A DNA stretch of 64,000 nucleotides from Polytrichum commune (taxonomy: Eukaryota > Streptophyta > Polytrichopsida > Polytrichales > Polytrichaceae): positions 31,111,501 to 31,175,500 of the forward strand of contig OX485805.1 in NCBI GenBank assembly GCA_950295325.1, read 5' to 3'. The first letter of the stretch is position 1. Each line of letters starts with the position of its first letter. The position numbers were made by a program, and so were the translations under genes. The notes under the pieces were generated by a model. It saw only the letters and a program-made list of their open reading frames with translations. It did not search any database and was not told the DNA's origin. Below, one piece after another: positions 1-64,000 of this stretch.

Positions 1-273
1 ACAAAACAAAACAAAACAAATCTTTTATGTGTCCTTGATTCATTTAACCATGTCAACCATATGGAGGAAGTGTTAACTTATGGATAGATGCATGTAGTTT
101 CCATAATAACACTACACCTTGAAAGGCTCCGCCATCTCAGCTTTTGTGATCAAAGTTATCAAGGCACTAAAGAACATCCAACAAGAAACTGATATAGTAG
201 AAAAGTAAAATTGTAGTTGGTGTTGGATTGGTATTGTCTCTTCTTAATACCATTCAAGTATATAACCATTCAA

Positions 274-310
<37 letters not shown>

Positions 311-1472
311 ACAAGTAGGGTACGGGCATTTGAGGATATTTTTGTTGTTGATGCCACTTGGGTCTATATACCATCTAAAAATCTTCATACCTAGGTAAAA
401 TCACCCTAGTATTCGTGCGGTTTAGAATGGTGTTTGACCCAAATAATAACTTGGGTATACAAAGAACATGGTATTTGTGAAAACGTCACATGGCACACAA
501 AATATCACAAATGACATTTTCATGAATACAAGGAAGGCCGGCTTGAAATGGTCTTTGGAACTAGCCTTTGCCAACTACATCTCGATGTACTTACAAAATG
601 CTAGTAGCATGTACAAATGATAACAAGGGAGGGCATCTTTTTATATCATGAATGATACGTTCTTCATTGTTACTTCAAACACTCTTGATAGCAATCAAAA
701 TTGTGTAACATTCATGATATAAAATATCTTTGTCTTTACTCTATGAACTTGTAACATAGGTGCCAATACAAAATTAGTTTCAAAATGAAAAATATCCAAG
801 GTTGGAGTACACTCCACGAGACTAGAAACCAAGTCAACCTTGAAAAATAAATCACATGTGATTATGACGTTTTCATGCATACTAAGTTAAAGATTCTCTA
901 ACCTTGAGATACCACCAAATATCATTTTTGAATTGGTATTGCAGTTTTGATAGCAATCATGTAAATTCTTTGATGCCATTATTGGTATGCATAGCTAATA
1001 CTATCCATTCACCTATATATATATATATATTGCCCCAACATTAGTTGTAACCAACATACTAGATGAGTTATGTGATTTTTTGATCTTCATGCGAGTCAAC
1101 CTCTACACGTTTTGAGAGTTCTACACATAGGTGTTCATGCTTGAGTTTATTCCCTTCCCTTAGTTCAAGTTTTGTCTTCTATCTTGGGAATTATCATATT
1201 GTTGTCCTTTCAACCCATAATATAACATTGTTCAGATGGTGGTTGTTGTTCAAAGCCAATGGTCCACAAGCACAACATGTCGACCTAGAGTTAGCTCAGA
1301 TTTAGACTAAGTAAGTCCAAAGATCCAGATCCCAATAAAGATTCATGAACAGTACAAGGGAAATAGGGGTCCCACAAAACAATATCCTCTATCTGAATAA
1401 TCTAATGATCCAAAAAACAAATAGAACTAAGTTACATTTCCCAAACTTGAAGATCGATCAGTAGCCCAATAG
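1..1472. other. AT-rich non-coding DNA, no gene seen
   Basis: No ORF here has coding character; the longest is about 60 residues and low-complexity. The stretch contains an (AT)n microsatellite at about 274-308 and a shorter one at about 1013-1031. Confidence 0.6.
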
Positions 1473-2032
1473 CACGGGTAGGTCACTTAGTGCATTTTAA
1501 AAACGACGTGCGGCATAATATAGAGAGGATTAAAATCATTTGAAATAAAAATTATAAAGGAATTCCAAATAATGAAGGGGCCATTAAATGTAGACAATCC
1601 CATTATAAGTAAGTTAGATGAACATAAAATGTGAGCCATTATTTTTTTGTAAAATTAATATAGGGGCTGAAGATAAGGATCCTAGAAGGTATGTTTAGTA
1701 TGTTTGCTATGGTCTCCTATGTGTTTTCTTCATAACTTTGTTTGCAATGATATTACTGTTTGCACCCTTCTTTGTTTCCATGGTTTCCCTTAACACTCGT
1801 CAATGCGTTAGGAAGTAGATTAGCTTTTATTACTTAAAAGGAATATAGAGTACAAAAAATTGCAGTGACTTGGACAATATAAGTAATGGAAGGGTGCAAA
1901 CTAATGGGCCATTTTTGAAATTTAAGTATTATAGGGAGGCTTTAATTCAGCCCTTGAAGGTAAATAACCCCAAAACAAAAAACCCCCAGCCGCACGTGGT
2001 GCACAAAAATGCCTTAGAGTGACCTACCCGTG
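1473..2032. mobile_element. 560-bp MITE with 8-bp target duplication (hAT-like)
   Basis: The ends are inverted repeats: the left end reads CACGGGTAGGTCACT and the right end is its complement, with further imperfect pairing inwards (GACGTGCGGC on the left against CACGTGCGGC on the right). The direct repeat CCCAATAG flanks both sides (1465-1472 and 2033-2040). An 8-bp duplication with CA..TG ends is typical of the hAT superfamily. The element has no coding capacity, so it is a non-autonomous MITE. Confidence 0.75.
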
Positions 2033-2040
2033 CCCAATAG

Positions 2041-2833
2041 TATGGACCATAAGGTACGTGGGTGTTATTTGGTTAGTTTTTTCATGTTCTCTGACTTCTA
2101 CCGATCACATGTACACAACACAACTCATGATGCATTAGCAAATCTATGATGAAACATATGCAAAAAAGAAATTGATTGCAAAATTGGACCTCCTTTGATT
2201 TGCCTATAGTTGTTGATTTCCTAATTAATTATATAGGTCCTCCCAACTATGTTCATTGTATAGTGCAAAGTAGTTATTAATATCTTAAGAAATAATCATC
2301 AATACCACACAAATTTAAATGAATATAAATATCTTCACACAAATAAACTTACATGTTTCTAGATTAAGAGGAACTCTATGACGTTTATTGTATGGTCTTT
2401 ACAGTTACATGTGCTAAGTGTTTGTAGTTACAAATTGCTAGGGCAAATTGCTAGGACAAATTTACTATCACTTTCTATTTCAATAAGTGGAGAATGATGT
2501 TCATAATATATATTTCTAGTACAAAGAATCTTTGTAACTCCGAATATTGAATCATATCCGTAATACTTAAAGGGCTTAAATATTTGTAATTATTTTCCCC
2601 AAGAATCACATTCTTTGTAAATCACTTGTAGCATCTACATTAAGAGGAAAATGAAAATTAATCCCATATGTACATATTTTATTTTATTTTAAATTCACAT
2701 AATAATAATATAAGCTTTGAAATATGGCCTTTGTGAATATACCACTCTTGGTCATTGAGCTATAATGCCTTAAAATATGAGTGATTTTTATCTATTAATT
2801 TTAGGATTGTATCCATTCAAATTTATTAGAATG
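2041..2833. other. AT-rich spacer, nothing recognised
   Basis: Anonymous AT-rich sequence between two small transposons. No ORF, RNA gene or clear repeat structure was seen. Confidence 0.5.
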
Positions 2834-2841
2834 GACTTGAA

Positions 2842-3732
2842 CAAGCCTCCTTAAATGTGGGATTCTAAAAACAGACCCCACTTTTACCACATTTAAGCCT
2901 CGCCAGACCCCACTTTTAAGAGAGTGAGACCAAAGCATTTTTAAGAGAGCATTGTCCAAAGGTGCAAAACGATGCACTTGGGGTCGATTGGAGTTACAGG
3001 TACACTTGCAGACCTTGTTGTGGACCTCTGTGTCATTATAGTGATCATGCCGAAGAAAAAGTCGAGCCCCTGGCAGCCAGCCTACAAACAAAAACTCGGG
3101 CTGCACGTGACGAACCGCGATGTCAAGACATCCGCAGTTATCGAGGCGGTCTGCTCGTTTTGCAAATACTTTGGGCGGCAAGTCGACATGGCGAACCGGA
3201 AGTGCGCCGCGCGCATCACGAACCAGACGTACGGGCCCGATTTCCGCTCTGATGTCATGACCAAACACATGGAGTCACAACACCAGGAGAAATAGAGCGA
3301 GTACTAGACATTGTCGCCGTCTGAACAACTCAAGTTCTTCGACGGGATCGTGTCGCGCAACAACACGCTGCACCGGTACATTGAGATTGACGGCGATGAG
3401 CTGACGCTCAAGATTTCAAACGCCGTTGTCGATACGATCATTGGCGAGCTCTTGTTCCGGCCTGAAGACGAGATGGCCGCCCTCGAGCACGATGATGGCA
3501 AGGCTCTCGATCCGAATATCGCTGAACGTGCTGCTCGTCTAATCAAGCTGAAACGCAATTTGAGGCGCCAATTTGACTCTAAATTCTAAAATGGCCCACA
3601 TGGACCCCATTTTTAGCTGCTAAAAGTTGCTAAAAGTGCTAAAAGTGGGGTTTACCACTCTGGACCCCCAATCGACCCCACTTTTAGCTTAAGAGGGCTA
3701 AAAGTGGGGTTTACCACTCTTAAAGAGGCTTG
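2842..3732. mobile_element. 891-bp hAT-like element carrying a broken zinc-finger ORF
   Basis: The left end CAAGCCTCCTTAAATGTGG and the complement of the right end (CAAGCCTCTTTAAGAGTGG) match at 16 of 19 positions. The flanks are an exact 8-bp direct repeat GACTTGAA (2834-2841 and 3733-3740). CA..TG ends with an 8-bp duplication fit hAT elements. Inside, sub-terminal motifs containing CCCCACTTTTA recur on both strands (2870-2930 and 3645-3715), as expected for transposase-binding subterminal repeats. The interior is clearly more GC-rich than the flanks and holds one decayed ORF (3047-3589). No transposase core is present, so the element is non-autonomous. Confidence 0.75.
3047..3589 (+). pseudogene. 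Zinc-finger (BED-like) protein of a hAT-type element, two in-frame stops
   Basis: Translation from the ATG at 3047 (MPKKKSSPWQ..) runs in one frame to 3589, apart from two amber codons close together at 3293-3295 and 3305-3307. The first half has a Cys-x2-Cys pair (CSFC) about 45 residues before a His-x4-His pair (HMESQH). That resembles the BED-type zinc finger at the N terminus of hAT transposases and related proteins. The second half (SEQLKFFDGIVSRNN.. to ..RRQFDSKF) is charged and has no recognised domain. It has no RNase-H catalytic core. The GC content and codon use differ from the AT-rich surroundings. The stops may be decay or sequencing error. The BED assignment is by motif only. Confidence 0.55.
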
Positions 3733-4223
3733 GACTTGAACCCTTGCGGGGATTGCTTCAAACTTGTTCTTGTCTCTCTCGTCGAACTTTTGTTGTTCAT
3801 TTCCCATGGATTCATTCAAATCTCTCAAAACTAGTGCACAAACTTCAAGGCTTTGTATGTATTTATTGCTTTTGAATTAGGATACATGTTTTATACCATT
3901 AGAAACATATTTGTAAGAGCTTTCCAATGGTATATTACACGCTCCGTTTGATGGAGAATGACCTTGCTATGGTTGATGAAAGTTTTGGGGTCCTTGGAGC
4001 CAAGATACTAGGGGACCATTCAACCAACTTCTAGGAGGAACAGTTAGGAAATTTGCATCGGAACTTAAGGCCCTCTCAAAGGCTCACAAATGGCTCAAAA
4101 CCTTGAAAATAACATTTATACCCCATCTTTGAATAGGGCTTGGAGAGTATACTTTGCATTCAAGCATGCATTGGGGCTTCAACTTTGGGGGGCTCATCAT
4201 TAGAAATTCAATCCATGATTGGG

Positions 4224-5670
4224 TGTCACAACCCTTGCTAGGTCCCCTTAACTATCTTGACCGATCTCAATTCTAGCAAGAGGTACAAGCGCTAACCCTT
4301 CACATTCCACCAATGTGAATGATCAGTTTCCAATACCTTGGACCTCCAAGCTCATAGGTGGGTGATCAACCTTCCTGCACTTGCATTCGGGACTCTCCCC
4401 TTAGTTGACAACCAATGGTTAGATGTGAATTTTCATTCATGAAAGTCCAATCTTTAATTGATCATCATGTTGCCGGAGTAACACTACAAAAAATCTAACC
4501 ATACTATGCAACTATGCCCTCACGTTGGGCCAATGCTTGTGGAAGTTGTGTTGTTCGACCTCGGGTGGGTTCAGCCGGCTAGGCCGCCTCACCCATATAA
4601 GCCTCTATGACTTTGGGTAGGGCCCCTACCCCACCGTCAAGTAACATTTTATCTCTCTGTAAGGGTTGGGGCCAAGTAGACATTGTCCCTTAGCCATTGG
4701 ATGTGCAGTCCCCAACAACTTCAATATCGCGCACCTCTCCATGAGGAGTGCCTGAAACACCATGGGCACAAGGGGGACCGTTGGAGTGACACCCGGGACT
4801 TGTGGCGCCATTGGTGAGAGGGCCCAAGTGATCCTAGTGTGGATGAGGGCTCCGGACGTTGGGAACATCTCCCACCCACGGAGACTAGGAGTCACGAGGA
4901 TAAGGCCATAAGCTATGCGTAGCTTATAACGGGAGAATTTTTGAATGCTCAAGAACACCTCAATCGGAGGTGTGATCTAGGAGATATGGCAATTTGAGTG
5001 GGGCGATGTCCCAAGACATCGCCCTGCTGCAACAGTGGCTTGGGAGTGGCTCCCGGGACTGCCAAGGTTTGAATAGGCATAACATCCTCAATACTTGCCC
5101 AAATGGGGAAAATGAAGAGTCCATCCGTATCTACATGAAACGTAGATGACGATGGAGTGGTCAGGTGTGAGCATAAGAGATCATACAAGGAAGTTATGTT
5201 GTTTTGAAGATGTTGGGGGCTTCTAGCCACATGTCTACTTGGCCCCAACTCTTGGTAGAGAGACAAAAGATTTCTTGACGGTGGAGTAGGGGTCCTGCCC
5301 AAAGTCCTAGAAGCTTATATGGATAAGGCGGCGTGGCCGCCAAATCCACCATGAGGCCATACGGCATGGCCCCCACGGGTATTGGCCCAACATGGGGGCA
5401 TAGTTGCCTTGTATGGTTTGGGTTGTTATAGTGTTGCTCTGGCAACGCGATGATCAACTTAAATTTGGAATTCCATGGGTGGAAGTCCACATCTTACCAT
5501 TGGTCACCAATGAAGCGCTTAGTCCCGAATGCAAGTGTAGGAGGGTTGGTCCCCCTCCTATGAACTAAGAGGTTCGCAGTATGGGGAGCTAACCATTCGT
5601 AGCGCTCGTGACTCTTGCTTGAATTAAAAATGAGTCAAGTTGGTTAAGGGAGCTAGCAAGGGTTGCGACA
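4224..5670. mobile_element. 1.45-kb repeat with TGTCRCAACCCTTGC inverted ends
   Basis: The left end TGTCACAACCCTTGCTAGG and the complement of the right end (TGTCGCAACCCTTGCTAGC) are inverted over about 38 bp with a few mismatches. No convincing target duplication was found. Internal segments (about 4722-4960) recur at 28917-29160 and 29588-29830, and the right-end motif recurs near 30245 and 30564, so this is a dispersed repeat family. A CACTACAAAAAAT motif at about 4483 resembles a CACTA-element terminus, but no partner end was found. The open frames inside (100-117 codons) have no recognisable protein character. Confidence 0.5.
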
Positions 5671-5905
5671 TTCAAACCTTTATAACTTCCACATTTGGTC
5701 TTTGAATCTAAAAATCAACTATTTCATCAACATCTACTTTTTGCTTAGATGCCGATGGACTCCTCACTTGCCCCATTTGGGCAAGTATTGAGGAAGTTAT
5801 ACATGTTCTAACCTCGGCAGTCCCGGACGCCACTCCCAAGTCATTGTTGTCCTTAGGGCAACGCCCAACTATGATTGACATATCTCGTAGCTCACACCTC
5901 TGATT

Positions 5906-5944
<39 letters not shown>

Positions 5945-8900
5945 CAATATCAGGGGAGGGTGGGACTCTGATAACCTTGGCTATAGACTCTTGCATAAAT
6001 CATCATCCGGGCGGAAACGACAATATCGCATAAGAAAAGTTGGATCCACCCCAATGTTCTAGAATATGTGGGGTTCACACCCTTCTGTCTAAATAATGTG
6101 CATGCCTACTCTCTAAGTTTGATTTCCCAAGCCCTTATGTGACTAAGTGGTTTGAACTACATCTCGAGTATAGACAAAGGCAACCTTGACAATGTGTGTC
6201 TACATGCTCTAAATCATTACATGACCATGATTTTTTTGGTTCTACTAGAACATGATTTTTTCCTTGTTTTCTCTCGGGGGTGCACTCTTCAGTGGAAACC
6301 TATAGGCTATGCACGGGTGATTGTGATAAAACCAACGTATACATACTAACAATAGGCTAGAAAATACACTCATGTATTTAAACTTACCTTTCCAATTTGA
6401 TATGATAAATGCCTCCACTATATACACTTAAAAAATAAATATGGAAATAATTAGGCCTTCGTTACATGTATAATTCACTTTCATTTTCCAATGAGAAAAT
6501 CATTCATCACTTTTTCATACATAGAATGTAAGTCATAATAATCTGATTGTAGTTAAGTTTTGCTATTACTTAAAACTAACCCAAGAAAAACATGCATGGT
6601 ACTAGGTCTAAGTGAAGTATGAGCTAGTGTCCACAAAAATTTATGTCAAATTGGATTAAGGTTTCTAATAACAATCTATATCTTTTACTCTTTCATTTCT
6701 TCTTAGTTAGGCTTTATTCACACTTAGTGATGATTTGTTATGATTTGTTTGTGCCCATTTTGTCATGTGTGTTTTCATCCTATGAGTGGACCCCTGTCAC
6801 TCTAATTTCATCCACTATGTCACGCGTGAAGCTCGATAGCTTGGCAAGTAGTCAATGGCTCATAGTCTTGACAAAATATGGGGTAATGTCTTTGGGTGAC
6901 TACATGGTTTTTAATTGCCATGAATTATGATTGCAATAATTTAAAAATGAAATCATGGGCCTATTGTTATAATTTGATGGATAGGCCCATGCTTGGAAAG
7001 ATTCCTAACTTAAGTGTAAAGTGGCGTACAGAATCGTTGAAAACTTGTTTTTCAAAACCTCACAACAATCCAGCAGGCTCTTGAATAGACACGACAATCA
7101 TCATGCAAGTCTCCACAAATTGTAATCACCACCTTCGTCTTCAGGTGGCAACTTGTCTTGAGAGCCACCTACACGGATTAGCACAATAACAACACGTCAA
7201 CAAGATAGGCTACATCCATTGTTTATATTTGTTTTAATCAAATAATTTGGCCTTCTAGAAATCAACAGCATACGTGACCTCCAACTTTGTTACACTCCAC
7301 ACAACACAACTGCATTTAGCCATGAGGTGACTCTCAAACAACATCAATTCATGTAAAAACCACTATTATAATGAACTTGAGATTGAAAGAGGTTGAGATT
7401 GAGATAATGATATGAAATTTGTGAATTTGTGGCAGGTGTAGGAGATGATAGGAACTTCAATCTGGCAATAATGAATGCCACATGAGGCAAATATATTAGA
7501 CCTCAATGCATATAACACATATGTAGCAAAATCAAATAAAATAAAATGTAAATGGCTTTATTGGGTGGTTGGTTTTGGGATTAGTGGATAATTGCAACTT
7601 GCCTATTTTTAAAAAGAAGACTTGGACAACAACATCATGTCGTTGCCATATAGCATGGAAATCACTAGGAGAGGGAAGGATGGTCAAGGGAATAGGATAA
7701 GGGATGCAAAGATGGAGGAGGTGGAAGCAATGGCAACTAAGTTATCAGCATGCATGGAAGGTGGAGGTGAGGGTGAAGATGAAGAAATGCAAGACGAAGA
7801 TGACCCAACTCTGCAGTTACCAGAGAAGTTGGCTCATGTGATGGCAAAGAACAATCAATGGGACCATGCCATTTTTACAAGTGGAGCACAAATCATGGTT
7901 CACGGGTAGTACACAAAAATGCGAAGAAAACACAAAATAAGCATGTTTTCATTAGAGATTCCACAAGCAATGAAGAAAGACACCTAAATATTATAATGGA
8001 GATGGAGCCCCCTCCAACGATTCCATTGCCACCTCTAGTCATTAGGGAAATTGGAATGGTTTGTGAGCGTAAAAGAAATGCTAGAGTGTGAGAAAGATAA
8101 GGGTAAAAAAATTAAAGGAGAAACTCACAAAGATGCAAATTTTTAAAAGATGTGCAAACACATACCTTTGAGGGCCAATGGAGAGGGTTTGTCATTGGAG
8201 TAGAAGCATGTCGAAGATGCTATTCGGGTGTTCATTTTGGAGAGGGTGTGCAAAGGGAGCCATGTGAACCCACCACAACAACATGCACATGAGGTGGGGA
8301 GGAGGAAGAGCAAGAGGGGAAAACACTTTGAATGTTGGTGGGTGAAGTGGTGGAGAACACCGTAGACACTTTTGCAAGAGGAAGCATGGGAGTCATGATA
8401 GTAACGCATTAGACGTGGACTGATTCAAAACTGCAATTGATACTATGTGAATTGGGGTAATTGATACTATGTCAATATGGTCACCCTGGTTATTGTAGTG
8501 CCCACCTTTAGAGGGGTTAGTAGTCCTGCACCACTAATATTATGTCCAGTGGGCATAATACCAAGGGTGGGTCAAAAGGGCATTTCAATCACGCTAATCC
8601 CACTAAGGTCAAACTCTCTCTCTCTAGGGGCAAGACACAAACTTTCCATGAAAAGGAAATTGGTAATTGATATTAATGAGGAAGCCCAAAGTTTGTTGAT
8701 GAGGGCGATACAAAAGGGGTGGCAAGTAGTAGAAGGGGACGAAAACCTACAAATTAAAGCAATTGGACAACCAATGGGTAATTTTTGGCAACATTTTTGA
8801 GGGATGGCTTTCAACCTAGTAGCAATGACTTTCGATTGGCACTTAGATCAGCCAGACCAATGCCCAATAAAGAATTGGATATTTGTGGGGAAGTTGTAGA

Positions 8901-9361
8901 AGGAATTTAGTTGCACATGGATGACTAAAACATTTTGGCGAGATGTGGCATCCAACATGCAAGAATGAAGGGACGTTGCCATGCGGGCAATTTGAGAGCA
9001 TGGAGTGGTAGCTCCTCCCATGTATGGATGTTCGCTAGAATCATGGAAAATTTTGGCAAATGAATTGAAAGTAGGTCATGATATATATGTGAGATTTGGC
9101 ATCTCATGGTTCATGTTGCATAACAAGTGCCTTTGAGAATCCTTTGTGATATCTTTGGAGCTAACATGTGGTGGTATGAAGGTTTTAATCTTATTGGCGA
9201 TTGTTATTCTTTCACCCATGCTAGAGCCCTATCAAGAGGATTTGAAGTACACAAATGATAATTGGGACATGGAAACCAAAAGCTTCATCATGAAAGGGTG
9301 AGAAAATTTGACGTTGTTCTCTTAAGAGCTTCATGAATGGGATATTTTCATTGGTACTCAA
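5671..9361. other. Gene-empty stretch with a compound microsatellite
   Basis: An (AC)n followed by (AT)n compound microsatellite lies at 5906-5944. Short open frames at 7622-8091 and 8477-8800 are acidic or Lys-rich but have no recognisable domain, and could be relics of an old retroelement. Nothing else can be supported. Confidence 0.4.
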
Positions 9362-9376
9362 GGGGGGGGGGGGGGG
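9362..9376 (+). repeat. Poly-G tract (15 G)
   Basis: An uninterrupted run of 15 G in otherwise AT-rich DNA. Length is likely to vary, both biologically and in the assembly. Confidence 0.9.
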
Positions 9377-10683
9377 CGCTTAGTGAAAAATGTAGGAACT
9401 ACGTGCAATAAAATATGGGGTCTAATATATTAAATATGGGTAAAATAGTAAAATACATACATGATAGTGTGCTCTAGATGTGTGAAACATTATTAAGTGT
9501 AACATAGCCTTCAACGTAGCATCATAAAATAGCCTAAGTGGTGCATGTAAAATACCATGGAAATAAAGGCCAAATTTACCTTTGCATTTCAATCATGGAT
9601 AATGGATGAATATTTTACTTTTTTTGGGTGAGGAATTGACGGATGGATGAAATTACTTGTGAAATCATCAACTCAATGGCTTCTAGATCAAGCTTTCATT
9701 ATTCTTTGTCTTGGAATAGTTGGGGAATCTTTCTACATATGAGTAATTGAGGGTACCATTAAATCAATCATTCAATAATTTAAATTTACCCATAGGGTGC
9801 TAATAGTCACAACAAATTAACATTATTTTGAAAAGTAAAATAGGTAAATAACTCCCAATGCAATTCTACCTTATCACATGTGTATACTTATTCTACAATG
9901 GAGTACCCTCCCCCCGCCCCCCAACACTGGCAATCATGAATGTTTGGCAAATCACTTTGGAAAGGTAGGAGATTGACCCCTCTCATGGATCTTGGTTGGA
10001 GTTCTATGTTGACAACATTAACAACCCTTGTTTGGTAATGAGGTTGTGCAATGCCTTCTCCCTTCCTAACATATCAATTTATCCTTGCTCTTTCCGATGA
10101 TATGTCTTAAAGCGCGTTTGAAAACCCCAACACCTTGTCGAGTGAATTAAAGGGCATGGCACACCTCGGCAAACCGCTTGCACGAAATTCAGGTGGCTCA
10201 CACCAAGTTTCATGGCCCTAAAGAAGTTGAGATGTCTTTCTTTCATAATGTGACCACCTTAGCTTAAGTGTCATGCATACAACGCATTTTTCACAAGGAC
10301 CCTCCCCTTCTTGACTGCATCATCAAATTTGGGAGGAATTTGTTGACATCCGTCTTGATCATAAGGATCCATGCCACAACACCTACAAATCCAACCATGC
10401 TAAGGTTTTAGGCTCTACCTCTTGAGGAATTATGTGGCTTTCATTCAATCAATCGACACAAGCCATTTGTTGTTGATGAGTGGGATGCAAATATTTACTC
10501 TACCATTCCACTCACTGCATGTTTTTTTCATTTCATACTCATGAAAAACTTAATAATATGTTTTGAGATTGTAACTACCATGTTTTCCATTCTTGGAGGT
10601 GGACCCTTCTATGTATTTTTAAACTTGATAGTATTAGGAAAAAAAAACACTCATGAGACAACTTTTAATTGGCAACAAACCAT

Positions 10684-10803
10684 CTTTTGGATAAAATTAA
10701 AAAGAAATATGTTAAGTGGAAAGCCATTTGGCATGGCATGTGGGGCATCACTCTTTGGACGATTTGGATTGAGAGGAATGTTGCTCAAATAACATATTTG
10801 TGA
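10684..10803 (+). mobile_element. LINE relic: end of reverse-transcriptase zinc-binding region
   Basis: The frame starting at 10684 reads LLDKIKKKYVKWKAIWHGMW then GITLWTIWIERNVAQITYL and a stop at 10801-10803. The pattern 'W..W..G...LWTIW.ERN' is characteristic of the zf-RVT region at the C-terminal end of plant non-LTR retrotransposon polyproteins. Upstream (9950-10680) a few phrases look coding but are shifted and broken, so only a heavily decayed 3' fragment remains. Confidence 0.5.
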
Positions 10804-12195
10804 TGATTGCATCATCTACAAGAAGTTCACTTGGGAGAGGGTTATTAGGTATTCATATGAAGTTTATTTGGCACATCATAGGAAGCCTTTTATGAAACTT
10901 GGGGAGCAGACGAGGTTATTTGTTATAGGAGGAGCTTGATTGTCTTGGAATTGAAAAAATCATGAAAACGTAGGTTAATTTGCTTGACTTTGGTGGGTGG
11001 TTGGTGGTTTGGGGTCATTGAGGTTTCCAATGGAGAGTCCACCCCTGGGATAGCCTCACATGAGCATCACCTTGTTTATTTTTATGTTTTTTTGAGACAA
11101 AAAGCTCAAAAAGTGAGGCCAAAAATGAATTGAGGACCATGAAGATGAATCCGATTGGAACTCAATTGGAGAGAATGTGTTTCAATAAACCTCGGGGCCC
11201 CCTTTTGTACATCTATCTTACTTCATAAGAATTAATTGCCTTTTTGGATGTACACAATGGAGAAAAATTCCCTCTCCCTTATGTATACTGTGTACGTTAA
11301 TGCTACAAAGAATACCCCTTCTTACACTCACGCTAATTATACATGCTATGAAGAGTCCAACCCATGGGGGCTGTGCCTGATGGATTGATGAATGATTGGA
11401 GTTTTTGTGTCCTTGAATTCGAAGAGGAATGGAATGGGTGAAAGAATTGGATAGTTTGTAGGAAATGAACTTTTGGTTGTGGTGTGTCCAACAAGGTTGT
11501 GTTGTTCTTGATTGACCATTTTGGTTCCAAGTCAACTTCCAACATTGAGATTTACTAAGTCAAAATACACAAGCTTATTGACACATGCTTAATATTATAG
11601 TTAGAAATATCTATCTATCTCTCTATGTGCATTTGTAATATGGTTTGACTTAGAAACTAGAAATAGTTACTTGAGCTTATATAATTATGAGTTAGCATGA
11701 TGTAAATGATATTATATGTAGAACACAAGTTGGATAAGCTACTACACTTGTTGCAATAATTTGAGCTCTTACTTCCATAAATTTCGTGTTGTTATTTTTG
11801 ACTGTGGAAGTTGAAAATGACAACATTCCGATTTTCAAATCACTTATGCGAGATAACATCATCCGCTTAACCGAATTTTTGTTAGGATTGTTTATTAGGA
11901 CTTCGTAATCAATACAATACGATACCCTAAAGAAAAAAAAATCAACAAAAATACACATAGATATTGTACATGTCAACATAACGTGTTCATTCGAGAACAT
12001 AGCTATGGAGTGTGTGGACCTAGCTTAAGTTAAATGGCGATGAAACTATGAGGTATGGTTGTGAGTGAGTCAAGGGCATAACTGATAAATCAACCAGCGG
12101 CTAGTTGCAAGAGTGCTCCACCCCAATATTATCTAGCACACGTGGCTAGTTCTGGTTGGCTACCAGAATTTGACCCATTTCAAAGGCCATCCTAA

Positions 12196-12733
12196 GGGCT
12201 GCTTTACACTTAGAGGCCGGGCCAATTCGTTGTGTAAGAGGCTTGAAATCTTCACTTGTGATTGGCCAGAAGGCTGAAATCGGCCCCAATCCCTTTACAC
12301 CTAGAGGCTGGGTCGATTTGGTGGTATGATTTTTCTAATAAAAAAATACATGGTATGACACGGCCCGAGCTCGTTGAATTGGGTGCACCCAAAATGGAAG
12401 GCCAATTCTTGACCTCGGGGCCAATGTCAAATTTCAATAAAAAAAAACTTTCTTTAATAAAGCATGATTTTTTTAGCAAACCACATCCATTGGATTATGT
12501 GGAAATATGAATGACTCTATGCTAGATTATGCTAGATCTGTTGGATTATGCTAGATTTATTGAATCGGCCTAGCTTCTTGGCCCTAAGGCCTTTACATAT
12601 GGGAAAAGTGGCCCCCATTATAATCTTATTATATAATGTGTAGTTGAGGCCGGCCTCCAACCCAAAAGGAGCTGAAATTTCATTCAATCGGCCTCAAGGG
12701 GAATTGGCCCGGCCTCTAGGTGTAAAGCGGCCC
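12196..12733. mobile_element. Harbinger-type MITE, copy 1 (538 bp)
   Basis: Long inverted ends: left GGGCTGCTTTACACTTAGAG and its near-complement on the right, continuing through GCCGGGCCAATTC on both sides. It is flanked by TAA at 12193-12195 and 12734-12736. A 3-bp TAA duplication and GGG..CCC ends are the hallmark of PIF/Harbinger MITEs. An internal copy of the CTTTACACCTAGAGGC motif lies at about 12290-12310. Closely related to the element at 14588-15123. Confidence 0.85.
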
Positions 12734-12736
12734 TAA

Positions 12737-13267
12737 GGGGCACTTTATATTAGGGCCCATTTGGAGTTGAGCCCACTTGGACTTGAAGTGGGCCTTAACT
12801 TTAGCCCTACTTTACAAAGTGGGCCGTAGAGTGGGCCTTGCAATATAAAGTCCATAGGCCCACTTGTAGGGCCCAAATTGGAAATTCTACTTTAAAGTGG
12901 GCCTTCCAAATGGGCCTAGGGACTTTATATTGTAAGGCCCAATCCACGGCCCACTTGGGCTTAAATGAATTATGCCCTTGCTTGAACTAAAGTCATAAAG
13001 TCATAAATGATTATATGACGGAAGTTGGGTATAGTGGGCCAAAGGTGCGAAGTGGGTCTCCATAAACCCTCGACCCAATTTTTTGGCATCGGCCCATTTC
13101 TTTCCCTCCAAAACGCCGCCATGTCACCCGCCACGTAAGCTTAAGAGAAGTGGGCCGACTCTTAATATAAAGCCCTTGGGCCCATATTAGGGCCCATTTG
13201 GGCAATCTAAGCACTCTCATTGGTTGATGCCTAGGGTTTGAAAATGGGCCCTAATATAAAGTGCCCC
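12737..13267. mobile_element. Harbinger-type MITE of a second family (531 bp), abutting the previous one
   Basis: The ends are perfect inverted repeats of 26 bp beginning GGGGCACTTTATATTAGGGC. TAA flanks both sides (12734-12736 and 13268-13270), and the left TAA is shared with the neighbouring MITE. The interior is rich in GGGCCCA-type motifs and near-palindromic blocks. No coding capacity. Confidence 0.85.
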
Positions 13268-13822
13268 TAAGTCTCTTCTCATAGAGCAGACCCAATAAAC
13301 AAAGAATTTGGAGATTTGTGGCCCCGGTGTTTTCATGCAAGATACATTCCGGGAACTTGCCGACTCACTCTCTCGGGATTGCTGCCCCATTGCCCAAGGG
13401 TCTTTAAATTTATTTATTTATTTATTTATTTTTAAAATCATGTCCCGAAACATTCCAGATGATATTTGTCATAGTGTCAGGAGCTGCCCATGGGCAGCTA
13501 AGAGGACTAGAGAATCGCACTTGGCCCCACTCATTGTGGGGGGCTTCTCCAAGAACTCGACTGGAGAGATTTGAGCCGCAAATCGTGTTCTCGGTTTTCC
13601 CGAATTTGGCTTTGCATCGTACTTATAAAGACCCGGTGCTGCAATAACAAGACTTATTATTGGTTTGTAGCCTCGATATTAAGCAACAATCTAGTTCACA
13701 TGTCTTAATGAAATGAAGTTGATTTTAAAGTCCAGGAAGTCAAAAGGCTTATGGGACAAGAAGCACATCAAGATGGTATCTGAAAGGCTGATTCCTTAGG
13801 GTAACGGACTGTGGTAGCCTTA

Positions 13823-14323
13823 GGGCCACTTCACACATGAGCCACGAGCCGTGACCATGAAATTGTGAGAGCCCAAAAGAAAGTGTCCAAAGGGCGTCCC
13901 GACACACCTCCAAAGTCATGTAGTGTGGTCACGGACCCTCAAGTGTAGTGTGAAGTCATATGTGACCGGGCCCTCAACCAAATGCTATTTCAATGAGTTT
14001 CTATTCATGGGGGTTCTCACACGTGATAAAATAGAATGAATGAACGGTTGTGAGTGTTCGGAGTGCCATGGTCTCCTGGTTTTGTGTTAGGCCTACCTCC
14101 AAGAGGGTGGTTTTTGAAAATAGTCCAAGTGACCATGAAACATGAGCCACTCGATGCCACACATGAATCCATGTAGACTTTACATGCATTTTGCGTTCAC
14201 ATACTATGTTGGTCCCTCAAGCGTAGTGTGAAGTGGACTTGGACTGGCTTTTGCCTTTTCCATGAATGAGAGTACTTGAAGTGTAATGGTCATGGACTCT
14301 TAGTCTTGTGTGTGAAGTGGCCC
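13823..14323. mobile_element. Harbinger-type MITE of a third family (501 bp)
   Basis: The inverted ends begin GGGCCACTTCACAC and are flanked by TTA at 13820-13822 and 14324-14326. Several internal copies of GTGTGAAGT-type motifs lie near 13950 and 14230. It sits inside a segment (13704-14587) that has a second copy at about 22430-22775 without this insertion, which supports it being an insertion. Confidence 0.75.
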
Positions 14324-14587
14324 TTAATTAGATAGAAGACTAATATCGACTTGATGGTCCAACTGAAAGAAGAAAAACTTGAGATTGCCTAGTGCTTTCA
14401 TCCTCAAGTGGGGACAAAGTCTTATGTCTAATGGAGTTGTAGAGGGTACACTCCAACACAAATTGTACCTCGTCTCATTTCAACTGTGTTCTCAACACAT
14501 AATTGACAAAATATGTTACCCCTAGGAATTGGGATAATAGATCATTGACCAATTTCAATGACAAGTCTATGATCTGAGGTGCACTAA

Positions 14588-15123
14588 GGGCCGCCTTACA
14601 CCTAGAGGCCGGGCCAATTCGTTGTGTAAGAGGCTTGAAATCCTCACTTGTGATTGGCCAAAAGGTTGAAATCGGTCCCAACCCCTTTACACCTAGAGGC
14701 CATGCCGATTTGGTGGTATGAATTTTTTAATAAAAAAATGCATGGTATGACATGGCCCGAGCTCATTGAATTGGGTGCACCCAAAATGGAAGCCCAATTC
14801 TTGGCCTTGGGGCCAATGTCAAATTTCAATTATAATTTAAAAAATAAAATAAAAAATGATTTTTTTAGCAAACCATATCCATTGGATTATGTGGAAATAT
14901 GAACGGCTCTATGCTAGATTATGCTAGATCCGTTGGATTATGCTAGATTTACTGAATCAACCTAGCTTCTTGGCCCTAAGGCCTTTACATGTGGGAAAAT
15001 TGACCCCCGTTATAATCTTATTATAATGTGCAGTTGAGGTTGGCTTCCAACCCAAAAGGGGCTGAAATTTCATGTAATCGGCCTCAAGGGGAATTGGCCT
15101 GGCCTCTGGGTATAAAGCGGCCC
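14588..15123. mobile_element. Harbinger-type MITE, copy 2 of the 12196 family (536 bp)
   Basis: Flanked by TAA (14585-14587 and 15124-15126). The ends pair as GGGCCGCCTTACACCTAGAG on the left with its near-complement on the right. The interior is colinear with 12196-12733 at high similarity, including the frame-like stretch from ATGGCCAGAAGG/ATGGCCAAAAGG onwards, so the short ORFs in both copies are coincidental conservation of repeat sequence. Confidence 0.85.
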
Positions 15124-15126
15124 TAA

Positions 15127-16987
15127 GCAACAATGATTTTGCATTGTGGTGGTGTCAATGATTGCATCCATTACAATTCACATCCATAGTTGGGATAGTT
15201 GGGAAATTCTCGAGGTGAACGTAGTAAGCTAAGCACATGGTTTCATATCATTGAGCTGGCATGGGAGGGTTTTTGAAGACCAATTAACTCCTATGTGTGT
15301 ATTTTCTTTTAGAATTCATGTTGAGCAACTGCATGCAATTTTTCAAGTGTGTTTAGATCAATCAAAAGTAACTCTTCCATTTGTATATGTTTCACATTTC
15401 TCTAGAACACAAATCAAGGAAACAATTACTTCAATTCCCATCATGCATAGGGTTCCAATTTTGATCTCTCTCTCCATCTGACAAAAAATGAATGTATGGG
15501 TTACCCACTAATATTTTGTGGGTTTAATTTTGATATCAAATATGTACATTGATAAATGGTAAGTATTGAGGGCATATGTATAGTGTGATTTACCTTTTGC
15601 ATCCCTAACATGTGGCTCTCAGTATACACCATCATGCATAAAATTAGTGTGCAACGCCAATGAAGTTTGATCCATCAATCACTCTCTATGTTCTCATTCT
15701 TTCATTTCTAGTTGTGGGCAGGGTGTCAATTGAAAGAAAATGAGAATGTGAATCCAAAGAGCACAAACTCACTTCCTAAGCCCAAGAATTCAAGAAAACA
15801 ACATCAAAAAAAAAATCAACATGTAGTTTTCTGTTGAAGGTGTATCTATGCAATTGATCTTTGAATGATCAATGCGGCCAAATGGCTCAATATTTAGAGG
15901 CGATCTTGATGTCTTTAGAAACAAAAGTAGATTTACAAGACAATTTTTTTAAACTTGAGGTAATCAAGCAAGATTTGAAGGACTTGTCATCATTTATTTT
16001 GTGGACCAAGTGAAGTTATACATAGTGGGTTGGTAAAGAGTATGCACCCATAATATTATTTCCAAATACATTTAATGTGGATTCCTTATTATTAGTGTGA
16101 ACCACATTATTTGTCAAAATCAATGTAGTTAGTCATTGTAATGCTTCAACTATCTTCAACTACAAACCAAGTGTAAAATTTGAATTAATGATTAAGGGAA
16201 TAAACTAACTCATATGTACCTAAGTCTTTGTTGGATTTCATAGTACTTTGTTGTTGGCGCCAAGGCTTAAATTCCAATGGCTACAATAATTATTCCTATT
16301 ACCATTGGCCACAATAGCTTTCCATGTTAATTTTCAACTCACCTCAAATCTCTAGTTTGAAATTAATGTGGGCCAAATTGATTTCTTTCATAAATATTTG
16401 ACATGGGCAACTATTGTAGGGTATTCTACTTTAAAACTAATTACTAATGTTCAATGTGTTGAACATAAATCTCCATGAGGGCTTTGGGAAAGACCAAGTG
16501 TCTTAGACCCATATTTTTTCCACTGTGATTAGAAGATTAGCATAACACATGTAAATTACTTCCATTCTACTTTCCACCCACACTAGTAGGACCATTTAGT
16601 TTAGTTCATGTTGCCAATTGATCACATAAAGCTGAACGTGGGGGTCGCCTCCAACAATATTGTGTGTTCCTTAATATCAACCAACCATCCCTTGAAATGC
16701 TTTAGTACTTTGGGTATTCCTTACCTATATATATCTACTTTAAATAGGAAAGTTTGTGAGGAAATATATTTTGACAAGGTGCCTAAAGTTCAAAATTTGA
16801 TCCAACTCAACTGTATTTAACTAATTGCCGGATCTCCCGGTTCATTGTTCGATACTGCTATCGATAAATTTTTGGAAGCACATGGGTTTCCACTTTACAA
16901 AGACGTACAAATACTTACAACTATGTAACCATAACCCCACCAACAACCATGCTCAAAGGCCTTTTCCAATGGCTACAATAAACAACA
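15127..16987. other. AT-rich non-coding DNA, no gene seen
   Basis: Only short random open frames; no splice-supported exons, repeats with clear ends or RNA genes were recognised. Confidence 0.5.
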
Positions 16988-17112
16988 AATTTAGTGTGGC
17001 ATTAGAATTGGTGTGGCTCGTTGATTAAAGTGGTCTTACGACTTGTCATGTAACCCTAGTGTCACATGACACCCTCTCTAGTACCATCAAGTGACTGTAA
17101 GTCAATGGCTAA
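16988..17112 (+). repeat. Dispersed repeat, also present inverted at 43150-43285
   Basis: The stretch from AATTTAGTGTGGCATTA through GTGGTCTTACGACTTGTCA and GTGTCACATGACACC to AAGTGACTG matches the reverse complement of about 43150-43285 with scattered differences. The core GTGTCACATGACACC region is itself near-palindromic. Probably a degraded MITE. Confidence 0.5.
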
Positions 17113-18389
17113 GGCTAAGCTTAGACACTCACCTATTTGAGCTTGGGCCCTACCACTATTACTTGAGGTGAAAACACAATAAATTATAATATAGTATGTA
17201 TGTTTCTTGATTTGGACAATTTAATTTGTATTTGAAATTAGCATCAAAGGTCCAAACTTAGTTTAGAGAGACACATTTGAGATGAATAAACCACAAACCT
17301 AAAGGTGCCATATTTAACTAGTATTTGAGTAAATTTGGACATATTCTCAGAATTTGGACTTTTGGGTTGCTTCAATTCTATTGGCGGATCCGTCGATACA
17401 CTTCCAATATACGTAAATTTATGAGAGATATATGAACTCTCAATGAAAACTTGAATGATATGATAATGAAATGCGATGGTAAAATAAAATACCTATTTTT
17501 TCTCCTCGATACGTAATGAAAACATACTTAAAAAAAAGGTTATAATATCATCATAATCGACCTTGCATATTCTATTACTGTACAATTCTACTGAAGGATC
17601 CTATGATAGAATTCAATGTGTTATAATTATGGACTCAGACTAAGTCCAGTTTCACTTAAATATTTGTTATTTTTACTATACCTCTTTAACCTTGGTGATA
17701 GTGGTGGGAGCCAGCTCAAAGAAGTGGTTGTCTAGCCCTGGCCGTAAGTCGATGATGAAATAGTGTGGGCCACGCTATATCATATATATATAGTAACTTC
17801 TTATACCTTATAGTTCCGTCCGCCATCCACCAACAAGAAGCCTATTGAATGGGCCCTCCAGCCCACAAACAATTCTTTTATTTGGATTGTTCTAGAAATG
17901 ACATCCGAACCGCAGCAAGAAAGAACGAATTTCTTGCTGCACGGCGGCAGTTGCTGCGCCTCCGAGAGACACCTTTGAGTCTTTCCACTTCCACTCACGT
18001 CGTGGCACCCAGAGATGGCTCGCCTAATGAGACTCGGCCACTCGCGATTGATAATCCCCAAACAATCCAATCGAAAAGATTATTTCCACTCAACTCAGCT
18101 CAACCATGCATTTTACTTTTTATATTGTCCTCAACAAAACCATTGCAGCAACCCGCCGGACCCAAAAACTTTCCAGGCACAATTCTTGCACTATGATTTC
18201 TGCGTTTCCCGGTGTCAGCAACGTGTGGCTTGTTCCAGTTTGCGAGGTTTTGGACTCCACGGCACCAATTCTGCGAAACTGAAGGTTAAGCTTCAGACTT
18301 GAATTTAAGCCATTTTGTCATTTCCGGCGAGATGATTTATTTCCTTGCAATGATGTCGGAAAAGATGGATGATGAGACAAATTGCAATG

Positions 18390-18390
<1 letters not shown>
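17113..18390. other. Region upstream of the oleosin gene, no gene seen
   Basis: A TATA-rich tract (about 17774-17793) and mixed-composition sequence. Open frames at 17801-18302 overlap on both strands and lack domains. Part of this may be distal oleosin promoter. Confidence 0.35.

Positions 18391-18422
<32 letters not shown>
18391..18422 (+). repeat. (GA)n microsatellite
   Basis: About 15 uninterrupted GA units roughly 1.1 kb before the oleosin start codon. GA tracts are common in plant promoters and leaders. Frames across it give spurious Arg/Glu or Ser/Leu runs. Confidence 0.9.
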
Positions 18423-18427
<5 letters not shown>

Positions 18428-18533
18428 CGATCGATGGAGAGATCGGGGAGATCGGTACCAGAAGTAGTACTGCTGCGGGCGAGTGAGTACTTTGAAAGCG
18501 TTTGATTCGGGGAAGACGGTGTGGGCGACACGA

Positions 18534-18548
18534 CACGTGACATGCATG
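18534..18548 (+). promoter_or_regulatory. G-box/ABRE plus RY element upstream of oleosin
   Basis: CACGTG (18534-18539, in the context ACACGTGAC) is followed after one base by CATGCATG (18541-18548). The first is the core of abscisic-acid response elements bound by bZIP factors. The second is the RY motif bound by B3 factors of the ABI3/VP1 class. This pairing is known from seed storage and oil-body gene promoters. It lies about 1 kb upstream of the oleosin ATG, before a leader made of tandem repeats. Confidence 0.6.
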
Positions 18549-18783
18549 GCGGTGTGGACCTTGGAGAGTCCGTCCGCTGTCCCAAATCCCTCCACGTTGC
18601 TCTTTAGGCCCACCCTACTGCCCTGCATGGCCTTCTTCCCCTTCTTGCCCAAGTTCCTCCTGTAAGCGACTAAATCTCCCAGACTCTCCCCCCCGTCATA
18701 AGTTAAGCCCCCCACGCCAACAACACCAGTCCACTGCAGCTGTGAATTTGTCATTTCCCACCAACTTGAGGGTTAACTTGTTG

Positions 18784-19390
18784 GGAGAAGGTTCGAGGCG
18801 GGTTTTGAGAGAGTTATTTTTGTGAGTACGGCAGCTCCAATCATCACCAAAAACAACTTCAACACCAACACTCCAAGCTTTGCTCTGCTGTGAGTGTTGA
18901 CTACTTTGAAATCGTAGCAAAGCTGTGAGTTTTGGGGTGAATTAAAGTGAAGTTGTGTGTGTTCGGTCCAAAGCCTTCTTTTTGAGAAGGTTTGAGGTCG
19001 GTTTTTGAGAGAGTTGTCATTCACATTCTGCTTGCACCGACATCATCATCAAACATCAACACTCCAACCTTTGCTCTACTGTGAGTTCGAGTGCTTTGAA
19101 ATCGTAGCAAAGGGGTGAGTTTTGGGGTAAATTAAAGTGAAGCTGTGTGTGTTTGTTCCAAGCCTTCCCTTTGAGAAGGGGTGGTCGGTTTTTGAGAGAG
19201 TTGTCATTCACATTCTGCTTGCACCAACATCAAACATCAACACTACAACCTTTGCTCTGCTGTGAGTTTAAGTGCTTTGAAATCGTAGCAAAGGGGTGAG
19301 TTTGGGGGTTAAATCAATTAAGTTGTGTGTGCTCGGTGAAAGCCTTCCTTTTTGAGAAGATTTAAGGTCGGATTTTGAGAGAGCTTTCGA
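18784..19390 (+). repeat. Four degenerate tandem repeats (about 180-200 bp) in the oleosin leader
   Basis: Units begin with GAGAAG followed by GGTCGGTTTTTGAGAGAG-like sequence near 18784, 18985, 19175 and 19356. Each continues through CATTCTGCTTGCACC, CTTTGCTCTGCTGTGAGT and TTTGAAATCGTAGCAAAG, then GTGAGTTTTGGGG. Every unit carries GTGAGT, a good splice-donor match, so the leader could contain several alternative 5' splice sites. Confidence 0.7.
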
Positions 19391-19535
19391 TCAATCACAT
19401 TCTGCTTGCATCAACAACAACACCCACATCCGCTGACATCTTGTCTGCTTTGCGTTTGGGTTCACTCCAGACTCCAAGCGAAGGAGAGTTGGGAGCCTCG
19501 TTTCTGCTGAGGTTTGAAACCGTCGCTTAGGTGCG

Positions 19536-21747
19536 ATGGCGGACGCAAAGACCAGGGACCAGATTGCAGGGCGTGCAAACGCTCTGTACTACAGGGCGCA
19601 GCAGAATGCACCGAACCAGAGGCAAGTGCTGGGTCTGGTAGCGTTGGTGGTTGCTGCAGGCCTGGTTTTGTTGCTGGGCGGGTTGGCTCTGACAGGCACC
19701 ACCATCACTGTGCTGCTCGCCACACCCGTGTTGCTGTTCTTCAGCCCCATTCTGGTGCCGCTAGCTATCCTGGCTGCCTTTGCTGTTTCGGGCCTGCTGG
19801 GCTTCGGTATCTTCGGTCTCAGTGTCTTCTCGGCAATCTCGTGGATCTATAACTACTACAAGGGCCGTCACCCCGTCGGCTCCGACCAGGTCTCCTCCTT
19901 CTCCACCTTCTCCTCAGCAATTCCACAGACTGTTGAAATTATCCACGCCCCCCGGGGCTTGTTTGTGGACTTTCGCAATGTCGAAGCACCAGTGTGATAG
20001 GAGTTGGGTTCTTTGGTCCGACCTTACCTAAAATCCCAAGTTGGAGTCAGGAAAACAACCCCCTTGTCGCTGGGGGTGTTTGTGAAGAAGTTGTGTCTGA
20101 ATGTGGAACTGGAATTTGCTCATGCAATCGTCTTGCAATGCCGGCTGCATTTTGGGTAGTCAGTGATGATCTTCTAGAGGTTTTTCTCTTGATTGTTTAC
20201 TTAATTCTTTGGACGACGAGAGTTGAGTTTTCTTGGTCCCAAGTTGTCTGAAATTTGTTTGCGTCAGGGAAAACACTTACCTTGTTGCTGGGGGTGTTTG
20301 CGAAGAAGTTGTATCTGGATGTGGAACTGGAACTTGCTCATGCAGGGGTCATGCAGTGGTTGCTGTATTTTGGTATGTAGTGATGGTGATCTTCGAGATA
20401 TTTTTCTCTTAAAGGGTTACCCCACTTTTGTGTGGACTTGATTCTTGGACGACAAGAGTTGTCTGGTTCCAGGTTGTCTGGAATTTGTTGGAGTCACTAC
20501 CAGTTGCTTGGGGTGTTTGTGAAGAAGTTGGGTCTGGGAGTGGAACTTGAATTTGCTCATTCAATGGTAGCTGCAGTTTGGGTATTCAGTAATGATCGTC
20601 CAGACATTTTTCTATTGAATTTTTACTTAATTCTTTGGATCGCAAGAGTTGAGTTTCCTTGGTCCGAAGTTGTTTGTAATTTGGTGGATAAGTCAGGGAA
20701 ATTACTCTAGTCGCTGGGGTCTTTGTGAAAAAGTTGTTATGCACGTGGAACTGGAACTTGCTCATGCAATGTTGGTTGCATCTTGGGAAATCAGTGATGG
20801 CCGTCGTGACATAGAGGAATTTTCTTCCTCGGCATTGAAACTTGTTTAGTTTAGGCGCCTTTTTGTTCTAAAACTTTTGTTCCAGAGAGAGGCAGATGTT
20901 ACAACCTGGAGTAGTTACTCCACTTTCATTACGATGGCCATAACCGTGAAGTTTTATACGAAAATAGTTTTTTGATTCCTTCTTTGAAATTTGTTTGAGT
21001 CAGGAAAAATACTAGTCGCTGGGGTCTTGTGCGTTGTTTCTTGAAGTTAACTGGAATTTGTTCATGCAACGTTGGTTGCATTTTGGGTAGCCAGTGATGA
21101 TCGTCTCGACATTGAGAGTTTTCTCACATTTTACTTTTTAAATGTAGACGCCTTTTACCTATTCTAAAGGCTGATGTTGGAGATATCCTAATCTCTTCGA
21201 AGTAGAAGAATCTGGAGTAGTTTGCACGAAGCGTTCTTATCATATTTCTGAGAAGTTAGAATGGGCAAATCCGTTTCCTTCGATTGTTGGTGTTTTCGGA
21301 GGATTTAAACCTGCATCCACAAGGTTTGATGCACGAAAGAAGGGCCAACTAGCTGAAACTCGAATGGTGCACTTTCTCTAAAAGACATTTTGTCTCTTTA
21401 GCTTTCTGGATTTGTAAGGGAGTTAGGTCGAGAATGTGTCTGTGTCTGTCCAGAAAATTTGGTTGAACAGATCCCATCCGAATGAAAGTATGGGTGGTGA
21501 ACAAATGTTGGATTGCTTCCCGAGCTAATCTAGGTCTTTTCTATCAATCTGTTCGATATCAATTTGGATCTTGAGAATTTTTGTCGCTGGAATTTTGAAC
21601 GTTGTTGGAATTACATTTTTGCAGGTTGATGCTGCACGCTACCGCATTAATGAGACTGCGCAACAAATCAAGGAGAAGGCAGCCCACTATGGCCAAGAAG
21701 CCCAGAACTATGTGCAGTCCAAGACTGATACCACGGCCGCAGCTTAG
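19536..21747 (+). CDS. OLE: Oleosin (two exons)
   Basis: Structural protein of lipid droplets, embedded through a hairpin in the oil-body monolayer. Exon 1 is 19536-19889 (118 codons) and exon 2 is 21625-21747 (41 codons with the stop), giving 158 residues. The junction (CAG|GTCTCC .. TTTTGCAG|GTTGAT) is phase 0. Residues 1-30 form a polar N terminus. About 31-100 is the uninterrupted hydrophobic hairpin, with the proline knot in TPVLLFFSPILVPL (P-x5-S-P-x3-P pattern). The C-terminal arm (VDAARYRINETAQQIKEKAA..) is amphipathic. The ATG follows GGTGCG and precedes the domain with no extra residues. If the intron is retained, the frame runs on to 19997 and gives a 153-residue variant lacking the amphipathic arm. 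Intron and leader are made of tandem duplications. The family call is secure; the exact donor is likely. Confidence 0.92.
19995..21060 (+). repeat. About five degenerate tandem repeats inside the oleosin intron
   Basis: Units of roughly 190-320 bp start with GAGTTGRGTTTCTTGGTCC-like sequence near 20000, 20222, 20456 and 20648, with a more diverged one near 20970. They share GTCGCTGGGGGTGTTTGTGAA and GTGGAACTGGAATTTGCTCATGC. The small ORFs at 19994-20849 are the same repeat frame read in successive copies and are not genes. Confidence 0.7.
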
Positions 21748-22429
21748 AGTGTGACCAAACTTCTTGCCAAGCTTTTCTCGAATTGGAGATTTATCTCGAC
21801 ATATTCCTCTGGACTTTTTTTTTTGTGATGTTGGAATGGGACGATGGAAAGAGGAAATGGATCAGTTTTGGTGCAACTCTGCGAGATAGTAGTAATAGAA
21901 ACGTGGAGGAGGTAAATATATTTAGGTATACGATGGAAAATATGTGTATGTATTCGCTCTTTGATCAATGTATTAGACCTGGACATGAGTCGTTTTATTG
22001 ATGTATTTATTGAAACTTAGTTAACTTGTGCGTTTGAAAACTTTTCATCAGGCAGCAAATTAGACATAATAGTGGAAAACAGATACATATATGGACTCGT
22101 GTTTGCAAGTTTCAAACCATTACATCGTTCCCTTTCGAAGATTTGAGGTTGGTTGTTTGATTGGTCTCAAATGAGTGACTGCTTGTTGCGAAATTAAAGG
22201 TGGATTTTGAATCTCTGAAATGATGAAAGAATTAGAAGATACACGGGATATGTGAGACATAGTCCAATCTTGTAACAAGTTCGTGCTAGGTTTTTGCCAG
22301 CTTGAGCATCCCTTCCCCTTTGATAAGCTGGGGCTAAAAACATAACAGAAGCCTTGTGCATCTTGTTGACAGGTGGCAATGCTTTTTTTAAGAGAGTGAT
22401 GATAAACCTCAGAAATCACATTTCATATG

Positions 22430-22775
22430 CAATGAAATGAAATTGATTTTAAAGTCTGGAAAGTCTAAAGGCTTATGAGATTAAAAGTACATCAAGAAGG
22501 CGTTGAATATGCTAGCTTTCTATAGTAGCGGAGTATGATAGCCTCTGTGACTTAGAGGCTAATGGCAACTTATGGTCCAATTGGAATAAAGACTTTGGGC
22601 TCCCTAGTACTACGTGTTCGAACAATGCAGGGAACTTATCTCCATTGGAGTTGTACAAAGGACACTCCAATACTAAGTGTGCTTCGGTTTTTTATTGTAA
22701 GAGTAATAATGGCACAATCTGCTACATCTAGGATTGGAATAGTGGATATATTGCTGGCCAATTTCAATGGTAATG
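22430..22775 (+). repeat. Diverged duplicate of the 13704-14587 segment
   Basis: Shared blocks in the same order include TTGATTTTAAAGTC..GGAAGTC, AAAGGCTTATG, CATCAAGA, GGAGTTGTA..AGG..ACACTCCAA and GACCAATTTCAATG-like sequence. The other copy is interrupted by the 501-bp MITE at 13823-14323 and bordered by another at 14588; this copy has neither. Confidence 0.55.
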
Positions 22776-22795
22776 AATACATACAATTTGTAAAA

Positions 22796-23285
22796 TAAAT
22801 TGGAATTTTTTGGATTTACACAAGGATCTCAGGTCTCGATCTATTTTACAGTGCCAAATTAGTTCTTGTAGACATCCAAATGGCCTGATTCCAACCATTG
22901 GATCTCAAATGCCTCGATCATGGATGTTTAATCCCGATCAAGAGGATGGGGATTTTCATGGCAATCAGGGTCTTGCTAGCAATATGAAGATGGTAGTGAC
23001 CTAGTGCTTAGGTCCAAATACCTCGTCATAGCACCCACCACCTCGAATCATGTCAACATGTCATGTCCTCAATTGAACATGAGCACACCAATTGCGACAT
23101 GGTCATTGCTACGTCTAATATTGTACACATGCCGCCTTTCTACAGGCTATAACAAGGCGTTCTCGCCTATAATATCTAGTCCAAACGATGATGGGTGATT
23201 GGAAGGATGAGGATCTTCACCTGCAATTGGGGTTTTGACAACACTGGTGGGCACCAACTTGGTAGGCTCGAATACCTCAAGGGTC
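22796..23285 (-). pseudogene. Decayed inverted copy of the repeat-peptide gene at 27411
   Basis: Read on the minus strand, 23276-23200 gives EVFEPTKLVPTSVVKTPIAG then EDPHPS, matching a repeat of the 27411 gene with its cysteines lost. About 22990-22900 gives C-stop-QDPDCHENPHPLDRD-stop-TSMIEAFE, matching the CWQDPNCREDPHP..TSMTDVFE unit with two stops. The similarity continues past the coding end: 22880-22800 (minus) matches the 3' untranslated region near 28058-28125 (ACAAGAACTAATT.., then CTGAGATCC.TGTAAAT). So it is a whole-gene duplicate, inverted and degraded by stops and frameshifts. Confidence 0.7.
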
Positions 23286-23310
23286 GTTTACATTATGAGT
23301 GGTTAGTGGT

Positions 23311-23650
23311 ACACTAAATAGGTAGATTAGTGTTAGATGAAGATTAGTGTTAGATGCAATAGTTACCTAAAACACTAATTTTCAACTGATATTACAATTA
23401 GTGTTTGAATAGGGTTTGAACAAATTATACCTTTTACGAGGTTCTCATATTCTTCTTCCTTCAATTCTTCATTCCAAGATTTACAAAATATCATCTAACA
23501 CTAAATGCGCTCATGTAAATATTTAAAGTTACTACTTGGTACAAATAGTGTTAGAGTTGACATTTAGTGTTCTAACACTATAGAGACAATTTACATTTAG
23601 CGTTTTCGTCGACTATTAGTGTTTCCAACACTAATCTACCTATTTAGTGT
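23311..23650. mobile_element. 340-bp MITE with ACACTAAATAGGTAGATTAG ends
   Basis: The left end and the complement of the right end match over about 24 bp beginning ACACTAAATAGGTAGATTAG. AGTGGT flanks both sides (23305-23310 and 23651-23656), although the right flank is part of a short AGTGGT repeat, so the duplication is uncertain. TTAGTGTT motifs recur inside. Related termini occur at 36234-36451. Confidence 0.65.
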
Positions 23651-23656
23651 AGTGGT

Positions 23657-26028
23657 AGTGGTAGTGGTTTACTTTCTTTGGGTCTATTTCCATGGCAAAT
23701 ACATAATAAATGCTAACCGCCCACCTCCACGACCACCCCTTACCCCATCAACCTCCCTATTTTGCATGGTTCACCACCCTTTGGGGTGGTTGTTAAATCT
23801 CATGTGTCATCACTAGAGAGATTCGAAACCAAGGTATGAGGGGAAAGATGAGGAGGCAACTACCTTTAACACTATAATCCAAAGCTAAGAAGGATAGTAA
23901 TCACTTGAATTTCCACGTGAGCCCAAGACCTAAATCAATGATAGATCGCAATTTAGAAGACCGAAATCACCATCGAATACAACCACAAAGATTCGCACAA
24001 GACAAGTGTGAATGAAAAAAAAATCGTAGTTGTGGTTGATTGTGGTGGCTAACCATAACCACAACCTTGATTGTAAAATAATCGAGCCTTCAGCCAGAAA
24101 TTATATTTAATCATATTATATTTATTCTATTCTGTCATCTCTTGAGCTTTTTGTGAGGAGTTCTCTTCTTTTATCATCATCTTCACAGCATGGACGGCTA
24201 CAATTGAGAGATCTATCCCAGGCTGCATATCAGTGAATTATCTCCATAATGTCATGACTGAGAAAACTTTCATTTACAGAGAAAGTAAAATTACACACAC
24301 CTTAATGTAATGTCACCGGGAATTGTTCATCAAAAGAGTCAGCTACAGTTTCAGAAACCTTCCTCTCTCGCAAAGGAACATGGATGCAACAGATTCAAAA
24401 AGATAGAACGACCATCTGCAGTCTGCTTTTCAAGACGTCAAGTTAATCCAGACACGAAAACAAAGGATGCTGCTCTTGTAAGGACTTCAGCAATACTTGG
24501 AGGAAGTGGTTCTTAGAAACATGTTTGCAGTGTAGATATCAAGATTGAAATGTCGCTCACTTTCCACAAGAGTTGGTACAGTTCATTCGAAAACCCAGCC
24601 CAGTGAAATATTCAAATCTCACCATACCTGCTGATTTCTTGGAAACCTGCAAGTCAATCCTACTTCAAGAAACAAGTAAATAAGAGATACATGAGACGAT
24701 TCAGAAGAGAACTTACCACCACAAATCAGTACAATTAAGTACCGCATGCGGTTTAGAAAGTGCAAGTGAGCCACCTTAATTAAATAGGAAAAGAAAGTTC
24801 ATAAGGTCATGGTCCTAAATGCACACATCGAGGCCACCTTCCAACTATGGTATCATAGCAATGGAATGCAAACAGTTGTTTGCACAGTGATATTAATTAC
24901 AAAGTGTACCCAAATACATAGCAGGGCAGCAAGTGAAGGAAGTGTTGAATGTTTTTGAGCTGATGTTGGGTTACTATCGTTCAGACTCTTCTGCTGATTG
25001 TGGAAAAAGGCCCTGTGGTGCTCTCAGTGGAAGACCTAGAGAGGAGCCATTTTGCTTGTTTATTTTCTAGGTTGGAGTAGGAAATGGCGGTTGCATGAAC
25101 AATCTCAGGTGATCGGCAGCTACTTCAGTTGTTGAGAATATCACACTCTCTGATGTTTGTTAGTTCTACGATCACTGGTTTCTATGTACGTTGTGGATAA
25201 CTAGTCATGATTGATATGGAAGATGCTACTTTTACAGCTACTCTGCTTCGAGTATTTCCTTCCTTGATTTGTAATCCTTTTCAGTCGTACAAAAAGAACA
25301 CGAATATCCCATTCACAACTAATAAGACTAGGTACTTTACAACTGATCACAAACGACTATGTTCATGGTTAGCTTATGTGCTAAATCTATGTTTTTCTGT
25401 TGAATGTGTTCCTGCAACATCTGATTCTTGTCAGTGTCGTCTGTGTCGGAAGCTCTGTGAGCGGTGTTGCGTGTGGTCAGTTGTGATGACTTCGTTTGCA
25501 AATCAAGTCCGGTGCCAGGTGGCAGGTACTAATTTATTCATTAATAAGGCTGCTGTGGCAACCAGGTGCATTTCCTCAGTCCTTTATCGAATGAAACTGC
25601 TTTCCCTGCAAACATGCAAAAGGAGATTAACCAAGAGTTTCGACCCTGTCATGACGAGTGGCCACACTGGGGAATCCAAAAAACGTTTTCCACAGGTTAA
25701 CACTCTGGATGTTCGGCCAATTTACCCACAAATTTCACAGGTGATGCGCTGTAAGTTCCCTGTGATTAGCATTATAATTCGTATGATGGATCCAAGATTT
25801 GCATCTGAAAGAAAGTTAACGTAGTAGTAATTTCTTTCATCACAACTGGATAGATATTAGTGTAAATACATAATTAATTCAATGCAATGTGTACAAGGCA
25901 GTGTGGATCTAAATCACATCAAAGTGTATGTTCAATTTTAGCGCCTGATAGTCACATGGTAACTATTGAACATATGTGGTAGCTCCAAGTTCATGTAGTC
26001 CCTTTTCCGAACTGCCCACATGAATATA

Positions 26029-26060
<32 letters not shown>

Positions 26061-27410
26061 AAATATCACCTAACTTAGCATATTAGACTTGCTCAAGACT
26101 GATAGAAGCAATCACTGCAACTTGAGTTGGATAGAGAAATATCACCTGGGGAGATTGTGACACGTTCAGAACTAGATACAGAGCAAGCGTGGAACAGCAG
26201 CAAAGCGCTATTCTTGAATCTGCAAGTCATTCATTATGGATATTAAAAGGAGCAGCACCCTTCCAGATTGCTTTTGATCCCTGCAAACTGAAGTCTTTTA
26301 GCCTTAGAGGCGTGCAATACCATACGAAAATGTACTTTGAGAATCAGTAACATTATGGATATTTTATTTCACACAAGGCGCAATTGAAACGTGGCTTGCT
26401 TAACCCATGGATGACGTGGCAGTAAAATAAATATATTAAATTGTCTGCAGTTTGGATATTCAGATATGACTCGGTGGAGTGTGTTGAAGTTAATTTTGCA
26501 GCTGATGGTTTGGACATGGCGCATAATGTCAGATGGGTTGGACTCTATCGTCTGTCAAGGTCGCTTGCAATGTGCGTTTTTCTGAGCAAAAGATTTGTGG
26601 AGGTTGAGGGGAGAAGAAAGAGTTAACATACTAGGTTGCAACTTGAGCTGCTATATGTTTATGAAGTGTCTATTTAAATGAATAAAAGAAGTTGTTGGGC
26701 CAAGAAATGGCTCCTCACTGTCTATGCCTCCAGAGAGACCCACTTGAGGCCTTTTCCCACAATCAGCAGATTGTTCTGAACTAGTCGAGTGGTAACCCAA
26801 AATCAGCTCAAAGCACTTTCAACACTTTCTTCCTTCACTTGCCGCACTGGCTAGACTTGTAATCAATTTTTTGCTTGTTCGGTTTCTTGATTAAGTAGAA
26901 ACTTGCAGGTGTGGTGAGATTTGTGTCTCTGGGCTGGGTTTAACTCTTTGTGACAGTGTGAACGACATTGCAATCTCGATACATTGCAAACATGCTTCTA
27001 AGAATCTAATGCGCCATGGTACATCCTCCAAGTACTGCTGATGAAGTTTGTCCTAGAGCAGGATCCTCTGTTTTCATCCCTGGATTAAATACTTTAGGTC
27101 TTGAAGAGCAGAGTGCAGATAGTTGTTCTTGCTTTTTCAATCTGTTGTATCCACGACGTTACTGTGCGAGAGAGGTTGCAAATTTTTCTTTGTAAAATAG
27201 TACCTGGCTCTTCTGATGAACCAATACCTAGTTATATTACATAGAGAGATATGTGTAATTCTACTTTCTTTCTAACTGAAGATGCGCAGTCATGAAACTT
27301 TGTACGAGAGATCATGCGTCCACATGACAGAACATAATGTATGTGAAATAATTCGTTAATCTGACTGTCTTGAATGGTGTATTGTGCAGTGACCGCAGCT
27401 TATCATCATC
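23657..27410. other. Gene-poor stretch upstream of the repeat-peptide gene
   Basis: AT microsatellite at about 26023-26061. One longer open frame at 25207-25824 (+, 205 codons, Cys- and Ser-rich) has no domain, repeats or splice support. It is recorded only as a weak possibility. Nothing else recognised. Confidence 0.4.
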
Positions 27411-27965
27411 ATGGCTCAACTCCAAGCGCCGCTGATGCTTCTCTTGGCAATCTCTTTCTTGTTTATGTGTGCTGAAGGTCGTCTCGTGCCAACTCCGTGC
27501 TGGCAAGACCCCAATTGTCGTGAAGATCCTCACCCCCCTCGCCAACGAGCTGAATTGACACCAGAGGTAGTGGAGCCAAACAGATTGGTACCCACCCCAT
27601 GTTGCCAGGAAGATTCTCCCTCACTTGCTCGGAATCCAACATCCATGACCGACGTATTCGAGCCCACCAGGTTGGTGCCCACCCCACTTTGCCAGGACCC
27701 CAATTGCTGTGAAGATCCTCATCCTCTTGCTCGGGATCCAAAATCCGTGACCGAGGTCGTGGAGCCTACAACCGGGTTGTTGCCCACCCCGCGTTGCCAG
27801 GACCCCAATTGCCGTGAAGATCCTCATTCACCTGGTCTGATGAAGGTTCAAGTTCAGTTTGAGCCCAACAGATTAGTGCCCATCCCATGTTGGCAAGACC
27901 CGAATTGCCGTGAAGATCCTCATCCCCCAGGCCGCCTAGCATCCGTTGAGAAGGAGGATGTCTAG
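27411..27965 (+). CDS. Secreted Cys/Pro-rich tandem-repeat protein, possible peptide precursor
   Basis: 184 residues from an ATG in the context CATCATCATGGCT. Residues 1-23 (MAQLQAPLMLLLAISFLFMC AEG) are a clear secretory signal. The remainder is five repeats of about 30-35 residues built on RLVPTPCWQDPNCREDPHPP, separated by acidic linkers ending VEPN/VFEPT. Repeat 2 is shortened and lacks the QDPNC block; repeat 4 starts GLLPTPRC. Each full unit has two or three cysteines. Signal peptide plus near-identical short repeats is the layout of multi-copy secreted peptide precursors or extracellular repeat proteins, but I recognise no named family. A decayed inverted copy lies at 22796-23285. Single exon; the reading frame is strongly supported by the repeat conservation. 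Confidence 0.75.
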   Translation: MAQLQAPLMLLLAISFLFMCAEGRLVPTPCWQDPNCREDPHPPRQRAELTPEVVEPNRLVPTPCCQEDSPSLARNPTSMTDVFEPTRLVPTPLCQDPNCCEDPHPLARDPKSVTEVVEPTTGLLPTPRCQDPNCREDPHSPGLMKVQVQFEPNRLVPIPCWQDPNCREDPHPPGRLASVEKEDV

Positions 27966-27999
27966 ACTTTAAATAGACACACTGGAACGAAAAAGTTAT

Positions 28000-28916
28000 A
28001 GTTGCACCGTATTCGTGTAAGAGAATGCGGGCATGCATGTTGTAAAATGTGGATGTTTATAAGAACTAATTCAGAAATGTAAAACAGAGCGCGGCTGCCT
28101 GAGATCCATGTAAATATACATTCATAAATTTATGATCTGTGTCACAGATTGCGTGCGCCTATCCTTGCCTGAATTGTATTGGAAATGTGTTTCCTGTGGT
28201 CTATTGTCATTTTTTTCTTCTTGAATTGCGTGATGAATTGCCACTTCGCCACATATTGTGTAAGACTTTTGTATTTCTTCAGTGCTTTATCGAAGGGGAA
28301 GGGCATTAAGTGGAAATTGGATGAAATTCTCGTATGTCCTTGTTTACCAGATTGGGAAAAACACTATGTATGAAATTCCTTGCATCCACAAATCTCCGCA
28401 CAACAAGAGGGAGTGAGTGCCTAGCATGCATAGGGCCCTGAGTTTCATTAGGGTTGAGGAGCCTATTCCCAATCAGGACCCAATTGGTAATCCATTGGAT
28501 ACCAAAATTTTGATCAAGTTAATATTGAATTTTGATATGGTTGGGACTAAATCTCAATAAGGTTGGAACCAATAGTGCCATGACACATGTCTTAGTTTTG
28601 AGTTCTAAAGTGAGGAGGAATGAGCGGCTATGGTAGACTTTAGACATTGCTAAGATGTTCAGACCAACTTTTGGCTTCAAAATTTTATAGTCTTTTCAAT
28701 TTAAGGAATAAAATTATCAAAAAATTGGCAGTTATCTTTATTTTTATCTTCCTACACAAGAAAGATTTGCACCGCTTTTTATTTTTCCAAATATGGCGTA
28801 GTTATGTGCACCTCAACTTTACTTTCGTCTCGATATCTAAGATGTGGTAGATGTAGTGTTTACAGTACACTAAATATAATATTTAGTATTTGATTATATT
28901 TAATGTTGTTACCACC
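28000..28916. other. 3' region of the repeat-peptide gene and AT-rich spacer
   Basis: About the first 130 bp is the 3' untranslated region that is also found beside the decayed copy at 22.8 kb. Beyond that nothing is recognised. Confidence 0.45.
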
Positions 28917-30565
28917 TGTCGCGCACCTCTCTACAAGTGCCTGCAACATCATGGGCATAAGGGGGACCCCAGAGTAATACCCGAGACTTGTGCCGCCATA
29001 AGTGAAAGGGCCCAAGTGTTTCTAGTATGGGTGAGGGCCCTAGGTGTTGAGAATGCCTCCCACCCACGGAGTGTAGGAGTCACAAGGGTTAGGCCATCAA
29101 CATTGGGTAGCTTATGACGTCTGGATTCTATAATGCTCAAGAACTTTCCCAATTGGAGGTGTGAGCTAGGAAATATGGCAATTTGAATGGGGTGTTGCCT
29201 AAGACCAATGCCCAACACTCCAAGGGCGTTGTCATGGACAGCAGTGACCCGAGAGTGGCGCCCATGACTGCCGAGGTTAGAATAGTCATAAATCATGCAG
29301 TATTTGCTTGAATGGGACAAGTGAGGAGTCTATCGAAATCTACGCAAAGAGTAATTGCCGATGAAGGGGTCACTTGATAGAATTGGAGATTAGACAATGA
29401 AATTATGGAGGTTTGAAGCTGCTGGGGAGCTCCAGTCCCAACGGCTAAGGGAAAACGTCTACATGGCCCCAACTCTAAGGAGAGAGACAAAATGTTACTT
29501 GATGGTGGGATCAGGGCCTTGCCCAAAGTCCTCGAGGCTTATATGGGAAGGTGGCTTTGTCGACCGATCCCGCCCGCTACAATACCACACAGTGTCGCAC
29601 ACCTCTCCATGAGGAGTGCTTGAAATACCATGAGTATAAAGGAGAACCCAGAGTAACACTTGAGATTTGTGGCGCTGTTGGTGGGATGGCCAAAGTGATC
29701 CTAATCTGGGTGAGGGCCCCGAATATTGGGAACACCTCCCACCCACGGAGACTAGGAGTCACGAGGGTATGACCATTAGCTATACATAGCTTATGGCGTG
29801 CAGATTCTAGAATGTTCAAGAATACCTCAATCGGAGGTGTGAGTTAGGAGATATGACAATTTGAGTGTGACGCTGTTGTGGGATAACATCTTGGTACAAC
29901 AATGGTCTGGGAGTGGCTCCCGGAATTGCCAAGATTTAAACATGCATAACTTCTTGAATACTTGTCTGAATGGGACAAGCAAGGAATCCATCGGCATCTA
30001 CGTGATGATCAAGTAAAAATTGAACTTTTATGAATGGAAGTCCACATCTAAGCATTGGTTATTAATTAAGAAGAGAGTCCCGAATGCAAAAGTAGGAGGG
30101 TTGGTCCCCTTCTTATGGACTAAAAGGTCCACAGTATGAGGTGCTAATCATTCGCATGGCGGAATGCAAAGGGTTAGCATTCGTGATCTTTGCTAGAATT
30201 GAAAATGTTCAAGATTGTTAAGGGACATTAGCAAGGGTTGCGACACACAACCTCCATGGGCGTTGGCTCAATGTGGGGGCAAAATTGTGGAGTATGCTTC
30301 GGGTTGTTGTGGTGTTGCTCCGGCAACGCGATAATTAACTCAAGATTGGACTTCTATGAATGGAAATACATATTTATCCATTGGCTACCTACTAAAGGGA
30401 GAGTTCAAAATACATGTGTAAGGGGGCTTGGTAACCAAACTATAAGCTTGGAGGTTGGTATGGGGAGCTAGCCATGCGCGTATGTGGGATGTGCAGGGTT
30501 AGCGATTGTGACACTTGCTAGACGGTGAAGATAAGTTAAGGATCGCTAGCAAGGATCGCGACACC
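28917..30565. repeat. Repeat block related to 4224-5670, two partial units in tandem
   Basis: 28917-29160 and 29588-29830 both begin TGTCGCRCACCTCTC and run through GTGCCTGCAACATCATGGGC-like and TCCCACCCACGGAG-like sequence, matching 4722-4960. The end motif AGCAAGGGTTGCGACA closes near 30245, and a variant AGCAAGGATCGCGACA near 30564. Short frames inside are shadows of the repeat. Confidence 0.55.
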
Positions 30566-30639
30566 ACCCTAACTACCCTGCTCAACACTTATTTATAAGT
30601 CGTTGACAATTAGTGTTAAAAATAAATGTGCCACTATAT

Positions 30640-30930
30640 TCTCTACTGCCACCTCCCATCCTGTGAAGCATGAAATTGACTGGACTTGCAATTTTAGGGA
30701 TGATGCCCCATCATCTCGCTCGCTGATCTCTCATCTGCCAAAGTCAATGGCATTTTTTTTCCATATCCTTACTAATACTAGATTCAAACATGTAGCTTCC
30801 ACATATTACCATAGTTGATATTTAGTGTTTGAGTTTACATTTACTGTTACTTACTTTCAAAGGGCTATTGTCATTTAGTGTATGTGTTCATATTTAGTGA
30901 ATCAAACACTAAATACCTTTTTTAGTGTAA
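30640..30930 (+). repeat. Dispersed repeat, inverted copy at 55200-55530
   Basis: GATATTTAGTGTTTGAGTTT, then ACATTTA.TGTTACTTACT and TTTAGTGTATG.GTTCAT are shared with the complement of 55200-55390. Similarity extends upstream through CCTTACTAATACTA. Ends of the TTTAGTGTAG type link it to the small MITEs at 23311 and 36234. Confidence 0.5.
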
Positions 30931-33900
30931 TGATCAAGGTCGAGACATCCATAGTCGACCAAATCCATTTAATCGCTCACTAGGGTACATGTAATGCTGA
31001 CATAGATCAAATCCATATTTTTTAGGCGAATGGAGCTAAGATTTATGTGGTGGCAACTTGTGAGTAATTACCCTCATAATAGTTTTGACAACTATTCTAG
31101 CCAAGAATTAGCATTTAGATAAGTGGTTATGAGTTAACCTATAATCGACTGTGTGTACTAGTAAACTTTACCACTCAAAATTTGTAGCAATTTCCATATT
31201 CATGGAATTTCAAAAAAATTGCATGCTCTTTAGAAAACAATTCTCCATTGTTACTCCTCCTGAACATCCGCAAACTCTCTTATTTTAGCGGTTATGTGAT
31301 GCCTCAACCTTACATCTATAATCATCTTAGATACTAGACAGAGTGATGAACTTCTTGGTACTTGGATAGGGTCGAACATTTCTTTATATATTTAGAGGGG
31401 CCATTCTTGGATGTCCTACTCTCTCCCGGACACTGTCAAGGGAGAACTGTCAGTTAGTTACAGATAAACCGGTTGAGTTTGAGAAATGACTGGTTGAAGT
31501 TTGAGACTTCAAGAGAATTACTGATCATTTTAGAGGAATCTATAGAATATACCTCTAATGAATAAACCAAACCGGAAGATGTCAACATATAACCGGTTGG
31601 ATTAAGAATCACTAGGATCTTGATCGACTATGCCCAAAAACTTCCCGGGCACTGCTCCTGGAGACTGCAGTTGTCTATTGTGCCTTGGGCATCAACATAC
31701 ATAACATTGTGGCACTTACTACATGGTCTCAATCATAGTTCACCATGGTGACCCTCGAGAAAGGAGCCCATTAGTCACGTGGATAAATAAACCTGGTAAT
31801 TACCATATTCAATGTTTCGGTAATTCAATTTGAGTGCAAAACCAAAGGACTCTTTTGAGAAGGCTTAGAAATGAAAATCGTTCTATGAAAATGCAATTTC
31901 AGTGTTGAAGTGTTGTGCGTGTACATGTGCAAGGGGAGGAACCAATAGCCTTTCATTCTGACAGACATAACAACTATGCTAATCACCTATGTTTGAGAGA
32001 CTATAGAAACTTTTCTAGAAACATTAATAAAGAAGAAGAACGTAGGTCGAAGAGATGCCCTAACTAATCCCTATCCTCCACCACAATCATAGTTGCTTAT
32101 GAATCGCATTAGTTAATGAACACTTCATTGTTGAAAAGATCATGCCGCATCCAAAGCCCTTATCGGTACCAACAATGGTCTCTTTGCAGTGTACATGCAT
32201 AAGAGTAAACATATACATGTTGATAAAGAATAATCATGTGACAGGGATACAGACACAAATACGTTTTACAATGTTCAAGAGCCTGTCAAAAAGTTTTGTA
32301 TTTGTGAGTAATGGGAGGGCAACCTTGGGAATCGTCAAGTTGGTGTCATATTTGCCATCACAAATTTGTAGAATATGTGGGATATCAAGTAGTAATCAAT
32401 TCTAGCACCAAACAATACATGGTCCAACATTCACTCCGATCTGTCGCATATTCATCCACACCATATACCATACTTGTGCCATGCTCTCGCTTATCTTTTG
32501 CATGCTCTCCTTGTATGTGAATCCTTGACATGCTACTCGATTGAAGCTCTCAGAGCATGCCCTTGCAGATTTCACTGCTAGGGTCATGGTCATTGTCTAC
32601 TTGCAGATTCATGGCCACTGAAGGAGTTGAGTTGACTAATTTTTGGTGTAATTTGGCCACTAATTGGGGTGATCTGATGTTGAGAGGTTGTGGCAATGCA
32701 TCTTCAAGAGAAACCTGATGAAATTACCTGGTTTCAGATGGTTGTCATTCAGGAAAATGAACTAATGAAACAATAAGGATGTGATTTTTGGAAAAAAAAT
32801 TAGCGAGAATGATTGTCTGGTATGAGCTTTGAAAATTATGAATTTTTGCAACTGATTGTTACAAATTTTGCCTTTACTACATTGGAGCTCATGTACCATT
32901 GGTGGACAGACTTGGCTTCATGTGCCTCCATGGTCCAGGTGACCAAATCAGCGTATTCATTTATCATTTCTTAATGAGCTACCATGTCTATATCACACTG
33001 AGTACCACATTTTCATGCATGAATATCAGTGTACAGACACAACGTGACCTTCAAAAACTTGCAGATATTCTTGCGTCCTCAAGCTTTTGTGGTGGCGTCT
33101 GAGGCCATGGATGGGGGAGTCCGTCCACCATGCAAGGGAGGTTTTTGTGCCACTGAACTTGACCCAAAGTCTGGTGAAAATCGTTTTGAGTCACTCCTGT
33201 GTGTTGAAGTCACCTGATACCTCAGTCACTCAGGCATGCAATATGTGGTGTTGCCTTCCATCTGCCAGAAGCAATGCCTTGCTCACACGTGTTGAAGCAC
33301 CAGAGCGGGTCAAGTAGGAGCACGTGGACCCACTTGGGATTGCTGATGAAGCAAGGCTGGAGATCGCAACCTGCAAGAACTTATCAAAACTGTCGATATT
33401 ATTGTTGCGGGTACTAACATCAGCCGATCCCCCGTGACCGGCCAAATTTTCTCGATACCATTAGTTTTTGAGGTTTCTTGAGATACGATAATATGCTTGT
33501 CCATCCATTTATAGTCAAAATTGTTCATTGTCCACCAATCGTGCTATGATGGTTCACTTTTTGAAAGTAGGCTTGGTCAATGGGTGAATTTGAGAATGTT
33601 TCGATGTGTGTGCATGTTTTCGTAGTAAAAAATGGTGGGGTAATTACTTGGGGCATAATTTCATGTGCCATCTACACTGACAATGTAACGCTAAGTCCCT
33701 TGATAGAATGGGAGCATTTAAATATGGAGCAATTTGTTTTTGTCTGCATCGGTCTTTATCACCAGTTTTGGGAAGCTCAAAGCATTTTTATTTGTGGTAT
33801 TGCCCTCTCAAGGCTAGGGTGAAAACCCCCGTACACTGGTTCTTTGTTGGCAGGGCTGTGGTCATCCAATAAGGAACCAATGTATGGGTTGGATTGCCTC

Positions 33901-36233
33901 CCCCCCCCTTTGTCATTTGGATGTGCCAAAATGACTCAAATCTATGGTCTCACCTTTTTGGTTTTTGTGCTTCACAAGCTTGTTTTTGCACGTCATGGCG
34001 GTTTGACCAGGTGTTTTAGGCTTGTTTTAGGTGTCGTTCCTTTGGTTACCTTTCTTGGTTTGATTATTAGTCTTCTCAAGTCTTGTTCTTATTTTCAGTA
34101 TGTGCCTTGGCGAGAGCAACTTCTTGTTTTGAGGTTTAGTGTCTTGGTTGTATTTTTGTACTTAAATGAGACGAGTTCTCATTTGCTTCAAAAGATAAGA
34201 TCTAAATATTTAAAACCACTTAAATTATCAAGTGGCATCATCCATTTTAATTGTTGATTCCATATGAGCCAATCCCTTAAGACCTTAAAGCTTGCAACTA
34301 TTATTATGAGATAATCTTTTAACAACCATTGAAGAGTTTTGACTCAGACATCTCAAAAGAACTTCTTCAACACCTTCAAATGCAAGGTCCTAAGGTTTTT
34401 ATTTAATTTTTAAATTATTTGTGTGTGTGTGTGTGTGTGTGTGTGTGATGGAGACAATCTCAAGATTAGTGGAATTTGAGGCTTTGCCATCAGTAGCTTG
34501 TGACACTATCTTTTGGTTGCCTTGGTTTTGGGTGTTTGATAACTTGATGGTGGTTGGGGGGTTGTTTATGAAGTTTATTCTTGGCTAGTGACTTGGTGGA
34601 TGGTTTGTGATGGTTGGCCTCTCTCTTCTCTTGGTTTTAGGCTTCTTTGACATGGCGGTGTGGCATGATTGAGGGGCTCTACCTCCCCTCAAAGTGATTT
34701 GGCTTGTTAGATCATGCTTGGTGTTGGCCTTTTGTCTCTAAAATATATGAATTAATTTTCTTTTAATCACAACAACAAGGACAAGATGAAGTGTATACTT
34801 CAAGGGACATATCTCCCAGTCATGTTAGGTAGGGCTCATTCTGAGGCTCATTTCTTGAGTATGACCATCCTTTCACCCACAATGACTTGCATATGTTTCT
34901 AAAACAATTACTTTAGAGATGTTGAAGGAGTTTTTTTGGATGGCAAAATTTCCCACTTGTAGCTATTTTGATACCTTATATTGCTTGAAGAGTCCCCTTG
35001 GGCCATTTTGTAGGTCAAACTTGAATTCTACCTTGCTAATGTTTTTCAATTGCTTTTGAGCTCAACTAATGAAGTAGTAATAGAAACAAATCTAGAAAAA
35101 ATTCACAATTTGAGGGCTTTTTTGTAATTGCATTTACAAGTTCTATGGGTAACATGTTTAAGATTTCAAGTTCACTACATTGCTTTTTAAAAAAAAAATC
35201 AACTTTTGTATTTAGAAACTATAGCTAAACTTGACCTTACCATTGTATTCTTATACAAAATGTGTTTCATAGTTTTTGATGTTTTGTGAGTTTTAGAATT
35301 GATTCGTACCTTTGTACGATTTTATTCTTTAATCTCATGCTCTTCAATTATTGAAGTTGATATTTTTAATCAAATCCAAAAGTTAATTATTTGATATGTT
35401 CTTTTTAGTGATATATAATAAATGAAGAAGATAATCAACATTTTGTGATGAAATCAAAGGTGCAATATATGGTTGACCAACTGGAAATAGGCTTTGGCAA
35501 TAAAGGATCCAAGTCCTACACCATATCCAGCAATCAACTACCAACATTTTTACATGGATTTCAAAGTGTTCAAACATCATATTGTTTTTATATGATACAT
35601 TATTTAAAAAGGGACCAAGGTCATTGGATTTCTATTTCTGGCCAATCTCCACCATATCATAGGATGCCTAATTCTAACCATCAGTCTAAAGTAACACATT
35701 TTGATCAATTTGACTGACTAGTATGGATTAATCCTAACGACTTGAAAGAAAATGCTTCTAAATTCACTTTGTGATGATAATGAATAGTTTTTTATTTCCC
35801 TTTCTTATAGATGTAGTCTTAAATCATCCTCCAAAACTCTCTTTTGTTTGGCAAATCCAAATTAGATCTCCAAGCCACACCTTATGACACATCTTTCGTA
35901 TGAGATCTTCCTAACGTGCTTATAGGGTTCAATTCTACATTATGGTCTGCCAATAACCAACACCCCTATGTCCATTTCTTATGATTAAATAATATTCCTA
36001 ACTTCATAGGAGGGAAATGAACAGGCCCAATGTGGAATTTGGCACACTACAACACAAGCATTGTGACCCGAAATAGCATCCCGTAAAACAAAACCATAAG
36101 CTGATCAACATCCAACCTCATGGTGTTCTAAAAGTAAAATCTTTGTGCACATGGATTCTCATTGAATTGCAGAGCTAAGCTGCAAGGTCTAACTTATATG
36201 TATCTCCCTTTACAGTGTACAATGAACCCGCTA
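30931..36233. other. 5.3-kb gene-empty AT-rich stretch
   Basis: Contains a (GT)n microsatellite at 34421-34448. Open frames such as 33844-34257 (+) are hydrophobic by composition only and have no domain or splice support. No gene, RNA or element with clear ends was recognised. Confidence 0.45.
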
Positions 36234-36451
36234 CTACACTAAATGTTATTTTTTTATTGTCACTTACTATTTGGAGTTACGCAATGCTATATCTATTTAC
36301 TGTACATCTCGTTTTTTGGTCAAGAAAGGTCAAATTGGTTGTTTGGACATTATAAAACATGAACATCTTTACTTGATGAAAATTTTACATTAAAAGTAAA
36401 AGGATACAACATTGTGTAACTCCAAATAGTAAGTGACAATATTTAGTGTAG
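36234..36451. mobile_element. 218-bp foldback MITE
   Basis: The left end CTACACTAAAT, followed by ATTGTCACTTACTATTTGGA and GTTAC, is repeated as its complement at the right end. The left arm has a 15-bp T-rich insertion. The arms are about 45-50 bp, so the single strand would fold into a long hairpin. The CTACACTAAAT terminus is shared with other small elements in the window. No clear target duplication. Confidence 0.6.
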
Positions 36452-39032
36452 TTACAAATCAACTAGTTCGTTTTCTCCAAATTAAAGGTTCAAAATGAAA
36501 ACTCTAGGAAATGAATCAAACTATATTCTAAAAAATAGTATTCTAAGTAAAAAATACAAGGAATAACTGAAGCATTTGAATGAATAATCGATTGATAGTA
36601 AAGAAGCAAGAATAACGACTGAGTTGGCTCAAATTTCTCCCCATTCACTGGGTAAGCTTAGGAGTTGGTGAATGGGCATCACATGATACTGTAACACACT
36701 GACGTTTCCTTTTTCTTGTTGTTTTCACTTTTTTTTCTTTTCTTTTTGTACTCGTCCTTCCGCTTAGAATACTGACCACCATCTTTTGAAGATCGATTGG
36801 GTTACTGTCATTCTTGCAAGAATTCCATGCCACCTGCACAACTAATGGAGATCAGTGATTAGTCTGTGATGCCCAGATTTTGAGTTGATGATCGTCTGTG
36901 TGCGAAATGAACTTAAAAGCCATGGGCAAGTTTTGGTACTCACTGAAAGCCTAATCTTGTAGAGCCTCTGGATGAAGGTGGTACACAAGATTATCACAAG
37001 GCCTTGAAACTTGGTGTCATAATTTAAGGGAAAAAATCGTATGAAAGAACTGGTACAAGCAACAACACGCGATAATCAAAGACTACTTACTAGGCGTTAT
37101 GGCGGCTGCGCAAGGCTATGTCCAGGGTTGCATAAGATCTGTCGAATTGAGACCACAACCACAACGGCGAAGAGGATGATGAGGCTGACTATTATTGCAA
37201 GGAAAGATGCATTGAGCCACTGCCACCGCAATGCTTTTGCTTTCCCCATCCGTCTTTCCTGTACAGGCCTCTTTGAAGTCAAAATCCTCTCCAGTTCTGA
37301 GCCTTTGTTGCCAAGAAACCAAAGCCTGCAAGATGTACACCTAGTAGGATATGATTAGCTGAATTGCCCCTAACCCAAGTTTCCAACCCTAGCTCTTGGC
37401 AAAAGCCCACAAAAATCAATCTCAATCTACTGAAGCACATCCTGCTGAAAACCGTTTTTTACCCTGCAGGCTATTTCTTCGTTTGCAATGGGCGCTTCAA
37501 TTACTTGATTTTCCTCAGCTTCAGAACAACGCCAATGACTGTGACGATGGTGGACGCAAGTGGAGACAATGGGCTCATGCACATGCAGGCGGGTGCCGGC
37601 GGGGTTGGATGAAGTCCGTCGCTCCGCCGGCGGAACCTGTCTCCGCGCAAACCATCACCGCCACGCCAAGCTCCGCCTCTGCCAAGCTCCACCTCCGCCC
37701 TGCCAACCTCAAAATTTACCACATGCAATGGAGTGCCTTGGCGTGGCAGGCCTTGGCATGAACCCACTGGGACCCACGGGACGGCTCGCCAACTGCTGCC
37801 CGCCAGCTACCTCCGCTAGCCCACCAGCTACCTCCACCCGCCTCCATGTGCGTGCGGCCAATAGCACTGCGCACATGAATGGGGATCACCCGCTCCGCTT
37901 GGCGGAGTGGATGAAACCCATCCCCGCTCGTCCTCCCTCTGTCTGCGAGGGTGGCGAAGCGGACTGTCCACCGTAGCCTGCAAGCCACGGGTTTGCCGTC
38001 CTTTGTGTTTTCTTGCTACGAAATAATTTTCGAAGGCGGAGGTTTCTAACTGCGAGATAATTTTTGAAGGCGGACGCAGCAAGGTGCGTCCCGTCCGCCA
38101 GGCTTGTCAGCCACAGTGGACAACCTCACACAGTGTGAATGCGCCCCCTGTTGACCAATCGCCGGGGACCATCGAGACTCTGCTAGGCTCATGGCCAAGC
38201 GGACTTCGGTCATGTGCACGTGCCCAATAGAGTTGCAATCCAGGTGTTGATACAGTGCAAGAGGTTGGCTTGTGCAACAACAGTGAGAAGGACGCCTTCA
38301 AACACACTGAAGAAAACCTAATAGCTGCATGTGTTCTTGCACTAGGTTGCCCGTCTTCCCCTTCCCCTTCCCTTTAGCTCTCCCGACTTGCAAACATTAT
38401 GTGGCTTGCATGTAGTTGCTAAGTATTAGGTATCCGGTGTGAGTCATTCATCTGATTCATACCGGTTACCTACCTTAATCAGTGTTCATAAATGACAAAA
38501 ATATTGGGGTGTGATGAGAACGTCCCACTTTTGATGAACACTGATTACGTATCAGGTTTTGTCATGATTGCTAATTGTGGATGTTATACACTGTGAGAGA
38601 AAATGTTTGACGTAAAAGACAAGTCAATATGCCACCTCTCCATGTTGCAAGTCTAGGACGTCCTCTCCTATTCCTTGAACATAAACATTGAAATTCAGAA
38701 TGAGCAGTTAGATGCAATTGAGCAGGGTTGTCAGATTAGATGGGACGGGATGCACCAGTCATCACTACTGATAGAACAGAGACTAAAAAACGTAACTAAT
38801 TTCACAGCTCAATTTTACCAATTGATTGGGAAAATCCTAATCAATTTGGTACATTGACTAGAGAAATATCATAGACTTTGTTGGGAAGCCGTCTGGATGA
38901 CTAATGTGGAACAATGTGATTGGTTTAGTTTTTCTTTTTCTTTTTTCTTTGTTCCCATTTGAATGTTTTTTTAACCCCCTCCCTTTTGGTGATGTGATGT
39001 GATGAGATGCATGTCACGTGACAATCCTGCAG
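36452..39032. other. Gene-poor stretch with a GC-rich island (about 37555-38110)
   Basis: The island has many CCGCC/GGCGG runs, giving overlapping open frames on both strands that look compositional. On the minus strand a possible exon at 36645-36833 starts after TTGTGCAG and encodes a Lys/Arg-rich stretch (..KRKEKKVKTTRKRKRQ..). Another frame near 37097-37282 would encode one membrane-spanning segment. Without matching splice sites neither can be assigned to a gene. Confidence 0.3.
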
Positions 39033-39886
39033 TTGAGACTAATAAGAATCTTTTGAAAATTGCTGAAGCAACCAAAGATGGAAAGGATATTGGAGAATGG
39101 GTGAGTTTCACTGCTTTAGAATTGTTCTGCAATTATGGGTAATCTTAGTTCATCTTGTGGAAGAGCTTTTTCTTTTTAGACAATTCTTGAAATCTGTGAG
39201 TATGTCCGGAGACATGAGCACCATGCAGCATTTGTCAGAATGTATGATACTGAATTGGTGGATGCTTGCAGGCAGCATCAGAATGGCTATACATTGTTCC
39301 CTGGGGTTTGCAAAATTGCTCATGTGGATAATGAAGTGTTACAACCATCCACCAATATATGTAACAGAAAATGGTGCATCCCAGTTTCTTTCTTCAAGAG
39401 CCTCACATACTCAGAAATGTTGTTTTCGGGTGAAATGCTTATGCTGGTTTTCAAGATGACAACCTTCTGCGCTTGATAAACGAGACTATAGAGGTATGGA
39501 TGAGGAGGAGGGATCCAAATCATTTGAAGGGATGCTAAGGGGCGGTTTACACTATGGACCAAGAGCCATGACAATGAAATTCTAAAATCTGTGATTGGAG
39601 AGTAAAGTGCTCTTGGTCCCATTTGGCTTTACACTACCTTGAAAAAAGGAGAATGACCACTAACTTTGAGGCCCCAAAAACTACTAAAATCTGCCATTTG
39701 GATAATGTGCCATGGTCCAACGGGTTTTCCGTTGAGGTGAGGCAAAAGGCTCGACTCAACGGAAATCAAGGGAGCCGTAAATAAAAACCATGTCTTCCTG
39801 TTTGCTTTCTCATGTTTTGTGCATGCACTGTTTTTTGCTGATTTTTTGCTGTGTTTTGCTAAAAAAATTTCACATTTTTTTCATCA

Positions 39887-41299
39887 ATGGAGGGGTATAG
39901 TGCAGATGGAGAAATTAGGGATTCCGAAGGAAAGATTTGGTCCCAAAATTCCGAGTGGATGAGATTTTCAAACCCAATTTCCTTGCCTCCAAATCATGTA
40001 CCAGCAGAAATTCCTCAATTGCGATTTCAGCATGCTCAAAATCTGTTTTCTTGTCATTCTAGTAGATATCTCTCTCTCTCTTCACCTCCTTTTCAAAGAC
40101 TTCCTCATAGTAAGAGAGAGCTAGAAGAGATTGGAACCCAAATCTCGTATAGTGAATTCTCAAGAGGAAAGGAGATTTTGGAGGTGAAAAAAGAAGAAGG
40201 AAAAATACCCAAATCTGCTCCAAAGAAACGAGGTCGTCCTTCGAAGGAGAAAACTGTAACCAAGAAAGCAAAAACCAACATAATTGATCTTAAAGACATG
40301 GAGGATGTGGAGGATACGAAAACAAAGTGGAGGGATTTTGAAGTGGAAACTTTGATTGCCTTACGGGGAGAGATAGATGAGGAGTTTGCAAGAGCAGCAA
40401 ACAAACCAGGTAAAGTTTTTTTCCCATGACGTTGTAAAATTATGCAAAAAAAATTTGAATGTGGTTGAATGAGGTTGTGTGGTTCAATGTGGGCCGTATG
40501 ATGAGGCCGTAGAAGGCCTTGGCCTCGCTAGCCCTAGCCCCCCCTCCCCCCAAAACAGGGGCGGCCGCTACCGCGGGGGCTTCGGATTTTGGAAGCGCCA
40601 CGCCTCGCGCGCGAGGGGATTCGAACCCGTGCGGGCAAGATGCAAAGCCTTACCACCCACCTCCAACCATTACATCAAGACATTTTCCTTGTGTGCAACC
40701 ACTCTTTGGATGATCTTTGTAATAGAAACAAGCTTCCTTCCTATGCTGGAATTTTTTTACAAGTTGCATTTTTACCCATTTTGAGTTTGTTTTTTACCAT
40801 TGTCTTATCATTTTTTGTCATGTATTGTAGGACAGAACATGTGGGTAAAATTACAGCTCCGAATGGTGGCTGGAATTCGAGGATTTAACCGCTCATGATT
40901 ATCTTGCAAGAAGAAATTCAAGAATATTTTAGCGGAGTACAGAAATGACAAGCGTGCAAATGAAATTTCGGGTTCGGACGCAAGCAAGAGTGTAGATAAT
41001 TTGATGAAATTGATACATGGAATAACAAACGTGTAAGTGTGCACAACCAAATTCCAGCAAGTGCCCAAGAAAGAGATGAGACATGTGGTACACCACCTAC
41101 AACTCCAGAAATTTTTCAACCTAGTCCATCTACATCACCATCCATACAAGAAAAGAAAAAGAAGACTCAAAACAAGATTGAAGGTCTTCTTCAGCAAGTG
41201 GTAGGAAATTCTACCATTCTTATTTCTACCTTTCAGCAATCCACAGAATTGTTGAAAAATATGGATAGGAACTTTGCAGCCCTTCTAGAAAAATTCTAG
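39887..41299 (+). pseudogene. Harbinger ORF1: AT-hook and Myb/trihelix-like protein, broken
   Basis: Exon 1 (39887-40409, start MEGYSADGE) has an AT-hook-like KKRGRPSKE followed by the first helix of a trihelix/SANT fold (KWRDFEVETLIALRGEIDEE). The intron 40410-40830 has donor CCAG|GTAAAG and acceptor TTGTAG|GACAG. Exon 2 continues NMWVKLQLRMVAGIRGFNRS, then a TGA at 40896-40898 where tryptophan is usual, then CKKKFKNILAEYRNDKRANE. A later shift is needed to reach FDEIDTW and the Gln-rich C-terminal stretch ending at 41299. In Harbinger elements this protein binds the ends and helps import the transposase. At least one nonsense codon and one frameshift. Confidence 0.8.
40490..40700 (-). mobile_element. 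Possible tRNA-derived SINE in the ORF1 intron
   Basis: A GC-rich patch inside the AT-rich intron. On the minus strand GGGTTCGAATCCCC (40628-40615) is a perfect RNA polymerase III B-box. About 35 bases upstream GGTTGGAGGTGGGTGGTAAGG loosely resembles an A-box. An A/T-run follows at about 40445-40455. Target duplication not identified; could also be a chance GC-rich insertion. Confidence 0.35.
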
Positions 41300-42698
41300 T
41301 CGTCTTCCATACAATCAGAACTACTATCAGAGAACTCTAGAGTTGATTGATTCTGAAGTTTAGAGTGCCATAAATTCTTCGCCAGAATTTCATGCATTCT
41401 TGTAGCTTCACGAAGTAGGTCTACGGCCTTCTCATTTTCCTTCACTAGGAATGTTTCTACCTCTCCATCATCTATATCATCTGTAAACTCTGAATTTTCT
41501 CTATAAGAGATTCTATTTTTTACCTCGTAAATTGATGCCCTCTCGCAACGTAGTTCTTGCCCTTCCTTCAAAACACCAATCTCGATTCTTCTTTGTGATT
41601 GTTCCTCCACTTCTGAAATCCAGTTTTCATTGAAACCATCATTCATTGTAATGCACAAATTGTACAAAATAATACATGTAGCAACAAGATCCGGCACATT
41701 TTTCAATGGCACGTCACATCTCTTCATTATGATCCTCCATCTCCCCTTCAGAATTCTAAAAGCCCTCTCAACACACATCCGTGTGGAAGATTGGATAAAA
41801 TTCTAATTTGCTTGGATTTGTGATAATTCTGTTTTTCCTCCTTTGAATGGACAATACATCCATGGTCTTATGGGATATGCTGCATCTCCTATTAATTTGT
41901 ACGGATGTAATTTACCCTCCATACATGCTCTCCCAATTTTTGTAACTTGAAAAACAGCCCAATCATGAAGACTACCGGCCCAACCGAATTCGTAATCCCA
42001 GAATTTACAATGCACATCAACAATTCCTTGAAGAATTGCTGAATGGAAGGATTTCCGACAGTAGTAATCTTCTCCCCCATATATAGGTGCTAAAACAGGA
42101 ATGTGCGATCCATCGATTGCACCCACTACATACGGAATTCCATAAAGAGCTTCAAACTCCTTTGCTAAAACCCTAAACTGCGATTCGTTAGGCATTTGCA
42201 CGAGAATTCGTTGCAAATGTTGCCTCACGGCCTTACAAAATTCCCTCATAATTATGGAAACCGTAGATTCAACAACCCCATAAAGATCACCTATGAGCAA
42301 CTGTCCATTGCCGGTTCCTAATCTAGACAATGAAATTGCAATTCTTGTTTCCACAGAATTGCATTTCTCATAGGTGTATTTTTTTTTTACAAAAACGGCC
42401 CTAATTTCTCACTTAGAAATTTAAAAGTAGCAAACTTAACTCGTGTTCTTTCTTTGAATTGACCTTCGGTATATGATCCCAGCAAAAAATGGTCCGTGAA
42501 TCCACATTGTCTTCCAATGCTCCACAAAGTTCGTGTCTCTCTTCTTCCCATGCTCTCCAAGAAGATGCTGAAAATTGCCATTTTTTCCCACTCTCCATGC
42601 AAAATCAAGGCTTGCAAGCTCACAATGTGTGAGATAAGCATTTGCAAGCACATATACAAGCCTAACATCAATACAAGGTTCCTCCTCCTCCCCTCCAT
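41296..42698 (-). pseudogene. Harbinger ORF2: DDE transposase (HARBI1-like), broken
   Basis: Starts MEGRRRNLVLML at 42698. The DDE_Tnp_4 core follows: GAIDGSHIPV (first Asp), HDWAVFQV, GDAAYPIRPW (second Asp), and RMCVERAFRILKGRW (Glu), with usual spacing, then an acidic C-terminal tail. Lesions are a TAA at about 42387-42389 in a poly-A run (GPFL-stop-KKNTPMRNAI), one base lost near 42345 before VETRIAIS, and a TAG at 41803-41805 between QIQAN and NFIQSSTR. The catalytic triad itself is still encoded. A standard family member of about 430 residues, so nothing large is missing. Confidence 0.88.
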
Positions 42699-43632
42699 TG
42701 TAACCCTAATTGCTGAAATTTTTAGAAGAGAAGAAAAAGGAGAAGAAGAGAGAAGGAGAGAGGTGGAAAAGAGATGAGATGGAAGAGAGAGAAGGTGGGA
42801 AGGTAAATGAGAGGGTAATCCCCTAAATCTGCCATTTTTATATTTATATTAAAAAAATCAGCCCAAAGTTGTCCCGGTCCAAATCCACTTTACACTACAA
42901 GAGTGACCAAGCCACTCAAAAATCCATTTTTGATTTTTCATGGTTACGGCTCTTGGCCAAGAGCTGTGACCATGAAAATGATTTAATTTTCTTGGTCATG
43001 GCTCTTGGTCCATAGTGTAAACCGCCCCTAATTAACACAAGATGCATATATCAGGGACACCTTACTTATAGTATCTGATGGCCCATCAGGTACTATATCT
43101 TGCAAAGAAAACATGTGATTGATTTAGTGTGGTCCACACTATTCATCATCAACCCACATGAATTGTCTTGCGATCACTGGGTAGCAACTAGAGAAGGTGT
43201 CACATGACACATGGTACTACTTGACAAGTAACGAAGACCACTCTAGTTAACATTGCATATCAATTTTAATGCCACACTAAATCAAATGTTTAGTGTAGCT
43301 CCTTTTGGTTAGCATTGCTTGTAGTGAGGATCCGCACCTACCAAAAGTCGGACTGCAACACTAGAACTCAATCAAATCTTATGCTTATTAGATGTAAGGG
43401 CATAGATCAAATATTAAGGTAAACAAATGATTTAGTTTGTGAATGTTTCCCTTAGAGAGCAAGAGCAGATGTGCGGGGCTACTCTGCTTGGTCACTACTG
43501 GACAATTTTGAGTGGGTTGTTGGAGATACAAAACAATTTTGACTCATTTACGTTGACTACAAGGATGGTCGATATGTGAAGGACTTAGTGAGGTGGTATT
43601 CACAATTCCTCAACATAACACATCGAGGCTAA

Positions 43633-44726
43633 GGTTTTTGATTTTGACTTTGATGTTAAAAACACTTGTGACCATCTTCCACAGGGGCTTGAAATTTTAT
43701 GTTACATGAATCCAACGCAATTGTGAAGTTCATAGTCATCAAATGCCACACCTTTCACATTGGTATGGAGCATATATGTAAGCCTAGTGAGGAATATAAC
43801 GGCAAAATTTTAGATACTATAATATAATTATGTTACGGGCAAGATGTCAACAAGTTCATCAGAAGACAATATTATCCCAAATTACGCTGTAGAATTCGGC
43901 ACTTTGCAAGTGGTACAAGTCATGATTGCAACAATGATCTTATTCATAGAAAAGTACACTATGGGCTCATACCAATAGTATGAACATGTTTGTGATGTTT
44001 ATTTGGAGTGGGTTGAGGAATTTTTGGTTTCCTCAAAAAAGGTCCCAATTATAAATGTGTTGCCCTCCTCAACAAAAGTTGATGCAAACCCATTAGGAAG
44101 GCATATAAGTTGAACACACACATTCTTGATATTCTTTTGAATCTCTCCTTTGGAACGTCAATTACCAAGAGGCAAATAATCTTTAAATTTTGTATCCGAA
44201 TATCCTATATTGCGACCGGTTGTTCAATGATGGTTTAAAATGTCTTATTCTGTATTTGCAACGGGCGTTTGTGGCACACTATTCTTCTGTATAGTTCATG
44301 TTTGAGGAGACCGTAGACAACAAAGTTTTTTAGTTTTACAATTTATTTGGACAATTTAAACACATATGTGACACATCTCATCCTGATCATGGTGTGTTTC
44401 ATATACTAGGACAAGTGGGCTAGTAAAAAAAAGTAACCATTTACAACCCATCTACGTTACCTCATTCCACCCTCCCACACGGAAATTCATATGAAATGGA
44501 TGCCACTCCACTCCCAGCTTATCACTACCCACATGTGTTTGTCGATACCTTCCCACTTCGGCTCAACTCGGCTAGTTACCTTAAACACTATATTCGTTAA
44601 ATTGAGACTTTTTGGGCATTTTGAGACATTCACATAAATAAGAACAAGGATAAATGGAACACATATTGGAGAAAGTTGTAAGATGCGAACACTTTGAAGC
44701 AGGTGTTTAGACCAAGAACCCCATAA
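43633..44726. other. AT-rich stretch with repeat similarity to 61.4 kb
   Basis: No gene. 44470-44580 shares blocks with 61440-61560 (ATATGAAATGGATGCCACTC, CACTCCCAGCT, TTCCCACTTCG), suggesting an old dispersed repeat. The inverted repeat matched to 16988-17112 lies just upstream, inside the GH1 intron. Confidence 0.4.
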
Positions 44727-45005
44727 ATAACTCATATTTGTGATGGTTTAGGGTGGGCAATCCAAATCTTAGACCACATTTAAGGGGAAACCTTAAAACA
44801 TTCATATTATTGCACACAAAATATTAGAGCTTGTATGAATATGGTTTAGGTAGGGCAATCCAAACCATAGATCTTATTGAAGGGTTAATATGTTAACCAA
44901 TATAATATTGCATACAAAATATTCCAAACTCATATTTGTGATGGTTTAGGTAGGGCAATCCAAACCTTAGACCATATGGAAGGGGAAATCATGTCTAACT
45001 TGTAT
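44727..45005 (+). repeat. Three degenerate tandem repeats of about 100 bp
   Basis: Each unit has TGATGGTTTAGGTRGGGCAA then TCCAAACCTTAGACCA and AAGGGGAAA, starting near 44730, 44835 and 44929. Non-coding. Confidence 0.65.
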
Positions 45006-45169
45006 TATTGCAAAAAAAAAACATACAAAGTGTGGCATGTAAAATGCATATCATGCTAACACCACACATGCATTGGATAGTGCGACCCAAAATGTTCTTG
45101 CCTATGGCCCAAAACCCTACGCCTACTATGGCCTATCTAGCCTCGGATACTACCTCTTTTTCTTTTGAT

Positions 45170-45943
45170 TCATTTTCTTTTGCTTTTTTTTTCTTTTGCC
45201 TCTTTTTCTTTTGCTGCAGCTTCTTTTGCTCGCATTGCTTCAACATTCCTGAAAATCTCCGCCCCGCGACTATAGCCATTCTTGGGGTGAACGCCATCAA
45301 TAACACATTTTGTATTCCGTCGGCCGCCCGAATTATACGACGAAGAATTCGAATACGATGAAGTGGACTGTCTTGCATTTCTGGTCATGGAGTAGAAACG
45401 CTCCAACTCGATGGACGCACTAGACCGCATAGGTTTACGGGTGGGAGCAACCTGCAACGCGTCAACGCACGAACACATGTGTTAGTTTAGGGAGGAAGAC
45501 CCAAACGTGTCACACATTCATTTTTTAAGTGCAAAATGATTGTAATGCGCGGATAACCATGTTTTTTTTTGGGGGGGGGGGGGGTTCACCTTGTCACCGG
45601 GGGCGTTCCCGTCGGAGTTGGCGAGGAGGGGCAAGGCATCCCGCAAAGGAATAGGAAGGGTTCCACTCTTCGTAGGCCGAGCGTCCATCCGCAGCCGCCG
45701 TTGAGGTGTACTACTGCCGCCGGGCCGAGAGGGGGATGTCCGGACGCATTTGCGATTTATGCCTTTGAGCGGTGACGGGGACGCAGATCGCCGGAAGATT
45801 TGCTTGGGTGGGGGGCTATCGACGACGCCGGCGTCAAGAGGCTCCTTGGAGTAGTCGATGGTTGACGCGGCGTCGTAAACGGTCTCGTAGAAGAAGCTCC
45901 CCAAGTCTGACTCGCTGACGACGTCAATCGAGGGCTCCAAACG
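45170..45943 (-). CDS. Two phase-0 exons of an unrecognised protein, 5' end not found
   Basis: Exon 45943-45590 (118 codons, RLEPSIDVVSESDLGSFFYE..APGDK) follows TTGGCTCCAG and ends at AAG|GTGAACC. Exon 45451-45170 (94 codons with stop, VAPTRKPMRSSASIELERFY..) follows GCGTTGCAG. Both are phase 0 and join cleanly. The product is Ser/Pro/Arg-rich with a Lys/Glu/Ala C-terminal helix (MRAKEAAAKEKEAKEKKSKR). No domain recognised. It follows the FCP1-like ORF on the same strand. These may be the last exons of a transcript whose first exon is unseen, or an alternative 3' end of the upstream locus. A long G/A homopolymer run at 45560-45585 lies in the intron. Confidence 0.5.
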
Positions 45944-46086
45944 CTGGAGCCAAAATTGGAACAAAACAAAACCCAAGGAAAAGGGGGGAGATAGAGCGCG
46001 TGAAAATCAAGATACATATGAAGCGTAAATTACACAAAATGGGTAGGCGCATATACACACACACACATACAAACACACGTACTGTC

Positions 46087-46899
46087 TCAAATGAGCTTGT
46101 TAAATTTCGCGTGAGATAACAACTCTCTGTACAAATGGTCTCGTGGATCCAAGTATCTCTCGCCTATGGGATTATTCCTAACAAAATTGTTTACGGGAAG
46201 TCCACTTCCCCAGAGCGCCTGGAGGTATTTACTAAGGTCTAACAAAAATCGGTCCCGGACCTTCTCGACCGTCCACGTAGGGCACACTATGAAGTTGGCC
46301 GTCGGGTTCAACATGTTCTTTGCGGCGCTGTCGTCCACCATGAGCGTGTTCTCGCGGGTGGGGCGGACGTCGTAGGGGACGCCTATCAAGGACGGTCGCT
46401 GGTCCCAAAAAATGGGCTTCAAGACCTTGAGGTATTGGGGGGAAGCGGGGTTGTTTGGTTTTTTGACGACTTTGCCGTCCTGTGTGTACAATATTCTACA
46501 GGCTTCCTGTGCTAGGACCATGCAGGGGGGCTCGATGCCCTTGAAGATGAACTCCACGACGGCATTGGTGTTCTCGGCCGTCATGGAGCTCCACACGACC
46601 ACCCACCATCGTTGTTGGGCGATCTGGAGGAAGGTCCGAAGCCACGGGCGGAGGTGAACTAGTTTGCTCTTTATGAACGTGGGCGGCCCGTCGTAATTAG
46701 CGTCCTCGGGCTTGCAAAAGGGCACTGTGGGGGCCCTAGGGCAATGAACGCACTGCACGAGGACACCGTTCAGGTCTAACACCAGGAATCGTTTCTTCGG
46801 CAGCGGGGGCGGGGCGGGTAAAACCGGGGGGGCCGCCGTGCTGCCCTCTGCGCTCCTTGGAGAAGAGCGTCGGGGAGCCGCTACGCTATGCTCCGAGCC
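46087..46899 (-). CDS. FCP1/NIF-type HAD phosphatase-like protein, first exon missing
   Basis: One open exon from an acceptor (GTATCCGCAG|GGCTCGGAG) at 46899 to TGA at 46087, starting in phase 0. A Ser/Pro-rich start leads to KKRFLVLDLNGVLVQ (HAD motif I), WWVVVWSSMTAEN (motif II), a lysine in KVLKPIFWDQR, and ENTLMVDDSAAKNMLNP (motif IV), then CPTWTV and a C terminus ..HAKFNKLI. This is the order of the FCP1/NLI-interacting phosphatase family, which acts on phospho-Ser/Thr proteins including RNA polymerase II tails. In motif I the second aspartate is Asn (DLN), so activity is doubtful. No ATG precedes the domain. The upstream donor at 47401 is also phase 0, so this could be spliced to the ParB-like gene. 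Confidence 0.7.
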   Translation of the reverse strand, partial: GSEHSVAAPRRSSPRSAEGSTAAPPVLPAPPPLPKKRFLVLDLNGVLVQCVHCPRAPTVPFCKPEDANYDGPPTFIKSKLVHLRPWLRTFLQIAQQRWWVVVWSSMTAENTNAVVEFIFKGIEPPCMVLAQEACRILYTQDGKVVKKPNNPASPQYLKVLKPIFWDQRPSLIGVPYDVRPTRENTLMVDDSAAKNMLNPTANFIVCPTWTVEKVRDRFLLDLSKYLQALWGSGLPVNNFVRNNPIGERYLDPRDHLYRELLSHAKFNKLI

Positions 46900-47169
46900 C
46901 TGCGGATACGAGCGAGAGAAAACGGGGGCGACTTATGTCATGCTATGTCCAAACGAAGCATTAAGGAAACGAGCGTTCTCGGTGCAAACACAAAAGCATT
47001 TGATTCATTTTGGAGGGGGTGCAACAAGGGATACAAGGGATACAAGAGCATACAAAATACATTCAAACACAATATACAAGTATATAGGAGTCAAAAATGG
47101 TGATTATATTATATACAATGCTCTATGTACATCTTGATTGGGGGAGCCGCGTTGAACGATGCGTTCAAA

Positions 47170-50100
47170 CTAGCCTACTTCTACATCTAGAAAAAATTGA
47201 AGAGACGGGCCGCCGTGATGAAGACTTCGTTGCAAAGCCGGGGGTAGGTGGACGAACGAATGGTCGCTGGGGGTGACGAAGGGCGCGAGTGCCGGGGGGG
47301 GCCTAAGTTCGTCCTAGCTAGGGGACACGACCAAGGCAAGAAGTCAAAGACCCAGGAAGTTTGGGTCGGCCGACCCAAACTGAGTGGGGTCAGTGCATTA
47401 CCTCGCCTTGGTCGTGCCTTGACGACGTTGATGCCGGCATCGCGTGCGCTGCCCCACCTCTGTCACCGCCGCCTCCGACGACGCCGTCAGCCGCAACCTG
47501 CTCCTGCAAAGGCTGACTGTCAGGCCTTTGTCCCAACCCAACCTCCGCATGCGCATCATGCATTGGTTCATCGACTGGGTTAGGAGTAGAGGTATCACCA
47601 GGCCCTTGCGGGCCTTCAACATCTAGCATAGGCTCGTCGACCGGGGTCTGATGGGGGACGGGGTTTGGGTCGGCCGACCCAAACCCTGCTGCTTGGCGAG
47701 GGTCGCTCTGCGACGCTGCAACGTCGGCACTGTTTGGGTCGGACGACCCAAACATGTGGGGGTCGTCCCGCTGGTGGTGTGGGGGCAAGAGGATGGGAGG
47801 CCGGAGCGGGGGGGGGGTGCCAACGAGCTGGACGCTCCGGGGACGCGCCAAAGGTTTGGATCATCCACCTGCTGCACAGGCGCGTAAGGACGGGCGTGCG
47901 GCTGCAGCAAATCCGCGAAGCTGAAGGAATGCTCCAACGCCGGCCGCGGGCGGATATCCTGTGGAGGGAAGCCTGCGGGCAAGTGAGGGAATGAACTCGG
48001 GGGAGCCATCACCAATCCCTGCGCCAGCATGCCCTGGATCACTTGCGTGATGAGGTCCGCTTGGGACGGAGTTTGGGACATCGCCCTTTGCCGCTCCTGC
48101 TCCAACAGGAGAGCCCTCAACTCCGCGACTTCGTTGCGGACAGAGGGTTCCTCGGCGGCAGCCCTCTGCAGTCGCACACGCTGCTCCTCGTCTCGGAGCA
48201 TTTTTGCGTTCGCCTCCTCCACGGTGAGGACCTCCGGTTTCACCCTCACATTCCCGGCGAACGCTCTGGGGGAGGCAGGATCAGACCTCAGCTTCTTGGC
48301 GAGTTCCATGTCGTCCTCGTCCTCGGAGCTTATTGCGATCGTCTCCTCCACCGCATAGTCCCCGTACAGCTTCTTCCCCTTCATCCTTCTACGCTCCCTG
48401 AAGGTGGCCGTCGCGTCCCTCGAGTACATATCCTTGGCGTCGTCCACCGTCAACGCGGGCACCAGCCTGCTCTGCGGCGTGGCAGGCCGCATGGCCTTCT
48501 TCCGCTGAGGGGCCTCGGATTCTTGAGTGAATCCTGTTGCCCCTTCCTCCACCTCCCCCTCCACTTTCTCTGCTTCCTCCTCCGCCTCCTCCTCGTCTTC
48601 CTCCCCCTCCTCCCCAACCCTGCCACCTGCTCCCATAGACGGATTGCCCGGATGCAACCCGATGAGCGGCTCTGGCAATTGAACGGGGGGCCGCATGGCG
48701 AATTCACCCGGGTTGATTCGCCTCGCAATATCCAAAGGATTCTCGCCCCCCTCGACGATCTCTTCGACGTAGGATCCGGGTATCCAGTCGAGGATGTCCA
48801 TTCTCTTGGCCAGCGCCTTTTGGGTCCTGTAGAATTGAACATCGGCATCCTCTACATAGGAGTAGATGTTCAACCCAGACATCTGCACAATCAAAATCAA
48901 TACTATTAGTAACACCAAATGAACATATAATGGAAAATGACTTCCAAACAAAATAAGAATAGTTAGTTTGGGTCGCTCGACCCAAACTATGCATGGCCCT
49001 AGTTTGGGTCGCTCGACCCAAACTATGCATGGCCCTAGTTTGGGTCGAGCGACCCAAACTGTGCATGCCCCTAGTTTGGGTCGTTCGACCCAAACCGAAC
49101 GTATAGGGACTTCTGGGTTTTCTGCTTACCATGGCTGCAAAAATCGGTTTGGACCCCCCGAAAACGTTGAAGATGCAGTCCCCTCTCTTCGTGAGGGTCC
49201 TCATCATCCGCAGGTAGAACTCCATGCGCAGCTCATCCGCGGGGTAGTTGGCGTACTTCGCCTCGTCATATAAGCTCATGCTGGTACCCAACCCTTCTTG
49301 GACTTGGAAGAGCTTTTCCATCCTGGCTATGGGATGGTTTGGCACCTTAAGCAGCTCAGCTTTGTACACGAAGTACAAACACAGCACGTTGACGATCTTC
49401 GTCTTCTTGTCTTTCAGCGTGCTGTACGCCCCCTCCGCCGGTGCAGCAACGTAGTGAGATTTCGAGACGGCATACTCCGGCTGCAATTTGCGCACGATCT
49501 CGTAAACCTGCTCTGCCCTTCTGTCCTCGACAATCCAGAGCCAGACGTCGACCTCCCTGAATTTGGGGCTGGCGTAGTCCACGAACTTCGACAAGAAAGG
49601 ATCGTAAAAAGGGGTGCTCATAGTCCCCTCGAATGAGGCTCCAGGGATGTTCCTGAAGTCTATCATTCCGAAGGCGAAGCGGTCCCCGGCTCTAGTCCTG
49701 ATCGCCTTCCTTGACTCAGAACCCGGCCAACCCTGGATCCTGAGAGGTTCGATAGTGACCATGTTGAATTGCGCATCGCCTTCGAAACTGACGATCTTCT
49801 TCTCCTTTATGAAGTTGGAGAAGGCCCGCACTGAGTGTTCGGGAAGCGCCCGGTTCCTCCCCCCCTTCACGAGCTTGGATCTGAGGAAGTCGTCTCCCGC
49901 CTCCCTCATGAGTGCCGCCATGGACGCACTGGTAAACTTATATTCGGCTTTGAAGGCCCTCCAGTGCGCCTCGTCGACCTCTCCGTCCACGATGAGCTTC
50001 TTCTCTGGCACAAGCTTGTGCAGCTCCTGGACGATGGTCGTCTTCTTCTTCCTGTTCTCCGTCCATTCCTTCATTGTGTAGCATGAAGGGACGAAGATCT

Positions 50101-52050
50101 TGGGTTTGGTGAAGACGATCTTAGGGTGGACCCAGCATCTCTTCGCCGTCGTCTCCACGTGTAGGATGTGGGACGCCGCTTTTCCCATCTCTGTCTCGGA
50201 GAGACCTTGAAGCGCTCTGAAGAACTCCCTCACCAGAGGCTTCATTTGCTTGAAGCGCGTAGTCTGGTTGAAGAGCATGCCGGTGTCGGGGTCCATGAGG
50301 TCCCCCGTCTCGTGTTTTTCAAAAACACTCTTCCATCTTGCCCATACGGAATCGGACGCTGTGATCAAATAGATTTCTCCTCTCAGCTCGTTATACTTTT
50401 TCTGCTTGTGGCTAGCATTGTCGATCGAGGAGAATTTATTGATCATTTGATATTTGAAGTCCTGCACAGGAAGACATTAGCACATGTTAGACAACACATA
50501 ATGGAAAAACAAATGCAACAGCAGTTTGGGTCGAACGACCCAAACTATGAACCTGGCGAAAACATCTTAACAATTTCAGAGTTTGGGTCGACCGACCCAA
50601 ACTATGAACCTGGGGACAATATCAAAATAATTTCAGAGTTTGGGTCGACCGACCCAAACTATCAACCTGGCGATGACAACAAAACAATGTAGGAGTTTGG
50701 GTCGATCGACCCAAACATACTCACCTCCCATTTGGGGTTCTTGTCTTTAGCATTCTCCCTTTTCTTGGGAGGCCTTCCATAAAACTCCCACACCTCCCTC
50801 GAGGCCATGATGTTTCTGATCCACGATGCCTGATAGGCCCTCTTTTTGTTCCCCATGTTGAAGAACCTGGAGATGTCGCTGAGGACCGTTTCGTTGTCCG
50901 ACCAAACCACCAAAGCCTTCCAAACTTTTAGCTTCTCCTTCTGGTTGTTCGGGTCGTCCCACTCGGTCATCAGCTGGATTTTTTTCGAGGCCTCCACACT
51001 GTGCTGCCCGTCAATCAGCCAGAAGTCTCCTTTAGAGATTGCCGGCCACATCTCAGGCGTCGGCATTCTTTTCAGCCCTTGTGGCATGACAACAATTGTC
51101 TGCCTGTCGTCCTTGAACTGCCCGCCCAAGATTTGAGCGACCATCCAGTCGACGTAGGCGTCCTCCTTGGCTCGGACGCACTTCTCTGGTGGCGCAAGGT
51201 GGCACTGCGCAATGTTGACCTCGAATTTGAAGTCCCTGCCCATGAAGAAGCAGTGCAGGCATTTTGTCTCGAAGTTGTTGTTTATTTTTTGTATTTCGCC
51301 TGCATCCACCTCTTGGCCAGGCTTCGGCATCCGGAGCTCCGGGGAAACAGGCTCGTCAGTCATCCCCGATGACTCTCTTCCCCTCTTGGAAGGGGTCGTC
51401 TGACGGCTTCCTGATGGCGTTGGCGTCTCGCTGTCAGCCGGCGTTGTTGTAGTGCTCGTCCGTCTCGAGTCTGCAGGGACCGCCCGCGGTTTCCTCACAG
51501 TTTGTGGTCTTGAGGACCCTGCGCCTTCTTCCGTCGTTGCCTTCCGCCTCACAGGCTGCTGCGTCTTGGGTTTGCTTTGCAGCGCCTTGTTGAGAACCGT
51601 GATAGCCTGTTTTAACTTCGTGAACCTGCTCGCAACCTTCGTGTTCGTTACACTACCATCTATGAATATGGCCTCTGGTTTTATGGTTTCAGGGTCGACG
51701 CAAGTCTCCTTGGCGTACAGGGGGTCGAAGGGCTCGGAGAACTGGTGCATGAACATGTGGACGTTCTGCACGGCGGAGTTCTCCAGTATCACGTCTACGT
51801 AGTCCCCGAGAGACTGGACGGACGCAACCTCCCATCCCGTCAGCGTTGCCCAGGTGTGCTGCTCGTGGGTCCCCACCTTCACCACGAATAGCAGCTTGAA
51901 CATGGATGCCTTCACCACCTGAACGGACCATGCCAAAACGACGCCATCTTTTGGGACGTAAGAATCGTCCTGTGGAGTTTCATACTCCTGCCAAAGGTGG
52001 TCTGGCGCGAGCATGAACCACCTTTCACCTGGTCTCTTTTTAGGGGCCAT
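47170..52050 (-). CDS. ParB-like / DNA-methyltransferase-like fusion protein (four coding exons)
   Basis: Exons are 52050-50725 (442 codons), 50461-49130 (444), 48882-47402 and 47313-47170 (47 plus stop). All junctions are GT..AG and phase 0, for about 1427 residues. The start ATG directly follows TTGGATTGCAG; a donor CAAG|GTAAGC at 52978 implies a 5'-untranslated first exon. About residue 315-360 has IVVMPQG..FWLIDGQHSVEA, like the GxxR core of the ParB/sulfiredoxin fold. Exon 2 ends GDCIFNVFGGSKPIFAAM and exon 3 opens MSGLNIYSYVEDADVQFY, matching the SAM-binding motif I to acidic loop of N4/N6 DNA methylases. The usual PPY motif is absent (GMIDFRN near 705). The tail has a Glu-rich run and a coiled coil. 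Exon 3 is 1481 nt, one short of in-frame; the likely slip is the G10 run at 47808-47817. Coding status is firm; domain names are by motif. Confidence 0.7.
47359..47380. repeat. Palindrome copy (centre GC) in the last intron
   Basis: Arms GTTTGGGTCG and CGACCCAAAC flank two central bases. It lies in the intron between the third and last coding exons of the ParB-like gene, 22 bases before the donor. Confidence 0.9.
47663..47753. repeat. Two palindrome copies inside an exon (47663-47684 and 47732-47753)
   Basis: Perfect 10-bp arms with centres GC and GA, 69 bp apart, in the third coding exon of the ParB-like gene. In the frame that reaches the splice donor they read FGSADPN and FGSSDPN. Confidence 0.9.
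48966..49095. repeat. 36-bp tandem array of the palindrome (4 copies) in an intron
   Basis: Copies start at 48966, 49002, 49038 and 49074 with centres CT, CT, AG and TT. The spacer is a 14-bp TATGCATGGCCCTA variant. It fills about half of the intron between the second and third coding exons. Confidence 0.95.
50524..50716. repeat. 57-bp tandem array of the palindrome (4 copies) in an intron
   Basis: Copies start at 50524, 50581, 50638 and 50695 with centres AA, AC, AC and AT. Spacers are TATGAACCTGGCGA..-type and unrelated to those of the 36-bp array. It fills the intron between the first and second coding exons. Confidence 0.95.
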
Positions 52051-52077
52051 CTGCAATCCAAGAAATCGAAACTGTGA

Positions 52078-52858
52078 GTTTCGGTCGATCGACCCAAAGT
52101 ATTGCAATGTGCATTTAACATTTGGAGGATTGACCCAAACATTTACTTAATTTTCAAAGTCGTTTTAAAAGATCTTTTAGATTTTAAAGTGTGGTTTAGG
52201 TGGTCACCCTGTAATGTTTGGGTCGAGCGACCCAAACATGATGAGGCTGCAAATTTAGGTATCTCAACACATTCATTTCAGACTGCAATGTTTGGGTCGA
52301 ACGACCCACACAATTACTTAATTTTGGAAGTTCTTTTATATTTTACAATGTGGTTTAGTTCTTCTCCCTGTAATGTTTGGGTCGAGCGACCCAAATATGT
52401 TAGGCTGCAAATTTAGGTAGCTCAACCCATTCATTTCAGACTGCAATGTTTGGGTCGAACGACCCAAACATTCACTTAATTTTCAAAGTTCTTTTATATT
52501 TTACAATGTGGTTTAGTTCTTCTCCCTGTAATGTTTGGGTCGAGCGACCCAAACATGTTAGGCTGCAAATTTAGGTACCTCAACCCAGTCATTTCAGTCT
52601 GCAATGTTTGGGTCGAACGACCCAAACATTTACTTAATTTTTGAAGTTCTTTTATATTTTACAATGTGGTTTAGTTCTTCTCCCTGTAATGTTTGGGTCG
52701 AGCGACCCAAACATAATGAGGCTCCAATGTTTGGGTCGCTCGACCCAAACAAGAGGCTGCAATGTTTGGGTCGAACGACCCAAACATTTAGTTCATTTTA
52801 GGCTGCAATTCAAATATTTATTATATTTTAATATGAGTTTGGGTCGTCTCCCCAAACT
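52078..52858. repeat. Palindrome array with 158-bp higher-order period, in the 5' intron
   Basis: Copies start at 52216, 52290, 52375, 52448, 52533, 52606, 52691, 52729 and 52764, with degenerate ones at 52078 and 52837. Centres alternate AG and AA in a two-copy unit of 158-159 bp, with one extra CT copy at 52729. The whole array lies between the inferred 5' leader donor (52978) and the ATG exon of the ParB-like gene. Confidence 0.92.
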
Positions 52859-52978
52859 ACTGTGTTTCCAGATGCATGTTTAATGCTTGGGCAACATATA
52901 CAATGCTTATGCATTGTATATGTAACAGGAACCTAAAGGGAATGATGCAAATTGTGTGCACTGATGCAAATTGCTTAC

Positions 52979-53638
52979 CTTGTCTTTCAAACTCTTGAAA
53001 GCTGCTCTCACAATCTGCTTCTTACAACCAGACTCAGAAACTCTGTTGTGGCACTAAAGAACAACTCTCACAAAGATCTCAGAAACACAATGAATCTCTC
53101 AAGCACCCTAAAACTTTCTCACAAACCCCCTGATTCTTGCAAACTCAGGCCTAATTTGAAAGACCTCTACATTTCTATCACACTCGACCGTGCTCACTTC
53201 TACTCAACCTAAAATCACTCCATGCATGAATTTTACAAAACAAGTAAGGAGTTCAACACAATAAACCGCTCCGAACTCACTCAAAGCTAACACTCTGGAC
53301 CAAGAAGAGAGAATAAGAAGAGGAAGACAATAACACGAGGAATAGAATGAGAGAAGAGGAGGAGAAGCATCAGAGAGGAGGAGAGGAATGAAGGAGAAAG
53401 AAGAATGAAGGGAAGCGGCGCGACCAAGACAAAAGCAAAAGGTGCGAGAGGAAGCGCTTGGCGCGGCGCTATGGAAAGCGGCGGCGGCGTTTCCAAGAGC
53501 GGCGCTTGGCGCGGAGGAAGAGAGGAAGAAAAAGAGAGAAAGAAAAAAGAGGAGGGGAGAGAAGGAGAGAGCGGAAGGGGTCACCCTAAACCCTCGAATC
53601 CGGGCCATTAGATTGCGCCGGGCCCATCAACGGCTCAG
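52979..53638 (-). other. Probable 5' leader and promoter region of the ParB-like gene
   Basis: On the minus strand the sequence ends in GACAAG|GTAAGC, a strong splice donor. Upstream is CT/GA-rich sequence typical of plant leaders, with GC-rich GGCGCGGCG boxes at about 53416-53520. The in-frame sequence before the donor has a stop and no ATG, consistent with untranslated exon 1. Open frames here on both strands are compositional. Confidence 0.45.
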
Positions 53639-53707
53639 AAGCCTCGCGGGCCAACACCTTGCCAGGTGTCGACACCTCCTTGGTTTAGGTGGTTGCCCGC
53701 GAGGCTT
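53639..53707. repeat. GC-rich stem-loop with an inner palindrome
   Basis: AAGCCTCGCGGGC at 53639-53651 pairs with GCCCGCGAGGCTT at 53695-53707, and adjacent AAC/GTT extend the stem. The loop contains AGGTGTCGACACCT, a perfect 14-bp palindrome. It differs in sequence from the GTTTGGGTCG palindrome family nearby. Confidence 0.6.
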
Positions 53708-54360
53708 GTGGTGTTGACACCTGCCACCCTAGGGAGATTGCCTTCCTGGTTGTCCTTGCCCCTAGGTGCGGGACATAGGAGGGCCGGCGCCTCTCTTGGC
53801 CGCCCGGCCCCGGCCTTCTAACCCGCTATTCATTAGCGGCAATTCAATACCAGTCAAAAACCTACGTGGACTAAGGTATTCCACAAAATTAACACCATCA
53901 CCAACTCATATTTTAATGGTGTTCAATTGAATGATCACCCGTTGGAATTGATAACATCGTTGAATGTAGCCATTATCGTTTTGGTGTATGAATAATGTAA
54001 TTTATGGAATCATATGAGAGTGTTACAAAGTCTAAGAGGAGTAAGTCATAATTATATTGCAATCCACAAAGGCAATTACACGGTGCAATAATATAAATAT
54101 GGTAACCATTCAAATGGTTAACAGTTTAGGATTATGTATTGTAATTTATATGATGGTTGTTGGTAGAGGACAATGCTCTAGTCTATAATGGATACCCTAA
54201 CAAGTAGCATTAGAGTGAACATTAATATATGTACTTAGAAGTTCACATTTGAAGTACATGGGAGAAACAAATGATTACAAATGTATCTACTGCAACCCCA
54301 TGGAGTTCACATATCATATGAAGTCATTTAAACATTCAGTTTGATGTTTGATGATGCCTG

Positions 54361-54392
54361 AACCCTAAACCCTAAACCCTAAACCCTAAACC
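54361..54392 (+). repeat. Interstitial telomere-type repeat (CCCTAAA, about 4.5 units)
   Basis: Perfect CCCTAAA units, then a variant CCTTAAA. This is the complement of the plant TTTAGGG telomere motif. Single short tract in unique AT-rich DNA, so interstitial, not a chromosome end. Confidence 0.9.
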
Positions 54393-55199
54393 TTAAACAA
54401 CACAAACCATAACTGGATGGCACATAGGTCAAATGACATGGGCCTTGGTGCTTGTAGTTTCCAATACAAATGTATATTGTCATCACAACATCCTAATTCA
54501 CAAACGTGAAAGATGGATGTGTGGTTTTTCACGAATGAACGCACTAAAGGAAATAAACGATATTGTGCTCACAAGTAGGTGATACAATATTAACCTATAA
54601 CCTTGTCACCTGGTAAGAAAAGCATAAGAACTAGATTATAATGGATAGGATGTTGTTCATGTTAACATGTTATTTGGAATAGTGAAATATTATATATTAA
54701 TTTAAAGTAGATTTCATGTTGTGAATGATATGAGGACATACCTTTTGAACTTTGCATGTTTTGCTCACACACATTGGTAGAGTTCAAGGGACTTCACGAT
54801 AGGTTCAAACATCCTTGGAAGATTGAACGTGCCAAATGTCATTTGTGGTTTAGGGTTCCATTAATGACTTCCACATAGGTACTAGGTTATTGTCACACTT
54901 GGAGTCTTGAGGATGAAGCAATATTGGGTGCACACATTACAACACAACATATGTTCTTTTAATTAGCAGAAATTGAAAGTTGGCCAAATTATTCAAGTTT
55001 GTCATGGCATTAATTATTTGTTTTCAAAATATAAGTCCTCATGTGAGAGTCTAAATAATAGCATTAACTATTATATTTAGTGACTTTTAGTATATGAAGT
55101 TTTATAATACATGCACATCTTTTGTCAATATATTGTTTGAAATATACCATAATGTTTGACTACAAGTAGAGTAAAACCCCTTAATAGATATAATCTTAC

Positions 55200-55530
55200 A
55201 TATTGTCATAGGGTTATTGGTATTTAGTGTATGCGTTCATATGTAGTGTATCAAAACCTTTATATCCTTTTTAGTTATATGATAGTTAGTGTTTGATACA
55301 CTTAAAACGAACGCATACACTTCCCATTACTAACCCTATGAGAGTAAGTAACATTAAATGTAAACTCAAACACTAAATATCCACTATGGTGATATATGGA
55401 AGTTACATATAGGGATTTAGTATTAGTAAGGATGTGAGAAAAATATACAACAATGATAAAAGGAGAAAGGAGATGGCAATAGGGAAGGTGGTGGTGTATT
55501 CATGTATAAAACTAATTATGAAAGAGTTGA
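55200..55530 (-). repeat. Inverted copy of the dispersed repeat at 30640-30930
   Basis: Read on the minus strand it shares GATATTTAGTGTTTGAGTTT, ACATTTAATGTTACTTACT and the preceding CCTTACTAATACTAAATCC with the copy at 30.6-30.9 kb, with many point differences. Confidence 0.5.
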
Positions 55531-55908
55531 AGAATAGTGTTGACCAAGTTAGGGTGGTAACAACTTTAAATATATGTTGAATTATTCATTTGGTGGTTGG
55601 GGCAACGAAGAGCCAAGCTAAATATACATTCTCTATTATTGACAAGAAGCGGGAAATTGAGTCAGAAGGTTTGAATTAACATCCAAAGGAGACCAGGTGG
55701 GAAAGGCATCCAAAGAGGATGCCCAAAGCGGAGGCGGGTAGTATAAAGAGCCCAACCCCCCCAAATGCTGGTTCTTTCTTTCATGTCCCAATCCTGAGAT
55801 TGCTGCAAGCTCTCTAAGTTGGAGCTGTAATACACGGTTTGTATACGCTTCCATTCATGAGCAGCTAATTACAACAAGCATCTATGAGTTCAGTTGTCCC
55901 AAATAGGT

Positions 55909-55917
55909 TATAAATAG
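55909..55917 (+). promoter_or_regulatory. Candidate TATA box before the 78-bp array
   Basis: TATAAATAG, a full consensus match, 46 bp before the first palindrome of the array and 1.3 kb before the ATG at 57213. If used, transcription would begin near 55940 and the whole array would be in the leader or first intron of the DUF7869-type gene. Confidence 0.4.
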
Positions 55918-55962
55918 ATTAATAGAGCATCACCCGAATAAATAGGCGGATTTTGCGGAATT

Positions 55963-57017
55963 GTTTGGGTCGGTCGACCCAAACCCAGCCTTACAGTGTG
56001 GGTGCTCTCTGTATTGAGCCAGAACCCATCCTGCCTCAAGGTTTGGGTCGATCGACCCAAACCCAGCCCTACAGTGTAGGTGCTCACTGTTGTGAGCCTG
56101 AACCCATCCTGCCTCATGGTTTGGGTCGATCGACCCAAACCCAGCCCTACAGTGTGGGTGCTCACTGTTGTGAGCCTGAACCCATCCTGCCTCATGGTTT
56201 GGGTCGGTCGACCCAAACCCAGCCTTACAGTGTGGGTGCTCTCTGTTGTGAGCCTGAACCCATCCTGCCTCATGGTTTGGGTCGATCGACCCAAACCCAG
56301 CCCTACAGTGTGGGTGCTCTCTGTTGTGAGCCTGAACCCATCCTGCCTCATGGTTTGGGTCGATCGACCCAAACCCAGCCCTACAGTGTGGGTGCTCACT
56401 GTTGTGAGCCTGAACTCATCCTGCCTCATGGTTTGGGTCGATCGACCCAAACCCAGCCCTACAGTGTGGGTGCTCACTGTTGTGAGCCTGAACCCATCCT
56501 GCCTCATGGTTTGGGTCGGTCGACCCAAACCCAGCCTTACAGTGTGGGTGCTCTTTGTTGTGAGCCTGAACCCATCCTGCCTCAAGGTTTGGGTCGATCG
56601 ACCCAAACCCAGCCCTACAGTGTGGGTGCTCATTGTTGTGAGCCTGAACCCATCCTGCCTCATGGTTTGGGTCGATCGACCCAAACCTAGCCCTACACTG
56701 TGGGTGCTCACTGTTGTGAGCCTGAACCCATCCTGCAAAAAGGTTTGGGTCGCTCGACCCAAACCCAGCCCTCTAAGTGTGGGTGCTCCCTGTCGTGACC
56801 CAAAACCCATTCTGCCAAAAGGTTTGGGTCGCTCGACCCAAACCCAGCCCCTAAGTGTGGATGCTGTCTGTAGTGAGCCTAAACCCATCCTGCCAGAAGG
56901 TTTGGGTCGCTCGACTCAAATCCAGCGCCTAAGTGTGGGTGCTCTCTGTATTGAGCCTGAACCCATCCTCCCAAAAGGTTTGGGTCGCTCGACCCAAACC
57001 CAGCCTCTAAGTGTGGT
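55963..57017. repeat. 78-bp minisatellite, 14 units, each with the palindrome
   Basis: Palindromes start at 55963, 56041, 56119, 56197, 56275, 56353, 56431, 56509, 56587, 56665, 56743, 56822, 56900 and 56978. The spacing is 78 bp except one of 79. Centres are AT or GT in the first ten and CT in the last four. The spacer reads CCAGCCCTACAGTGTGGGTG, then CTCACTGTTGTGAGCC and TGAACCCATCCTGCCT. Because 78 is a multiple of three and the unit has no stop in some frames, long artificial open frames arise on both strands. Confidence 0.97.
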
Positions 57018-57212
57018 TGGGATCTGGGTGCCGGTGTGGCCACTGGCCTTCCGAAACCTTTACAAGCCCAATGGCATAGCAGTCATATGAACTTGTATGA
57101 GCACTGAGTATTTGCAATTTTGTTTATATATGATGGTTTTTTTGTTCTTCGATTTGAACCTACAATTTTTGTGATTTTAAGACAATGTTCAATGTTCATG
57201 TGTGTAGGCAGA

Positions 57213-60200
57213 ATGGATGGGTTTAGTGAAATAGGGGATTGGTCATCTGATGACATGGCCACTTGGCCATCTGCATCTGATGATGACCTAGACATTGTCG
57301 GGGAGGCTACTATGGCTGACAGTGCGGATGAAGATCATTTGGATTTACCTTCGTCTTCCGTACCGCAGTGTCCCATTGTTGAATGTACGGGACTTTCAAG
57401 GGCTTCGTGGGTGAATTTGGAGGTGATACTTCTTAACGATAGTGGAGTTGTTGTGGCGGAGGGGATTTGCCGTAACACCCATCCGCAAGATTGCATTGAT
57501 GAAAACCCGCTTGGCACTGAGGACGTTGGGGTTGTCATATTGGAGTCGGTCGTTCATTCCGAGGTGGATCCCACTCATAGGTTCTCCCTCCGCAGGTGGC
57601 CATTGAGGAATGTCACAATTGATGGAGTTAGCTTGCGTGAACATGAGCAACGACACATGCAAATCGAAAAGGAGGTGCAATCAAACATGCGGCCGCGCAA
57701 GGGTCAAAGAAAGTACGATACATTGGCACGTCCTGCTCCGTCTGCAACTGATTGTAAACGTCAAAGGTTGCTCGGGGAGGAGTCCATTAGAGAAGTTGCC
57801 ACAAAGGATTGTTGTGTGCATCGTTGTTGCCAATTGTTTCCAAGGGATAAATTGAAGGTCATCCGCGAAGAAATGTGGCTTGGAGATTTCCGTCTAAGAT
57901 CCACAAGAAAACTTGATGTCCATAGGGCGATACATGTGAATGGGACGGGTCGCAAGGTCATCACCATTGAAAGCATAGACGTGTGTTGTAAGGCATGGTA
58001 CACCATTCACGGTGTGTCGAAATCGGACTTTTATAGACAAGCTGCTTATGCCAAGGAAGGCCGCCGGTCCCGTCACCATGGTAACGTGGGTTTAAAGAAG
58101 CCTAGGGAAGCAACAAGGCAAGCAACGGCCACTCTAGCAACCATCATTGTCCCTCTTGCCGATGCAATGCCGCACAAAACACGCACACTCACAACCGGTG
58201 AAAAGGTTGTGGAGAAAGTTCTTCCCACAGGCACAAAATGGAAAGACATATTGTTGGACGTTAATGCAGTTGGCGAGAAGATTGGGTTGGAGCCAATTTC
58301 ATTGTCAAAATTGAGTGCAATCAAGAAACAAAACTTTAGCGAATACATTACAAAAAGACGAGGGGACAAATTTGCCAGGTGCTCTAATTGCGAGAAGTTG
58401 AAGCGCCTCCGGGATGCACACACGATGGGCACCGAGTCATATGCAGCGCATCAATTGAACTATTTCAAGCACGTAAACATGCAAGAGGCACACCGTAATG
58501 ATTACTACACAAATAGAGCTTTGTCCATCTCCAGGCCCTTGGAGGTTCTTACGGTCATCCATGACAAAATGGACCATGCCAAAACAGCCTCCCCATGTTT
58601 TGCAAATCGAATCAAGGCCACGGATGGGTTTTTCAAGTTGCCTGTATCGGTTACAGGTGAACTTCGAAACAATGTCATGACATACCCTAAATGTTGTTGT
58701 ATTTTATTCCGTGATGTACTGGAGAACATGGATTCCTTCATAATGGTTTATTCATACATAGATGCTAATCACGTTGGGTTGGCATTGCAGGAATGATTGC
58801 ACATGGACACGGTGATGTCAAATTTGCTCATTATGCTCTTGATTTGTATCCAGCGGATTCAAACCACACGATAGGATCATTTGCAAGGCTTTTACGTGAT
58901 TTAGAGAAACCACCAGCCTATTCTTCAGGATTGTTATTTGAGAACACGGGTTCAACACCTTTATATGAAGCGGTGTTGGATGGAAAAGATGTATGCTTGC
59001 ATTCGTTGCCCGAGCCACCCAATGAACCCGTGATTGCCAAGAAGTTGCCTCCAACTTTGCGTGTCCAATTGGACAATTGTGCCAAGGACAATAAAAGCAG
59101 ATATGTATTTGCATATTGGTCGTTGTTGGTTGCGAAAGGCATTTTCAAGGAGGTTTTTGTGTCCTTCCTATTGGTAGGCCACACGCACGATGATATTGAT
59201 GCATCTTTTGGGCGGTGGAGCATGAAGTTGCGGGAGGAGGATTTCCCTACAATTCCATTATTGATGAAGTCGTACATGGATTTGGAGAACGTTCCCGTCA
59301 TCCCCCATATGATTGAGGAGGTGCCAGACTTCAAGGCATTTATAGAACCTTATATTCGAAGTGGAGCTCACCGATTGATCGGGCATACGAAGGCACAACA
59401 ATTCCGCTTCTATATGCGTGACGATGGTGTCCCGGCCATGCAATACAAGTTGTTGTGCACGTCACAAGACTGGAGCCCGCCGGAGGGTCTTCTTGTGTGG
59501 CGCGTGGATGCGGATGGAAAGACCATGTTACCGGATGGGGAGCCTAGGCCTTGTAAGCCAATAGCCATGAAGAATTTGGAGGATATTTTGAAAGGTATAT
59601 CAGGCTTCATACAATATTGGGAGAGTTTGAAAATAGCGGATGTTGGCGGATCATGTTGGCATCGTTATGGGAGTTGGATACATTATTGGACACGTGTTCG
59701 TGCCGCCTTGGCAGACCTCCACCAAGATAGCCCTCATACTTTGAGGCATGGATTTTGGCCACAAACACGAGTCGATGTACAAGCTTCAGAGCCTAGTCTT
59801 TTGGGAAATGGAGAGGTTCGAGAGGAGTTTGATGTGGACGACCATTACGTGGGGCCTGCTAGTAGTCGTCCCCCACCATCTTTCCGCATTGCAGTGGATT
59901 GTCATGAAGGTTATATGCTCATTTTGCGTCCTGGAGACGAGACATATGCGAAGCCAGTGTGGGTGGCAAGAGCTTTGTCCAATCCCAATTTTGTAACTTC
60001 CAGCCCTCATTTTCGACAAATACAAGTGGAGTACTATCGACCGACAGCAAGGAATGAAGATGTGATTCGGCATTATACAGGCTGGGATACAAACCCTAAC
60101 TTTCGGTGGAAGGTGGATTCTGAGCACGGTCCATCTTGGGTAGATACAGATTCCATATTCATAGCATGGAAACCACGGAAACACCATAGTGGATCAGTGT

Positions 60201-60277
60201 CCATCCCTCAAAAGTACATAACTTTTGCAAAAGACAACCTTGCTCGGATTGCAGAAGAAGCAACCCACGTTGAATGA
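57213..60277 (+). CDS. DUF7869-type protein, probably transposon-derived (two exons, 976 residues)
   Basis: Exon 1 is 57213-58656 and exon 2 is 58791-60277. Donor TTACAG|GTGAAC and acceptor GGCATTGCAG|GA join as SVTGMIAHGHGD, restoring a continuous domain. An acceptor TGTGTAG at 57207 suggests an untranslated upstream exon. The N terminus is acidic (GDWSSDDMATWPSASDDDLD). A middle Cys/His block has CCVHRCCQLF and VCCKAWYTIHGVSKSDFYR. The C-terminal domain has VQLDNCAKDNKSRYVFAYWS (about residue 573) and LLVGHTHDDIDASFGRW (about 611), the signature of the domain catalogued as DUF7869. That domain is multi-copy in several plants and invertebrates and resembles DDE/RNase-H-like transposase cores; enzymatic function is not established. 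The reading frame is intact. Start chosen as the first ATG after the acceptor. Confidence 0.8.
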
Positions 60278-63200
60278 GAAGTTGGTAGGATTGTGTTAGC
60301 ATGATTATAGTTTAATACGTAATTATAGCAATATAAATTACACATATGTGTGCTCTTCAAAATTGGGGCAGAGTTTGGGTAGAACTTACGAATACTATAT
60401 TGTTTGGAGTTGGATGAATATCCATTTACTATATTTCAAGCTGCAATTGAAGTTCATCTTATTATTATGCTTGGGACTATATTCTCGAATGAAGAAACAT
60501 GCATTTATTACATGCACTTTGTATGTTGCAATGTCTATATTCTATTGAACATGCTAATAATAGAAATCATTTTATATATATTTTTGGGTGAAACTTGTTT
60601 GAAGTGCTCTACCCAATGTGTTTTTGTTGATGAAGTTGGTGTCGAGTGCTCTACCATATGTGCTTATGTCCGCACATCATAGATTTGGGATATTAGAACA
60701 TATAATATAATTGAGATTGTTGACAATATAGTTTCGGGCCTCTTCAAGTTCTTTGATCCATATATTAATTTGAGACTAGAGAAAGTCTCAATTTAACGAA
60801 TATAGTGTTCTTAGTGAAAAACCATGTTCAGCGCATGCAATTCAATCTCTTGAAAACATATGCAAACTTTAGCATTCACTCTTGGAGCCACACCAAATCA
60901 CATATATACCACTCAAATATAGGTATCTTAATAAGAAAAGTAACCAAATAAGGATTATTCACCAAATTAAGTGCTATGAAACATCACCCAAGTTTGAACA
61001 ACCACCTTTGCAAATTACTCCACCCCATGATCAATGCCCATATTAGCTTACGAGAACTTCCGCCCTCCCACTTCCGCAAAAAGTGGGAAGTATTTAGTGT
61101 ACCTCCCATTCATCCAAATAAAAGCTTTCAAATAATATGCAGCCTTGAAGTTACATTTTGAAGTTGATTTGACACTGGAATTAGCTTTAAAGATTTGAAG
61201 TAGTCTACATGAGATATATAAGATGAATTGGCAACAAATCTATGGGGCGTTCAAGTTTTCATGTTGGATGGATAAGAGATACACTATTATAGATAATTCC
61301 CTCTCTCCCACTTCCACCCTCCCCTTTGAAATTTGCTGATATAATATGCTCTCCCCTTGCTCTGGCCATGCAAATGTCAAGCTCCACCGTTGAGCTCCAT
61401 CCCCCGCCTCCACCCTCGAGTTCTCTCCACTTCTCCACCCTGCCTCATTTCTACGTAACCTTCCCTCACCGAAATCTCGTATGAAATAGCATCTACGCCA
61501 CTCCCAGCTAAGTATCCTTGTTTCAAAGTTGTTCATCGTTAATAGCTTCCCACTTCGACTACACTCGCCATATTTGTTTGCGGGACATAGTTGCAGCTCC
61601 ACAAGTGGAAGCTGCATTTGAATATCCACACTAGTTACTAGCTAGCTTGAGAGAAGCTGAGAGAGGATGTGAGTTTGTTAGTCAACGCTTTTTGGAACCT
61701 TAATCTGTTTGATCTTGAGGAAACTTTAAATGTTTCGCATGCATTGAGGTGTCGAGGATTCTTAAATTTTGCCATTGTTGATGAACTTGTGTAGGTATTG
61801 AAAAGGATCCTCAACGATATCAAAGATACTATGACGGGGTGCGTTCCACCATCGGAGAACTCACGTGCTGCTCCTGATCATTAGTTCTGCCCGAAGCTTT
61901 GTGCGGGACTGACTTCAAGTGAATCGGACACAATTTTCTCACGTTATAAAACGTATGGGTGGATATGTTCCTTGTAGCAGTTACAGTTTCTGATTGTAAA
62001 GTGGTGTCATCGTAGTCATAGTAGTACTGCCAACTGGATACGCTCCAAATCACTTGTGCTGTAAAGGTCGTGCCTTGTTTATGCAACGAGAGTTTATATA
62101 TGTATGAATCTATGATCAGCTGTTTTGGATTTCACTGGTGTAACTTGCTCACTTGAATCTTCTCTCCGATTGTACTGATGATTTGTCTCATCCATCTAGT
62201 GCATATTTTGAGATACTCCTGCCGAGGAGTTTGTCCGGATCTCTGACATACCTCCGCCACAAAATACTAAACTAGGTTGCACTATAAATATTACATCTTC
62301 ATTGTGCATGCAACGAGCAGGGCTACGCCAATAATCTGTTCATATATATACATTGTATCTATTTCTACTCTTATGTTTTTTTCCAATAAAACAATTGCTA
62401 TAGTCACGTTATCGAGTAGTGTGGTTATCTGACGTGTAACTACATGGAGTAATTCGATTGCATACCAATTTCAATCTTGGCGTCATAACGTGCTGGTCTG
62501 TGACTGTCCAGTGTAGAATATCGACTACTGTAATTCATCGATATACTGAGCTGGACCGATGACGTCGTAATCAAGCTGAAATCCGGCGCAGGATAGACTC
62601 ATTCGATACTGAAAGGTACAAATTTGCAATGCAACAGCCACCAGTCGATTCAAACAGGACCTGCCAAAGGGAAGCCGGGTTACGATGTGGCGAGCTTACA
62701 AAGTTCAGAATCTCACTTTCTAGATCCACTTGCAATAGGGGCACCAATAATTCTGCAATTAGACAAGTGATTAGACTAGTTCTAGATATTGGAGTGCAGG
62801 AAAGATGGCCAAGGGTACAAAAAAACCAAGATGTCCAAAATTGGAGTCCTCAATAAACCCTAGTCCTGGTAAAATTGAAAAAGCACACCTTCTGTCTCGG
62901 AACAAATTGCGCACACAATTTCCAGCAGATTTCTAGAGAAAAAGTCTCGGTCACATGATCAATGTCCAAGGACATGGGAGACACTTGCAAACTCTTTACA
63001 ATCGAATCGAAAACTATTTCATGGTAACCACGCAAGATCACGAGGAGGTTCACGAAGAGTTGAGTTCGATGAAATTGGATACTGCTTATCGACAGGATTG
63101 GTCGAAGAAAATTTCTAAATAAATTGATGCTAGAACTCTCAAGATCAGATAACCATAGGAAGAAATACTTGAATATTGGTAGCTGAAACTAGTATCTTCG

Positions 63201-63780
63201 CTCTGTGGAAGAGAGCTATCTATGGCAACTTCAATGTGTTATACCATATGCTTCTGATATTCAACCCAAAAGCCACTGCTAATCATTTCTTTGAAAGTGT
63301 ATGTTACGAGGATCTCAAGGATGGCTGTGCATATAAATTCTAAGACTTTATGTGTCACAAAACTGCCTTCTACAACCGTCATCGGATTATTGATAGACTA
63401 TGAGCCTGGTCACACAATTAAATCTCCGAGAGGCATGTGCCAACACATAATGCACGCACCTCTGCTCAGGCACATATCCAGCTAGTGTTCCTTGATAGAA
63501 AACCTGTAAGTTTTGCCAAAACAATTCTTTGGGAGTGCAAGGGCGTCACGTGCACAACTCAAATGTTTGAATTGTTGGTGATACTGTATTGCAATTCAAG
63601 TGCATAAGGCAGAACACAAAACGAATGCTACCACCTGTAAATGGAAGGATCTTCTCGTTAGAATGTACACCACGTCTACCGTAGCAGAAAAACATACCTA
63701 ATCACACTATAACAACACTAAGCATTTCAGGAAGAATCAACTTCTAATTAACGTGGGCCTATTAGATCCCTACAGTCTAA
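60278..63780. other. AT-rich DNA with no gene recognised
   Basis: Repeat-like blocks at 61440-61560 are shared with 44470-44580. Open frames up to 129 codons have no domain or splice support. No inverted terminal repeat matching any sequence upstream of 57 kb was noticed. Confidence 0.45.
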
Positions 63781-64000
63781 TCACTTTTGTGAATCATGTG
63801 TCGAAGTTAGACAGGTATAGCTCCGCTTACGAGTAATGTCCGTGCTTTTAAGAACGTCGTTTGCACTTTCCAACTCTAAGATGCGGGAATCCTGCTCCTG
63901 AATTCGAGACTTCATTTGCTGATTTTCAAGTAGTAAATGTTGTTGTTGGCGCTGACACTCTAAGATTAGATTTTCCATCCGCTGCATTCGAGACTGCTGC
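63781..64000 (-). CDS. C-terminal end of a coiled-coil protein, truncated by the window
   Basis: The frame is open from the window edge to TGA at 63781. It reads QQSRMQRMENLILECQRQQQ, HLLLENQQMKSRIQEQDSRI and LELESANDVLKSTDITRKRS before a short tail ..STHDSQK. Leu/Met at heptad spacing with Gln/Glu-rich surroundings is a strong coiled coil. The rest of the gene lies beyond 64000, so the family cannot be assigned. Confidence 0.6.
   Translation of the reverse strand, partial: QQSRMQRMENLILECQRQQQHLLLENQQMKSRIQEQDSRILELESANDVLKSTDITRKRSYTCLTSTHDSQK

Follow-up and report, generated by a model that had tools for sequence, protein, structure and literature searches.

The presence of one 22-bp palindrome in several tandem arrays with different spacers raises the question of what has multiplied it here and what preserves its letters. 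In the window (the whole 64-kb stretch of moss DNA analysed), we found 35 palindromes with at most three mismatches between 47359 and 56999, and none elsewhere in the window; in 31 of the 35 the arms are exact. This bears out an earlier note on the locus, which had placed about 35 copies within 47359..57017. Chance does not produce such a set (0 in 100 dinucleotide shuffles). The site is dyad-symmetric, with two 10-bp arms and a 2-bp centre, GTTTGGGTCG(A)..(T)CGACCCAAAC.

The palindromes and their host element

All palindromes of the window lie within one 16,226-bp DNA transposon, 44584-60809 (copy W of family I), so that the earlier observation of the sites was sound but had missed the element that encloses them. 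The element shows two marks of a cut-and-paste (TIR) transposon: inverted repeats at its termini and a target-site duplication whose length is constant (4 bp). The features are given below; introns were drawn from GT-AG signals in the sequence alone.

44580-44583, no strand: target-site duplication CTTA, left (4-bp duplication)
44584-44611, plus strand: left 28-bp terminal inverted repeat AACACTATATTCGTTAAATTGAGACTTT, matching the right end at 28/28 positions
45518-46006, minus strand: small ORF kept in copies A, B and C
46087-46932, minus strand: ORF with NIF-type phosphatase domain PF03031 (Pfam E=4.2e-15)
47359-47380, no strand: single palindrome, orthologous in copies A, B and C
47663-47753, no strand: two palindromes (47663, 47732), within 47640-47850, a stretch without codon-like conservation
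47850-48882, minus strand: exon C, 3' boundary approximate
48883-49129, minus strand: predicted intron GTAAGC...TGCAG with four palindromes, period 36 (splice sites from sequence)
49130-50461, minus strand: exon B, 444 aa
50462-50724, minus strand: predicted intron GTGAGT...TGCAG with four palindromes, period 57 (sequence signals; homologs compared)
50725-52050, minus strand: exon A, 441 aa, with a conserved DGQHS motif
52051-52978, minus strand: predicted 5' intron GTAAGC...TGCAG with a 158-bp double-palindrome array and degenerate copies (splice sites from sequence)
55640-55870, plus strand: putative TATA promoter and putative first DUF7869 exon, with a weak alignment to family II (BLAST E=4e-4)
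55963-57016, no strand: 78-bp array of 13.5 units with 14 palindromes, of which 13 are exact, upstream of the DUF7869 coding region
57213-58665, plus strand: DUF7869 gene, N-terminal coding exon, its 3' end placed approximately from homologs
58791-60277, plus strand: DUF7869 gene, C-terminal exon carrying PF25273 (modelled, through a homolog, as a DDE-type transposase)
60782-60809, minus strand: right terminal inverted repeat, 28/28 match to the left end
60810-60813, no strand: target-site duplication CTTA, right (4-bp duplication)

The palindromes occupy apparently non-coding segments, some of them predicted introns and others lying 5' of two divergently oriented genes. The four periods that had been reported were all recovered: 36 bp at 48964-49095, 57 bp at 50523-50716, 158 bp at 52169-52799, with two palindromes per unit, and 78 bp at 55963-57016. 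In each array, the units repeat together with their own flanking sequence. Further palindromes of other sequence are also repeated nearby.

The product of the DUF7869 gene models as a DDE-type transposase, based on the structural model of a homolog, with modest scores. Protein matches were obtained in Ceratodon and Physcomitrium, while a PDB sequence search with the DUF7869 profile returned one chain only (E=0.86) and one with the exon-A profile returned no chain. No Pfam family was found in the ORF spanning exon B, and our literature search for DUF7869 found no paper.

Family I is a high-copy DNA transposon of 16-18 kb. Its 28-bp terminal repeat has 1,029 + 1,031 matches genome-wide at up to three mismatches; the inverted repeats form exact pairs in copies A and C, and copy B carries three mismatches at one end. 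A 4-bp duplication was present in 14/14 elements checked, 13 of which had been chosen for exact ends. On one contig (C1), at least 34 adjacent pairs of exact ends were listed, 21 of them spaced at 14-19 kb, 12 longer and 1 shorter. A 1.5-kb insert in copy A was considered as palindrome-linked and rejected, as it appears to be an unrelated element, flanked by 5-bp duplications, whose insertion point fell within a palindrome.

The palindrome forms a single locus within the window, as had been described, but genome-wide it is a feature of repeats, with 9,231 exact sites in the 408-Mb genome. Among 50 sites sampled on C1, 41 lie just inside exact transposon ends, six match family I by sequence and three belong to a second repeat family (II); no sampled site or cluster on C1 fell outside these two families, the sample being a small part of the 9,231 sites. 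It had been proposed that a common background repeat with no association with the gene family would count as a refutation; the motif is indeed common, yet every sampled copy is tied to the two repeat families. Family II has inverted ends, whose placement is provisional, and both its ends and its genes differ from those of family I; no match was found between its ORFs and family I proteins, and no target-site duplication was seen in its flanks, checked by eye. A putative TATA promoter adjoins the palindromes in both families, and family II seems to share the promoter region of family I. Searches of viral contigs and of contigs from prokaryote genomes gave 0 matches to the palindrome, in keeping with its place in a plant transposon, and no report of the motif (including GTTTGGGTCG) was seen in the literature searched, judged largely by titles.

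Conservation of the arms, the centre and the surroundings

The palindrome clusters hold the same positions in different element copies, which allowed nine orthologous palindromes to be compared between copies W and C. Their arms are identical at 179/180 bases, versus 54.5% identity in intron sequence and 49% at third codon positions, in a comparison between two subfamilies of one genome in which array copies are non-independent. This comparison shows that the arms are preserved far better than sequence that appears neutral, and we regard it as strong evidence of selection on the arms. The expectation that arms might mutate as fast as spacers is thus contradicted, and the bound site under constraint that the earlier note had listed among its options is now well supported. 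The centres of the same palindromes are identical at 8/18 bases, and no compensatory base pair was observed among the nine. Two of the 11 palindromes in the left half of W have no counterpart in copy C, and copy B lacks a third.

Within the arrays, the 36-bp array alone gave no significant difference between arms and spacers (p=0.17), in a test that took in 3/4, 3/4 and 10/14 units of the 36-, 57- and 78-bp arrays, left out units that include a copy with two arm mismatches, and has a 158-bp row inflated by a 1-bp shift. CpG depletion was dropped as support, since the pooled observed/expected value of 0.26 is driven by the 78-bp array: outside the palindromes the ratio is 0.36-0.45 in introns and 0.07 in the 78-bp array (all units), compared with 0.75 and 0.50 at the element ends and 0.50 in window positions 1-44000.

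All nine central dinucleotides listed previously were found, but the centre is not free genome-wide. A centre with neither A first nor T second occurs at 653/9,231 exact sites (7.1%) versus 9/16 = 56% expected for two random, equal centre bases, with the genome copies being non-independent. This bias indicates that in most sites one or both halves read GTTTGGGTCGA. Such partial constraint on the centre speaks against treating the site as nothing but two half-sites.

In homologous introns elsewhere the site seems to persist, either as it is here or in altered form, as judged from read-through peptides, which do not fix the DNA letters. Three of 25 read-through tails show neither site form, and no read-through peptide was found in DUF7869 homologs (0/120). 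From these peptides we infer a lineage-specific form of the site, with predicted changed arms GTTTCGGKCG and a second predicted variant, GTTTCGGGCG.

A candidate binding site and its alternatives

Based on the conservation and layout of the palindromes, we consider it probable that they are dyad-symmetric protein-binding sites which selection has preserved and local tandem duplication has multiplied, resembling the targets of VANC proteins rather than transposase end sites. A sequence-specific dimeric protein, most likely encoded by the transposon, would bind the sites along the element, and local tandem duplication would have given each non-coding segment a separate array. Selection would retain the sites and favour additional copies, so that the flanks of each segment would be duplicated with the site and then drift.

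The binder could also be a host protein, since family II carries the same site with ORFs unlike those of family I. Here, a transcription factor, insulator or origin protein would bind the site and two unrelated repeat families would exploit it, consistent with the putative TATA promoter beside the site in both. We regard this as unlikely, as sites at host genes would be expected but none of the sampled C1 sites, a small part of the total, fell outside the two families, and related elements elsewhere appear to have changed the site.

Slightly less probable still is binding in cis by the element's own transposase to assemble a transposition complex. The model is offered by the subterminal repeats of En/Spm and Ac, where an element-encoded protein binds short sites that recur no more than a few hundred bases from the ends; as in those elements, the sites here are short, repeated and internal to a DNA transposon, and would be bound by a protein of the element. 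The encoded DDE-type protein (by model), the tie of sampled sites to repeat families and the single pair shorter than 14-19 kb among the 34 listed on C1 agree with it. On the other hand, the exact palindromes nearest to the ends of W lie 2.78 kb and 3.81 kb away, and in four elements the nearest is 2.69-5.71 kb from either end, so that, unlike in En/Spm, the sites are not subterminal; the site is also shared by family II despite its other ends and genes. A 4.8-kb deletion derivative (L047) has both ends and a 4-bp duplication with zero exact palindromes. We dropped it as proof that the palindromes are dispensable for movement, because its junction appears unique (of 572 candidates, 40 were scored and one of these matched over the full length) and the palindromes may therefore have been lost after insertion.

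We give somewhat less credence again to RNA hairpins, in which the palindromes would fold in pre-mRNA and affect splicing, stability or small-RNA production. Many palindromes do lie in predicted introns, and one in 50462-50724 begins a few bases inside the predicted splice donor, a position found in W and many homologs. Pairing would suffice for a hairpin, yet the arms retain their exact letters where neutral DNA has come close to saturation, compensatory pairs are lacking in the W-C set, no Rfam family reached threshold in 44500-61000, and the two central bases could form a loop only if inner pairs opened. That the palindrome is a very small unit, mobile or copied in its own right and spreading into spacers, as the earlier note had suggested from the same core in different spacers, and as the other repeated palindromes nearby might suggest, is very improbable, since array units repeat with their own flanks and the clusters examined lie inside larger repeated elements, at positions kept between subfamilies, with no sampled cluster outside the two families.

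Comparison with known transposon systems

The arrangement that we propose, a selected protein-binding site spread through the non-coding DNA of the element, finds its closest analogue in VANDAL21 and VANDAL6 of Arabidopsis, in which short motifs repeated through non-coding parts are targets of VANC anti-silencing proteins (Hosaka et al. 2017, PMC5735166; Sasaki et al. 2023, PMC10398659). VANDALs, as described there, have motifs in introns and other non-coding DNA of a DNA transposon and tandem repeats that differ between related elements, in both of which the moss element is similar; the motif is lineage-dependent, and the unrelated transposon AT9TSD1 can share it. The moss motif is, as an analogue, likewise non-coding, tandem-amplified and, judging from the peptides, lineage-specific. 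VANC motifs are 8-9 bp long versus the 22-bp dyad here, and the term 'palindrom' is absent from the text of PMC5735166. Unlike VANDALs, the moss element has a DUF7869 gene and 4-bp duplications, and its likeness to VANC systems is one of motif layout. MULE (VANA transposase) elements make long duplications of about 9 bp. The 4-bp duplications and the lack of a MULE domain in the ORFs scanned with Pfam, where DUF7869 was found instead, place the element outside VANDAL/MULE.

The Sola superfamily has 4-bp duplications, terminal inverted repeats and a DDD-type transposase, can exceed 15 kb and has been reported from the moss Physcomitrella (PMC10741241; PMC9033089). The moss element shares the 4-bp duplication, the terminal inverted repeats and a length of more than 15 kb, a likeness by description and not by transposase sequence; the Sola descriptions cited, unlike the element here, mention no palindromic internal arrays.

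By analogy with VANC and VANDAL, the most likely effect of binding, which we put forward tentatively, would be to keep the non-coding DNA of the element open and transcribed against host silencing. Next to it, with a good deal less weight, stands a role in activating or repressing the genes that the element carries. It is conceivable, if rather doubtful, that a palindromic self-recognition code evolved independently in moss DNA transposons outside MULE/VANDAL: an element-encoded dimer on dozens of 22-bp sites in introns and promoter-proximal DNA would block silencing, the code would differ between elements of related species, and an unrelated repeat family would have gained a promoter-plus-array module and use the code in trans.

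To our knowledge, VANDALs are the only transposons for which sequence-specific anti-silencing has been documented in detail. The moss element would offer a candidate for such a system from a different transposon group and plant lineage, and its site is long and unambiguous. The dyad site can serve directly as bait for its binder, and the repeated evolution of transposon sequence codes that separate self from host becomes testable.

The palindrome and its transposon

A scan of the window recovered the 22-bp palindrome GTTTGGGTCG-NN-CGACCCAAAC, two 10-bp arms around a 2-bp centre, 35 times at ≤3 mismatches (31 exact), always within 47359-56999, and 100 shuffles of the window sequence gave no match. 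Tandem Repeats Finder returned four arrays with periods of 36, 57, 158 and 78 bp, so that both the roughly 35 copies and the periods claimed in the earlier note are borne out. An inverted repeat, with a perfect 28-bp match as its core, flanks the palindrome region on both sides, and CTTA is duplicated just outside both terminal repeats. This 16,226-bp DNA transposon (W, 44584-60809) has further full copies (A, B and C; together family I) on contig C1.

Features of W (window coordinates) and full copies of family I
44584-44611: left terminal repeat AACACTATATTCGTTAAATTGAGACTTT; reverse complement at 60782-60809
47359: single palindrome
47640-47850: palindrome-bearing stretch without codon-like conservation
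48883-49129: predicted intron with palindromes; GT/AG ends read from sequence
50462-50724: predicted intron with palindromes; GT/AG ends read from sequence
52051-52978: predicted intron with palindromes; GT/AG ends read from sequence
C1:610757-628840: copy A; 4-bp duplication AAGT
C1:1174918-1193533: copy B; 4-bp duplication CCTT; 3 mismatches in one terminal repeat
C1:2112817-2129768: copy C; 4-bp duplication ATAA

Further palindromes of W lie in the 5' region of the divergent DUF7869 gene. The distance from terminal repeat to nearest exact palindrome is 2.69 to 5.71 kb in the four elements, and the palindromes are therefore not end sites. Duplications of 4 bp also border all nine further exact-ended elements picked among the matches listed and a deletion derivative, L047, for which the flanking sequence gave CACT; this makes 14 of 14 elements checked. 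Genome-wide, the terminal repeat occurs 1,029 times forward and 1,031 times reverse at ≤3 mismatches (reversed control, 0). Among the matches listed on C1, 34 adjacent exact-end pairs lie <60 kb apart, 21 of them at 14-19 kb, 12 longer and one shorter.

W also carries an NIF-type phosphatase ORF (46087-46932; kept in A, B and C at 75-98% amino acid identity), an 82-nt foldback, 73% complementary, between its two divergent gene sets (55185-55362), and six tandem CCTAAAC units (54357-54398), which we take to be plant telomere repeat. An element of ~1.5 kb with ends TGTGAG...CTCACA and, by eye, 5-bp duplications is present in copy A (element position 14791-16308) and at C1:464437 and 475449; one insertion is in the DUF7869 gene and one inside a palindrome. 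Close to W, DDE_Tnp_4 ORFs (41296-42408) represent a different DNA transposase. Elsewhere in the window, ORF 27393-27965, with a secreted-peptide-like start (by eye) and several RLVPTPCWQDPNCREDPHPP-type repeats, overlies a 105-bp tandem repeat, and ORF 19518-19997, presumably oleosin-like, adjoins a 181-bp tandem repeat (18854-19420).

Two families sharing one palindrome

The genome-wide search proposed in the earlier note (407.8 Mb, 64 contigs, the window on C3) gave 9,231 exact palindromes and 13,295 at ≤2 mismatches, with none for the reversed control. Their placement is known among the matches listed, sampled on one contig (C1) of 64. Sequence comparison placed the ten clusters among those listed in its first 4 Mb in two repeat families: family I accounts for five (616, 1180, 2115, 2479 and 3964 kb), and a second one, family II, for the other five (438, 455-478, 2154, 3440 and 3489 kb). 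A second sample comprised 50 atypical-centre palindromes among those listed over C1 0-45.4 Mb: 41 lie, by position, on the inner side of an exact terminal repeat and ≤20 kb from it (random points, 1.8%), another six, from four loci, have sequence matches to family I, and three are within family II loci. No palindrome outside the two families was found among those sampled on C1.

The family II loci at C1:433-441, 455-483 and 2151.9-2164.3 kb are similar to one another, and their palindromes, the same as in family I, are mostly in 32-bp arrays. One locus has inverted ends that differ from those of family I, at which no target-site duplication was seen by eye. Family I proteins had no match in family II loci at E 1e-3, nor did nine ORFs scanned from these loci contain Pfam families. 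With exact palindromes masked, similarity between the families at E 1e-3 was restricted to two short colinear stretches (E=4e-4) just upstream of palindrome arrays, which share a TAGTATAAA-like box (TAGTACAAA in copy C), a CT-rich tract and a segment resembling a first exon. These alignments hint at a promoter and array module that the two families may have in common.

Two other repeated palindromes were observed around family II. CCCTGTGCGTTAACGCACAGGG, with a fixed centre, lies upstream of the putative family II promoter, with six near-perfect copies each in C1:461700-478066 and C1:2158352-2159351; GTGTCTCGGTACCGAGACAC has 13 copies with fixed centre TA at C1:468608-471926, in the 455-485 kb region.

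Conservation of arms, centres and surroundings

Similarity between W and A is 96.7-99.9% in long stretches. Across the left 7.3 kb it is 95% between B and C and 76-79% between the W/A and B/C pairs, which makes the comparison of W with C informative. Nine of the 11 exact palindromes of W's left part align with a palindrome in C, and in these, counted by hand with one end base shifted by an alignment gap scored as present, 179/180 arm bases agree, compared with 8/18 centre bases and 54.5% of the intron outside palindromes (134/246 aligned bases, 87 gaps). This contradicts the possibility, raised in the earlier note, that arms mutate as fast as spacers (Fisher p ~1e-31 for arms vs spacers and 2e-11 for arms vs centres, array sites not being independent). 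The two palindromes without counterpart are array units (element positions 4383 and 5941); with them included, identity over all intron arms is 88.6%. The three single palindromes agree at 60/60 arm bases, and eight pairs between W and B at 157/160. In exon A, a predicted coding part of W, identity between W and C is 49% at third codon positions, against 88-93% at first and second positions.

Over all units of the 36-, 57- and 78-bp arrays, off-consensus bases number 2/440 in arms, 12/44 in centres and 75/893 in spacers; the 36-bp array on its own shows no significant difference between arms and spacers (p=0.17). Under gene conversion among copies, centres should presumably be homogenised as well. 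CpG content offers no clear further support for selection on the arms, with observed/expected ratios outside palindromes of 0.36-0.45 in the three introns and 0.07 in the 78-bp array, and of 0.75 at the left element end, 0.50 at the right end, 0.81 for the exons and 0.50 for window positions 1-44000.

The two central bases, described earlier as free, are not so genome-wide: all but 653 of the 9,231 exact palindromes have A in the first central position, T in the second, or both, so that one or both half-sites usually read GTTTGGGTCGA.

Exact arms predict the peptides VWV.RPK, FGS.DPN and LGR.TQT, one in each of three frames. A recognisable exon end is present in 33 of 48 exon-A homologs, 25 of them with ≥10 residues of intron read-through. 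Fifteen of these tails carry an exact-arm peptide and seven a variant of it, VSGDRPK and VSVARPK being examples, and neither form is present in three (one ends inside VVWVD); such peptides leave DNA letters unfixed, and some homolog records may be from the window's own species. Exon-B homologs gave the exact peptide in 13/49 and a variant in 2/49, DUF7869 homologs the exact-arm peptide in 0/120. The predicted variant GTTTCGGTCG-NN-CGACCGAAAC is absent from the genome in a genome-wide search, and for one of its carriers, P0024, identity reaches at most 71% among the 92 copies scored there, out of 1,089 candidates, so that P0024 is probably from another genome. The site thus seems to change symmetrically between lineages, as far as these peptides suggest.

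A putative protein-binding site and the VANC parallel

The palindrome is most likely a dyad DNA site for a putative dimeric protein, maintained by selection in transposon non-coding DNA. In each segment a site would be duplicated together with its local surroundings and then kept by selection as the remaining sequence drifts; local duplication and selection on the site would thus yield arrays with unrelated spacers without any special mobility.

The nearest functional parallel is the VANC system. According to PMC5735166 and PMC10398659, VANC21 binds YAGTATTAY motifs in the non-coding DNA of VANDAL21, introns included, and the tandem repeats formed by VANC targets vary from one related element to another; VANC6, related to VANC21, recognises a different motif, also present in the unrelated AT9TSD1. 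Unlike VANDAL, the family of W has 4-bp duplications and DUF7869, which rule out a VANDAL identity for the window element. By analogy with VANC, the effect of the sites may be anti-silencing rather than transcriptional control.
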